64,000 nt of DNA from assembly GCA_963965975.1 (NCBI GenBank), contig OZ014413.1, forward strand, positions 6,021,501-6,085,500, written 5' to 3'. The translations under genes and the position numbers were made by a program. The stretch's first letter is position 1. Each line of letters opens with the position of its first letter. Below, one piece after another: positions 1 to 64,000 of this stretch. This DNA comes from Xestospongia bergquistia. Lineage: Eukaryota > Porifera > Demospongiae > Haplosclerida > Petrosiidae. The notes under the pieces were generated by a model. That model did no database searches. It was not told where the DNA came from and saw nothing but the letters and a program-made list of their open reading frames with translations.

Positions 1-279
1 TGTGCCATGCATGTGTGAACAAATATTCATAAAACTAGTATGTTCCACACTTTGCAGTTAGATATGATAATCTCATTTGTATGCTCTACTAAGTAAATAA
101 TTAATACTCCTCAAAGATTAAAGTTCCATTTTATTTTCACTTTCTTTAATAAAATATCTGCTTAAAAACATTGCACACATGATGAAACATTATAAATGCA
201 AGCAGTGGTTTTGTAGTGGAACAAGATAAAGATTTTATATTCAAATTGTTAGTGATCATAATATAAACAATTAAACTAA

Positions 280-445
280 TTTACATAATGATAAAATAAC
301 ATGGTAAACATTATATGGATGACTAACACAGAAAGCACATCAGTAAACATGATAATATATACATTGACAAAAACAGCAAATTATACATACATAATTAATT
401 ATGGTAAACAAATACAATGGGTAAACATGATAGGCAATGTAAACA
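280..445. repeat. Short interspersed repeat with gtaaacat motifs
   Basis: A stretch of about 120-160 bp contains words such as gtaaacatgat, a run reading gatgactaacacagaaa, and an attaatcatggtaaaca-like end. A diverged second copy lies within the same block at about 1433-1550. The downstream duplicate carries both again, at about 4810-4965 and 5955-6075. The internal duplication therefore predates the 4.5-kb tandem duplication. I cannot assign it to a transposon family and see no inverted termini. Confidence 0.55.
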
Positions 446-544
446 AGCACACTGGAGTAAACAATGCCACCATTGATCAATATTTTATAATTACATCAAA
501 GATAAAATTAGGTTTGAGCTTTGTATATAAGTCTTAAGCTGAGA

Positions 545-580
545 CATATAGTTTCCTCTTATTATAGAGGAAACTATATG
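545..580. repeat. Perfect 15-bp hairpin (copy-specific)
   Basis: The left arm 545-559 (CATATAGTTTCCTCT) and right arm 566-580 are perfect reverse complements around a 6-base loop. At the equivalent place in the duplicate (about 5071-5106) only the left arm is present; the right arm is replaced by an unrelated tatagctc word. It is not followed by a T run, so it is not a terminator. Confidence 0.85.
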
Positions 581-1432
581 CACACTTTGTATTGAAAATG
601 TATTGAATTGAAAATGTATTCGTTTAAAAATTAGGTTGTCAGTTATTTATACATATGATGTATTCACTTACTGTAGTAAGTTTCTTTGTGAATCAATCTA
701 CTAACTGACACATTAATAAACAGATAGACATAGACTAATTGACCAGAAAACAATGAATAGAAATGTACATACAAAATAATCATAGTAAATTTTCTTTAGG
801 GCTGCAGTTACTGAATTACTAGAGTTGTGAATACTTTAGTATATACTATATAGTGGATGTCATTGGTAAAAACTTAATTGGTGACTTGGCATGTTTTTGC
901 TAGCTGTGATGCTTATAGTTACTTATAAACAGCATTTTCATAAACTTTAAAAGTATTATTTCTTACCAATAATTCTTAATAGAATTAATGCGACAGCTTG
1001 ACTATTTTTTGCTATATTTATTTCTTATCAATATTTTTGTAACTTTATAAATTCTTAATTGCTATTTTAAGAGCAATTCCTTTTTCTCTATCATATATAA
1101 TATTCCATTTGTATATTATATATATATTTGCTATACCACATCAATGTACATGAACATGATTAAAATTAAAGTATTATTTTTGTAATTTTTAAGAGATTGT
1201 GTCAATGGTAAGCACAACAAATGAAATATGTGTGTTAGACTCAAATGTGATTATTTAAAACCTGAGAAATTTAGAAGTTAATTAGACTTAAAGATGGCTA
1301 GGTATACTAACGTTAGTATTACATGTCATATATTAATGCTCTATAGTTACATAATTCAAAAATATTTAGATAGATTACTTCACTATAGTTAATGTAAAAT
1401 AGCTCATACAATCATACAATCATAATTATATA

Positions 1433-1550
1433 ATAACAATGTAAACAAGATAAGGATGAGTAACACAGGAAATACAACAGTAAACATGACATTATATACA
1501 CTGACATAAACAACAAATTATACGTACATGATTAATCATGGTAAACAATA
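1433..1550. repeat. Second diverged copy of the gtaaacat repeat
   Basis: This is homologous to about 300-440: gatgagtaacacaggaaa, then a cagtaaacatga word, then an attaatcatggtaaacaa end. The equivalent in the duplicated block is at about 5955-6075. It lacks the open frame seen at 301-537, so that frame is probably fortuitous. Confidence 0.5.
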
Positions 1551-1754
1551 ACTACAAATATGGTACACTTATTAAGATTGTTTTCAAAAGATGATGACTG
1601 GAGATAGTTGTTGTTGTCATTGTTTTATAAATTTTCTCATAACATTTTTGCTCTGTACAACACATGGTCTAATGAACCATAAAGAATTGCAATCATCTCT
1701 CAATTGAACACTTTATGGTCTCCTGTTATATCATAGCATAGTATAGTAAGCTAA

Positions 1755-1757
<3 letters not shown>

Positions 1758-1808
<51 letters not shown>
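1758..1808. repeat. (TA)n microsatellite
   Basis: An uninterrupted TA run of about 50 bp. The duplicate has a slightly shorter run at 6289-6334, and a second TA-rich insertion absent from copy 1 is present at about 5149-5182. Confidence 0.95.
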
Positions 1809-1812
<4 letters not shown>

Positions 1813-4526
1813 CACACTACAATAAATGCAACCTACTGAAAGAACGTAGAGTAACTATATGGTTACTATGGAAATGAGTTATGAAAATATACAGACATAA
1901 AACAGGCATACAAAGGTATATATGGACAGAACTAAGTTTGTAGTTAACTATGATAGATGTGTACTAGAATTTTAGTGCTATCCTATTAGATTAGTCTTCA
2001 ATTAAAAAAAATAAACTTAGTCTTGCAGAGCTAAAGTTTGAAGCAAGTAGGTTTGGACTCTGCCTTCTGTTACAATATATGATATGATGATCTACCACCA
2101 TACCTGACTTGAGGGACCACAGTAAGTGATATTTACCTCTAGTTGGTTTTGTTTAGAAGATATTAATAGGTATATTTCATTAAGACATAGCTGATACAAG
2201 GACAATATTATTATATCAGGTCAAATCAGAATAAATCATTTGTTGTTATCACTATTGTTCTCTTTTCCATACTACAATAGAAAAACAGTACATTGAAAGA
2301 TATTTATGATAATAAATACTTGATATCCCAAGGAAATCAAGCTAAGATAGACATGAACATTGGATAAGAGTTGTTGTGAATAACAATAAAATTATAAACA
2401 TTTTGTCTTATATGATATATAGAATGAACCCCCCTTATGTCCGGTCTTCTTTACAATGGTCAAATAAATCTGGCTCCACCCAAGGAAATACATATACATT
2501 AGGAATAAGTATAAGGAGAAAGTAATGATGCACATATTATGACCAGGAATTTTACAGTTTATTGATAATTGTAATTGGTATGGCTGCATTGAATGTAAAA
2601 AAAAAACTATAGAGTTTTAATCATATTATGCATAGATTTCTGCTAGGGACCATTAATGTTTGCAACCATTTCTAAAATTTTCATAGCTGATTGATTCAAC
2701 AGGAGCTATTGATTGTCATAAGTTAACCAACAAGTAGGGTCAACCACACCTACCTTTCAATATTATTACAGTACATGAACAGCTACAACAGTACATAGAC
2801 AGGAAACAGCTGTTATTGACAATATGTATAAGTATCTTCACTTTGTTGGATAACAGATGATAGCCACAAATTGATATTTTATTGATAGGTTGTTGTTATT
2901 ACAGTTAAAATTTCAACTCTTTTATGTTGTCTTCTACAATATTTCTAAACTCCTATATATCAATAAACAACACATGTAGTAACTGTTGTCTTGTCTAATA
3001 CTACTCATCTCTTATCATGTCTCTTTGAATATTGAAATATTAAACTTAATGCAACAGTATCAATTACCTTGTAAAGTAAAGGGAAACTTGCAATATTTTT
3101 ATATCACCTTCACTTTATCAAAAAATTCATTAGCTGGTATAATTTTATCATAATATCTCTTCTGTTTTAACTATTGATTATTTGATTAATAACAATTCGT
3201 CTTGGTACACATCTAGAGTTTGTGCATTTCTCACAAATCATAATATAGGTTTTCTAATGTCTTTGTATAATGGGATGACACCAACTGTTGAAACTGCTAA
3301 TTACAAATGTTAGTAATTTGATTCATTATATTTAGTCAACACTAAACTGGAGTCTCTAACAAAACGGCAAGTTACTCTGTCCACGTCTTAACTAGTCTCG
3401 TTCACCTCTCCTCCAAAGTCCTCATCATTTACAAATGTATTTGGAAAGCATGCAGCACATACTCAGCACAGACCAAAGTAACTAATACTATGTAAAGTAT
3501 AATGTATAACAACAAACTTGTCATAGCTACGATAAACAGATGTCTAACCATAGGCTCCCTTTCCAGTAAATATGGTAATATGATATATACTAAGAAATTA
3601 GTTGCTTAAATTACGCGAAAAGTGTTGTAAGAAGTCACGTGATTGTATTGACCCTTAAGTCTGCTGAAGGACTACACGTTCTATAAACATTGTAAATTCG
3701 TCCCTATCTTAACTAAAAAAACTTGGATATAATCTGTTTCTGTGCTGTTTAAGATCTTTCTGGAATTGATATTCCCCTTTCATTAACACAACTTGCTTAT
3801 GAAGTCTGTCTGAATAAGGATATAAATTTTAAAGCAATAATTGCATAACACCAGCTGTCATTACTGGGTGAGTCAGTGTTACCAATAGTGACTTTATTTA
3901 TTAAAAGTGATATGAAGGGATGAAGAGAAGCTTGATGAATGAAAGTCACCATAATAAGTGTATTGTTCCCAGTTTTTACAGCATTTGGTATAATTGTGGT
4001 CTTTAACCAGTTGTTGGAATACTTTCTTGTCTCCCTCCGATCATATTTTCCTTTTAATATAATACTTGAATGTTTATATAAGTGTATTTGTGTATGTCTT
4101 AATTTATTGTAACATTCACACTACTTTGTTGGCAGGTATTGGCTTTCCACCCACCCAAATAATGAATTCATGCAGATACAGCTCAATGTGAGGTTTCATT
4201 TAAAGTATTGTTACATTTTAAATCATTGGTGAATGCTCCTGTTTTAACTATTTGTGAACTTGAATAAAGTCTAAAAGCTACATCAATTATTCCTCAAGGT
4301 ATATAATAATAATTCATTAGTCTAAAGTAATATATATGTATATAACATAAGGCGAATTTCACTTTATATGTGATTTTTTAAAAAATAATTAAGAGGAGGT
4401 GAAATATGATGTCAATTAATGCCAATTGCCAGTATATTTAGCTTAAGATTGCAAAAAAATGTATCACATCCTAATCCTTCAATAAATCTTTTATAGATTA
4501 AATAGTTTATGTATGTTATGTAAACA

Positions 4527-6284
4527 TGTGCCATGCATGTGTGAACAAATACTCATAAAACTAGTATGCTCCACACTTTGCAGTTAGATATGATAATCTC
4601 ATTTGTATGCTCTACTAAGTAAATAATTAATACTCCTCAAAGACTAAAGTTCCATTTTATTTTCACTTTCTTTAATAAAATATCTGCTTAAAAACATTGC
4701 ACACCTGATGGAACATTATAAATGCAAGCAGTGGTTTTGTAGCTGAACAAGATAAAGATTTTATATTCAAATTGTTAGTGATCATAATTATAAACAATTA
4801 AACTAATTTACATAATGATAAAATAACATGGTAAACATTATATGGATGACTAACACAGAAAATATATCAGTAAACATGATAATATATACATTGACAAAAA
4901 CAACAAATTCTACATACATAATTAATCATGGTAAACAAATACAATGGGCAAACATGATAGGCAATGTAAACAAGCACACTGGAGTAAACAATGCCACCAT
5001 TGATCAATATTTTATAATTACATCAAAGATAAAATTAGGTTTGCACTTTGTATATAAGTCTTAAGCTGAGACATATAGTTTCCTCTTATTATAGTATAGC
5101 TCATGCACACTTTGTATTGAAAATGTATTTGTTTAAAAATTAGGTCGTATATATAATTATATATATATATATATATATAATTATTCTACTATATTGCATC
5201 AGTTATCTATTCATATGATGTATTCACTTACTGTAGTAAGTTTCTTTGTGAATCAATCAACTAACTGACACATTAATAAGCAGATAGACATAGACTAATT
5301 GACCAGAAAACAATGAATAGAAATGTACATACAAAATAATCATAGTAAATTTTCTTTAGGGCTGCAGTTACTAAATTGCTAGAGTTGGGAATACTTTAGT
5401 ATATAACATATAGTGGATGTCATTGGTAAAAACTTAATTGGTGACTTGGCATGTTTTTGCTAGTTGTGATGCTTATAGTTACTTATAAACAGCATTTTCA
5501 TAAACTTTAAAAGTTTAATTTCTATTTTATTTCTTTTAATAATTCTCAATAGAATTAATGTGACAGCTTGACAATTTTGTAAATTTATAAATTTGTAATT
5601 GCTATTTTAAGAGCAGTTCCTTTTTCTCTATCATATATAATATTCCATTTGTATATTATATATATATTTGCTATACCAAATCAATGTACATGAACATGAT
5701 TAAAATTAAAGTATTATTTTTGTAATTTTTAAGAGATTGTGTCAATGGTAAGCACAACAAATGAAATATGTGTTAGGGTAAAATGTGATTATTTAAAACC
5801 TGAGAAATTTAGAAGTTAACTAGACTTAAAGATGGCTAGGTATACTAACGTTAGTATTACATGTCATATATTAATGCTCTATAGTTGCAAATATTGAGAT
5901 AGATTACTTCACTATAGTTGATGTAAAATAGCTCATACAATGATACAATTATAATTATATAATAACATTATAAACAATATATGGATGAGTAACACAGGAA
6001 ATACAACAGTAAACATGATATTATATACACTGACATAAACAACAAATTATACGTACATGATTAATCATGGTAAACAATAACTACAAATATGGTACACTTA
6101 TTAAGATTGTTTTCAAAAGATGATGACTGGAGATAGTTACTCCATTTTATTCAACTTTGTCATTGTTTTATAAATTTTCTCATAATATTATTGCTTTGTA
6201 CAACACTTGGTCTAACGAATCATAAACAATTGTAATCATCTCTCACTTGAACACTATAGGGTCTCCTATAGTATTGTAAACTCA

Positions 6285-6335
<51 letters not shown>

Positions 6336-8893
6336 TATAGCACACTACAATAAATGCAAACTACTGAAAGAATGTAGAGTAACTATATGGTTACAATTGA
6401 AATAAGTTATGAAAATATACAGACATAAAACAGGCATACAAAGGTATATATGGACAGAACTAAGTTTGTAGTTAACTATGATAGATGTGTACTAGAATTT
6501 TAGTGCTATCCTACTAGATTAGTCTTCAATTAAAATAAACTAACTTAGTCTTGCAGAGTTAAAGTTTGAAGCAAGTAGGTTTGGACTCTGCCCTCTGTTA
6601 CAATATATGATATGATGATCTACCACCATACCTGACTTGATGGACCACAGTAAGTGATATTTACCTCTAGTTGGTTTTGTTTGAACAGACATTAATAGGT
6701 ATGTTTCATTAAGAAATAGCTGATGCAAGCACAATATTATTATTCAGGTTAAATCAAAATAAATAATTGGTTGTTATCACTATTGTTCTTTTTTCTGTAT
6801 TACAATAGAAAAATAGTACATTGAATGATGTTTGTGGCATTAAATACTTGATAAGGAAATCAAGCTAAGAGAGATAGAAACAATGGATAAGTGAATTTGT
6901 AAATAACAATAATTATAAACATTTTGTCTTATATGATATATGTTTTCAAACCCTTCCTATGTCCTGTCTTCTTTACAAATGTTTAAATAAATCTGGCTCA
7001 ACCCAGATATAGATGAAATACATATACATTAGGAAGAAGTATAAGGAGAAAGTAATGATGACATATTATGACCAGGAATTTTACAGTTTATTGATAATTG
7101 TAATTGGTATGGCTGCATTGAATGTAAAAAAAAAAAAACTATAGCGTTTTAATCGTTTATGCATAGAATTTTGCTAGGGACCATTAATGTTCACAACCAT
7201 TTCTAAATATAAATTTTCATAGCTGATTCAACAGGAGCTATTGATTGTCATAAGTTAACCAACAAGTTGGGTCAGCCACATCTACCTTTCAATATTATTA
7301 CAGTACATGAACAGCTACAACAGGTACATAGACAGCAAACAATAGTTATTGACAATATATATAAGTACCTTCACTTTGTTGGATAACAGATGATAGCCAC
7401 AAAGTCATCTTTTATTGATAGCTTGTTGTTATTACAGTTAAACTTTCAACTCCTATATGTTCTCTTCTACAACATTTCTAAACTCCTACATATCAATAAA
7501 CAACACATGTAGTAACTGTTGTCTTGTCTAATACTACTCATCTCTTATCATGTCTCTTTGAATATTGAAATGTTAAACTTAATGCAACAGTATCAATTAC
7601 CTTGTAAAGTAAAGGGAAACTTGCAATATTTTTTATATCATCTTCCCTTTATCAAAAGATTCATTAGCTGGTATAATCTCTTCTGTTTTAACTATTGATT
7701 ATTTGATTAATAACAATTCGTCTTGGTACACATCTAGAGTTTGTGCATTTCTCACAAATCATAACATAGGTTTTCTAATGTCTTTGTATAATGGGATGAC
7801 ACCAACTGTTGAAACTGCTAATTACAAATGTTAGTAATTTGATTCATCATATTTAGTCAACACTAAACTGGAGTCTCTAACAAAACAGCAAGTTACTCTG
7901 TCCATGTCTTAGTTAGTCTCATTCACCTGTCCTTCTCCAAAGTCCTCATCATTTACAAATGTATTTGGAAAGCATGCAGCACATACTCTGTACAGATCAA
8001 AGTAACTAATACTATGTAAAGTATAATGTATAACAACAAACTTGTCATAGCTACGATAAACAGATGTCTAACCATAGGCTCCCTTTCCAATAAATATGGT
8101 AATATGATATATACTAAGAACTTAGTTGCTTAAATTACGCGAAAAGTGTTGTAAGAAGTCACGTGATTGTATTGACCCTTAAGTCTGTTGAAGGACTACA
8201 CGTTCTATAAACATTGTAAATTCGTCCCTGTCTTAAATAAAAAAACTTGGATATAATCTGTTTCTGTGCTGTTTAAGATCTTTCTGGAATTGATATTTCC
8301 CTTTCATTAACAGAACTTGCTTATGAAGTCTGTCTGAATCAGGATATCAATTTTAAAGCAATAATTGCATAACACCAGCTGTCATTACTGTGTGAGTCAG
8401 TGTTACCAATAGTGACTTTATTTATTAAAAGTGATATGAAGGGATGAAGAGAAGCTTGATGCATGAAAGTCACCATAATAAGTGTATTGTTCCCAGTTTT
8501 ATAGCATTTGGTACAATTGTGGTCTTTAACCAGTTGTTGGAATACTTTCTTGTCTCCCTCCGATCATATTTTCCTTTTAATATAATACTTGAATGTTTAT
8601 ATAAGTGTATTTGTGTATGTCTTAATTTATTGTAACATTCACACTACTTTGTTGGCAGGTATTGGCGTTCCACCCACCCAAATAATGAATTCATGCAGAT
8701 ACAGCTCAATGTGAGGTTTCATTTAAAGTATTGTTACATTTTAAATCATTGGTGAATGCTCCTGTTTTAACTATTTGTGAACTTGAATAAAGTCTAAAAG
8801 CTGCATCAATTATTCCTCAAGGTATATAATAATAATTCATTAGTCTAAAGTAATATATATGTATATAACAAAAGGTGAATCAAACTTTATGTG
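4527..8893. repeat. Tandem segmental duplication, copy 2
   Basis: This is the second copy of the block at 1-4373. Homology begins exactly at tgtgccatgc and fades after the gtatataaca word near 8870-8893. The 153-bp spacer 4374-4526 is not repeated. A 78-codon frame at 4828-5064 matches that of copy 1 with several amino-acid changes. The 63-codon frame at 8444-8635 is open here but broken in copy 1, which argues against either being a conserved protein. No RNA gene was recognised. Confidence 0.9.
6289..6334. repeat. (TA)n microsatellite in copy 2
   Basis: This is the counterpart of the run at 1758-1808, with a different length, as expected for an unstable dinucleotide repeat. Confidence 0.95.
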
Positions 8894-9962
8894 CAAGAAT
8901 ATTTTTAAAAATATTAAGTCGAGGTTAACGAAGTAAATGTTTTTATGCATCCAGGAAGTTTACACTGACTTTTGTTAGAAGTCTTAAAGGTAACAAGTTT
9001 AATTTTTCAATAAGTATTAATTACAACATTAGCAAATGTAGAGTTAATAGTACATCTTGTAAGTAGAGAACCAAAGCATTCTGTTACAAATATAGATGAT
9101 GTAATTCCTTTTTTATGCAATTACCTATAACAAATGGTTGTGTTTCTCATCACAGTACTGTCAGCAACTTGAAAGCACTTTTTTCAGTTCTATACTATAT
9201 TTCAAAACTTTAAAATAAAATGCGTATCATAAAATCAGTAATACTCTGACAGAATCAAGCTTTGTTGAAACTCTATTAGACATTAATAGACCTTGCTGTG
9301 CTTGAGCGCATAGCAAGGGTTATTGTATTCTGCCAGTATGTCTGTGTGTCTGTTACCCAGGCAAATAGCTTTGAACTCCTTTAACTCAGCAAACAACGCA
9401 CTGGTAGCCACCAAACTATAGTGAATGGTAGCAAAACTTCTAAAAATTTCTTATGAATATTTATTAGGGTTAAAAATTTAGCCACACACTATGATTGAGG
9501 TCTGTGCACCTCCTATTTCTACACTCTGGATCCGCCAGTGAAAAGTCAGTCAGATAATATATATACCAGTTAAAGAGTCTAGAACTATCTAATAGCCAGA
9601 AATTTCTGGAAGAATCTAAAATAACAACACTAAATAAAACATTATGTAAAAAGTTAATTACTGTCTTATGTAAACAGTCAAAAGTGTCATGTTCCAATAG
9701 GTGTATTCTGTATTCCATCCATAAAAAATTAAAAAATCAATTTAAGGAATCAGAAGGGTGGGTATTGAAATAATAATTATTATTATAAGTTGTATTCCTA
9801 GATTTTCATTTGATTAAAAGAAAACTTTTCAAGTCTCTATTACTGAACATAGTCAAAGTCAACCAAGTTACAAATTTTCAGAAAAAAAGAAATAGAAAAT
9901 AAGACTGGCTAAAAAAAATATCTAAGTATTTTCAACATGATTTAGTGACAGTAAGATGCTGT
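8894..9962. other. Intergenic, no gene recognised
   Basis: No coding sequence is supported. A hairpin lies at 9291-9318 (arms CCTTGCT and AGCAAGG, with a partly paired centre), in a patch less AT-rich than its surroundings (about 9285-9440). The 82-codon minus-strand frame at 9470-9718 has no recognisable domain. Confidence 0.6.
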
Positions 9963-9964
9963 TA

Positions 9965-10808
9965 CCATAGTTCCCCAAGCAAGCACCCACCTCTATCTAT
10001 CTAAGGGCCCTTCCCCATATTTTGTCCTTAAAGGAAAATGTCATCCCTCCCTCTTAGATTTGTGGTTATTGTGGTTATCATGTGTTGAGAAAAGAGAAAT
10101 AAGTCAGGCTAGCAATTTTCTAGGTTTAGACATTATAGTTTCGTGGTCTTTTGTGCCGTTTGGAAATTGAAAATGTCAGCTTACAAGGCACTTTTAAACC
10201 ACCTTGCTCAATGGAACGAAGTGAGGGAAGAGCTGTGAGAACCAAAGATTTATGAGAGAAGGCACTTGACATAGCTATACCACTTGGACTACAATCTTTC
10301 AAAGCATTGAAGAATTGGCTATGGAGATGGAAAAGTATTGGAATGTAGGATCGAGGAGAGGAACTAACTGTTCACAGAAGGTTCCCGAGGAGTATCATGA
10401 CCAGCAGCTCGTATGGTAATTTTAAACAACCGACAAGGCAGCAAGTAAGAGAGTGGATATCACAAGCATATCACAAGCATGGTATGAAATTCAGAAATTT
10501 AAGAAATGTGAAATATCTAATGCATTAGACTGGACTGAAGACAGTGAGATTCGAGAGGAGATATCAACAGATTTTGAAGATGAAATTGTTGGAGAGGAAG
10601 AACATGCATGAGGATGATGACAATGAAGAGGATTTTGACCCATTTGATGATTGAACACAATAATTAATTAAAGATTATTCATATAATTAATTATTCATAA
10701 GTGGGCCCTTATTAGAAGCCTTTTTGAAAAATCCGTGTGTAAGCTCCCACCTTTTCAAGTCCCAAATGAACTGTAAGCGCCCATGGACGCTTACTCGGTG
10801 AAGTACAG
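9965..10808. mobile_element. Decayed pogo/Tigger-like (CENP-B-type) DNA transposon
   Basis: The ends form imperfect terminal inverted repeats of about 25 bp. The left begins CCATAGTTCCCCAAGC; the right, read inward on the minus strand, begins CTGTACTTCACCGAGT. Most differences between them are transitions. Both ends are flanked by TA (9963-9964 and 10809-10810), the expected target duplication for Tc1/mariner/pogo elements. Inside, on the plus strand, lie remnants of the transposase helix-turn-helix region and of its C-terminal tail. The catalytic DDE domain between them is missing, so the copy is internally deleted and cannot transpose by itself. Confidence 0.8.
10255..10611 (+). pseudogene. 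Pogo/Tigger-like transposase remnant (HTH plus C-terminal tail)
   Basis: The first part reads EKALDIAIPLGLQSFKALKN followed by WLWRWK, the pattern of the second CENP-B-type helix-turn-helix of Tigger/pogo transposases. It runs into a stop (TAG) shortly after WRWKSIGM. From about 10429 the tail reads PTRQQVREWISQA and then, in another frame, FKKCEISNALDWTED followed by an acidic stretch ending at TGA 10609-10611. This resembles the FKKCGI-type tail that follows the DDE domain in this family. The frame break is visible: an 11-bp word (atcacaagcat) is tandemly duplicated at 10459-10469 and 10470-10480. The catalytic D, D and D residues are absent. Confidence 0.75.
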
Positions 10809-11088
10809 TATGAAAATCTGTGCCTTACCTTCCTTGAGCATCAAGGAGATTTCAATTATGTACATTGTTATTATATTGTTGTTGGACTTAATGAGTTTAT
10901 GAAAATTCTAGATAATTGATTCAGTAATGAGCAAGCTAAATCTCCTGCCAGTGAATTGGTTGCAAAGAAGATCAGAAAGGAAGGATCACCTGCTACTGTT
11001 CCACCTAACAATATACCAATATGGGCAATAAAAACTAATACTAGTGAACATAGTAATTATTATATAATCATCACTTTGTACTCTTAGG
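10809..11088 (+). other. Protein-like stretch, unrecognised, one internal stop
   Basis: Starting at the TA next to the transposon, one plus-strand frame reads YENLCLTFLEHQGDFNYVHC and continues to about 11088 with a single TGA (near 10918). It includes a hydrophilic part (SNEQAKSPASELVAKKIRKE). The length and composition suggest an old exon or pseudogene interrupted by the adjacent transposon, but I do not recognise the family and no splice model is clear. Confidence 0.25.
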
Positions 11089-12593
11089 TGATAGTTTTGT
11101 TGCCAAAAATATAACTCCCAATCATTAAGGTACATCTAATTATATTTATGGTAGTCATTATATCTTACCATAGCTGTTTGTGTGAACTATATCTATAGAT
11201 CTATCTCTGAAATGAATTAAGGTATATTACTTGATTCATACTTTGTGATAACTTTTACAGGTTGTTGTACAAACGTAACCTCCTATGTGATCATTTACGA
11301 AAATTATAATATCTATCATCTATTGGCAGTCATTATTTACATGTATATATATAATGTATCACTCCATACTACGTGGCAAATGTCATGAACTTCTATACTT
11401 ACTAAAAAGTCTTTTATAGCTATCCAATCATAATTATGACACACTTGACAACTCTAATGTAGTTTATTTGATGTATCATAGCTGTTAATTTTCATCTCTT
11501 ATATAGTTGTGCTTGAAGCTCAAATTTGCTGTTGAACTGAATGGAACTAAGCATTGCATCATAATTGATTATTGACTGGTACATAAAGTCAAATTCTTTT
11601 CAATAAAACATTGTTGCAGTATAATTTATAATGATTTTTATCTAATGTACATGAAGTTTACAAAGAAGTTAATGTTAAGTGTACATTGCATTGTACATGC
11701 TTTGTCCAAATCAGTTCATTTACTGTAGTCTACAGATGTAGAAATGCCAAGTGTCAACCATTGTAAACTATAGTGTGAACTAGAGTTTACATCACGTTTA
11801 CAGTTCACAAAGTATTTTGGCCCTGTGATTAATGGAAAAAATTCACGTCGTGTTGTGCCATTGTTACTGAAGATATAACATGTATATGCCTTGTGATAGA
11901 TAACACTGAATGAAATCTAATAAAGTTGGATCTGATCAAATTCTGTTTGCACAAACGTTTAATTATTGAGGAACTAAGCAGTTTTAATAAGATATTTAAA
12001 CATATGTATTTAGTGGAAAATATATTGTGGCTCACATTAACTTTGAGCTTTTGATTTTTAGCTTTAATTTCCAATTAAAGGTATCAAAGTATTCTATAAG
12101 TGTTAATGCAATGTAAGTCAATAGTGAATATATTTTATACAATTCCAAACTTAGTTGTATTACCCATACTGAAGTAAGATCAACTAGAAACTTCTAAGTT
12201 TGTGCATTACAAAACAATGAAGCTATTAATATTAAATATATGCCCAAAGTTTAATATGATCCAATTTATTGCTGATAAAGTTTATTCTTTATTTTTGCAA
12301 TCATGCAATTATATAATTTGTCTATTGCATTTTTTGTGAATTTTTTATTTTTTACATAAATTCCAGTAGGATATCTCTATTATACTACAAAATCAATAGC
12401 TAATTTTATGATCTATATTTTAACTATTATATTTATTTTAGCCAAAACTAAAGCACAGCATCATTTTAGAGTAGATACAGAAAGATCACTATATCACTTA
12501 TATATGTATCATTACAATGATTATTCTTACCATATAAGGACAATGTGTTGTCATTGTTTTGATTGTTCATTTGATAATTAGTGTGATAGTAAA
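11089..12593. other. Intergenic / upstream region of the transporter gene
   Basis: AT-rich sequence without a recognisable gene or repeat. The last 200 bp contain TATA-like words (atatgtatc near 12500, catataagg near 12530), but no promoter can be assigned with confidence. The start codon at 12594 has a favourable context (A at -3, G at +4). Confidence 0.4.
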
Positions 12594-14288
12594 ATGGCCG
12601 ATGAAGTTACTCCATTAGTCTCTTTTTTCAATATTTCTAAAAATGTTGTAGCTCTATTTCATTTTACAAGGTGTCAATCATCTTGTGTCCAATCAAAAGG
12701 AGCCATTGTAGCCATTGTATGGAGTGTTCTGCTAGTAACAGCACTTGGTACTACTTTATTGCTCTCTAATCAATTCCCAACAATCTTTTTTAACTTATTT
12801 CCTGTGACATATGTGATAATGGTGGTACTATATCCTATTGTTCCAGCCCTAGGATTACTGGGTGAAAAGTGGACAAGATATAATGTTTTAATGTTGGGGT
12901 CAGTAACAATGTCCATTTCATATACTCTTGTGGTAGGACTTATAATGCTTAATCAATTTATTGATATAGGCAGTACAGTTCTACCAATTGTTCTGGTTAT
13001 AGCTTTTTGTCCTTACTTTTTTGGTTTGATGTTGTTTATAGCTAATATCATTCAATTTGGCACAGATCAATTGCCATTTGTACCTTCTGAACAACTAAGA
13101 AGTTTTATTTATTGGAATTTTTGGCCTTACTATCTCACCAGTACTATAATCTTGTTTGTTCTTTCAGTTGTCACAACCTTGGTTGTCCAGAATGCTAACT
13201 TGTACATTGGTATTTTTTTGTTTGGTTCAACTTTCATTGCTATTTGTGTTGGCTTCTTGTCTGTTTGTTGTTTCAAACATCACTTGATAATTGAGCCAGC
13301 TCAATACAACAATCCAGTCAAACTTATCTGGAGAGTAGTGAGATATGCTTTAAAAAATAAAGAACCAGTGAATCCCAGTGCCTTTACATATGGAGAATCT
13401 CCTCCGTCTAGACTAGACCTAGCTAAGGAGAGATATGGAGGACCATTTACAACTGGTCAAGTGGAAGATGTAAAGAGTTTTTTGTACATATTAAGTGTTC
13501 TGCTAACATCATATGGAATTTCTTTTAATTTAAGTTTTTCGTCAAATCTGTCAAACCAATACTTGGCTGTTTTAAACCTAGGAGGTAACAGGACAGCTAC
13601 TTTTACTGAAAGAATGATCCTGCAGTTTCCACTTACGATACCTTTCTTTGTTTTTTCTATGTATATTTTAACTTCTCAACTTTTAATTTTTCCTTTTTTC
13701 TCTCGCTTCATTCCAAGTATGTTGAAACGTATATGGATTGGACTAGTGGGTGTTTTATTACAGTTAGCTATCACAACTGTTATTGTTTATATAGTCAATA
13801 GAGATATTACTAGAAGTTTTGATAATGTTGTATGTCTTGAGATGACAGGGCATAATACATCTTATTATGATGCAGGAATGGAGATATTTACTTTACCTTA
13901 TCTTGTCGTGATATTACCACAATTCTTATCCGGTATTAGTTCAGTTGTTGTGACTGTGACAGGTTTTGAATTCATAATGGCTCAAGGTCCTCGAAATATG
14001 CAAGGCTTATTAATTGGATTATGGCTTATTGAAGGTAATGTATTTTTTAATATTAATTCTTTCTGTTATTGGGAATATTATGCTATTATCACTATTCTTG
14101 CATTGATATCAGTCATTGTTTACACTATTGCTGCATATAAATACAAGTACAGACAACGTAATGAGCTATCTGATGTTAATGAGAGAATTATTATTACAGA
14201 ATATACTGAAAGACAACTCTTTCGGAAATATAACATAGGCTTGGAAGATCAGCTACATTATGAAATTAACTCAATGATTGTGAACTAA
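12594..14288 (+). CDS. POT/SLC15-like proton-coupled oligopeptide transporter family protein
   Basis: A single uninterrupted 564-residue frame encodes a multi-pass membrane protein. Hydrophobic segments lie at about residues 35-57, 63-88, 97-118, 128-152, 170-198, 202-226, 290-311, 340-366, 374-401, 424-458 and 487-514, with a hydrophilic loop at about 227-290. Family-like motifs are LGLLGEKWTRYNVLMLGS (position of the POT G-x-LAD-x-x-GR loop), IANIIQFGTDQL (like the POT N-x-x-FGADQ signature), VEDVKSFLYIL, and GFEFIMAQGPRNMQGLLIG (like the LE-x-x-x-x-QAP-x-x-MK helix). The usual ExxER motif of the first POT helix is not found, so substrate and proton coupling are uncertain. Two broken relatives lie at 20496-21146 and 25564-26650, so this is a locally expanded family. 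A Gypsy element starts 203 bp after the stop. Family membership is moderately sure; peptide transport is inference. Confidence 0.75.
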   Translation: MADEVTPLVSFFNISKNVVALFHFTRCQSSCVQSKGAIVAIVWSVLLVTALGTTLLLSNQFPTIFFNLFPVTYVIMVVLYPIVPALGLLGEKWTRYNVLMLGSVTMSISYTLVVGLIMLNQFIDIGSTVLPIVLVIAFCPYFFGLMLFIANIIQFGTDQLPFVPSEQLRSFIYWNFWPYYLTSTIILFVLSVVTTLVVQNANLYIGIFLFGSTFIAICVGFLSVCCFKHHLIIEPAQYNNPVKLIWRVVRYALKNKEPVNPSAFTYGESPPSRLDLAKERYGGPFTTGQVEDVKSFLYILSVLLTSYGISFNLSFSSNLSNQYLAVLNLGGNRTATFTERMILQFPLTIPFFVFSMYILTSQLLIFPFFSRFIPSMLKRIWIGLVGVLLQLAITTVIVYIVNRDITRSFDNVVCLEMTGHNTSYYDAGMEIFTLPYLVVILPQFLSGISSVVVTVTGFEFIMAQGPRNMQGLLIGLWLIEGNVFFNINSFCYWEYYAIITILALISVIVYTIAAYKYKYRQRNELSDVNERIIITEYTERQLFRKYNIGLEDQLHYEINSMIVN

Positions 14289-14491
14289 TACTTATTTTGC
14301 TTTCCATATTAATGTTATTGTCTAATCAGCATGAATATTCAATGTCTTTTGAATGTGTGATATAAAAATGCTATTGTTTACTGTACTCAAAAATATGTAA
14401 ATTTAAGTTTATTATAATGAATCCTTTTTAAATTATTGTGATGTTTGCAGATTATTCAAGTGTTAGAAGGTTTTAAAAATTTGTAGTCTTG

Positions 14492-14735
14492 TGTAGTATG
14501 TTAACTACAATTTAATAGACTTGTTAATTTGTGTTATTGACACTTATGTATTGGTTTATTAGTTGTTAATCTTTTAGTGTTCACACCTTTTTGTTAGCAC
14601 TGTTTATCCTACTTGTATTTAAGTTACTCTCTTATGTTGTTGTAACAGTCTTCTTTATTGTTCTCCCATTATAAAGTTATAATAAAATATACACACTTTA
14701 AGTTGATATCTACGTGAAGTTAACAAGATATCACA
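14492..14735 (+). repeat. 5' LTR of the Gypsy element
   Basis: Starts TGTAGTATGTTAACTAC and ends GATATCACA. Its 3' partner is at 17651. An aataaaata word near 14690 may act as polyadenylation signal. The two copies differ near this word (tatacacac versus tattcacac) and at gatatctac versus gatgtctac. Confidence 0.95.
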
Positions 14736-14736
14736 A

Positions 14737-14750
14737 CTGGCGACGAGGGT
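14737..14750 (+). other. Probable tRNA primer-binding site
   Basis: The sequence ctggcgacgaggg starts one or two bases after the end of the 5' LTR, the expected place and TGGCGA-type start for a Gypsy primer-binding site. I cannot name the tRNA from memory with confidence. Confidence 0.6.
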
Positions 14751-14758
14751 TCGTGGAT

Positions 14759-15724
14759 ATGGCAAGGTCTACTTTTGGGCAACTTCAGGAGTTTCAACCT
14801 GAATCAGAAACGATTGCAGCCTATTTGGAACGTGCAAGTCTCTATTTCCAAGCTAACTCTATTGCAGAAGAGAAGCAAGTAGCAGTATTCCTAAGCGTAA
14901 TTGGAGCGAAGAATTACTCTTTACTACGCAGTCTCACAGCACCAGAAAGGCCACAAGACAAGTCCTACGAGGACCTTGTGAGTGCACTCACGACACATTT
15001 TCAGCCAAAGCCGATAGTCATTGCAGAAAGGTTCCATTTTTATCGTCGAAATCAAGCAGTCGGAGAATCGCTGGCACAGTACATAGCCGAACTACGTCGG
15101 CTAGCTACTCACTGCGCCTTTGGCGAGCAGCTAAATGACGCACTACGGGATAGACTCGTATGTGGGCTGAGAAGTGAAAGCATTCAAAAAAGATTGCTAA
15201 CAGAGGACAATTTAACATTTGCGAAAGCTTATGATCTCGCCCAAGGAATGGAAGCGGCAGACAAGAACTCGAAGTCTCTACAAGGAGGAGACGGGATAGT
15301 CCAAAAGATAACACGGCCCTCCCAGAAACCCAAAGATAAAGGGGGAAGAGAAGCCTGCTATCGATGTGGTAAGCAAAATCACACGGCGAAAGAATGTAGA
15401 TTTCTAGATGCCAAATGTCACAACTGTGGCAAGAAAGGGCACATTGCAACAGTTTGCCGATCAAAGCCAGCTAAATCAAATGCAAATAGACGTAATCCAT
15501 GGACGAAGTATGTGGACTCAAAGGATAGCGATGCAGAGGATCATCAGCTGTTAACAATTGGAGAAAAGTCTACTAGACCAATCACCTACAGAATTCTGTG
15601 GAATATTTGGGCCACAAGATTGATGCAGAGGGTTTGCATACTACAAATAGTAAGCTCGAAGCAATTGTTCATGCTCCAGAACCGAGAAATATCCAAGAGC
15701 TCCGATCTTTTCTCGGACTGTTAA
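14759..15724 (+). CDS. gag: Gypsy Gag polyprotein (deletion-altered 3' end)
   Basis: The ATG at 14759 (MARSTFGQLQEFQPESE) follows the primer-binding region; the same frame is open a little further upstream into the LTR, but without an ATG. The N-terminal 190 residues are an alpha-helical retrotransposon capsid-like region. They are followed by two CCHC zinc knuckles, CYRCGKQNHTAKEC and CHNCGKKGHIATVC, which bind RNA during particle assembly. After about 15580 the frame runs out of genuine gag sequence, across a deletion junction, and reads the RT region out of frame to a stop at 15724. The protein made would be a near-complete Gag with an unrelated tail. Confidence 0.85.
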   Translation: MARSTFGQLQEFQPESETIAAYLERASLYFQANSIAEEKQVAVFLSVIGAKNYSLLRSLTAPERPQDKSYEDLVSALTTHFQPKPIVIAERFHFYRRNQAVGESLAQYIAELRRLATHCAFGEQLNDALRDRLVCGLRSESIQKRLLTEDNLTFAKAYDLAQGMEAADKNSKSLQGGDGIVQKITRPSQKPKDKGGREACYRCGKQNHTAKECRFLDAKCHNCGKKGHIATVCRSKPAKSNANRRNPWTKYVDSKDSDAEDHQLLTIGEKSTRPITYRILWNIWATRLMQRVCILQIVSSKQLFMLQNREISKSSDLFSDC

Positions 15725-17634
15725 ACTATTACGGAAAGTTCATACCTAATCTAGCCACTATCATCCACCCACTGAATAACTTGCTACAACACAACTGTAA
15801 GTGGCAGTGGACGTCTGAATGTTCAGAAGCTTTCCAAGAAGCAAAGAAGGCCTTAACTACATCCCAGGTATTAGTTCATTATGACCCTACTTTACCTCTT
15901 TCACTTGCAGGGGATGCTTCAGCATACGGTATTGGAGCCGTCATCTCTCATACGTTACCAGATGGAAGTGAACGACCAATTGCATTTGCCTCGAGGACAC
16001 TTTCATCAAGTGAGAGAAACTATGCACAGTTAGAGAAGGAAGCTCTATCTCTTATCTATGGAGTGAAAAAGTTCCATCAATACCTCTATGGGTGTAAGTT
16101 CACTCTTTACACAGACCACAAACCACTCACGGCAATATTTGGAGCCAAAAAGGGAATACCTCCACTAGCAGCAGCACGTTTACAACGATGGGCAATTCTC
16201 TTATCAGCCTACCAGTTTAATATTGAGTACAAGTCGACACTCACTCATGCTAATGCAGATGGATTGTCTCGACTACCATTACCAGACTCTAGAGAAGATG
16301 CTGTTGTCTCTTCTAGAGAACCTACAATTTTCAATTTATCACAGATACAAACATTGCCAGTCACGGCAGTGCAGATTGAAACTGCGACAAGGAATGACCC
16401 AGTTCTTAGTAAAGTTCTGACTTACACTAGAGGTGAATGGCCAAGAGTAATTCCACATAAACTGAAACCCTTCAGTACAAGAAGTCAAGAATTAACGCTG
16501 GAGGGAGATTGTATAATGTGGGGAATACGTGTAATTATTCCAAAGAAATTTCAAAACTATGTATTAGAAGAGCTACACAATGAGCACATAGGCATGTCAA
16601 GAATGAAGAGTCTTGCAAGAAGCTATGTGTGGTGGCCAGGCCTTGATAAAGATATTGAGGACCTCGCTAAATCATGTCTAGCATGTCAAAGCCATAAGCA
16701 TGCACCGGCAGTAGCCCCACTTCATCCTTGGACATGGCCTACATCACCGTGGAACAGAATCCATATTGACTTCACAGGTCCATTTCAAGGAAAGATGTTT
16801 TTGATAGTAGTTGACGCACACTCTAAATGGCCTGAAGTGTTTGAAATGTCGAGTACTACCGTACCAGCAACCATAGCTACCTTACGAAGAATATTCTCAT
16901 CGTATGGTTTACCTCAGCAACTGGTCTCAGACAATGGACCACAATTTACGTCTGAAGAATTTTGCACCTTTCTCAAAGAAAACGGTGTGAAGCATATTCG
17001 CTGCTCACCCTATCATCCGTCATCAAATGGCTTAGCAGAACGCTTTGTCCAAACTTTTAAGCAAGCTATGAAAGCTAGCACAAACAGTAACAGAAGTTTC
17101 CAGCATCGCCTGGCTAACTTTCTTTTTAGATACCGTACGACACCACACGCTACTACGAATAGAGCACTATGTATGATGTTTCTTAACAGAAGTTTACGAT
17201 CTCGGTTTGATCTGCTTAAACCTAACCCTAAAGAAAGAGTTATTGAAAAACAAGCTGAACAAGCAAGACACCATGATCGCCATTCTACATCAAGAGAAAT
17301 GATTGTAGGACAAAACGTAATGGCAAGAAATTTTCGTCAAGGAGAAAAATGGATACCAGGAGTTATTGTTAGGAGATTAGGGCCACTAACCTATTTAATT
17401 GAACTAAAACAAGGATTATGTTGGAAAAGACATATTGACCATCTTAGGAAATGGAATGGTAGTTACCCACCTAATAATGTTATGGATGATGCATTTATGA
17501 TGTTACCATCACAGCCCAGAACAGAAGCACCTCAACTAGTTCAAGAAGAATCTCGGTATCCTATTCGTAATCGCAGACCACCTGAAAGACTTACTTATTA
17601 TGATCATGTAACCCCAACAGCAGTAACTACTTAA
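15586..17634 (+). CDS. pol: Gypsy Pol fragment: RT end, RNase H, integrase
   Basis: The open frame enters at the deletion junction in the last part of RT (SVEYLGHKIDAEGLHTT, LRSFLGLLNYYGKFIP). It continues through RNase H (GDASAYGIGAVISH, LEKEALSLIYGVKKFHQYLY, YTDHKPL) and a linker. The integrase follows with an HHCC zinc finger (HNEHIGMSRMKSLARS to CLACQ) and a DDE core: HIDFTGPF, LVSDNGPQF, and GLAERFVQTFK with the catalytic Glu. A GPY/F-like patch (RRLGPLTYLIEL) and a basic tail lie at the C-terminus. There is no ATG at the start; the frame is -1 relative to gag, so expression would need frameshifting. Protease and the RT catalytic YxDD are absent. The integrase itself looks intact. Confidence 0.9.
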   Translation, partial: LQNSVEYLGHKIDAEGLHTTNSKLEAIVHAPEPRNIQELRSFLGLLNYYGKFIPNLATIIHPLNNLLQHNCKWQWTSECSEAFQEAKKALTTSQVLVHYDPTLPLSLAGDASAYGIGAVISHTLPDGSERPIAFASRTLSSSERNYAQLEKEALSLIYGVKKFHQYLYGCKFTLYTDHKPLTAIFGAKKGIPPLAAARLQRWAILLSAYQFNIEYKSTLTHANADGLSRLPLPDSREDAVVSSREPTIFNLSQIQTLPVTAVQIETATRNDPVLSKVLTYTRGEWPRVIPHKLKPFSTRSQELTLEGDCIMWGIRVIIPKKFQNYVLEELHNEHIGMSRMKSLARSYVWWPGLDKDIEDLAKSCLACQSHKHAPAVAPLHPWTWPTSPWNRIHIDFTGPFQGKMFLIVVDAHSKWPEVFEMSSTTVPATIATLRRIFSSYGLPQQLVSDNGPQFTSEEFCTFLKENGVKHIRCSPYHPSSNGLAERFVQTFKQAMKASTNSNRSFQHRLANFLFRYRTTPHATTNRALCMMFLNRSLRSRFDLLKPNPKERVIEKQAEQARHHDRHSTSREMIVGQNVMARNFRQGEKWIPGVIVRRLGPLTYLIELKQGLCWKRHIDHLRKWNGSYPPNNVMDDAFMMLPSQPRTEAPQLVQEESRYPIRNRRPPERLTYYDHVTPTAVTT

Positions 17635-17641
17635 GTTAATT

Positions 17642-17650
17642 GGGGAGGAA
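17642..17650 (+). other. Polypurine tract of the Gypsy element
   Basis: The purine run ggggaggaa sits directly against the first base of the 3' LTR, the canonical position for plus-strand priming. The same motif (complement) abuts the LTR of the second Gypsy element at 21564. Confidence 0.85.
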
Positions 17651-17894
17651 TGTAGTATGTTAACTACAATTTAATAGACTTGTTAATTTGTGTTATTGAC
17701 ACTTATGTATTGGTTTATTAGTTGTTAATCTTTTAGTGTTCACACCTTTTTGTTAGCACTGTTTATCCTACTTGTATTTAAGTTACTCTCTTATGTTGTT
17801 GTAACAGTCTTCTTTATTGTTCTCCCATTATAAAGTTATAATAAAATATTCACACTTTAAGTTGATGTCTACGTGAAGTTAACAAGATATCACA
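17651..17894 (+). repeat. 3' LTR of the Gypsy element
   Basis: Partner of the LTR at 14492-14735 with the same length and ends. The target duplication TCTTG follows at 17895-17899. Confidence 0.95.
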
Positions 17895-17899
17895 TCTTG

Positions 17900-20189
17900 T
17901 ATGTGTTTTAAAAAAGGTTTAGAATCTGCAACACATTGTACTTCAATGATTTCCTACCTTGTTGCTTTTATGTACTCCCATTTTCAACTTTTAAGACAAT
18001 CAATGCTAAGGCTATTAGTGCTAGGGATGTTTCATTATAAAGAGAACTAGCAACAAAACTTTCTGTGGCATTGTATATTTAAGATAGAAACTAGTGCAGT
18101 TGAATTAATCTTAAACAAACTTCACTGGTCCTCTCCCAGCTAAGTTGATTCCCGTCCTAGTGTACGAGCTTATTTTCTTACAAAACCATCCGTGGTACTC
18201 AATAGCCCCATTTTGGGAATCTACAAACAGCAATCATCTTTGTACATTCCTTTAAAGCATCATGTCATTGGTTCAGAGTAACAAAAATTAATATTTCAGA
18301 AGTTCAGAAAAGCTGTTATGATATTGCATGATCAAAAGTGATCCAGTGAACAACACAAAACAAGTCTCTCACACCAACAGTAGTTAGTGACACACACTAC
18401 CCAATGAAGTGTGAACTATAATGAGTATATTCACCACACAAATTTTCACAACTATACTATATGGATGCTTATTTGAAGATCACACAGGATATGGGCAAGT
18501 CTCTTTACAAATAACTTTAGAGTCTCAAGTTGCTATGTTAATTGACATAAACTTTAAGATTAGCAAAGCTTAAATGTTCACATGTAGGGTGATCATTTTT
18601 CAAAACATAACAATTAGTAATGAATAAATTTTCTAAGTCTATGTCCCACAATAGCTCAAAGACAAAATCAACAGTAAATATATAATCATACTTCGGTAAG
18701 GCAGGGAAGAGGGATTGCTGAGTTGATTTTTGTTAATCTCTGACCCTGACAATAATGTCACTTAAAATTGCCAAACGGCAAGAATCTGCATTGACAAATT
18801 CCCTTTTATTGTCTTTAAACATTGCATGACTGACATCAACATCTAGAAAAGACTCAAAGATCTTGAAAGATATATAACTCAAAACAAATACAACACTCAT
18901 TTTGTTAATAACTATTGTGTTCTTACCTGAATCAGAAAATAATTCATCTAACTCAATAGTCTCTGCATTATAGGCCATTCTTGATCTTATCAACCTGGTA
19001 TCTCTCTTTCTTGATCCTAACTTTCACTTGATCCTAAATATGATAGTCACAAGATATAATAACACCTCAGCATAGTAACATAAAAGAGGGTAAGATAAAT
19101 TAAAAGTATCAAATGTGCCTCAAATATGAACTCCTATACATACTATGTTTTGATAGCTGTTTGTTCAATGAATGTGCTTATACAAAGATACAGACAGTCC
19201 GAAATTGACTCTTATTCTCCATTACAGTTCAAATCATTGATATGAATATACCACTATAGACACATACAAAGCGAGTTTTTGTTTCGTACAAAATTGTAAT
19301 CAAAATGTTATGACAACCCCACTTATAAAGCAGCACTTTGGTTCAATAGTAACTGAAAATAATTTTATTAAAAGAATAGACTATTATTATTATTATTATA
19401 TAACATGTGCTGTCTGTTTAAATTTACAGTAGCTCAATCTCTACAAGAAATGAGATGATTTACGATTGGACTATCATATACTACAACAGGAATTAGTTTA
19501 GCTATTAATTATATTAGCGAATATACACGTTAGCGTGTGAAGGGAAATTTTACTGTCAAAACATTTACTTTCATCTATTCAAAAATATGATTTTTTAAAT
19601 AATCGTTATTGTGTTCATGTTTCATATATCTCTCATAATGTTCCTCAGTTATTAAATGCACAAAAAAGAAATGGGACTATTAGAGTCCATACATTACAAT
19701 TATAGTTAATACAGACATAGGTATGTCATGGTATTGGACACAGATATAACTTTGAATCGTCTGAACTTTAAATTTAACTAAAGTCTTTGATTATAAATAT
19801 AATCATTGAATTTAGTCATATACTTTATTTTCTATGTTTTTTCTTCATAAAATGGTTGATATAGCTAAATCCTTTAACTTCAGTGACAACGTTAATGTCA
19901 AAGCTTATACTTAGTAATTGAAATGATGAATGGTATATCTATTATCAAATTAAGACATGAAGACAACTGACCATCCACAAAAATTCAATACATTCACTGA
20001 GAGCAAAATTTCTAATTCTACCTTATATTCTGACGATATATCTTTAGTTTAACAAATATATTACAAATATTTATAAGATAATAGCTTTGGGGTTGATAAT
20101 TAAATTGATTGATAGTTTTAGTTTCACTATAAGTATTAACAAATGATTAAAGCTATGTAACACAACCAATAATGAATGATTGTAACAAA
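17900..20189. other. Intergenic, no gene recognised
   Basis: AT-rich. A minus-strand frame at 18733-18993 (86 codons; a possible start MAYNAETIELDELFSDS is followed by a good donor gtaagaac at 18925) is the only hint of coding, but no domain is recognisable and I could not complete a splice model. A short (TTA/ATT)n run occurs near 19383-19400. Confidence 0.4.
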
Positions 20190-20462
20190 AATAAGCATAA
20201 TATTGTTTTGATTACTGGTTTGTCTATGGAATTAATATTGATTGTTTATCAAATGCTAGAACTAATAATAATATTCCTAAAAATAAACATAATATTGATT
20301 TATTAATAATAATGTACTTATGGAATGGACTTTTTATCAAATGTTAGAATTGATAATGAAATTATGGTTGTCAATAGATAAAATCATCATTAGTTCTAAC
20401 ATTTGATAAGCAGTCAATTCCATAGGTACATTATTAGAAAAAAATAGTATTTTGTTTATTTT
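20190..20462. repeat. Foldback (long inverted-repeat) element with an extra direct copy
   Basis: The arms 20307-20358 and 20385-20436 (52 bp, about seven mismatches) are inverted around a 26-bp loop. Weaker pairing extends outward to about 20278 and 20462 (aaaataaaca...). A third, direct copy of the arm core (tttatcaaatgctagaact) is at 20225-20268, preceded by an aagcataatattg word that repeats near 20286. This is a foldback or MITE-like structure next to the transporter pseudogene. No target duplication was identified. Confidence 0.75.
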
Positions 20463-20495
20463 CAGTTGGTATCAAAAATGTTTGTTACATGCAAC

Positions 20496-21146
20496 TTATA
20501 TATTGAGATACAATATCAGCTTTTTATGAGGTTGTGTCCAAAGAAAATTATCTTTGCTAGCAACTATTATGACAAAATATGTTGTTGTAAATAATAACAA
20601 AACCAGCTCAACTCCAATTCTTTTAAGCATACTTGCAATATAATTGTGAAAACAAGGATATATGATTAATTGATAGAAGAGAATTAAAAATGAAACTACT
20701 AAAGTATGTAATGACATTTTAAACATAAAGGAATCCAGAAAAGTGTATCTATTTATAATTATTATTTATGGTAACTAATCAATTTAATCCTTTCAACACA
20801 AATATGTTCAATGACCTATCACAAATAAATAATGGTGCCAATGATACAACTACCATGACATTCTCTAGCGGAGATCTTTTGAGAAGGATCTGCCATATTT
20901 GTTCTTACCTAAGTCTAACCTGGAAGGTGGTTGTCCTTCCAAATACATGAAGGCACTTTGATTACTGGCATATTTATTTTCCCCATCATAGTCAAGTACT
21001 TTAGCAATTAATTTGACAGGATTGATAATATGACATATAGTATCTAGCCAATGTTTAAAGAGTAAGTTAGTGACTATGATATGATAATGGATACTGACAC
21101 ACCTGATAATACATGGGACTCTATAATGAATTGATTTATTAAGCAC
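20496..21146 (-). pseudogene. Decayed POT/SLC15-like transporter paralogue
   Basis: Read on the minus strand, the 5' part (21146 down to about 20865) contains NPVKLIAKVLDYDGENKYAS and GQPPSRLDLGKNKYG. These align with NPVKLIWRVVRYALKNKEPV and ESPPSRLDLAKERYG of the intact transporter. The 3' part (20726 to about 20496) contains LIIYPCFHNYIASMLKRIGV, aligning with LLIFPFFSRFIPSMLKRIWI. Stops and frame changes lie between, and both the N-terminal half and the last helices are missing. It is more diverged than the plus-strand relative at 25564. Confidence 0.8.
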
Positions 21147-21337
21147 TCCCCAATTACGATAAAGAGAAAAATTGTAGGTATACTCAGAAACTAGTAATAT
21201 ATAATAGTACTTAGCTCATCACCTGAAACACTAATTACTTGATCAATGTTAAATTGACATATTTGATCATTGACATGAAAATCCAATCACTTATAACAAA
21301 TAGGAAATACCTCTAATTATCTGAAACAACACATAAT

Positions 21338-21563
21338 TGTGGTATTTAAGTTAAATTGAAATAATTTTAATGGATAGAATGAAAACTCTAGTACAAGTAA
21401 AAACTAAATCCTATTTATACAAAATCAATAACAATAAACAAAAGAGCTAAGTGACAAAACTATTAACACAATTAGCACCAATTTACAGTAGAGATACTAA
21501 CTAAGATAATTACAAACAAAACCTAAGTGTTAAAGAGTTGAAAAGAGTTGAGAGGATATCACA
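21338..21563 (-). repeat. LTR of the minus-strand Gypsy element
   Basis: On the minus strand it starts TGTGATATCCTC directly after a purine tract (GGGGAGGAA) and probably ends in TACCACA, giving about 226 bp. A TATA-like tataaatagg lies in the middle. The far end is inferred from the TGT...ACA rule, as no second LTR is present in the window for comparison. Confidence 0.65.
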
Positions 21564-23770
21564 TTTCCTCCCCTGTTAAGTGCGACAGTCCTGGTTGATA
21601 TCGTGAAGGAGGATGTCGACTTGACCTTAATGGGTAGCGACGTTCTTGAACAGGTTCTTGTTGAACGACTGGTGTAGGTGTAGGCTCAAAATGATCAGTA
21701 CTTGGTGTTGGAAACAAATCAAACTCCATAGTATCATTGGTATAAGGTTGTGAAGGAGATTTGACAGTAATCACCAAACGAGATTTGATGTGATCAACAT
21801 GACGGCGAATTATCCTTCCATTTTCAATCTGAATTGAATGAGACAGTGGTCCAGTAGTGTTCACTATTTTTCCAGGTATCCATTTCTTGAGAATAAAGTC
21901 CTTGACCATCACAAGTTGACCTTTTGAAAAGTGTCGCTGCTTGACATGCTTATCATGATGAGTTTTCTGGTTGCTCTGTTTTGTGTTTATGACAGATTCA
22001 ATGTTAGGTTTCAATAGATCAAAACGTGTACGAAGCTTCCGTTGCAGAAATAATTCTCCAGGAGAAACATTAGTGGTAGCATGCGGTGTTGATTGATACC
22101 CAAGTAAGAACTGTGATAATCGAGTACTAAGATTCGGTTCATCTTGAGCACTAGTCTTCATGGCTCTCTTGAAAGTTTGAACAAACCTTTCCGCTAACCC
22201 GTTTGTAGAGGGGTGATATGGAGCACTACGAATATGCTTAATTCCATTAATTTCATAAACTCGGTAAATTCTTCAGAGGTGAACTGTGGTCCATTGTCTG
22301 ATACTAATTGTTCTGGGAGACCGTACTTTGCAAAGACATTCCTGAGTGCTTCAATAGTTTTGAAAGAGGTTGTTGAAGGCATTTGAATTCTGGCCATTTT
22401 GAGTGTGCATCCACCACTATCAGGAACATCTTGTCCAGGAAAGGACCTGCAAAATCGATGTGAATTCTTTTCCATGGTGTGGTAGGCCAGATCCACAGGT
22501 GTAAAGGTGCAGCAGCTGGTTGTGATTTGTTTTCAAGGCAAGGAAGACATGACTTTGCTAAATTCTCAATATCCTTGTCAATTCCCAACCACCACATTTA
22601 GCTTCTAGCTATAGCTTTCATTCTAGTGATTCCTGGGTGGTTCTGGTGAAGTGTCTGTAGAATTTGATTTTGTAGTCTTTTCGGAATAATGACACGAATA
22701 CCCCATAGTAGGCATCCACTTTCAATAGTAATTTCTTCTTGTTTTGATTGATATGGTCGAATGTTATCTGGTACTTGCTTTGGCCATCCCCTCCTCACAT
22801 AATCAACAATCTCGCTAAGAATGGGATCACACCTAGTGGCAACCTGAACTTGATTACAGGTGACTGGTAAGGCTTGAATTTGAGAGAGATTGAAGATGGT
22901 AACTGTTTTCAATTCACCAACTCCTTCTTGGTCATGTAGTGGAAGTCTTGACAGTCCATCAGCATTGCTATGGTTTTCTGTAGGTTTAAAACTAATATTG
23001 TAATCATAACCTGACAAAAGAAGTCCCCATCGCTGTAAACGAGCAACAGCTAAAGAAGGAATTCCTTTCTTTGAGCCAAAATTGCAGTGAGGGGTTTGTG
23101 GCAAAATTGCAGTGAGGGTAAATTTTCTTCCGTAAAGATATTGGTGGAATTTACGAACTCCAAAAATCAAAGAGACTTCTTCTTTTTCAAGCTGTGAATA
23201 GTTTTTCTCTGCACTAGTTAGTGTGCATGAGGCAAAGGAAATTGGTTTATCTGATCCATCTGGCAGGACATGAGAAATTACAGCTCCTATTCCATAGGCA
23301 GAGGCATCAGCTGCAAGATTGATGGGTAGAGTGGGTTTGTAATGGGTCAATACATTAGCAGAAACAAATTGACTTTTGGCTTCTTAAAATGCTTTTGTGC
23401 ATTCATCAGTCCACTTCCACTTTCGAAGCAGACCGTTGAGTAGCTGTAAAATACTTGAGAGATTTCGAATAAATTTTCCATAGTAATTGAGTAAGCCAAG
23501 AAATGACCGAAGTTCTTGGAAGTTAGTAGGTGGTGGAGCGTTGGTGATGGCTTCCACTTTGCTGGGTACTGCATGAATTCCTTCTTGATCAATTTGATGT
23601 CCAAGATACTCGACAGAGGGTATAAGGAAGTGACATTTGTTCTTCTTAAGTCTGAAATTGTGCTCTTCTAATCTGTTTAGCACAGCTGCTAAATGTCGAA
23701 GATGTTCTTCGTCATCTTTTCCTGTGATTAATATGTCATCAATATAACGAAGAGGAAAGAAACTGGTCAA
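21559..23770 (-). pseudogene. pol: Gypsy Pol pseudogene
   Basis: Reading from 23770 downward: RT with YIDDILITGKDDEEHLRHL and VEYLGHQIDQEGIHAVPSKV; RNase H with ADASAYGIGAVISHVLPDGS; integrase zinc finger HQNHPGITRMKAIARS; core motifs HIDFAGPF and LVSDNGPQF; and a C-terminal patch IVNTTGPLSHSIQIE. Damage includes a nonsense change at 22598-22600 (ARS-stop-MWW where the relative has ARSYVWW), frameshifts near 22400, 22190 and 23370, and a tandem duplication of a caaaattgcagtgagg word near 23085-23117 that destroys the TDHKPL motif of RNase H. The protein cannot be functional. Confidence 0.85.
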
Positions 23771-24540
23771 GAAAACAGTTGAACAAATAGCTGGCTAGGT
23801 TTACCAAAACCAGGAAGTAAAGCAAAGTCACCTCTGGTAAGAGAAGACATAATATTGGGATGATTATTGTGTGAAAACATTAAGGAGAAACTTATTAAAC
23901 TTATTCTATCACTTTATTAAGTATTGATGATGTCCAGTCTCTCTATATATACATGTACATCTATAAAAGGGTATCTCTTCAGAGTGAAAACATTGAAATG
24001 AATGCTTCTTGTTAAAATGGTTGCTACACACTCAGGGAAGCTTTATATACAAGAAGACTTACAACTATTCTGCCTGCAAATAAAATGTAAGGCAAGATGA
24101 TGACTGATAGTTGAATTAATATAATCTGAATTAATTTTGTTCCTTTACAATTAGTACTACTCAGTTTATGATGAAGAGGACTCCAATTCATTCCGTTAAT
24201 ATTATCAATACCTCTTTAATGTGTATCCAGGTAAGGATAGTGTATGGATGGATACAAAACAATCTATACTTTTCATAATTATTAAAAAACTACTTCATTA
24301 GTAATATCAGTTTATATAGGAATTTATAGTCTTGTCAAAATCGGCTCATGGAGCGAGCAAACAAAACAAATTTTCAGACATGGAGACTTCATGTATCATA
24401 AATGCGAAGTTGTTGCTACAACGTCAGTGTTTCCTAAAGTATAGATGATCTATCAAGACAGCAGATTGATCTGAATACAGACGTTTTTTTTTTTATTACG
24501 ATATTATATTCTTCATAAAAATGTTCGAAAATTTAAATTT
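23771..24540. other. Intergenic, no gene recognised
   Basis: A short plus-strand complement of RT-like sequence may persist to about 23880 (minus-strand reading includes RGDFALLPGFGKPSQLF), but I cannot place it within a standard RT. The remainder is AT-rich and unassigned. Confidence 0.35.
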
Positions 24541-24542
24541 TC

Positions 24543-24897
24543 AAATTTACAACCTTAATACAACAGTATAACAACATTGTATAATTTACAACCTTAATAC
24601 AACAGTATAACAACATTGTATAATTTACAACGTTAATACAACAGTATAACAACGTTGTATAATTTACAACGTTAATACAACAGTATAACAACATTGTATG
24701 ATTTACAATGTTAATACAACAGTATAACAACATTGTATAATTTACAACGTTAATACAACAGTATAACAACATTGTATAATTTACAACGTTAATACAACAG
24801 TATAACAACATTGTATAATTTACAACGTTAATACAACAGTATAACAACATTGTATAATTCACAACGTTAATACAACAGTATAACAACATTGTATAAT
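24543..24897. repeat. 39-bp minisatellite, about nine copies
   Basis: The unit contains aatttacaac, ttaatacaacagtataac and aacattgtat, in head-to-tail order with only a few single-base variants. Because 39 is a multiple of three and the unit lacks stops in one minus-strand frame, it creates a 118-codon artefactual frame of a 13-residue repeat (MLLYCCINVVNYT-like). The tight similarity of units implies recent expansion or homogenisation. Confidence 0.95.
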
Positions 24898-25203
24898 TTT
24901 AAAATGTTAAATAAAAAGACATTGTAAAATCAATGTATTTTCGTTGGTAATGCGTAAACCATCATGTTAAATTTTACAACACTTTTACATCAAAAAAAAC
25001 ACGTAATACTACAGTTGTAATAAAGCCATCAAATATACATAATGTAAAAATACATGGTTAAATGTTCATGGAATATTTACTATTGTAAATGTAGTATAAA
25101 CCATTCCATTTACATCATAAAAACAACGATTGTAAAGTGAAAATTTTCCCTGTGTTGCATAAAGATAGAATACAATCATTATCATTTTTATGTTTATCCA
25201 TCC
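24898..25203. other. AT-rich spacer
   Basis: No gene seen. Several ttgtaaa / tttacaa words recur in both orientations, which may be remnants of the neighbouring minisatellite. Confidence 0.4.
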
Positions 25204-25436
25204 TATATATGTGACTGCAAAAAGGGACCACTTCTGTCAAAACAATTTATAGTGAACTGATTTGTAAAATAGCATATCAAAAAAGTTTTGCTTACACAAA
25301 ATAGTTTTGCATATATAGCAACTGTATGTATACAAAACTGAGATATTTGAGATGTTTTAACAATGGTTTGTTAACAAATCAGATCACAATGTTTTGACAG
25401 AAGTGGTCCTTTTTTGCAAATCAGGTCACATATATA
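25204..25436. mobile_element. MITE with ~45-bp terminal inverted repeats
   Basis: The left end (tatatatgtgactgcaaaaa, then gggaccacttctgtcaaaaca) is the reverse complement of the right end at 25390-25436 with one 6-7 base indel (ctgattt) and one mismatch. Pairing resumes a little further inside (gaactgatttgt versus gatctgatttgt). The 233-bp element has no coding capacity. The TA-rich ends are compatible with TA target duplication of a Tc1/mariner-type relative, but the exact outermost base cannot be set within the TA run. It abuts the transporter pseudogene on its 5' side. Confidence 0.85.
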
Positions 25437-25563
25437 TAAATGCTACTATGATAAGTGTGTGAGTTGTCCTATAACAGATTTTATTTATTTTGATTTATAT
25501 TATAGACATTTTTTGATACTATATCTGTTGATTCAGCTATTATACTACAAGATTAAAACAGAG

Positions 25564-26650
25564 ATGAACTACAAAAACTTGTGTGTTTGTTCTAAAGGAG
25601 CTCTTGTGGTACTAGCAACAAGCATATTGCTATCAACTTCTACCATAATATCAGGAGGTCTTTCCAGTTATTTCGTTGATAACTATTCATATGTCATGTT
25701 TGCTGTAATTAGACTTCAAAATCTCTTTTATCCTCTTCTTGGTTTATTAGGTGAGAAATGGATGAGATATAAAATCATGCTGGTTGGAATAATATTAATA
25801 TTTGTTAGATTCTTTATCAGTATGCTTGCATTAGTGACTTTATACTTTGTACATTTAAATGGGATTGCTGTAGTTTGTATATGTTTAGTTGCAGCTTTTC
25901 CATACTTTTTTGGATATGGTCTATTTGGAGCTAATGTGATCCAATTTGGTACTGATCAACTTCAGTTTGCACCATCTCAACAGTTAAGTAGTTTTGTTTA
26001 TTGGGTTTTGTACATGAATTATTCTTTGCTAGCTTTTATTTTGTTAATTGCATCAATAATAACAGCTAATCTTTATAAAAACACTATTTATTTTGTTTTC
26101 AATTTTATTTTTGGTTCTGGTGTACTGATTGTCATGATTGCAGTCTTGTCTTTTCGCTGTTTCAAACATCATTTGGTTATTGAGCCAGCTCAACACAATA
26201 GTCCTGTCAAACTAATCTGGAGAGTAATGAGGTATGCTTTAACTCACAAACAACCAGTGAGACGTAGTGCCTTTACATATGGAGAGTTTCCACCATCAAG
26301 ACTAGATAGACCTAGGAAAAGAGAGATATGAAGGACCATTTACTACTGTAGAAATTGAGGTTGTCAAAAGCTTCTTATACATACTTAGTATTCTTTTAGG
26401 GACTTTCGGATATGGATTTGTTGACATTGAGTCCAAAATCTCTGATCAATACTTAATGTTGTTACAAGTGGATGATCGAAATAGTTTCATAGAAAATTTG
26501 TTCCTTTCCATCAATTTATAATAGTTCCTTTCTTCTCAAATTACATTCCTAGTATGTTGAAACGTATATATGGATTGGACTGATGGCACTGTTAGTGGAG
26601 TCTATAATGACAACTCTTATAAGCTATTTCATGAATAAACATATCAGAAA
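25564..26650 (+). pseudogene. Broken POT/SLC15-like transporter paralogue
   Basis: From ATG 25564 the frame reads MNYKNLCVCSKGALVVLATS and continues through NVIQFGTDQLQFAPSQQL and KHHLVIEPAQHNSPVKLIWR to GEFPPSRLDRPRK. There a frameshift near 26310 leads to a stop at 26329-26331. The next frame carries on (GPFTTVEIEVVKSFLYILSI) to a stop at about 26519. After a deletion, NYIPSMLKRI resumes with a further 2-base frame change before WIGL. Homology then ends in a 65-bp minisatellite. A longer frame begins upstream at 25414, but only with a non-ATG start inside the MITE. The first 250 residues are well preserved, so inactivation is relatively recent or a truncated product is made; I favour a pseudogene. 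Confidence 0.85.
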
Positions 26651-26652
26651 TA

Positions 26653-26825
26653 TAAGGGCATCCAGATATATATGATATTAACAACAGAGGAACAATATAT
26701 CCATGTAAAAATTCGTATAAGGGCATCTAGATATATATGATATTAACAACAGAGGAACAATATATCCATGTAGAAATTGGTATAAGGGCATCCATATATA
26801 TATGATATTAACAACAGAGGAACAA
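26653..26825. repeat. 65-bp minisatellite, ~2.7 copies
   Basis: Units start at 26653, 26718 and 26783 (taagggcatc, then atatatatgatattaacaac, then agaggaacaa). They differ by a few bases. The array lies exactly where transporter homology ends, and its last partial unit forms the start of the next open segment. Confidence 0.95.
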
Positions 26826-27183
26826 GCTCACATATGGAATCTTTGCCTTGATAGTTTGGCCTTTATCATACCTTCTGAAGATGGTGTTGATATGAAAGAG
26901 GTATAGAGCAAAAGGTAGGGAGCAGGTTAGCACAAGATAAAAAGGTTTAGCATTGTATTAAATAAATTTTATACAAACCATTTGTTTTTCTCCATTTTAG
27001 GCAGGAGTGTCAATTAATATGTTAGGAAAAGAACTTTTTTTAATTTTTCCCGCTGTAAATAAATATGGAAGAGAGTTAGAAAGAAAAGATAATGTGAATG
27101 ACGAATTTCAAACGTTTGATAGCTATTACAAGACTACATATGAAGGGAAATCATCCATACCAAGAAAGAATATCAGTGAATAA
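26805..27183 (+). CDS. Two-exon coding fragment of unknown family
   Basis: Segment 26805-26900 (ILTTEEQAHIWNLCLDSLAF and on) ends at a donor-like gtatag. Segment 27001-27183 follows an acceptor (ttctccattttag) and reads AGVSINMLGKELFLIFPAVN to a TAA, in the same phase (0). Together they give about 92 residues without a recognised domain. The 5' end is lost in the 65-bp repeat, so this is probably the 3' end of a broken gene. I do not recognise the family. Confidence 0.35.
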
Positions 27184-28403
27184 TTGAATGATTTTGGTAT
27201 ATGTGAGAGAAAGAAGAGAGGGAGGAAAGAGTCTAGAAAATAAAATGAAGTAGTAGAAGGTAAAGTATAGTAGTAGTAGATGATCTCTTATTATAATAAT
27301 TTCAATGGACTAGTGAATTTGTTTACAGATGAAATAGTTCACACTGCTGATTGTAAATATTAATGTATATTTAATGAAATACATAACAATGAGTACTGTT
27401 TAGGAAACTTACCTATCATTAGCTAAAACTCATGCTCTACTAAAAATGACTAAGTGTATTTATCCAAATTAACATCCATTCATTCATTTATTTATCCATT
27501 CATTTATCTCTCCATGGATTTGTCCCTCCATTCTGTAGCATTCTTTATTAGCAATTACAACAACCTCTCACTAGTAAAGAGAAAGTTACATTACGTTGTA
27601 ATTGTTACATCCACAATTACAACGTGATAATCCAGCAATGTTTGAAGAGTGAGACTTGTCAACTGCCAATTAACTGTGTTTTATTTGGAGAGTAAATTGA
27701 ACATCTTCAAGAAGAATTAGTTAAAATGAAATCGCATGAGATGGTGAGTATGTCATCATATTAAACCTGACATTAAGACAACATTGACATCTGTTACCAT
27801 TCAAACAATTAGTGAATGTTATATCAAGTTATGGACAACATTTTTCAAGGTATGAATAAATGGCTAGATGGATGCATAGATACTTGGATATATGGATGGA
27901 TGGATGAAGAAATGGATGGGTTTATGGAGACAGATCGATAAATGGATTTGCTAAGTATCACATTTTTATTTTCATTTCCATGAAATTAGCAATACCTGCA
28001 GAGAGACAAATCCTCCTACTACTGCTCTGCCCACTCAAGTGATATTAGAGGAGGTATACATATTTTATATTTATTAAAATTGCAATAACTATTATTTACT
28101 TTATCTTGTTGTCTATTTTTTGTATTTTTTGTTTAGACTTTAGAAGAACCACCACAAGATGACCAGGTAAGAGCGAGTACACACATTTATTCATAGATAC
28201 ATATTATTATTATTTGGTATTTATGATATTTAATGACAAACACATTGGCATTTTAATGTTGTCATGTTTCTTGTAGGAAGTTCTGATATTACTAGATAAT
28301 ATAGAATAGAATGAAACTGGAGTACTTGAGGTTTCTATCAATCCATCTGCTCATCTATTTATCAATCTATTCATCCATTCATCAATCCATCCATAACCAT
28401 CCA
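27184..28403. other. Spacer with tetranucleotide-like repeats and possible small exons
   Basis: Diffuse (CATT/ATCC)n and (GGAT)n tracts lie at about 27470-27530, 27885-27930 and 28325-28400, the middle one on the opposite strand sense. Three consecutive splice-flanked pieces at 27990-28053, 28137-28166 and 28277-28309 are open in one phase-consistent reading (ending ILEE, TLEEPPQDDQ, EVLILLDNIE-stop). They could be the tail of a gene with tiny exons, but no domain supports this. Confidence 0.3.
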
Positions 28404-28407
28404 TTAA

Positions 28408-28905
28408 CTCTTTAGGGCCTAAATTAATTAATGTAGGCGTGTCCGTACAGGACGAAATTAATTTTTGTCTGAGAGGAAGTTAAAGTAATTCGAAAAACGC
28501 TCGCTGTTTCTTTGTTGTCGTTTATTCCGTCTTAGGTGTGACTAGAAGAAGGAGTTTGCTTTATTCACTCTCTATACACCCTTGTAAGTCTTCTAAGTTC
28601 AATATTTTTCCTTCGCTATGGATTTTTTTGCCATGTGACTTTCTGTTGGATTTAAAACAGTAAGTTCTGTGTTAGTTGATGTTTGCCTCGGTGTTTTCAA
28701 TCATTTAATCTCAAGGATACTTAACATTTTTAGTTAGTTAGTTAATAATATAAAAAGAGAGAGTAGTTCATTCTTCGCTAACTGAAGTCAAACGTAATAG
28801 CCGTGAATACTGCTGCTTTTAGAATCTTGTTGTCATAGAGCGGCTTGCCGTCCTCCCATGCACGCAATTATTGAGCCTTTTAAAAGGCTTCTCGTCCTTA
28901 AAGGG
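28408..28905. mobile_element. piggyBac-type MITE flanked by TTAA
   Basis: A 498-bp non-coding element lies between two TTAA tetranucleotides (28404-28407 and 28906-28909), the piggyBac target. The ends are inverted: left CTCTTTAGGGCC, right (inward on the minus strand) CCCTTTAAGGAC. A perfect 16-bp palindrome AGCCTTTTAAAAGGCT lies just inside the right end (28874-28889), and a GTCC/GGAC hairpin just inside the left end near 28440. The middle is noticeably richer in C and G than its surroundings. Confidence 0.75.
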
Positions 28906-28909
28906 TTAA

Positions 28910-29371
28910 TTCACCCATCAGTTCACTTATCTCTATTAACTTTGTAATCTCTTCAATAGATCAACTTCCTTCTCAAACAATCAATGCACAGATTTTCATT
29001 ATCCTTTGATGATTATTATTTGAGATAACAATTGAATCAGAAACTGATTTTGGAAGTAACTCTTGTTAATTACTTTGTTGTTGTGTTGTTATATTATTGT
29101 GTTATATTGTTGTTCGTTGTTGTATTGTTGTTACATATTCTTTTGTTTAATGTTTATTTGTTGTTTTCAGGTAATATCAGGTGAAATATTACAACCTATG
29201 TAATTGAGGGTGCTAGTCAACTTGTGTTTTAAATGTCCAAAACCAAATGTTCAATATATAATTTGTTGTCTGTTTTTGTACATTAGAGTGAGAGTGGTGC
29301 TAAGAAATGAGCTAGTGTTGTTCTTGATGTTGTGGCATGAATGTGTGATTGACAATTTTCATGTAGTATTA

Positions 29372-29403
<32 letters not shown>

Positions 29404-29592
29404 ACTGTTGACTCTCTCTCTCTCTCTCTCAGATTGTCAACATAGTAGGTATCATATCTGTTTTGCTGCAGACATTTGCTGAACATTTTAGTACAAAGAC
29501 AATTGGAATCAAATGAAAAACAATTCAAATAATGAGACATTTTAAATTTGACACACTAGATCACCTTCTTTTCCTGTGTCCCTCTTTCTAAG
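28910..29592. other. Spacer without recognised gene
   Basis: T-rich (ttgttgtattgttg) tracts near 29070-29170 and a compound microsatellite at 29372-29431. The overlapping frames here on both strands are by-products of the microsatellite. Confidence 0.5.
29372..29431. repeat. Compound (CT)n-(CA)n-(CT)n microsatellite
   Basis: A (CT) run is followed by a (CA) run to 29403 and, after a short interruption (ctgttga), another (CT) run ending at 29431. Confidence 0.95.
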
Positions 29593-29692
29593 GCTCTTAT
29601 TGAGATGTATACTGGAAATTATACACACCGGGAGGTAGCATTTAAAGGTCAAATTGTTGACTCAGCTAATATCATTCTACATTCTAGTACAG
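29593..29692 (+). other. Possible isolated exon, unknown family
   Basis: A 100-bp open stretch (ALIEMYTGNYTHREVAFKGQ and on) is preceded by a pyrimidine-rich acceptor (ccctctttctaag) and followed by a donor-like aggtttgt. No domain recognised and no confirmed neighbouring exon. Confidence 0.2.
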
Positions 29693-29999
29693 GTTTGTCT
29701 TAACAAAAGCACTGTAGTCCATGTTAGTGTATATACTACTTATTACATAGTTCTATTTTATCATCATGTCTATTTTAGCCTGAGGATATAAAGGGTTTGT
29801 GCATCAACAACTGAAGTGTTGGAAGATACACATGAACACTGGAAGGTTTAGCAGATGGTATTTCACAGGATGTTGATGCCATTTCCTTCCTGCGTATCTC
29901 TATCAGAAACCTTTGGTTCCAACAGCTGAAGGATATTGCATAACTCATCACACAGGGTTCAAATATCTTAATACTTTACAAATGTTTTTGAGAGTTACC

Positions 30000-31262
30000 A
30001 TCACAGTGAGTAAAGTAAATGCAAGACCAGACAAAGAAAACGTTTGAGAAATTACTAAACAAATTGGAGAATGGTGAATAATATTGCTTATCTGACAAAT
30101 GGGTGATCAATTTTTTATCTAGTATATTTGAAAAGTCCCTCCTCTTTAAAGGCATGAACTTTGTGCCAGCTCTCTGCATGTCCAACGTTCCTGAGATAAT
30201 AGCAGAGATTGAAGGTGCTCTCAACAAATGCAAAGTTAGTAGTATGAAAGCTGATGACATCAGGACGAGAGTAGTGGGAGTTTTGAACAAATCTGTACGT
30301 ACTTACGAGATTCATTCACCAGATAGTGCTAAAAAAAGTACTTAAGGAGGTATATACAATGATAAAAGCATTGTCATATTACTGGCAGATACTGGAAGAT
30401 CTACAGTAGTAATAGATTTAGAGGAATATGATAAAAAGATGCTCTCCCTGGTGAATGATAAGAACACCTATAAGTACATCAAGAAAGATTTTTCTCCTGC
30501 TCTTCAATCAAGGATGATTTCTCTCCTATTAACACTAATGAAGAAGGAAGAGTTATCTCAGAACTTATACAAACATTCATGAAGATCTGATGGTATAACT
30601 TGTCAGATATATGGTCTATCAAAAATACACAAATCAGATTTTCCATATAAGACCAATAGTCTCCTATTCCTATCTTTCCTACCATCTGTCAAAATATCTT
30701 TGTAATATCCTATCCTGATTGGCAACAGCACATCACATGTAAGAAACTCCAGCGACTTTATGGCTTTTATCAGAACATATCAATTGGAAGATGAGGTTCT
30801 TGTATCATTTGATGTTGTTTCCCTTTTTAATAATTTCCAAACAAGCTAGCAATCCAAGTGGTCAGGCAAAGATTGAAAGATGACACTAACCTAAGAGATA
30901 TGGTCAGCACTCTACATCGACAGTATCATTTGCTTATTAGAGTTCTGCCCGGATATCACCTACTCTTGTTGAGAGGCAGCTATTACCAATAGGTGTTTGG
31001 AACAGCAATGGGCTCTCTTGTTTCTGTCACTGTAGTAAATATGATGATGTAAAATTTGGAACAGAGAGCCTTATCCTCTTTTGATTACCAATGTATTTTC
31101 TGGAAACAATTCATTGATGACACCTTTTCAGTATTACTAGCAAGTATTGTTGATCGTTTCCATAAACATCTCAACTCTATAGAACCATCTATACAATTCA
31201 CAGTAGAAATAGAAAATGGCCTCATTCCATTCTTAGATATCTTGGATCAATACCTGCAGATT
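30000..31262 (+). pseudogene. Penelope-like retroelement (PLE) reverse transcriptase remnant
   Basis: The collinear reading, across several frames, is typical of Penelope-like elements. Near 30100 is KSLLFKGMNFVPA with VPEIIAEIEGALN. Near 30390 is ADTGRSTVVIDLEEYDKKM. Near 30595 is IYGLSKIHK. SHVRNSSDFMAFIRTYQLED and SFDVVSLF follow (catalytic Asp codon 30811-30813), then an AMGS box near 31005 and FIDD at 31110-31121 in the YxDD position, and IEPSIQFTVEIENGLIPFLD. There are at least four frameshifts or stops. The sequence stops abruptly at a TAA (31263-31265), and no GIY-YIG endonuclease or terminal repeats follow, so the element is truncated and dead. Confidence 0.75.
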
Positions 31263-32099
31263 TAAATTAATTACTTGTATTAATTAACATTGTTTGATAG
31301 TTATTGTTGATCTGTTAATTGATTATTATTTATGTAATTGTTACACCAATTGAGAATACTATACATGTTAGTAGACCAAACAAGAGTAGATAAAATAGAA
31401 GTAAACAAAACAGGTATAGATTATAAGACTAGGTATATTCGGCTTAAACCCCAAAACTACAGCCTTATTCACTGTGTTACTAATACTAATAAATACACTC
31501 GTTCATAGTCTTCTACTTCTTCACTAGATCACAGTCATTTTCCACGTGTACTACTGCGCCATTAGTACAGCAATGATATCGTTCTTGTTTCACAATAAAC
31601 ACTCAACTAACTGTTCCCGGGTCGCCCTTTTAATTATCTTTATGAGCCCCACCTCTCAAATACAAACCTATCTATCCCCTCTCAGTGACGTTGTCAAAAT
31701 GATATCTACATGAAATAAAAGTAAGTGAAGTTACTAACTGTTGTTGTCAAATTACTTAGTTTAGTCCCTTGTATGGTAATATCACCTATAATATATAAAA
31801 TTAAAGTAAAGTAAGTCTGATTATCAAAAGTATATGTATATCTATTTACATATCAAAATCAAACATAACTTTTAGGATATTGGTAGTTATTTTGTTATTA
31901 ACACTGGTAAAATCATTTGTATTGACTCTAAACATCATTTACATATTTTAAGTTATATATATATTCATAATTCATATATAAATTAACATATTGACATTCA
32001 AACATACAATTATACTATTATAATTTATATAGTTGCTTTTGTTATTAAACCATAAATGATACTGAGGTAAATATTTACTACAAAGCTACATTTCAGACT
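31263..32099. other. Spacer, possible LTR-like or UTR sequence
   Basis: A less AT-rich patch (about 31440-31680) includes an aataaa signal near 31592 and the words cccgggtcgccc. It could be an old LTR or a gene end, but no partner copy or boundary is visible. No coding sequence is supported. Confidence 0.3.
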
Positions 32100-34090
32100 C
32101 TGTCTGACATAATAGGGATTAGCGTTCTCAATAAATATTATCTAATAGAATAGCCAATATGTACTGGGTTAGTGGTAGACTCCTTATTACATGCACAGTA
32201 AAGACCAAATGAGTGATCTGCTATGGGTAGATCTATGTAACTGGTAACTGCCCTGTCACTTGTGTCATACATTGTATAAAATGAATATAGACACTATACT
32301 AGGTATGTTTTGAAGGATATTTACTTTACAGCCATCACAATCTATCCAGTCTATTATTTTGTCATTTTTGATGAGCTGTTGATTAGACTAGCATAACAGT
32401 TTGTCTTTATTATAATATAACAACTATGAATATTATCAATCAATATAACTGAGGAGGATACTTTCACATTATTATTACTTGTTTAATTAATTTTGTTAAT
32501 CTTCACTGGAGCACTCTCTTTCATTTCATTACAAACATTATGTTTTATAGGAAATAAGCAAATTGAAATTTTGCTACCTAGTTAGTAGTCAAAGAATCAT
32601 ATTTTCTCTTTAGCATTTACAATGTTAAAAATTTAATATAATTAAAGTTAGTGCTAACATTGAATAAAATTTAAAATGCATTGGCATGTTTGTTGGATGT
32701 GACATAATCTAATGTACAGTATATTGTGTCCCCTCATGTACTGTATACCACACTGCTATACTGATGAGTAAATAGTATAGTAGTATGTGTCTCTTGAATA
32801 GAATTAGATTCACTGATCAGCTAATAATAAATACAACACAATTATAATTGTACAATAATTTAGTTGTATGATAAAGATTGTGAAGTATATCTGTTTGTTT
32901 AGGAACTTCTGTCATATGGTTAATATTCTAGATGGATATATAGATATTTAAACAGAAAAAAAATTATCGACTCCAATATGGTACATACTGTATATTGCTT
33001 TTGTTTATATTTTATTGCTAATCTAAAACATGTGTGGGGCCATTAATAACATAGTTTATCCATTACAAATGTGACATAAGGATTTTTTTGGTTGTAACAG
33101 TTCTTTAAGGCTATTTGTTAAGTTAAGTCAGCTGAAGTAGCAACAGAAAATAGTTCACGGTCAAATGACAAAAAGCAAGTAAATGATTACGAGAGTTGCT
33201 ATTGTCTGTCACGTGGATGCAAAGATTTTAATTAGTAATATGTAACTACTGATAGTTGCTATTTGTTAACGTTAATGGAACACGTGTATAAACTCAATTG
33301 AACATGACTTGTAAAAAACAATGCTATGATTATAAAGTTGAATAAGACTACAACTAATTATAAAACGTCTAGAACACACATTATATATGGTCAAAAGACT
33401 CATCTTATTATAAATCAATGACATATCCCAGTGCACCTTTGTGTTGTGTGGTCTTTAGCATCCAGGTGCAAATTTTTAATTTTATGACTACGAATTTAAA
33501 AATAACATATTGTTTTGTTCCAATTGGGTATTTGCACTCAACTAAAAGAATTCAATTTTTGCTGTTAATTTATCAGAGGTAATATTTTAAATTTGTATCA
33601 ATGAAACAAATCACTTTGATGCAAGTGGTTTTTTTAATTCAACCAGAACTGTACTCATAGCTGTAGAATGAATCATGTGCACTGAAATGTCTCATTGATT
33701 TTTTATCACATCATAATTTACTGACAAATGTTAGGATGATGTGTCATGTATCTAAATAATCATACATAGATCTATAATTATAAATATTGGCTTGACAGCT
33801 AACCAGATGATCATTCTCTCTCTATCTCTGTCTCTCTCTCTCTCTTTAATTTATGGCTATTATAGACTATATATAACCAATACCATGCATGCACTGTTAT
33901 AAACTTAGATATTTTGTAATACTTCTATATTATGAACTATCTTTAATACAGTTATTGTTTATAGTGCTAAGTATAATAAATGTCTCTTTTCTTTCGTCTT
34001 TTTGTTATACTGTGTTTTATCTTTAATAGTGCAATTGAATAAAACATTTTCTAATCCTCTTAGCTATATAGATACAGAAGCCCTCTTAGA
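32100..34090. repeat. Diverged left flank of the repeat field
   Basis: Older, more diverged copies of sequences found again in the 6-kb units. About 32395-32560 matches 36310-36530 (gcaactatgaatatt-type words). 33036-34070 matches 37482-38480 and 38728-39765; markers are tggggccattaataac, aagtcagctgaagtagcaac, acatatcccagtgcacctt and a CT microsatellite at about 33820-33845. This shows that the amplified unit is itself built of sub-repeats of about 1.0-1.3 kb. Confidence 0.75.
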
Positions 34091-34152
34091 CCCTTTTAGC
34101 GTAGATAACTTACATATTGAAGGAAGTGCTTCATGAAAGGTTGAATTTCAGC

Positions 34153-34542
34153 CAGAGGGGTAGGAATGAAGTTTAAGTTGGGGGGCTGACCTTACATTTA
34201 GTTGCGTTATATTATTAAACATCAAAAATGACCCCAAAATTTAATTTGTATGTCATTAAAGGAAGCAAACTCTTTAGTTGTTCCTAATAAGTTCAGTACA
34301 GTCCTTATGTGTATGTAACAGCATGACATGGTTTAGTCATTCTTTGGTCATAGTACTTCATAGGTAATTTTTCAGTCAGCATAAGGTTGAAAATATGCGT
34401 TCCGCTGTAACAGAAGTCATTGGTACAGCCTAATGTGTTATTGTTTACATTGTCTTGAGTGTAAATCAGGGGGGCTTAGCCCCCTGATTTGAAGTTGGGT
34501 GGGGGCTTCAGCCCCCCATGCCCCCCCTTTCCTACCCCTATG
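34153..34542. mobile_element. hAT-type MITE, GC-rich (in unit A)
   Basis: A 390-bp element has inverted ends CAGAGGGGTAGGAA and, on the other strand, CATAGGGGTAGGAA. These agree with the CA-N-A/G-G start of hAT elements. It is flanked by an 8-bp imperfect direct repeat (atttcagc 34145-34152 and attttaac 34543-34550, six of eight identical), the hAT duplication length. The right half holds two strong GC hairpins, 34463-34490 (arms AAATCAGGGGG and CCCCCTGATTT) and 34501-34516 (GGGGGC and GCCCCC), very unlike the AT-rich surroundings. There is no coding capacity. Confidence 0.8.
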
Positions 34543-36390
34543 ATTTTAACATTACAATGTATATGAAAACCTAGGTGTATTCTGAAACATTATTTTTCAG
34601 TTATCATAATCTTTCCCATTTGTGTGATTTTGTCAAGTTTTAAAGAGCTTTTGATTACTTTATTATATGTTAATTATAATATAGCAACTATGAATATTAT
34701 TTTCATGTGATTATGTAGAGAGGATGCGACCAGTGTGGCAATTGACAATAGAGTTTAATCACAATTTCTTGTTTGTAACATTTTTTTAAGGATAATATAT
34801 CCTTAGTTAATTTACTTGAAGCTCTCAGTCAAATTATAAAGAAAAAGCAAATAATCATATGATATAGTATTTGTTAAATGTTTGTGGATGCAAGGTCCTT
34901 TTAGAAAAGTAAAAGATGAAAGTTACTATAACTTCAGAACAAAATATTTCTATGAACGGGCAAACAAATTGATAAAGCAAATACTATAACCTTTGCTCAC
35001 TGAGAGTTGCACGTGAGAATTGTACAAACTTACATAAATATGACTACTAAGAAACTATTAATTGAGTGTCGAGTTGACCATATTAGCAGACAAAACAATC
35101 TCATTAAAATCAATGGTATATCCCAGTGCAATGGTATATCCCAGTGCTGTGTGGTCTTTAGCACTCAAAGTGAAAAAAATCGAATCTTATTAGTAATAAG
35201 TTATTATTATGAATTTAAATTAACACATTGTTTAATTGGCAAGTGGGTTTCTAGATCGAACCTGCCACCAAACTGAGACAAATTGTATTTTAATTTAGAT
35301 CAGTTCTTTATAAATTCATAGTAATAAAATTGAAGTCATGTTGGTGCAAGTAGGTTTTAAATTCAACCAGGTAGGATCACACTCATAACTTTAAGGTGAA
35401 TCATGTGTACTTAGACATGGGATTGATTTTTAATCACATCATGATATACTGACAAACACTAGAATAATGTGTGTGTCATGCGTAAGTGATCATGCACAGA
35501 TGTGTAAATATAAAAAAGCCTATCTTAATTATTACCTCTCTCTTTCTCTCTCTTATTGGTGGCTATTGTAGACTATACATAACCAATAGCATGCACTGTC
35601 ATAAATTTAGATATTTTTGTAGTACTGTTTTATTATGAAATATCTTTAATGCAATTATTGTTTGTAGTGCTATGTATCAAGACCATACAGATAAATCTCT
35701 ATTATCTTTCTCTTTTTTTTAAATTTGTTATACTGTGTTTTATATCTTTAATACTAACAAGTAAACTGAACATTTCTAATTCTCTTAGATACCAAATATA
35801 ACATTAATACAATCACTTGTTAATCATATCAGTGCTACAATGTTGATATTGAGTCCTACTATTCTGTTGTACATGTAGATTACAAAGAAGAGAATTTCTT
35901 TTCATGCAGTGACTAATCATGACAGACATTTAATGGAAACAACTTGATAACAAAACCATCCTTAGTTAAAGAAACATTTGAACAAAAGTAGAAGGTGGGT
36001 GTATAATACCGCTGCTATGCAACAAAAGGCTAAGGATGCACATTAGTCAATGCTATTAAAGGATGGCCTTTTTTCATTATTGTAAGAGTATTAGTAAAAG
36101 ATTTGGTTATTTAAATCATGAATCAGCAAGATCCATAAATCACTTACAAGTGATCCATAAAAAGGTGGACCTTAACATTACATTAGAAACCTAGATACAT
36201 TCTGTAACATGTGTACTTTACAGTTATCATAATCTATCCTATTTGTGTAATTTTTTCAAATTTTAAGAGCTGTTGATTACTCTATATATAATCACAAGAT
36301 GTGCTAATTGTAATATAACAACTATGAATATTATTATCTATGTTCCTATAAATATATAGGAACATATATGTATATATATATATATGTATA

Positions 36391-36392
36391 GA

Positions 36393-36428
<36 letters not shown>

Positions 36429-36447
36429 CAGAGACAGAGACAGAGAG
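36391..36447. repeat. (GA)n-(GACA)n compound microsatellite (unit A)
   Basis: A GA run is followed by repeated gacaga units. Just upstream is a gttcctata/tataggaac palindrome (about 36350-36371) and a TA/TATG tract. The minus-strand 71-codon frame across it is an artefact of the repeat. Confidence 0.95.
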
Positions 36448-39400
36448 GATGCTGTCTCATTATGTATTACTTGTTTACTTAAGTTTGTTGTCTTCATTTG
36501 GAGTATTTGCTTTCATTTCATTAGAAAACAGTACTTTACAGAAATTAATTAGCAGTGAAAGAGTCATAATACTTTCAGTGTAACAAGTACAATGATTCAA
36601 TGATAAGCTAATAATCAATATCAATACAACACATTTTTATAATTGTCTGATACTTTAGTTCAATGATAAAGATTGTGAAGCATATCGGTTTGTTTAGGAA
36701 GTTGTATCACATCATAAATCTTTTACATGTAGAGCAAACAGATATTTAAACAGAAAGGATACTTTTTTAACTTTAATATGGTAAATACTGTATATAACTT
36801 TAGTATACATTTTATTGCTGTATAAATTACTGACTATAGCAGCAACAATTTTGTCAAGTTTATATAAAGACCAGTCGTAATTTATGCTACACTTTCAATT
36901 ACATGAAAATGTGCTGAATTAAATAGGCAACAGAAGTTTTTTTAGACTGATGTAATATATTAAAAACTTTTATTAAAAAAAAATATGCAAGTTATTAATA
37001 GCAACTCTATGAGAGGTGTGGCAATTGACAATATAGTTTAACCACAATTTCTTGTTTGTAACATTTTTTATGGATATTTTTAAAGTTAATTCACTTGATA
37101 CTCACATTCAAATTATAAAGAAAAAGCAAACAATCATATGATATAGTATTTGTGTGTGGATACAAGGACCTTTCAGAAAAAGGAAAAGATGAAAATTATT
37201 ATAACTTCAGAACAAAATTTTTGTATGAATATACATACAGACTGATAGAGCAAGTACTATAACCTTTGCTCACTGAGAGTTGCATGTGAAGATAGTATAA
37301 ACTTACATGAACGTGACTTGTAGGAAACAATTATAATGAATGTCAAGATAAAAAAAAATAATTGTACAGCTTATAGACCATATTTACATATTAGCAAACA
37401 GGACTATCTTATTAAAGATCAATGATATATCCCAGTGCATCTTTCTACCGTGTGGTCTTTAGCACCCAAAGTGAAAAAATCTAAAACCTGTATGGGGCCA
37501 TTAATAACATAGTTTATCCATTACAAATGTGACATAAGGATTTTTTTGGTAGTAACAGTTCTTTAAGGCTATTTGTTAAGTTAAATCAGCTGAAGTAGCA
37601 ACAGAAAATAATTCACAGTCAAATGACAAAGAGCAAGTAAATGATTACGAGAGTTGTTATTGTCCGTCAAATTCACGTGGATGCAAAGATTTAGTAATTT
37701 GTAACTACTGATGAGTTGCTATGATTATAAAGCTATGATTATAAAGTTGCTATGATTATAAAGTTGAAAAAGACTATAAATAATTGTAAAATGTCTAGAA
37801 CACACATTACATATAGTCAATAGACTCATCTTATTATAAATCAATGACATATCCCAGTGCACCTTTGTGTTGTGTGGTCTTTAGCAAAAATTTTTAATTT
37901 TATGACTATGAATTTAAAAATAACATATTGTTTTGTTCCAATTGGGTATTTGCACTCAACTGAAAGAATTCAATTTTTGCTGTTAATTTAGCAGAGGTAA
38001 TATTTTAAATTTGTACCAATGAAACAATTCACTTTGGTGCAAGTGGGTTTTTAATTCAACCAGAGCCATACTCATAGCTGTAGGATGAATCATGTACACT
38101 GAAACGTCTTATTGATTTTTTATCACATCATAATTTACTGACAAATGCTAGGATGATGTATCATGTATCTAAATAATTATACATAGATCTATAATTATAA
38201 ATATTGGCTTGACAGCTAACCAGATGATCATTCTCTCTTTATCTCTGTCTCTCTCTCTCTCTTTAATTTATGGCTATTATAGACTATATATAACCAATGC
38301 CATGCATGCACTGTTATAAACTTAGATATTTTGTAATACTTCTATATTATGAACTATCTTTAATACAGTTATTGTTTGTAGTGCTAAGTATAATAAATAT
38401 CTCTTTTCTTTCATCTTTCTATTATACTATCTTTTATCTCTAATAGTAGTGCAAGTGAATAAAACATTTTCTAATCCTCTTAGATACAGAATATAACATT
38501 AATGAAGTCATGTATTAAACATATCAGTGCTACAATGTTGATATTGAGTGCTATTGTTCCATATACAATAAACTAATTGTTTCCTCATAGTTATTTGCTG
38601 TTGCAGTGATCATTGCAATTTCATGAAAATGTGTTTAATATAATAGTCAACAGAGGTTGTTTCAAAAGTGATGTAATATCATAATATCTATTAAAATATG
38701 CAAATTATAATGGCAGCTATAACATCTGTGGGGCCATTAATAACTTTAATAACATAGTTTAGCCATTGAAGATGTGACATAAGCATTTTTTTTGGTAGTA
38801 ACAGTTCTTTAAAGCTATTTGTTAAGTTAAGTCAGCTGAAGTAGCAACAGAAAATAGCTCACAGTCAAATGACAAAGAGCAAGTAAATGATTACGAGAGT
38901 CATTATTGTCTGTCAAATTCATGTGGATGCAAATATTTAGTAACTTGTAACTACTGATAGTTGCTTTTTGTTAACGTTAATGGAACACATGTATAAACTC
39001 AATTGAACATGACTTGTAAAAAAATGCTATGATTATAAAGTTGAAAAAGACTACAACTAATTGTAAAATGTCTAGAACACACATTACATATGGTCAATAG
39101 ACTCATCTTATTATAAATCAATGACATATCCCAGTGCACCTTCGTGTTGTGTGGTCTTTAGCATCCAGGTGCAAATTTTTAATTTTATGACTATGAATTT
39201 AAAAATAACATATTGTTTTTTTCCAATTGGGTATTTGCACTCAACTGAAAGAATTCAATTTTTGCTGTTAATTTAGCAGAGGTAATATTTAAAATTTGTA
39301 TCAATGAAACAAATCACTTTAGTGTAAGTTGGTTTTTTAATTCAGCCAGAACTATACTCATAGCTGTAGCATGAATCATGAGCACTGAAACATCTCATTG

Positions 39401-40190
39401 ATTTTTTATCACATCATAATTTACTGACAAATGTTAGGATGATGTGTCATGTATCTAAATAATCATACATAGATCTATAATTATAAATATTGACTTGACA
39501 GCTAACCAGATGATCATTCTCTCTCTTTCTCTCTCTCTCTCTCTTTCTCTCTCTTTAATTTATGGCTATTATAGACTATATATAACCAATACCATGCATG
39601 CACTGTTATAAACTTAGATATTTTGTAATACTTCTATATTATGAACTATCTTTAATACAGTTATTGTTTGTAGTGCTAAGTATAATAAATGTCTCTTTTC
39701 TTTCGTCTTTTTGTTATAATGTCTTTTATCTTTAATAGTGCAATTGAATAAAACATTTCCTAATCCAATTAGATACAGAATATAACATTAATGAAGTCAT
39801 GTATTAAACATATCAGTGCTACAATGTTGATATTGAGTGCTATTGTTCTAGCTGTTGCACAATTATGTAGTAGAGAAAAGAATTTCTCTTCATGCAGTGA
39901 CTAAGCCTGACAGACATTTAATGAAACAGAAGTTAGTGAAGAGAAGACCTCAAGCTTCCTTAAAGAACTGTTTGAACAAGAATTAAAGGTGGGTGTTTAA
40001 TGTCTGCTGCTAGGTAATAAAAGCTAAGGATACATTTTAGATAGTGCACTTAAGTCATGACCTATTGATTCATAGTTGTAAGAATATTAATGACAGATTT
40101 AGCTGTTTAAATCATGAATCAGCAAAGCCCCTTTTAGTGTAGATAACTTACATATAGAAGGAAGTGCTTCATAAAAGGTTGAATTTCAGC

Positions 40191-40580
40191 CAGAGGGGTA
40201 GGAATGAAGTTTAAGTTGGGGGGCTGACCTTACATTTAGTTGCGTTATATTATTAAACATCAAAAATAACCCCAAAATTTAATTTGTATGTCATTAAAGG
40301 AAGCAAACTCTTTAGTTGTTCCTAATAAGTTCAGTACAGTCCTTATGTGTATGTAACAGCATGACATGGTTTAGTCATTCTTTGGTCATAGTACTTCATA
40401 GGTAATTTTTCAGTCAGCATAAGGTTGAAAATATGCGTTCCGCTGTAACAGAAGTCATTGGTACAGCCTAATGTGTTATTGTTTACATTGTCTTGAGTGT
40501 AAATCAGGGGGGCTTAGCCCCCTGATTTGAAGTTGGGTGGGGGCTTCAGCCCCCCATGCCCCCCCTTTCCTACCCCTATG
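40191..40580. mobile_element. hAT-type MITE copy carried in unit B
   Basis: Same element and flanks as 34153-34542, duplicated with the surrounding 6-kb unit rather than by independent transposition, since flanking sequence is identical on both sides. Confidence 0.85.
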
Positions 40581-42420
40581 ATTTTAACATTACAATGTAT
40601 ATGAAAACCTAGGTGTATTCTGAAACATTATTTTTCAGTTATCATAATCTTTCCCATTTGTGTGATTTTGTCAAGTTTTAAAGAGCTTTTGATTACTTTA
40701 TTATATGTTAATTATAATATAGCAACTATGAATATTATTTTCATGTGATTATGTAGAGAGGATGCGACCAGTGTGGCAATTGACAATAGAGTTTAACCAC
40801 AATTTCTTGTTTGTAACATTTCTTTAAGGATAATATATCCTTAGTTAATTTACTTGAAGCTCTCAGTCAAATTATAAAGAAAAAGCAAATAATCATATGA
40901 TATAGTATTTGTTAAATGTTTGTGGATGCAAGGTCCTTTTAGAAAAGTAAAAGATGAAAGTTACTATAACTTCAGAACAAAATATTTCTATGAACGGGCA
41001 AACAGATTGATAAAGCAAATACTATAACCTTTGCTCACTGAGAGTTGCACGTGAGAATTGTACAAACTTACATAAATATGACTACTAAGAAACTATTAAT
41101 TGAGTGTCGAGTTGACCATATTAGCAGACAAAACAATCTCATTAAAATCAATGGTATATCCCAGTGCATCTTTGTGCTGTGTGGTCTTTAGCACTCAAAG
41201 TGAAAAAAATCGAATCTTATTAGTAATAAGTTATTATTATGAATTTAAATTAACACATTGTTTAATTGGCAAGTGGGTTTCTAGATCGAACCTGCCACCA
41301 AACTGAGACAAATTGTATTTTAATTTAGATCAGTTCTTTATAAATTCATAGTAATAAAATTGAAGTCATGTTGGTGCAAGTAGGTTTTGAATTCAACCAG
41401 GTAGGATCACACTCATAACTTTAAGGTGAATCATGTGTACTTAGACATGGGATTGATTTTTAATCACATCATGATATACTGACAAACACTAGAATAATGT
41501 GTGTGTCATGCGTAAGTGATCATGCACAGATGTGTAAATATAAAAACGCCTATCTTAATTATTACCTCTCTCTCTCTCTCTCTTATTTGTGGCTATTGTA
41601 GACTATACATAACCAATAGCATGCACTGTCATGAATTTAGATATTTTTGTAGTACTGTTTTATTATGAAATATCTTTAATGCAATTATTGTTTGTAGTGC
41701 TATGTATCAAGACCATACAGATAAATCTCTATTATCTTTCTCTTTTTTTTAAATTTGTTATACTGTGTTTTATATCTTTAATACTAACAAGTAAACTGAA
41801 CATTTCTAATTCTCTTAGATACCAAATATAACATTAATACAATCACTTGTTAATCATATCAGTGCTACAATGTTGATATTGAGTCCTACTATTCTGTTGT
41901 ACATGTAGATTACAAAGAAGAGAATTTCTTTTCATGCAGTGACTAATCATGACAGACATTTAATGGAAACAACTTGATAACAAAACCATCCTTAGTTAAA
42001 GAAACATTTGAACAAAAGTAGAAGGTGGGTGTATAATACCGCTGCTATGCAACAAAAGGCTAAGGATGCACATTAGTCAATGCTATTAAAGGATGGCCTT
42101 TTTTCATAATTGTAAGAGTATTAGTAAAAGATTTGGTTATTTAAATCATGAATCAGCAAGATCCATAAATCACTTACAAGTGATCCATAAAAAGGTGGAC
42201 CTTAACATTACATTAGAAACCTAGATACATTCTGTAACATGTGTACTTTACAGTTATCATAATCTATCCTATTTGTGTAATTTTTTCAAATTTTAAGAGC
42301 TGTTGATTACTCTATATATAATCACAAGATGTGCTAATTGTAATATAACAACTATGAATATTATTATCTATGTTCCTATAAATATATAGGAACATATATG
42401 TATATATATATATATGTATA

Positions 42421-42422
42421 GA

Positions 42423-42458
<36 letters not shown>

Positions 42459-42477
42459 CAGAGACAGAGACAGAGAG
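42421..42477. repeat. (GA)n-(GACA)n compound microsatellite (unit B)
   Basis: Copy of 36391-36447 with no visible length change, which is unusual for such a repeat unless the duplication is extremely young. Confidence 0.95.
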
Positions 42478-45400
42478 GATGCTGTCTCATTATGTATTAC
42501 TTGTTTACTTAAGTTTGTTGTCTTCATTTGGAGTATTTGCTTTCATTTCATTAGAAAACAGTACTTTACAGAAATTAATTAGCAGTGAAAGAGTCATAAT
42601 ACTTTCAGTGTAACAAGTACAATGATTCAATGATAAGCTAATAATCAATATCAATACAACACATTTTTATAATTGTCTGATACTTTAGTTCAATGATAAA
42701 GATTGTGAAGCATATCGGTTTGTTTAGGAAGTTGTATCACATCATAAATCTTTTACATGTAGAGCAAACAGATATTTAAACAGAAAGGATACTTTTTTAA
42801 CTTTAATATGGTAAATACTGTATATAACTTTAGTATACATTTTATTGCTGTATAAATTACTGACTATAGCAGCAACAATTTTGTCAAGTTTATATAAAGA
42901 CCAGTCGTAATTTATGCTACACTTTCAATTACATGAAAATGTGCTGAATTAAATAGGCAACAGAAGTTTTTTTAGACTGATGTAATATATTAAAAACTTT
43001 TATTAAAAAAAAATATGCAAGTTATTAATAGCAACTCTATGAGAGGTGTGGCAATTGACAATATAGTTTAACCACAATTTCTTGTTTGTAACATTTTTTA
43101 TGGATATTTTTAAAGTTAATTCACTTGATACTCACATTCAAATTATAAAGAAAAAGCAAACAATCATATGATATAGTATTTGTGTGTGGATACAAGGACC
43201 TTTCAGAAAAAGGAAAAGATGAAAATTATTATAACTTCAGAACAAAATTTTTGTATGAATATACATACAGACTGATAGAGCAAGTACTATAACCTTTGCT
43301 CACTGAGAGTTGCATGTGAAGATAGTATAAACTTACATGAACGTGACTTGTAGGAAACAATTATAATGAATGTCAAGATAAAAAAAAATAATTGTACAGC
43401 TTATAGACCATATTTACATATTAGCAAACAGGACTATCTTATTAAAGATCAATGATATATCCCAGTGCATCTTTCTACCGTGTGGTCTTTAGCACCCAAA
43501 GTGAAAAAATCTAAAACCTGTATGGGGCCATTAATAACATAGTTTATCCATTACAAATGTGACATAAGGATTTTTTTGGTAGTAACAGTTCTTTAAGGCT
43601 ATTTGTTAAGTTAAATCAGCTGAAGTAGCAACAGAAAATAATTCACAGTCAAATGACAAAGAGCAAGTAAATGATTACGAGAGTTGTTATTGTCCGTCAA
43701 ATTCACGTGGATGCAAAGATTTAGTAATTTGTAACTACTGATGAGTTGCTATGATTATAAAGCTATGATTATAAAGTTGCTATGATTATAAAGTTGAAAA
43801 AGACTATAAATAATTGTAAAATGTCTAGAACACACATTACATATAGTCAATAGACTCATCTTATTATAAATCAATGACATATCCCAGTGCACCTTTGTGT
43901 TGTGTGGTCTTTAGCAAAAATTTTTAATTTTATGACTATGAATTTAAAAATAACATATTGTTTTGTTCCAATTGGGTATTTGCACTCAACTGAAAGAATT
44001 CAATTTTTGCTGTTAATTTAGCAGAGGTAATATTTTAAATTTGTACCAATGAAACAATTCACTTTGGTGCAAGTGGGTTTTTAATTCAACCAGAGCCATA
44101 CTCATAGCTGTAGGATGAATCATGTACACTGAAACGTCTTATTGATTTTTTATCACATCATAATTTACTGACAAATGCTAGGATGATGTATCATGTATCT
44201 AAATAATTATACATAGATCTATAATTATAAATATTGGCTTGACAGCTAACCAGATGATCATTCTCTCTTTATCTCTGTCTCTCTCTCTCTCTTTAATTTA
44301 TGGCTATTATAGACTATATATAACCAATGCCATGCATGCACTGTTATAAACTTAGATATTTTGTAATACTTCTATATTATGAACTATCTTTAATACAGTT
44401 ATTGTTTGTAGTGCTAAGTATAATAAATATCTCTTTTCTTTCATCTTTCTATTATACTATCTTTTATCTCTAATAGTAGTGCAAGTGAATAAAACATTTT
44501 CTAATCCTCTTAGATACAGAATATAACATTAATGAAGTCATGTATTAAACATATCAGTGCTACAATGTTGATATTGAGTGCTATTGTTCCATATACAATA
44601 AACTAATTGTTTCCTCATAGTTATTTGCTGTTGCAGTGATCATTGCAATTTCATGAAAATGTGTTTAATATAATAGTCAACAGAGGTTGTTTCAAAAGTG
44701 ATGTAATATCATAATATCTATTAAAATATGCAAATTATAATGGCAGCTATAACATCTGTGGGGCCATTAATAACTTTAATAACATAGTTTAGCCATTGAA
44801 GATGTGACATAAGCATTTTTTTTGGTAGTAACAGTTCTTTAAAGCTATTTGTTAAGTTAAGTCAGCTGAAGTAGCAACAGAAAATAGCTCACAGTCAAAT
44901 GACAAAGAGCAAGTAAATGATTACGAGAGTCATTATTGTCTGTCAAATTCATGTGGATGCAAATATTTAGTAACTTGTAACTACTGATAGTTGCTTTTTG
45001 TTAACGTTAATGGAACACATGTATAAACTCAATTGAACATGACTTGTAAAAAAATGCTATGATTATAAAGTTGAAAAAGACTACAACTAATTGTAAAATG
45101 TCTAGAACACACATTACATATGGTCAATAGACTCATCTTATTATAAATCAATGACATATCCCAGTGCACCTTCGTGTTGTGTGGTCTTTAGCATCCAGGT
45201 GCAAATTTTTAATTTTATGACTATGAATTTAAAAATAACATATTGTTTTTTTCCAATTGGGTATTTGCACTCAACTGAAAGAATTCAATTTTTGCTGTTA
45301 ATTTAGCAGAGGTAATATTTAAAATTTGTATCAATGAAACAAATCACTTTAGTGTAAGTTGGTTTTTTAATTCAGCCAGAACTATACTCATAGCTGTAGC

Positions 45401-45668
45401 ATGAATCATGAGCACTGAAACATCTCATTGATTTTTTATCACATCATAATCAGCAAGATCCATAAATCACTTACAAGTGATCCATAAAAAGGTGGACCTT
45501 AACATTACATTAGAAACCTAGATGCATTCTGTAACATGTGTACTTTACAGTTATCATAATCTATCCTATTTGTGTAATTTTTTCAAATTTTAAGAGCTGT
45601 TGATTACTCTATATATAATCACAAGATGTGCTAATTGTAATATAACAACTATGAATATTATTATCTAT

Positions 45669-45698
45669 GTTCCTATATATATATATATATATAGGAAC
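45669..45698. repeat. Perfect 30-bp palindrome around a TA run
   Basis: GTTCCTATAT through ATATAGGAAC reads the same on both strands. In units A and B the equivalent is shorter and imperfect (taaatata centre). A GA/GACA microsatellite follows at about 45721-45804. Confidence 0.9.
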
Positions 45699-45705
45699 AT
45701 ATATG

Positions 45706-45720
<15 letters not shown>

Positions 45721-45757
<37 letters not shown>

Positions 45758-45804
45758 CAGAGACAGAGACAGAGACAGAGATAGAGAGAGACAGAGAGAG
45801 AGAG
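45721..45804. repeat. (GA)n-(GACA)n compound microsatellite (unit C)
   Basis: Longer version of the repeats at 36391 and 42421, with additional gata and gaca variants. Confidence 0.95.
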
Positions 45805-46925
45805 GATGCTGTCACATTATGTATTACTTGTTCACTTAAGTTTGTTATCTTCATTTGGAGTATTTGCTTTCATTTCATTAGAAAACAGTACTTTACAGAA
45901 ATTAATTAGCAATTGACAATATAGTTTAACCACAATTTCTTATTTGTAACATTTCTTTATGGATATTTTTAAAGTTAATTCACTTGATACTCACATTCAA
46001 ATTATAAAGAAAAAGCAAACAATCATATGATATAGTATTTGTGTGTGGATACAAGGACCTTTCAGAAAAAGGAAAAGATGAAAATTGCTATAGCTTCAGA
46101 ACAAAATTTTTGCATGAACAGACATACAGACTTATAGAGCAAGTACTATTACCTTTGCTTACTGAGAGTTGCATGTGAGGATAGTATAAACTTACATGAA
46201 CGTGACTTGTAGGAAACAATTATAATGAATGTCGAGATAAAAAAAGTAAATAATTGTACAGCTTATAGACCATATATACATTTTAGCAAACAGGACCATC
46301 TTATTAATGATCAATGGTATATCCCAGTGCATCTTTCTACTGTGTGGTCTTTAGCACCCAAAGTGAAAAAATCTAATGTTAATGCAATGAATTTAAAATA
46401 ACTGACTGTTTTATTGCCAAGTGGGTTGTTGATCTGACCTGAGACCAAACTGAGACTAATGCTTTTTGCAAGTCAGTTTTGAATTCAACCAGCCCAGACG
46501 ACACTCATAGCTGTAGGGTGAATTATGTGCACTGAGGCATATAGCATTGTTTTATATAAACTATAGCATCACAGTATGATAGATATACTGACAAGCACTA
46601 GGATGATGTGTGTGTCTTGCTTGAGTGATCATGCATAGATTTATAAGATATAAAAAAAGCTAACTTAATTACTTCTCTCATTCTCTCTATTTCTCTCTTT
46701 CTCGCTCACTCTCTCTCTAGTATATGAAGTTTAAGATGTATTTAGCATAAGCATACATTGGAAGGTAAGTAAGCTAAATAATTGGCTGTAACAAAGTTTA
46801 AAACCAAGACCTTCTCGTGTTATTAAATGTACAACTTTTGTAGTATTAGGAAACATCTTTTCTCCCTTTCTCTCTTATTTTGATCATTTTGTTATACTGT
46901 CTCGTCTCTTAAATAATAGAAACAA

Positions 46926-47349
46926 TAAACATGACAAGAGTGCTCAGTAAACACAACAGATGGATGTTATGAATTCCTCTATTGATGTACCAAATAATTC
47001 TTCCTTTTGAATCAATATGTTCAAAAATTTATTCTGCCAAATGATTAAATTAAGTCTTAATATTTATTTTATATAATTTTCTATTTCAATCATAAACATT
47101 ATTAAACATAAATAAAGTACGTCATTCCTATATATTAGTATTAGGTAACTGTAATACTATAAACAAGGTTTACAGTATGACACATGCATTTGTGACACCT
47201 CTGTAGGGAGGGTAACAACAGATCATTTATAAATATTATGAATATATATTCACTTCTATTGTTATGTGTAAATAAAGTGTGGAAAGATCTTGTGCCGATG
47301 ACGTCAGGTCAGTGGGTAGGGATTACGAGCAGCCATTTTGAGTGTCAGG
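46926..47349. other. Spacer before the THAP pseudogene
   Basis: AT-rich, no gene seen until about 47280, where base composition becomes less AT-rich. This is likely the 5' flank of the THAP sequence. Confidence 0.4.
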
Positions 47350-47882
47350 ATGGCCAAGTGCTGCTGCGCTGTAGGATGCTTCAATCGATTTCATAAGATC
47401 TGTGGGCTTTACTTCTATCGTTTTCCAGCTGATATTGAAAGGAAAAATATCTCGGTTGCAGCTATAGATAGGAAAAACTGGCAGCCCACGTAATACACCT
47501 GGGTATGTAGCTGTCATTTTGTCGGTGCATGAACGCAAGAGTGATGATCTAACATCTCCTGCCTACGTACCCTCCTTGTTTGACCATATAAATAGTCCTG
47601 TTAAGAGGAAAGCTGAACATCATTTGGCAAGATATGGGCGTACAACTGTGTCTAAAAAACTCCCAGTAGCTTGTCATCATTAAGTGCTGCCTTGATTGAT
47701 AATCCCACTACTGAACTTGGTAATGCTAGTGTACCAGAAACTTACTCTCCCCTCACTCACTCTTGTGAACAAGCTACCACTTCTGTTCTGCAGCAAGTTT
47801 GTACTGTGCAGAAGTCAATCTTCACCAAAGGTAAAAAAAACAACTAAGTCGTGAAGTAGATAGAGCACGTCAGTTGACTCAA
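47350..47882 (+). pseudogene. THAP zinc-finger protein gene remnant
   Basis: ATG 47350 opens a THAP DNA-binding domain: MAKCCCAVGCFNRFHKICGL, YFYRFPADIERK, and a C-S-C-H-F box, then (after a frameshift) SPAYVPSLFDHINSPVKRK. These supply the C-x-n-C, C-x2-H zinc ligands and the Y-VPS-LF end typical of THAP domains. An in-frame TAA interrupts it after NWQPT (47491-47493). The frame changes near 47531 (after HFVG) and again near 47680. The sequence then reads SSLSSLSAALIDNPTTELGN and on, and after an A-run frame change a probable coiled coil (LSREVDRARQLTQ) ending at a donor-like gtatga at 47883. THAP domains occur in host regulators and in P-element-type transposases; the context does not decide which. 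Confidence 0.75.
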
Positions 47883-48087
47883 GTATGAATACATGTAAGT
47901 ACAAGATTTTAAGAGCTACACTTCCCATTAATTTCATAATGTGTGATGCTGGTGAAGAACATATTAAGATTGTCACTATATGTAGTAATTGTTGTGAATC
48001 TCTTGTACAATTTGATTAGTACCATTAAATTTTGTTATTATGACAAACTGTGAAATAATTATATTACATTTCATGTACATGTACTTA

Positions 48088-48534
48088 TTATTTACACATT
48101 GTCCTTTTTCTTTTGCAATTGGTAGCAGCATTTTTTCGGCAGTAAGGACATAACCATTTACCTTTAGGAACACAACTGATTTTAAGACAGTCACTGTGAA
48201 ACCAATCTATCTTACAATGTCCACTTTCATCAAATAGTTGAAAATGTAGGGATACCTGACTTCTGGCCAGTTCTGCCAATCTAAACTCTCAGAGTCTTGA
48301 TCTAGCCTGAGGTCCATTGTCATATAGGGGTCTGTAACCCTCCAAGCAATGCTAACTTCTCCTTATAACGAGATTTAGCAGACACTTCTAAGCTGTAATA
48401 GTAGCTTGACAACGATATTTGCTTATCCATGACAGCTGATACTAAAAACCATACACGTACACGAGTTGCCTGGACATTCAATATGGCTACGTAGATAAGT
48501 TTGCCGTGACGCGACATGACGTAACCGCACAAGG
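48088..48534 (-). pseudogene. PHD-finger-containing pseudogene fragment
   Basis: On the minus strand the sequence reads RYKEKLALLGG, then in another frame DPYMTMDLRLDQDSESLDWQ and NWPEVRYPYIFNYLM, and in a third HCKIDWFHSDCLKISC and PKGKWLCPYCRKN. The last part is the C-terminal half of a PHD zinc finger (H-x2-C ... W-x-C-x2-C), a histone-tail reader fold. The order (a RYPDI-x-NYL-like segment followed by a PHD finger) resembles large transposon-derived or YqaJ-associated proteins of invertebrates, but that assignment is only an impression. At least two frame breaks make it non-functional. Confidence 0.6.
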
Positions 48535-49670
48535 TCTATATAATTCAAGATCACACTCATTTACATCATACTATCATGTGAGGAATAATTTACCATATGC
48601 AGAATACTTTTGCAAAGACAAATGCAAGAAAGGTTCCGAATCAAACAGTGTCTTTAATCTAGTTTATGTAAGTAAATAAAGTGTTAATTGTTTGTTATTG
48701 TTAACTATGTTATTACTCAGACAAAAATATAAATTACAAAATTATGTTATACTTACGTCAATGTATCTGCAACATGCAGGTGCTTCTTATGTAATGAGCC
48801 CCTCCCCCAGTAGTAAATTCGTTGATGGTTTAGTCAGTATATAGGTCTTGTTTAAAGAAGTGCTTTGGTAGGGAATAAATGGCACATTCAACTATGTATT
48901 TGCATAACAATGACTAACTATTTTATTCATGCTGCAGCTTTTTATTCATAGGTTGAAGTAGTATATGACTTATATGCTAATGGTTGCAGACCAGAGGTGC
49001 ATTAAGCTACAACTACACTAGTTCAGTGGAATAATTCGAGATTAGCATAGCTTGATCCCTAGCACATAAACTTTAATTATCAAATGTTAATGTGTATGGT
49101 CCAATGTCTCAAAGTACCAGATCCAAAGCTTGAATTATCTTGCTTGATTTCATTTACTGCTTTTAATATGTTGTGCTGATGCTTTTTACATTAAGACTGC
49201 TTACTAGCTTTAGCTAATATGTAAAGTCTATTAACATTTCTTTGCAATAAAAGAGTGGGTTGTGTTTTCAAACTATCTACAATGCACAAATGTATGGACA
49301 CTTGTAATCAATTAGACATTCTGTGCAATGAGATGGCCCGAACATCAGGCCTGCATACTTTAATGCTAACAGTTAGTTTTACAGGGTAGAAATGGCAGTC
49401 TGCAGTTCACTGACTGGATCTGACCTAGCCCAAGCAGTGGTTACTATACACTTGCCATGATAATTTGTTGTACTTATCAATTATAAACCGTAAAATGCTT
49501 GAGCAAGCCATAAATATAATGTGTTTCCTTTTGAGATATTTTGTTTTGGTCTGGTTGGTGAATTAGAGACCAATATTAAAGTCCACTGTGCTCCGTTAGT
49601 AACATCTCTAAACGGAAGCATTATAATTAGCAGAAATATTTAAGGGTGGGGTTAGGAACTCGACTAGTCC
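48535..49670. other. Spacer, no gene recognised
   Basis: Mostly AT-rich. A short open stretch at about 48600-48668 ends at a donor-like gtaagt and may be an exon relic. Nothing else is supported. Confidence 0.35.
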
Positions 49671-49957
49671 ATACGCGCAGTATGGCAAGCTATCAGTAAC
49701 AAATCTAAGAGTTACATTCTGGCTTTAAAATACGTACATAAGGTGCTGAGCTTCCATCGTTCTGTAAGCTCTATGTTACAGTGTGCCATACAGCTTAACT
49801 CTCCCTATAATCTTCGTACAACAGGGCAATACAAAGTCTCTTATCGCCTGACGTTTCTGCATCTGGTTGATAGATCTATATTATATTGAACAAGATGTAT
49901 TGCTAATGGCTCACCGTAATTTTGATTGTCTCTCTAAGCTGCAGTATGACAGGGCTA

Positions 49958-51989
49958 TGTCACGAAAAATTTGGTCCGGGTGCAAAATTTGGACCTAGGA
50001 CCAAATTTGGCAACAAAAAGTCTGCAAAATTAATTCCGCCTTGCAATATTTGGACCCAGGCGTCTCAGACTGTATAATTTGGTAAAGAGAAGTGGAATTT
50101 GACACATACAAATCGATTAGTCACTTCTTATGTTGTGTGTACTTAAATGAAGAGCTTTAGCCACTTGGTGAAGTTTTCAAAGTGTCAAAAAAGCGATATC
50201 ACAGCAGAGAGAAGATTGGAACCTGACAGAGGAAGCAATAAACTACATAGAAAATGGAACTTATGGCTCAGATTGTTCTGCTAACAGGAAAAGAAGCATT
50301 AGGAAAAGGCTGGCAAACTAGCAATGAAAGAAGGAGAAGTGTACTATGAGAAGAAACCAGGACAAGTTTGTATTATTTTCTCAGTTTCTTTTTTTATTGT
50401 CTTAAAATAATTTATGATAATATTTCTGTTTTCAGTGGGTGAGGTATGTACAATCAAAGACTGAAAAGTTACGAATTGTGTGTTGTTGCCATGCTGACCA
50501 ACATCTGGACATCTTGGTGAAAAAAAGACCTATAATAGAGTTATTGAGAGATTTACATGGAAGGGAGTCATAAAAGATGTGAAGCAAGTTGTAAATGGTG
50601 TGTTTTTCTTAATTATAAGTTGTACTGTGACTTATTATAGGTATCTGCATGTGATGAGTGTCAAAGAATATGGAAGAAGTTGTTGGTAAGCTTACAGTGG
50701 AATGATTATGTGTCTTTAAGAAACTCAAGGAAAATATTTGTAAAGCCCAGAGTAAGCAAAAAAGGCTTAATGACCAAAAACATGCCATTCCCATTGCATT
50801 TGAGGTATGCATTTTGTGTATGCAAACAGTGGACTATCTTTACTATTATTAGGTTGCTGCAAATGTACTTATGAAAGACTTCAGAAGAAAAATGAGGAAG
50901 AGAGGGAAGCTAGATTATAAGTGGAAAGGACCTTATGAAATAACAGATTGTCTTGGGAAAGGTTTCTATAGGCTAAAACTTGGAGGTAATAAAGATTGCC
51001 ATGTTTGAACTTATTGACTTTTTTGTATTAGGTCAGGACAATGTCATTGTTAAAAGAGTGAATGGAGCTCATCTAAAGCTATATAAAATGCCAGTTGAAG
51101 GTTCATCATCAAGTCTTTCCAATTCAATTCCATCAAGTACTTCACATCAATGAAAATCACTGGGTAACTGCTAGTAATATTGGTTGTCCTGTCGCGATGT
51201 ACTAGACTATCATTTAGAGCCAAGGCACAGATTGCAGCAATGCTGTTCACAGACCAACCTGAAATAACTGTGCGTTTTCAGCCAGTTCATCTACAACATG
51301 GTACAAATGATTGTGGGTTTTTTCATTGGCTTTTGCCACATCCCTTTGTGGTGGGCAAACCCCAACACAAATAACCTACATTCAACATCAATTGAGGGAC
51401 CACCTTTGTCACTGTCTTGAAAATAAGACAATTACCCCTTTCCCTTGCCAGCAGCAAAAAAAGAAAGCAAAGCAATATGTTGCTAATATGAAATTCGAAG
51501 TATACTGCAAGTGTCGTCAACCAGAAGAGGGTAGAATGATTGAGTACAAATACTGCAAAGAATGGTATCATGAAGATTGTGTTGAAGTCCCAAGTGTCAT
51601 TTGGCAGACCAAGAGGCACATATTATGGATATGTGACACTTAAGCTTGTATAAAAACTCTTAATTAATTGTAACATTACCTATATAATATAACCTATAAT
51701 TACATAACTTGTACTGACTTTATTTAGATTAAATGCTAAATCTTATTATAATCAGATCAAATTGGACTTGGGACCAAGTCTTGCTGCCAAAAGTAGACCT
51801 AGGTCCAAATTTTGTTGCAAAAAGTGGACTTATCTCTAGAAACAAATTTTGCAGTATAGGTCCAAATTAGGCAGCAAAATTTGGTCCTAGGTCCAAATTT
51901 AACTTGCATAAATTGGACCTAGGTCCAATTTTTGCATGCAAAATTTGGTCCTAGGTCCAATTTTAACTAGGAACAAATTTGCCATGACA
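49958..51989 (+). mobile_element. Ginger1-like DNA transposon with TIRs and GCTA target duplication
   Basis: The 2,032-bp element has inverted ends of about 52 bp. The left begins TGTCACGAAAAATTTGG; the right, on the minus strand, begins TGTCATGGCAAATTTG. Both continue into GGACCTAGGACCAAATTT. The 4-bp direct repeat GCTA flanks it at 49954-49957 and 51990-51993. Ginger elements are cut-and-paste transposons with a Gypsy-type integrase, a GPY/F module and a C-terminal Ulp1 or OTU protease, TG-type ends and 4-bp duplications; the internal remnants here match that order. The right subterminal region holds several CCTAGG-centred palindromes (51796, 51883, 51915, 51947), candidate transposase sites. 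The DDE core is deleted, so the copy is non-autonomous. Confidence 0.8.
50210..51643 (+). pseudogene. Ginger-like integrase / Ulp1 protease / PHD protein remnant
   Basis: Spliced pieces are visible. 50210-50370 (EEAINYIENGTYG, KEGEVYYEKKPGQ) is followed by an intron to the acceptor at 50436. Next comes the integrase zinc finger, with CCHAD...SGH and KKTYNRVIERFTWKGVIKDV, and after another intron VSACDECQRIWKKL. The DDE core is missing. 50731-50804 reads KKLKENICKAQSKQKRLND. 50853-50986 carries the GPY module LDYKWKGPYEITDCLGKG, and 51033 onward VKRVNGAHLKLYKMP. A Ulp1/C48-type protease region follows, with NHW (51152-51163) and NDCG (Cys codon 51311-51313) and, in the next frame, VFSLAFATSLCGG. 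A PHD finger ends it (YCKCRQPEEGRMIE, CKEWYHEDC). Several frameshifts and stops make it a pseudogene. Confidence 0.75.
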
Positions 51990-52828
51990 GCTATACTTAA
52001 TCTTATGCCGCCTGACGTTTCTACATGGGTTCAAGCGTATGTCAATACTATAATAAAAGGTAGCCGACAACGGCAAATCCTTTCGCTATGCGTAGCCAAT
52101 AAATTAACAAAGAAAAAAACAGAAACTGTTCCCAAACTCTAAACGTACTTTTAGTGTAGGACTAACGTTGTAAAATAAAAAAAAAGTAGAAAAAACAGAG
52201 TAATGGCTATATTAACAATGATTTTTTCCAATCACAGCAGGTCCTTACATTGTCCTATCCTGTAATGTCTTTTCAATATTAGTATTTATGGCAATCAAAG
52301 TATGTGAGTGTGTAGTGAGTATTTAACCCTTTGTCTACCTCATTTTTGAGATTCATAAGCTTAACGACGTATTCGTGCCCCACAAGCCATACGTATATAA
52401 TATAATTCATGGCATGGTAAATAATCATGATAAGTGATAAAATGGTAGAGTCATCTGTGATACAAAATCTGGAATTAGTGTTTACAAGTGACGATTAAGA
52501 ACTCTGGCCTTACAAAAGGCAAGATCAATTGAGTGTCACCCATATTAACATCACATGATAAGGAGCACCATATTAGGAGCTCTCTATAGAAGTAAATAAA
52601 TAAAAGGTATTGTATGTAAAGATATATGCTACATTCTATGACAAATGATTGGAGAAGAGTACATCCCTTTGTATAATGAGCACATTTTCGCTAATCAGTT
52701 CTGCTCTTGTTCATAAACTACCACACTACGCAGTAGAAAGTAGGTTATTTTCTTGATACAGGAAAAAATTGCTAATCATAACAATAAAATTTAATGTTAT
52801 TATCACTGTGACATGTTTGGCATCTAAA

Positions 52829-52862
52829 TTGTCTCTAGACACCTTGGGGTGTCTAGAGACAT
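52829..52862. repeat. Strong hairpin (tgtctctagacacc)
   Basis: ATTGTCTCTAGACACC pairs with the following GGGTGTCTAGAGACAT-like arm over at least 14 bp with a tiny loop. The arm itself contains the 6-bp palindrome TCTAGA. A second copy is at about 57491-57524. Confidence 0.75.
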
Positions 52863-53086
52863 CTGAAAAAAATGATAGTGTTTGAGGATGTGTAAACCCA
52901 TGTTATATATATTTATCCTTTAACAACTCTAAATGTTACAAATAGTAGGTAGTTCATTTATTTTTTTTAATGTTTAATTATTTTTTTGAGATGATGTTAT
53001 CATAATAAAAATGTATATCAGTTTATATTGGTCATAAATAAAGAAGGTACACTTTATTGTCATTGTTTTACAAAGTGTTTTATATA

Positions 53087-53163
53087 TGTGTGTGTGTGTA
53101 AGTATGTATGTATGTACGTATGTATGCATGTATGTATGTATGCATACATATAATATATATATA

Positions 53164-53215
<52 letters not shown>
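53087..53215. repeat. (TG)n/(TATG)n and (TTA)n microsatellites
   Basis: Adjacent tgtgtg, tatgtatg and ttattatta tracts, about 16 TTA units. The identical cluster is at 57749-57877. The 76-codon frame across it is an artefact. Confidence 0.95.
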
Positions 53216-53217
<2 letters not shown>

Positions 53218-53312
53218 ATACATTTGTTCGATAATAATATAACTGATATATGTATACTTATATCATATGTTCTTTTAGAGACCAAATCATTAGTACCAAC
53301 ACTCTCCTGGCA

Positions 53313-56014
53313 ATGACAGCTCAAATTACAGTAAAAAACTATAATAGGGTTGTAAGTCTACCAATAAATATTACAATATACTATATGCATCTGTGTAAAT
53401 AAAAAGAAACATTGTATATTATTGTTAAGTATGGTAGCACTAGCACTATATGTAGTAACAGGCACAGGAAAATGACTGTCACATTTCATCTATTACACTA
53501 CTGTTAAAGTTCCCTCATAGGGTTATTTTAGAAGCTACTTGGCATTATTTATTATGTTAATCTTAGTTATTATCTAACAGTAGTAGTAGTTTCTTCAATA
53601 ATGTTATAATGTATTACTAAAGAGGAAAACTGCTAAACAGTCAAATTGTTTATTATCTTGTCTTTTACATACTAGTACAATATTTTGTGGAATTTTTGAC
53701 TTGTGTATGATTTAATTTTTTAAATTTAATGACTTGTTTTCCTATTATATAGGACTATGAACATAAAGAGTCTCTTGTGTTGAGGCGTTTAGACAGAAAA
53801 AAACAAATCTTTTCGAAAGGAGCAGACATCAAACAATGCTTTCTTTCTGTAAGACCCTATTATTAATTTACAATTATTTGCATTTACTAACTTAACAGTT
53901 AATTCAAAGCAATTATATAGATTTAATGAGTATTAATTTGTTTTTCCCACACCTAGACATTAATTTAAAATTAAATATTTGCATAATTTGTTAATTATTA
54001 CTATAATTGTTAAAGCTGCTAATTAGTATTCATAATTAAAAACATACATGACCTTTACATGTGGTATTTTTAATATTGTCTTATAATTTAATTGAATGAA
54101 ATCTATTATATTGTGTGATAGTAATGTCATAATTAATGATACATGTCAATGTAAAGTAATAACTTGTATTGTGTATACACATGTTACAGAGATGTAGTTG
54201 GATTTTCTTTATTTTACATATAGGATAATCCATTTATAATATGCGCAACACCTCATACTATAGCTTACATCTATGATCATAACACAATAGTGCAATTCTT
54301 GGAAAATGCAGGTGCTACTCCTGATTATGTAAGTATAATTATAGATGTATATAATTGAGGTCAATGTTTAGAATAACTCAAGTATATGATTAGTACATTG
54401 ATATTATGTGCATGTACATATACTTATTTTCAACTGCAAGCATTTTTCGATTTTGTTGGTCACTCATAAGCACAAGATATTGTTGTGATTCTTGATTGAG
54501 TCACCTCTCAAACTCAGACACCACTATGTCAATAACTTGAAAATAAAATGCTACATGGAAATTTTCCTCATTTCCAGATACTCTGCGCAGATTGTGGTAA
54601 TTTTCATTCATTCGTCGGCTAATTTTTCTTGCATGTGGATCTATAACTTCAATGTCTAGGTCTTCAGCTAACTGCATGGCTTCATCATAAAACATCTTGA
54701 ATGTTGCTTCATTTCTCATAGTTTGAAGTGTTTTAACATTTATAATGTAACGCATTAAAAGTTGTGATTGTTCCTCAGAGTCTGTGTCTTTGCCACTAGA
54801 ACTTGAAGGGAAGTACCTCAGAATGTCATTCATTTCTACTCGAGGATCGAGAGCATTAATTACAATAGTATTAATTTTTGAACAGGGAGCCTGTGCTCCC
54901 AAGGCCACCCTAAGTCCTCCATTCCAAGTCCATTTAATAGATAATTAATTATTTTGACGTTTACTGGCTGTGTTTCAATGTTTTGTTTTTCTCAACATTA
55001 TTTTTCTTTTAATATTTGTTTCTATAGCTAGTAAATATTATTAAATAATTCATTTTAATCAGGTCATGTAACACTAAGGTACAACAGTGTTACCAATTGA
55101 TTATATATATAGTTTAGAAAGAAATGTTGAGAGTTTGACTACACTTACATTTATTTGTTTACAAGTGTTAGAATTAAAAATAATTAGGCCAGTAATGCTA
55201 CTAGCTTTGATGTTATGTTGGAATGAACATTTGTTACCTTAACTTAACTGGGTTAGAAGACTAAATTGAGTCACATCAACAATACTAGGAACTGTTTATA
55301 CAACAAACGTAGTATTGATTTTGATGGAGAAACTGTAGCTTTGTCATTTCATTACATGTAGAATAGTAACTAAACTAAACACTTGTATATACTGTTGTAT
55401 TTATTATGATGTATATTGTTGTGATTTCTTAGAGTGAAATTATGTTAGTAGCTGCCTATGAAGGACAGTTAGATAAAGTGGAAGAAGCTATAAACAAAAA
55501 TGCTTATATTAATGCAAAAGATCCAGATGTAAGTTATACCTTATTATAGTAAATGACTCTTTTGTAGAAAGGTTAGCTTACCAATTTCACAATTATAATT
55601 TTATTTATAACAATATAATATTTTCATGAGAAAGACAGATATACAAGACTTAGCACTTAAAATGTAAAATCTTTTGATTTTCATATAATACTTAAAATGT
55701 AAGGAGCTACACTGTATATCTCATGACATTGTAATACAGGAATCCATATGATGATGAAAACATTAGGAAGTTTGTGTGCAGACACCAGCATCAGGTTGTT
55801 ATACTCAAAACCATAGTGTAGTATAAGAATCAACAATTCAATATACAGTTTTACTATCTTTTTAAAATAGTAATAGTCATATTTCTATTTGCATTCTTTG
55901 CTGTTTTATTATCAGAATCTGTGTACAGCTTTGCATTATGCTGTATATAATGCATACATTGAGATAGTTAAGTATCTCCTACAATCAAATGCAGATCCCA
56001 ATATTTGTAACAAG
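53313..56014 (+). CDS. Ankyrin-repeat protein gene, 5' exons (tandem copy 1)
   Basis: Exons inferred from splice sites and phase. A candidate first exon 53313-53351 (MTAQITVKNYNRV, donor gtaagt) is followed by 53753-53848 (DYEHKESLVLRRLDRKK and on), 54224-54328 (ends ENAGATPDY), 55433-55528 (EIMLVAAYEGQLDKVEEAIN) and 55916-56014 (CTALHYAVYNAYIEIVKYLL, SNADPNICNK). All internal exons start after AG, end before GT, and are phase 0 and 32-35 codons long, one ankyrin-like unit each; the last two fit the ankyrin consensus well, the first two only loosely. Ankyrin arrays bind protein partners; no other domain shows the function. No stop or 3' exon is seen before copy 2 begins, so this copy either is an incomplete duplicate or splices into copy 2. 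Confidence 0.7.
54478..54931 (-). pseudogene. hAT transposase fragment, antisense in an ankyrin intron (copy 1)
   Basis: The minus-strand frame has no ATG; it is open from about 54931, with the longest stretch 54908-54501 (135 codons), to a TGA near 54497. Recognisable parts are KTLQTMRNEATFKMFYDEAM, QLAEDLDIEVIDPHARK and FHVAFYFQVIDIVVSEFER. These resemble the central helical region of hAT/ZMYM1-like transposases, where a Q/R-x-R-x-N segment is followed by YY-x-x-x-x-x-P-x-LD. Upstream catalytic and downstream dimerisation parts are missing. It lies wholly within the intron between the third and fourth ankyrin exons. Confidence 0.5.
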
Positions 56015-57748
56015 GTCAGTGTGTATTGTGTATAGTTTGTATTTCACTTGTTGTCTCTATTACATGTACATATATATAGTACTACCTGTCTAATAGGTCA
56101 GGATAGAGATCAAATTCTAATGTAAAAGAGGACCCTTTTCACTCTATCACAATTTCTAATGAAATCTAAATGTGTGAGATAAAAGATGCTTCTTTTAATT
56201 TCTGATGATATATGACCAATAGTTAATATGACCTGAAAAGCAAGCTTTAAGATACCCAATTATACCAAAATTATTCTTATTTGAGTAATGCTAACATTTG
56301 AAAATATTTTGATAGTCACAACCACATTTTTCAATGTTAAAACTGTTTTCTAAACTTGTTGGCATATAATTTTGGATTGTCTTATTAAATGTCTATCATC
56401 TTTTCTCTTATTATTTGTATATGAGATGTATATAAACTTTGCAACTGGAAATGTTGCATGTAGTCCTCATCAACACATATATAATACCTTGGGTTACATA
56501 GTGACTATACCACTTTTAAGAATAATTAATAGGTTAAAAGAAACATATATTATAATAAGTCTTTAATACATAAATTGGACCTAGGACCAAATTTTGCATG
56601 CAAAAATTGGACCTAGGTCCAATTTTAACTAGGAACAAATTTGCCATGACAGCTATACTTAATCTTATGCCGCCTGACGTTTCTACATGGGTTCAAGCGT
56701 ATGTCAATACTATAATAAAAGGTAGCCGACAACGGCAAATCCTTTCGCTATGCGTAGCCAATAAATTAACAAAGAAAAAAACAGAAACTGTTCCCAAACT
56801 CTAAACGTACTTTTAGTGTAGGACTAACGTTGTAAAATAAAAAAAAAGTAGAAAAAACAGAGTAATGGCTATATTAACAATGATTTTTTCCAATCACAGC
56901 AGGTCCTTACATTGTCCTATCCTGTAATGTCTTTTCAATATTAGTATTTATGGCAATCAAAGTATGTGAGTGTGTAGTGAGTATTTAACCCTTTGTCTAC
57001 CTCATTTTTGAGATTCATAAGCTTAACGACGTATTCGTGCCCCACAAGCCATACGTATATAATATAATTCATGGCATGGTAAATAATCATGATAAGTGAT
57101 AAAATGGTAGAGTCATCTGTGATACAAAATCTGGAATTAGTGTTTACAAGTGACGATTAAGAACTCTGGCCTTACAAAAGGCAAGATCAATTGAGTGTCA
57201 CCCATATTAACATCACATGATAAGGAGCACCATATTAGGAGCTCTCTATAGAAGTAAATAAATAAAAGGTATTGTATGTAAAGATATATGCTACATTCTA
57301 TGACAAATGATTGGAGAAGAGTACATCCCTTTGTATAATGAGCACATTTTCGCTAATCAGTTCTGCTCTTGTTCATAAACTACCACACTACGCAGTAGAA
57401 AGTAGGTTATTTTCTTGATACAGGAAAAAATTGCTAATCATAACAATAAAATTTAATGTTATTATCACTGTGACATGTTTGGCATCTAAATTGTCTCTAG
57501 ACACCTTGGGGTGTCTAGAGACATCTGAAAAAAATGATAGTGTTTGAGGATGTGTAAACCCATGTTATATATATTTATCCTTTAACAACTCTAAATGTTA
57601 CAAATAGTAGGTAGTTCATTTATTTTTTTTAATGTTTAATTATTTTTTTGAGATGATGTTATCATAATAAAAATGTATATCAGTTTATATTGGTCATAAA
57701 TAAAGAAGGTACACTTTATTGTCATTGTTTTACAAAGTGTTTTATATA

Positions 57749-57825
57749 TGTGTGTGTGTGTAAGTATGTATGTATGTACGTATGTATGCATGTATGTATG
57801 TATGCATACATATAATATATATATA

Positions 57826-57877
<52 letters not shown>
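57749..57877. repeat. (TG)n/(TATG)n and (TTA)n microsatellites (copy 2)
   Basis: Same lengths as at 53087-53215, supporting a very young duplication or an assembly duplication. Confidence 0.95.
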
Positions 57878-57879
<2 letters not shown>

Positions 57880-57974
57880 ATACATTTGTTCGATAATAAT
57901 ATAACTGATATATGTATACTTATATCATATGTTCTTTTAGAGACCAAATCATTAGTACCAACACTCTCCTGGCA

Positions 57975-60900
57975 ATGACAGCTCAAATTACAGTAAAAAA
58001 CTATAATAGGGTTGTAAGTCTACCAATAAATATTACAATATACTATATGCATCTGTGTAAATAAAAAGAAACATTGTATATTATTGTTAAGTATGGTAGC
58101 ACTAGCACTATATGTAGTAACAGGCACAGGAAAATGACTGTCACATTTCATCTATTACACTACTGTTAAAGTTCCCTCATAGGGTTATTTTAGAAGCTAC
58201 TTGGCATTATTTATTATGTTAATCTTAGTTATTATCTAACAGTAGTAGTAGTTTCTTCAATAATGTTATAATGTATTACTAAAGAGGAAAACTGCTAAAC
58301 AGTCAAATTGTTTATTATCTTGTCTTTTACATACTAGTACAATATTTTGTGGAATTTTTGACTTGTGTATGATTTAATTTTTTAAATTTAATGACTTGTT
58401 TTCCTATTATATAGGACTATGAACATAAAGAGTCTCTTGTGTTGAGGCGTTTAGACAGAAAAAAACAAATCTTTTCGAAAGGAGCAGACATCAAACAATG
58501 CTTTCTTTCTGTAAGACCCTATTATTAATTTACAATTATTTGCATTTACTAACTTAACAGTTAATTCAAAGCAATTATATAGATTTAATGAGTATTAATT
58601 TGTTTTTCCCACACCTAGACATTAATTTAAAATTAAATATTTGCATAATTTGTTAATTATTACTATAATTGTTAAAGCTGCTAATTAGTATTCATAATTA
58701 AAAACATACATGACCTTTACATGTGGTATTTTTAATATTGTCTTATAATTTAATTGAATGAAATCTATTATATTGTGTGATAGTAATGTCATAATTAATG
58801 ATACATGTCAATGTAAAGTAATAACTTGTATTGTGTATACACATGTTACAGAGATGTAGTTGGATTTTCTTTATTTTACATATAGGATAATCCATTTATA
58901 ATATGCGCAACACCTCATACTATAGCTTACATCTATGATCATAACACAATAGTGCAATTCTTGGAAAATGCAGGTGCTACTCCTGATTATGTAAGTATAA
59001 TTATAGATGTATATAATTGAGGTCAATGTTTAGAATAACTCAAGTATATGATTAGTACATTGATATTATGTGCATGTACATATACTTATTTTCAACTGCA
59101 AGCATTTTTCGATTTTGTTGGTCACTCATAAGCACAAGATATTGTTGTGATTCTTGATTGAGTCACCTCTCAAACTCAGACACCATTATGTCAATAACTT
59201 GAAAATAAAATGCTACATGGAAATTTTCCTCATTTCCAGATACTCTGCGCAGATTGTGGTAATTTTCATTCATTCGTCGGCTAATTTTTCTTGCATGTGG
59301 ATCTATAACTTCAATGTCTAGGTCTTCAGCTAACTGCATGGCTTCATCATAAAACATCTTGAATGTTGCTTCATTTCTCATAGTTTGAAGTGTTTTAACA
59401 TTTATAATGTAACGCATTAAAAGTTGTGATTGTTCCTCAGAGTCTGTGTCTTTGCCACTAGAACTTGAAGGGAAGTACCTCAGAATGTCATTCATTTCTA
59501 CTCGAGGATCGAGAGCATTAATTACAATAGTATTAATTTTTGAACAGGGAGCCTGTGCTCCCAAGGCCACCCTAAGTCCTCCATTCCAAGTCCATTTAAT
59601 AGATAATTAATTATTTTGACGTTTACTGGCTGTGTTTCAATGTTTTGTTTTTCTCAACATTATTTTTCTTTTAATATTTGTTTCTATAGCTAGTAAATAT
59701 TATTAAATAATTCATTTTAATCAGGTCATGTAACACTAAGGTACAACAGTGTTACCAATTGATTATATATATAGTTTAGAAAGAAATGTTGAGAGTTTGA
59801 CTACACTTACATTTATTTGTTTACAAGTGTTAGAATTAAAAATAATTAGGCCAGTAATGCTACTAGCTTTGATGTTATGTTGGAATGAACATTTGTTACC
59901 TTAACTTAACTGGGTTAGAAGACTAAATTGAGTCACATCAACAATACTAGGAACTGTTTATACAACAAACGTAGTATTGATTTTGATGGAGAAACTGTAG
60001 CTTTGTCATTTCATTACATGTAGAATAGTAACTAAACTAAACACTTGTATATACTGTTGTATTTATTATGATGTATATTGTTGTGATTTCTTAGAGTGAA
60101 ATTATGTTAGTAGCTGCCTATGAAGGACAGTTAGATAAAGTGGAAGAAGCTATAAACAAAAATGCTTATATTAATGCAAAAGATCCAGATGTAAGTTATA
60201 CCTTATTATAGTAAATGACTCTTTTGTAGAAAGGTTAGCTTACCAATTTCACAATTATAATTTTATTTATAACAATATAATATTTTCATGAGAAAGACAG
60301 ATATACAAGACTTAGCACTTAAAATGTAAAATCTTTTGATTTTCATATAATACTTAAAATGTAAGGAGCTACACTGTATATCTCATGACATTGTAATACA
60401 GGAATCCATATGATGATGAAAACATTAGGAAGTTTGTGTGCAGACACCAGCATCAGGTTGTTATACTCAAAACCATAGTGTAGTATAAGAATCAACAATT
60501 CAATATACAGTTTTACTATCTTTTTAAAATAGTAATAGTCATATTTCTATTTGCATTCTTTGCTGTTTTATTATCAGAATCTGTGTACAGCTTTGCATTA
60601 TGCTGTATATAATGCATACATTGAGATAGTTAAGTATCTCCTACAATCAAATGCAGATCCCAATATTTGTAACAAGGTCAGTGTGTATTGTGTATAGTTT
60701 GTATTTCACTTGTTGTCTCTATTACATGTACATATATATAGTACTACCTGTCTAATAGGTCAGGATAGAGATCAAATTCTAATGTAAAAGAGGACCCTTT
60801 TCACTCTATCACAATTTCTAATGAAATCTAAATGTGTGAGATAAAAGATGCTTCTTTTAATTTCTGATGATATATGACCAATAGTTAATATGACCTGAAA

Positions 60901-62755
60901 AGCAAGCTTTAAGATACCCAATTATACCAAAATTATTCTTATTTGAGTAATGCTAACATTTGAAAATATTTTGATAGTCACAACCACATTTTTCAATGTT
61001 AAAACTGTTTTCTAAACTTGTTGGCATATAATTTTGGATTGTCTTATTAAATGTCTATCATCTTTTCTCTTATTATTTGTATATGAGATGTATATAAACT
61101 TTGCAACTGGAAATGTTGCATGTAGTCCTCATCAACACATATATAATACCTTGGGTTACATAGTGACTATACCACTTTTAAGAATAATTAATAGGTTAAA
61201 AGAAACATATATTATAATAAGTCTTTAATACAGTACTTGTTAAAAAGTGTTAGTCTCTTTTGACAACATCATGAATTGATAATGATAATATGTTTAAGTC
61301 TACTGATGCAAATCAGGACAGTGTTATTCATTAATTGTACCAGTGGTTTGATTACTGCTTCTTGTTTGGCTTTACTACTTGACACATTTATTATTAGATG
61401 AAATGAGGTAACAATGGCAAGATGTTTGTAATTTTAAGTACTATTTATGTATGTTGCATCTTGAATCCATAATGATAAAAGGTCACTATCATTTTCTCAC
61501 AACTATTTCAAACTCTAGTTTTCTATAACAGTGAAAACAACTGCAACACCAGCAAAACCAAAACTATCTTATGACAGTTTTCACAATGTTAACATTTTTG
61601 TAATTTAATATTTGATCTACTTTGTGATAGATATGTATTGTAATACTGTGATATTATACAGCAACTGTTAAAATATAATGCAGAATCCCACTTTTGTGAC
61701 ATATGTTATGTGTAGAGATTACTCCGTGTTATTAGATTTAAATCAGTATTTACTAGATATAATATATTATTGGTATGATTATTACAGCTTTCAATGACTA
61801 CTCATTTGTTATAAAAGGATTAGCATGCATAATTAGTGGCAGTTACAAGTAGGTGTAGCCTGTTATCACAGTACATATCCCTGAAGCGTATTTGTATTCA
61901 CATAGGTGCCACTCTGTTCTGATGATATAGAGAATGGTATTATCAGCATTATGTTCTACTTAAACTGTTACTAGCTATCTCCAAAACCAAACACTAAACT
62001 CCATATTATGCATAATGAGTCCAGCCTATGACTGTTATATTCAGTTGTAGTAAAGGTACTATTATATATCCTTAATCTAGTAAACTGTGTTAATAACTCT
62101 TGGACAATAGCATTCCAATTTATGATATATATATCACTGTATTATATATTAATGTTGGAGCTTCATGCTTTATTGCAGTGGCTTAACATTTAATTTTTCA
62201 GTTATATTAAGTTTGTGGATCAAAAAATTAATGTGTGTTTTTTTTGTGAGATTAGGCACTTTAGTAGAACTTTCACATTATACAATGTAGAACATAAATG
62301 AGTTCTTACATGAGAAAAACCTAATCAATACTAAGATTGTTTGGAACCATGTGTGTATGCATAATATTTCAACATATGTCTGACTTAACTATTTTTAACT
62401 ATTGTTATTATTAAACAGCTCATTTCATTTTGTAGTGGGGACATAGTCCGCTTTATCTAGCATTATGGAGAAGTCAACATGACATTTTTAATCTTTTATG
62501 TTCCTTTGCAGCAAGAGATATGGAACAAGTTATAACAGTTAGTGATAAATACAATAATATATTTACTACATTGACATAGTGATTATAATATATTATAAGC
62601 ATGATCTAATTATATGTTGGTACATGTCACAGTTATAATTTTTTTTATAGGATTTGTTACTTTTGATTTCAGTTGGAGATGGTGATGTAGAAAATGTAAC
62701 TGTAGCACTTACACAAGGTGCTAATGTTAAAATTATTACTCCTGATCATGACAAG
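57975..62755 (+). CDS. Ankyrin-repeat protein gene (tandem copy 2 plus single-copy exons; 3' end not in window)
   Basis: The same five exons as copy 1 recur at 57975-58013, 58415-58510, 58886-58990, 60095-60190 and 60578-60676. They are followed by single-copy exons 62436-62537 (WGHSPLYLALWRSQHDIFNL and on, donor gttagt) and 62651-62755 (DLLLLISVGDGDVENVTVAL, QGANVKII; donor gttagt). All are phase 0, which allows repeat exons to be gained or skipped without shifting the frame. The new exons look like degenerate ankyrin units. No terminal exon or stop is visible by 64000, so the gene probably continues. Start choice is uncertain: the 13-codon first exon is inferred from an ATG followed by a good donor only. 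Confidence 0.7.
59140..59593 (-). pseudogene. hAT transposase fragment (copy 2)
   Basis: Duplicate of 54478-54931, carried by the 4,662-bp tandem duplication. One base change converts Val to Met near the end (IDIVVSEFER to IDIMVSEFER). Confidence 0.5.
61233..62435. other. Intron / single-copy sequence
   Basis: AT-rich sequence between ankyrin exons; no open frame or repeat recognised. Confidence 0.4.
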
Positions 62756-62937
62756 GTTAGTACACTGATTAATTAACAATAAATATTGTTATTTGTTAGC
62801 GTTTACTGTGAAGGTCCAGGTTATTTTATTTTGTGTTAACAATATTTACTGTGGTTAGATTTTTTTAATTAGTGTAATTATAATGTCAATGTGTTAATAT
62901 GTGATAATGAGCAGTTCAATGAGTTACTTTTCTTTAA

Positions 62938-63774
62938 TGAATTATAACCACTGCATTTCATAACAAGAACTGTTTCTAACTCCATTATCATACAATTATT
63001 TTACCAAACGAGGAGTTCTTAAACCAACATTTTTGTTTCTTATCGTCCTAGTATTGTTACTTGTCTTGGTATAGTCTTTTGTCATTTCTTACTATTTAAG
63101 ACTGTCTTGTAGTGTGTATGATATAGAGTTGATTGTGTTCCTTTTCTTAAAGAAAGTTTTTTGACAAAACTTACTTGCCCGTTACATTTACCTTTTAAAG
63201 TATTATATTCTATAACAAAGGATATGAGTCACAGGCATTTAAGAGATTTAGCTTACCCACTCTTATAGATGTTATTTCATTTAAGAGGTAGCTTAATCTA
63301 TTTTTTCATATTTCCATGAAACTCGTCATTTTATTCTGTTGACATTATCATGCAAATATTTTACCAAATGAGGAGTTCTTTAAACCAACATTTACTTTAA
63401 TTGATATTCCTATTTGACATTTTCACAAATATTTTAGTGACCTTGCACAATTAATACAATCTTCTCCCAAAGTCAATTTTAGCAAAATGCTATATATGAT
63501 GTTATTTTTGTAAACAGTTGACATGTTGTTATCTTGTATTTTGGTAAAGCATATTCATATTTTGTCATTGACAACTCATAAGTGACAGGAAGATATCTAT
63601 TATTAAGTTCTGTTGACCTGAACTTTATAATTTGGAAACTAGTACTGTAGATATAATTGTTTAAGGCATCTAGTATTCATAGAGATACTACACCTGATGT
63701 AAGTCAAGTAAAAAATTGAAGTTATCTTGATGTTAGAAACAGTTCTTGTTATGAAATGCAGTGGTTATAATTCA
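62938..63774. mobile_element. Non-autonomous element with perfect 43-bp terminal inverted repeats
   Basis: 62938-62980 (TGAATTATAACCACTGCATT and on) is the exact reverse complement of 63732-63774. Just inside, a ttttaccaaacgaggagttc word at about 63000-63030 repeats as ttttaccaaatgaggagttc at about 63359-63390. The 837-bp interior has no coding capacity. I could not find a clear target duplication. It lies in the intron after the exon at 62651-62755. Perfect arms suggest a fairly recent or homogenised element. Confidence 0.8.
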
Positions 63775-64000
63775 AATACTACATTATTCATGACTTTGTT
63801 GGACTAGATGTTACTAACACTTGTACTAATACAATACTATAATGTCATATAACCAGTAATTTTAGAGAGAGAAATATTGGTAAATGATATAAAGTAGACT
63901 TTTGCAAAATTTAATTTGGCAAATGACTTATTCTGTCTACTAACCCACTGCTAATTAAAATATTGGAGGATAAAAGTTAACGAAACACAACTTGTAAAAA
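63775..64000. other. Window end, no feature
   Basis: AT-rich, presumably intronic sequence of the ankyrin gene. No exon recognised. Confidence 0.4.

Follow-up and report, generated by a model that had tools for sequence, protein, structure and literature searches.

Ginger1 elements have been described as DNA transposons that end in terminal inverted repeats (TIRs) of about 40-270 bp with TGTNR termini, carry neither LTRs nor reverse transcriptase, and duplicate 4 bp of the target. They code for an integrase composed of an H2C2 finger, a DDE core and a GPY/F module, together with a YPYY region and a C-terminal OTU or Ulp1 protease, accompanied in some of them by a PHD finger. For instance, Ginger1-9_HM from Hydra magnipapillata is listed with 'Ulp1, PHD' (Bao, Kapitonov and Jurka 2010, PMC2836005, Table 1, Figure 1 legend). 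Among the 112 Hydra Ginger1 elements of the published logo, 75% of the duplications are CCGG and 24% are CCGT/ACGG (PMC2836005). Duplications of 4-6 bp at weak palindromes have also been reported for retroviral integration (PMC4422553).

The DNA analysed here, called the window, is a stretch of 64,000 nt (OZ014413.1, positions 6,021,501-6,085,500, forward strand), and the genome searched for relatives comprises 146.46 Mb in 21 contigs. The element under study occupies 49958-51989 (Table 1). The family to which it belongs is referred to as the window family, and L-numbered loci are other places in the genome.

The termini of the element read TGTCACG...CATGACA, with an exact GCTA directly outside both, and its imperfect inverted repeat spans about 60 nt. 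The terminal 70 nt reach a local inverted-repeat score of 72, while the maximum in 1,000 mononucleotide shuffles is 33. The inverted TGTCA ends and the GCTA on both sides, as originally predicted, are real. When the flanks of the GCTA insertion are joined, ten matches are found in the genome. Three of them correspond to the filled locus together with its tandem duplicate, three others, on contig C6, have 80-83% identity and extend well across the junction, and the remaining four end 3 bases beyond it. One aligned related empty site, L102, contains a single 4-mer, CCTA, whereas GCTA is present twice at the filled site, indicating that the window element is an insertion accompanied by a 4-bp duplication.

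Table 1. Position of the element and of its recognisable parts (coordinates in the window; L-numbers denote related copies elsewhere in the genome).
Feature	Position	Strand	Basis
Left target-site duplication, GCTA	49954..49957	.	Sequence reading; one 4-mer at a related empty site
Internally deleted Ginger1-like element, 2,032 bp	49958..51989	+	TGTCA...TGACA ends; related copies, 38 loci
Left terminal inverted repeat, imperfect	49958..50019	+	Local inverted-repeat score
Sparser set of CCTAGG-centred palindromes, left end	49967-50060		
N-terminal exon remnant (YPYY-type region), frame broken	50196..50365	+	By eye, against L010 797-973
Integrase HHCC zinc-finger exon remnants, frame broken	50436..50668	+	Integrase_H2C2; edges by eye against L009
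Internal-deletion junction	50668..50668	.	blastn blocks against L009; L009 exon model
GPY/F module exon (WKGPYEITDCLGKGFYRLKL)	50853..50985	+	SH3_Tf2-1, 25.1 bits, under the cut-off of 30
Ulp1-type protease remnant	51140..51400, edges approximate	+	Comparison with L009/L010
C-terminal PHD finger remnant	51506..51637	+	Pfam PHD, 21.4 bits, under the cut-off of 24
Right subterminal array of CCTAGG-centred palindromic units, mostly at 31-32 bp spacing	51771..51964	.	
Right terminal inverted repeat, imperfect	51930..51989	-	Local inverted-repeat score
Right target-site duplication, GCTA	51990..51993	.	Sequence reading; related empty site

The protein pieces of the window copy lie inside one TIR unit and are collinear with those of fuller copies, as had been predicted for its integrase-finger, GPY, protease and PHD remnants. 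The exons of the HHCC finger are split by a small intron (approximately 50591-50640), and the Integrase_H2C2 profile scores 35.5 bits on 50498-50689 (Pfam cut-off 25.5). About 760 bp (L009 1216-1975), including all three DDE residues, are missing at the deletion junction. A net 0.44 kb or so of the linker and protease is also absent, the copy being 1,198 bp shorter than L009. Read by eye, the protease remnant keeps a His motif (NHW) and a Cys motif (NDCG) and is devoid of the segment carrying the presumed catalytic Asp; in the PHD finger, one zinc-ligand Cys is replaced by Tyr. In the window copy, Pfam gives no match for the protease piece, nor for the 50421-50570 frame alone. The low PHD score is explained by the decay of this copy.

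A DNA search of the genome with the element yields at least 156 matching pieces, which were sorted visually into 38 loci and retrieved, the identity of the main matching blocks to the window copy ranging from about 98% down to about 81%. Two fuller copies, L009 (3,230 bp) and L010 (3,641 bp), were read closely, the gene model being based on exon homology. L009 retains the DDE exons, and its exons are joined via at least six introns of 46-61 bp, five of them GT-AG and one with a lost donor, in agreement with the small introns predicted for a Ginger1-like DNA transposon. The joined L009 product contains, in this order, HADPTSGH...CDEC, the three residues D (GIDFIG), D (TSDQG) and E (LDERFNQ), and WKGPYE. 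In the fuller copies, the following exon carries INENHW...FDS...TSDCG and, after it, a PHD finger. The full-length translation check was confined to these two copies and both are interrupted: in L009 the N-terminal frame is shifted and the splice donor lost, and in L010 the DDE exon contains a stop.

Profile searches of the fuller copies support most of these domains. Integrase_H2C2 (62.0 bits) and rve (37.3 bits) score above their Pfam cut-offs in L009, and so does the PHD finger of L009 and L010 (30.8 and 31.7 bits). Peptidase_C48 reaches 24.7 and 23.0 bits in these copies, 2-4 bits over the cut-off of 20.7. By contrast, SH3_Tf2-1 stays at 22.4 bits, under its cut-off of 30, and the GPY/F module was recognised by reading WKGPYE directly. 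The Acetyltransf_14 profile gives a weak match (17.4-17.5 bits, cut-off 24.4). The solved structures closest to the integrase are those of Ty3 (6e-26) and the prototype foamy virus integrase (2e-25). For the C-terminal part there are 29 matches to solved structures up to E 0.01, the top two being PHD fingers, from 'Protein partner of snf' (5e-7) and DIDO1 (1e-6). Since no Ulp1-type protease was recognised among these 29, the protease call depends on the Pfam match and the His/Asp/Cys motifs, and confidence in this putative assignment is modest. The protease Cys is altered in another copy, L043. Within-family codon counts, based on few changes, give crude dN/dS values of 0.53, 0.59, 0.72 and 1.59, with little sign of constraint in data too sparse to judge; the comparison of L047 with L051 extends past a frame change near its end. 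In L014, the 3' part is duplicated in tandem within one element (514-1295 / 1353-2134).

Protein searches of the genome disclose more places carrying the same C-terminal half. Family A (L047, L048 and L051) and family B (L049 and L050) each possess their own TGTCACG-type ends, have the same domain order, and are about 40% identical to the window family in the protease/PHD part. In L047, from family A, PHD (19.5 bits) and Peptidase_C48 (18.8 bits, cut-off 20.7) fall just under their cut-offs, and SH3_Tf2-1 is also under its own. Another locus, L052, follows the same protein plan with the DDE region deleted and shows a similar identity (about 40%) in the protease/PHD part; the best of its TIR pairs flanked by matching 4-mers is weak (17/30 bases), and it was left out of the duplication count. 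In a tree of 17 integrase cores, the window family, A, B and L115 are grouped apart from 13 other host integrases, presumed to be of Gypsy type, with a support of 92/97, which is moderate and not starred. Two Gypsy pieces of the window overlap too little and were omitted from this tree. A scan of viral contigs for relatives of the integrase gave four pattern matches, none of which was confirmed.

The end patterns occur genome-wide at 98 left-type sites and 65 right-type sites, and reversed-pattern controls at none; the left-type pattern, allowing up to two mismatches, also picks up related families. Both outer flanks were read for 51 elements, 40 from the window family, nine from A and two from B, including 16 additional window-family pairs and six of family A chosen by eye from the end lists. 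Exact 4-bp duplications flank 36 of the 51 (28/40, 7/9 and 1/2, respectively), seven further pairs are off by one base and the remaining eight do not match. Mispaired ends, used as a control, match in 65 of 2,550 combinations (2.5%). Among the 51 pairs, L045 and L077/078 share a duplicated flank (both exact) and were counted once, leaving 35 independent duplications; L036 and L037 share another, neither of them matching. Outside the count are the pair of abutting elements of L020, the inner left end of L095, loci whose right end is unclear (L031, L040), loci with one end (L013, L021, L025, L029, L030, L033) and loci that were not entered (L026, L034, L035, L038, L039, L046). The two elements in L020 (G000:C7:3594700-3599600) lie tail to tail, with their right ends 3 bp apart.

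Of these 35 independent duplications, 28 have G in the first position and 28 have C in the last; both bases are present in 21, and all 35 carry at least one of them. CNNG is found in 0/35, the preceding base is never C, and the following base is never G. GNNC makes up 2.4% of the positions of the window, the 31% G+C stretch from which alone this background was taken, and the binomial probability of 21/35 is 1.6e-25. Family A (seven exact duplications) shares the preference for G first and C last, and the single site of family B is GGCC; the preference thus rests mainly on the window family and A, with B adding one site. The target is a loose, weakly palindromic [not C]GNNC[not G] preference. 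None of the 36 exact duplications is CCGG, CCGT or ACGG, which agrees with the predicted departure from CCGG/CCGT, but the idea of a different 4-bp site falls, because the family has no fixed site. GCTA, considered as such a site, was rejected, being one of many with G first or C last.

A deletion derivative of 1,563 bp is present on two contigs (L041 527-2089 and L042 540-2102). Both copies are identical over their full length and their duplications differ (GTAC and TAGC), which suggests that a copy lacking the DDE core was recently mobilised in trans, gene conversion being the alternative.

Taken together, the window element very probably belongs to a Ginger1-like family of TIR transposons whose gene combines integrase, Ulp1 and PHD domains and which duplicates 4 bp at a relaxed GNNC target. 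The domain architecture, the single insertion unit, the 4-bp duplication and the GNNC preference are apparent from the sequence. The several frames and stops of the window copy could suggest that its protein pieces are unrelated insertions lying together by chance. However, L009, L010 and families A and B, the latter two within TIRs of their own, show the same order, and the frame changes are accounted for by the introns of 46-61 bp and by decay. Given this collinearity in independent copies, separate insertions are rejected in practice, and of all the explanations considered this is the least credible. Hardly more probable is a pol remnant of a Gypsy-type LTR retrotransposon caught between chance inverted repeats. 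In favour of such an origin, the integrase core shares 39-43% identity with the seven closest of the 13 other host integrases sampled, but the integrase tree, with its moderate support, separates it from all 13. Moreover, no reverse transcriptase was detected by Pfam in the nine open frames of L010, which has no long direct terminal repeats either, and the ends, the duplications and the gene travel as one unit in many copies. A trapped Gypsy fragment is therefore also rejected in practice, on account of the shared TIR unit and its duplications.

It is much harder to decide against a standard Ginger1 family similar to Ginger1-9_HM, with CCGG/CCGT as a peculiarity of Hydra and loose targets in Ginger1 generally. 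The domains are identical in kind to those of Ginger1-9_HM, the published logo comes from the Hydra elements only (PMC2836005), and a 2023 paper states no more than '4 bp' for the Ginger1 group (PMC10045372). However, the abstract of Bao et al. speaks of CCGG- or CCGT-specific duplications for Ginger1 (PMC2836005), and neither these sequences (0/36) nor CNNG (0/35) are found here. This possibility is a serious one, with a little less than an even chance of being correct.

In the Ginger1-like family with a GNNC preference, a fuller element measures about 3.2-3.6 kb and apparently codes for one spliced protein, predicted to consist of an N-terminal YPYY-type region, the HHCC finger, the DDE core, GPY/F, the Ulp1-type protease and the PHD finger. 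Integrase multimers may bind the palindromic terminal and subterminal repeats and free the TG...CA ends; these would then be inserted, 4 bp apart on the two strands, into a weakly palindromic target of the form [not C]GNNC[not G]. The likely substrates of the protease are SUMO or ubiquitin-like proteins, which it would cleave off, and H3K4-methylated chromatin is probably what the PHD finger reads.

With respect to the PHD finger, the aromatic cage of KDM7B is formed by Y7, Y14, M20 and W29, and DIDO1, whose cage is YHMW, has nanomolar affinity for an H3K4me3 peptide (PMC10321576). The cage of the element PHD fingers contains Y, M and W in the window family, B and L052, and Y, W and W in A. 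Three of the four cage positions of H3K4me3 readers are thus retained, the second one being different, and this retention makes H3K4-methylation reading, and chromatin tethering by the PHD finger, plausible. A bolder proposal is that this lineage swapped DNA-sequence specificity for chromatin addressing, so that a PHD finger bound to H3K4me3 would tether the integrase to active promoters, leaving the enzyme itself with only a retrovirus-like GNNC preference. This scenario is speculative and rather unlikely. The G+C content of the flanks is 34.1% (18 elements) vs 31.1% for 900-bp pieces of the window, an indirect measure too weak to speak to promoter targeting.

The window also contains other repeated sequences. 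A direct tandem duplication of 4,664 bp (51907-56570 / 56569-61232, 99.9% identity) has its left edge within the right-end palindromes of the element, and is either a recent event or an assembly artefact. This duplication carries the 83-bp 3' tip of the element to 56569..56651 (+), which was considered as a second independent copy and rejected as the edge of the duplication. A second large tandem duplication, of 5.3 kb (34088-39420 / 40126-45450, 99.6% identity), has diverged repeats around it, and at 24544-24910 a unit of about 39 bp recurs in a short tandem array. By eye, the open frames at 14702-17634 (+) and 21559-23794 (-) resemble gag/pol of Gypsy-type LTR elements. A 568-aa open frame (12582-14288), which we take to resemble a membrane transporter, has a diverged partial copy near 26144-26394.

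As for the comparison with known systems, likeness to Ginger1 and to Ginger1-9_HM is judged here from the published description. As in Ginger1-9_HM, a Gypsy-type integrase (H2C2, DDE, GPY/F) is combined in the window family with Ulp1 and PHD in a gene with introns, at least six here vs two in Ginger1-9_HM, and the lengths are similar (3,230-3,641 bp in the fuller copies, 3,758 bp in Ginger1-9_HM). The architecture of integrase, Ulp1 and PHD is already published and is not new, and the listing of Ginger1-9_HM removes the main novelty of the original prediction, in which the PHD finger was regarded as an added feature. Among the papers listed by literature searches, none beyond Bao et al. 2010 was recognised as dealing with Ulp1/PHD in Ginger1 or with its target sequence, nor as describing a GNNC preference of this kind; a description in Repbase only is possible.

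Most of the features that define the Ginger1 group are present. The elements are TIR-ended (51 end pairs), without LTRs or reverse transcriptase in L010; their TGTCA ends fit the TGTNR termini given for the group, and the imperfect TIR of about 60 bp is within the described range. H2C2, DDE and GPY/F occur in the fuller copies, the window copy being devoid of DDE, and L009 and L010 have the C-terminal Ulp1 and PHD domains. Compared by eye with the published description, the YPYY region is an equivocal match, reading Y-G-Y-Y in the window family (L010), Y-P-F-F in A and Y-P-F-L in B. The 4-bp duplication is exact in 36/51 pairs and has one mismatch in seven more. However, the CCGG/CCGT/ACGG duplications of the Hydra Ginger1 group, among which those of Ginger1-9_HM are not given apart, are replaced by a loose GNNC. 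Since the specificity for CCGG or CCGT fails (0/36) and the other tested features hold, with YPYY equivocal, the family is best classified as a Ginger1-like variant rather than as a plain member. Ginger2/Tdd elements share with it the Gypsy-type integrase, the TGTNR ends and a 4-5-bp duplication, but they are described as having no GPY/F, no YPYY and RTATAY as target (PMC2836005), whereas the window family possesses GPY and inserts at GNNC. Gypsy/Ty3 and retroviral integrases share the HHCC finger, the DDE core and the GPY/F module, and the GNNC preference is similar in type to the weak palindromes at which retroviruses integrate (PMC4422553). Unlike Gypsy/Ty3 elements, this is a TIR-ended DNA transposon with protease and PHD, and neither LTRs nor reverse transcriptase were found in L010.

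Apart from target choice, the element type is ordinary. What sets this Ginger1-like lineage apart is a relaxed GNNC preference, unlike that published for Hydra. If the PHD finger does tether the integrase to H3K4me3, it would be a natural counterpart, among DNA transposons, of the chromatin-tethered integration of retroviruses. The set of related integrases within one genome is useful for mapping specificity determinants, and the finding of the same domains with the opposite preference (G..C vs C..G) suggests that target choice can change in the Ginger1 group.
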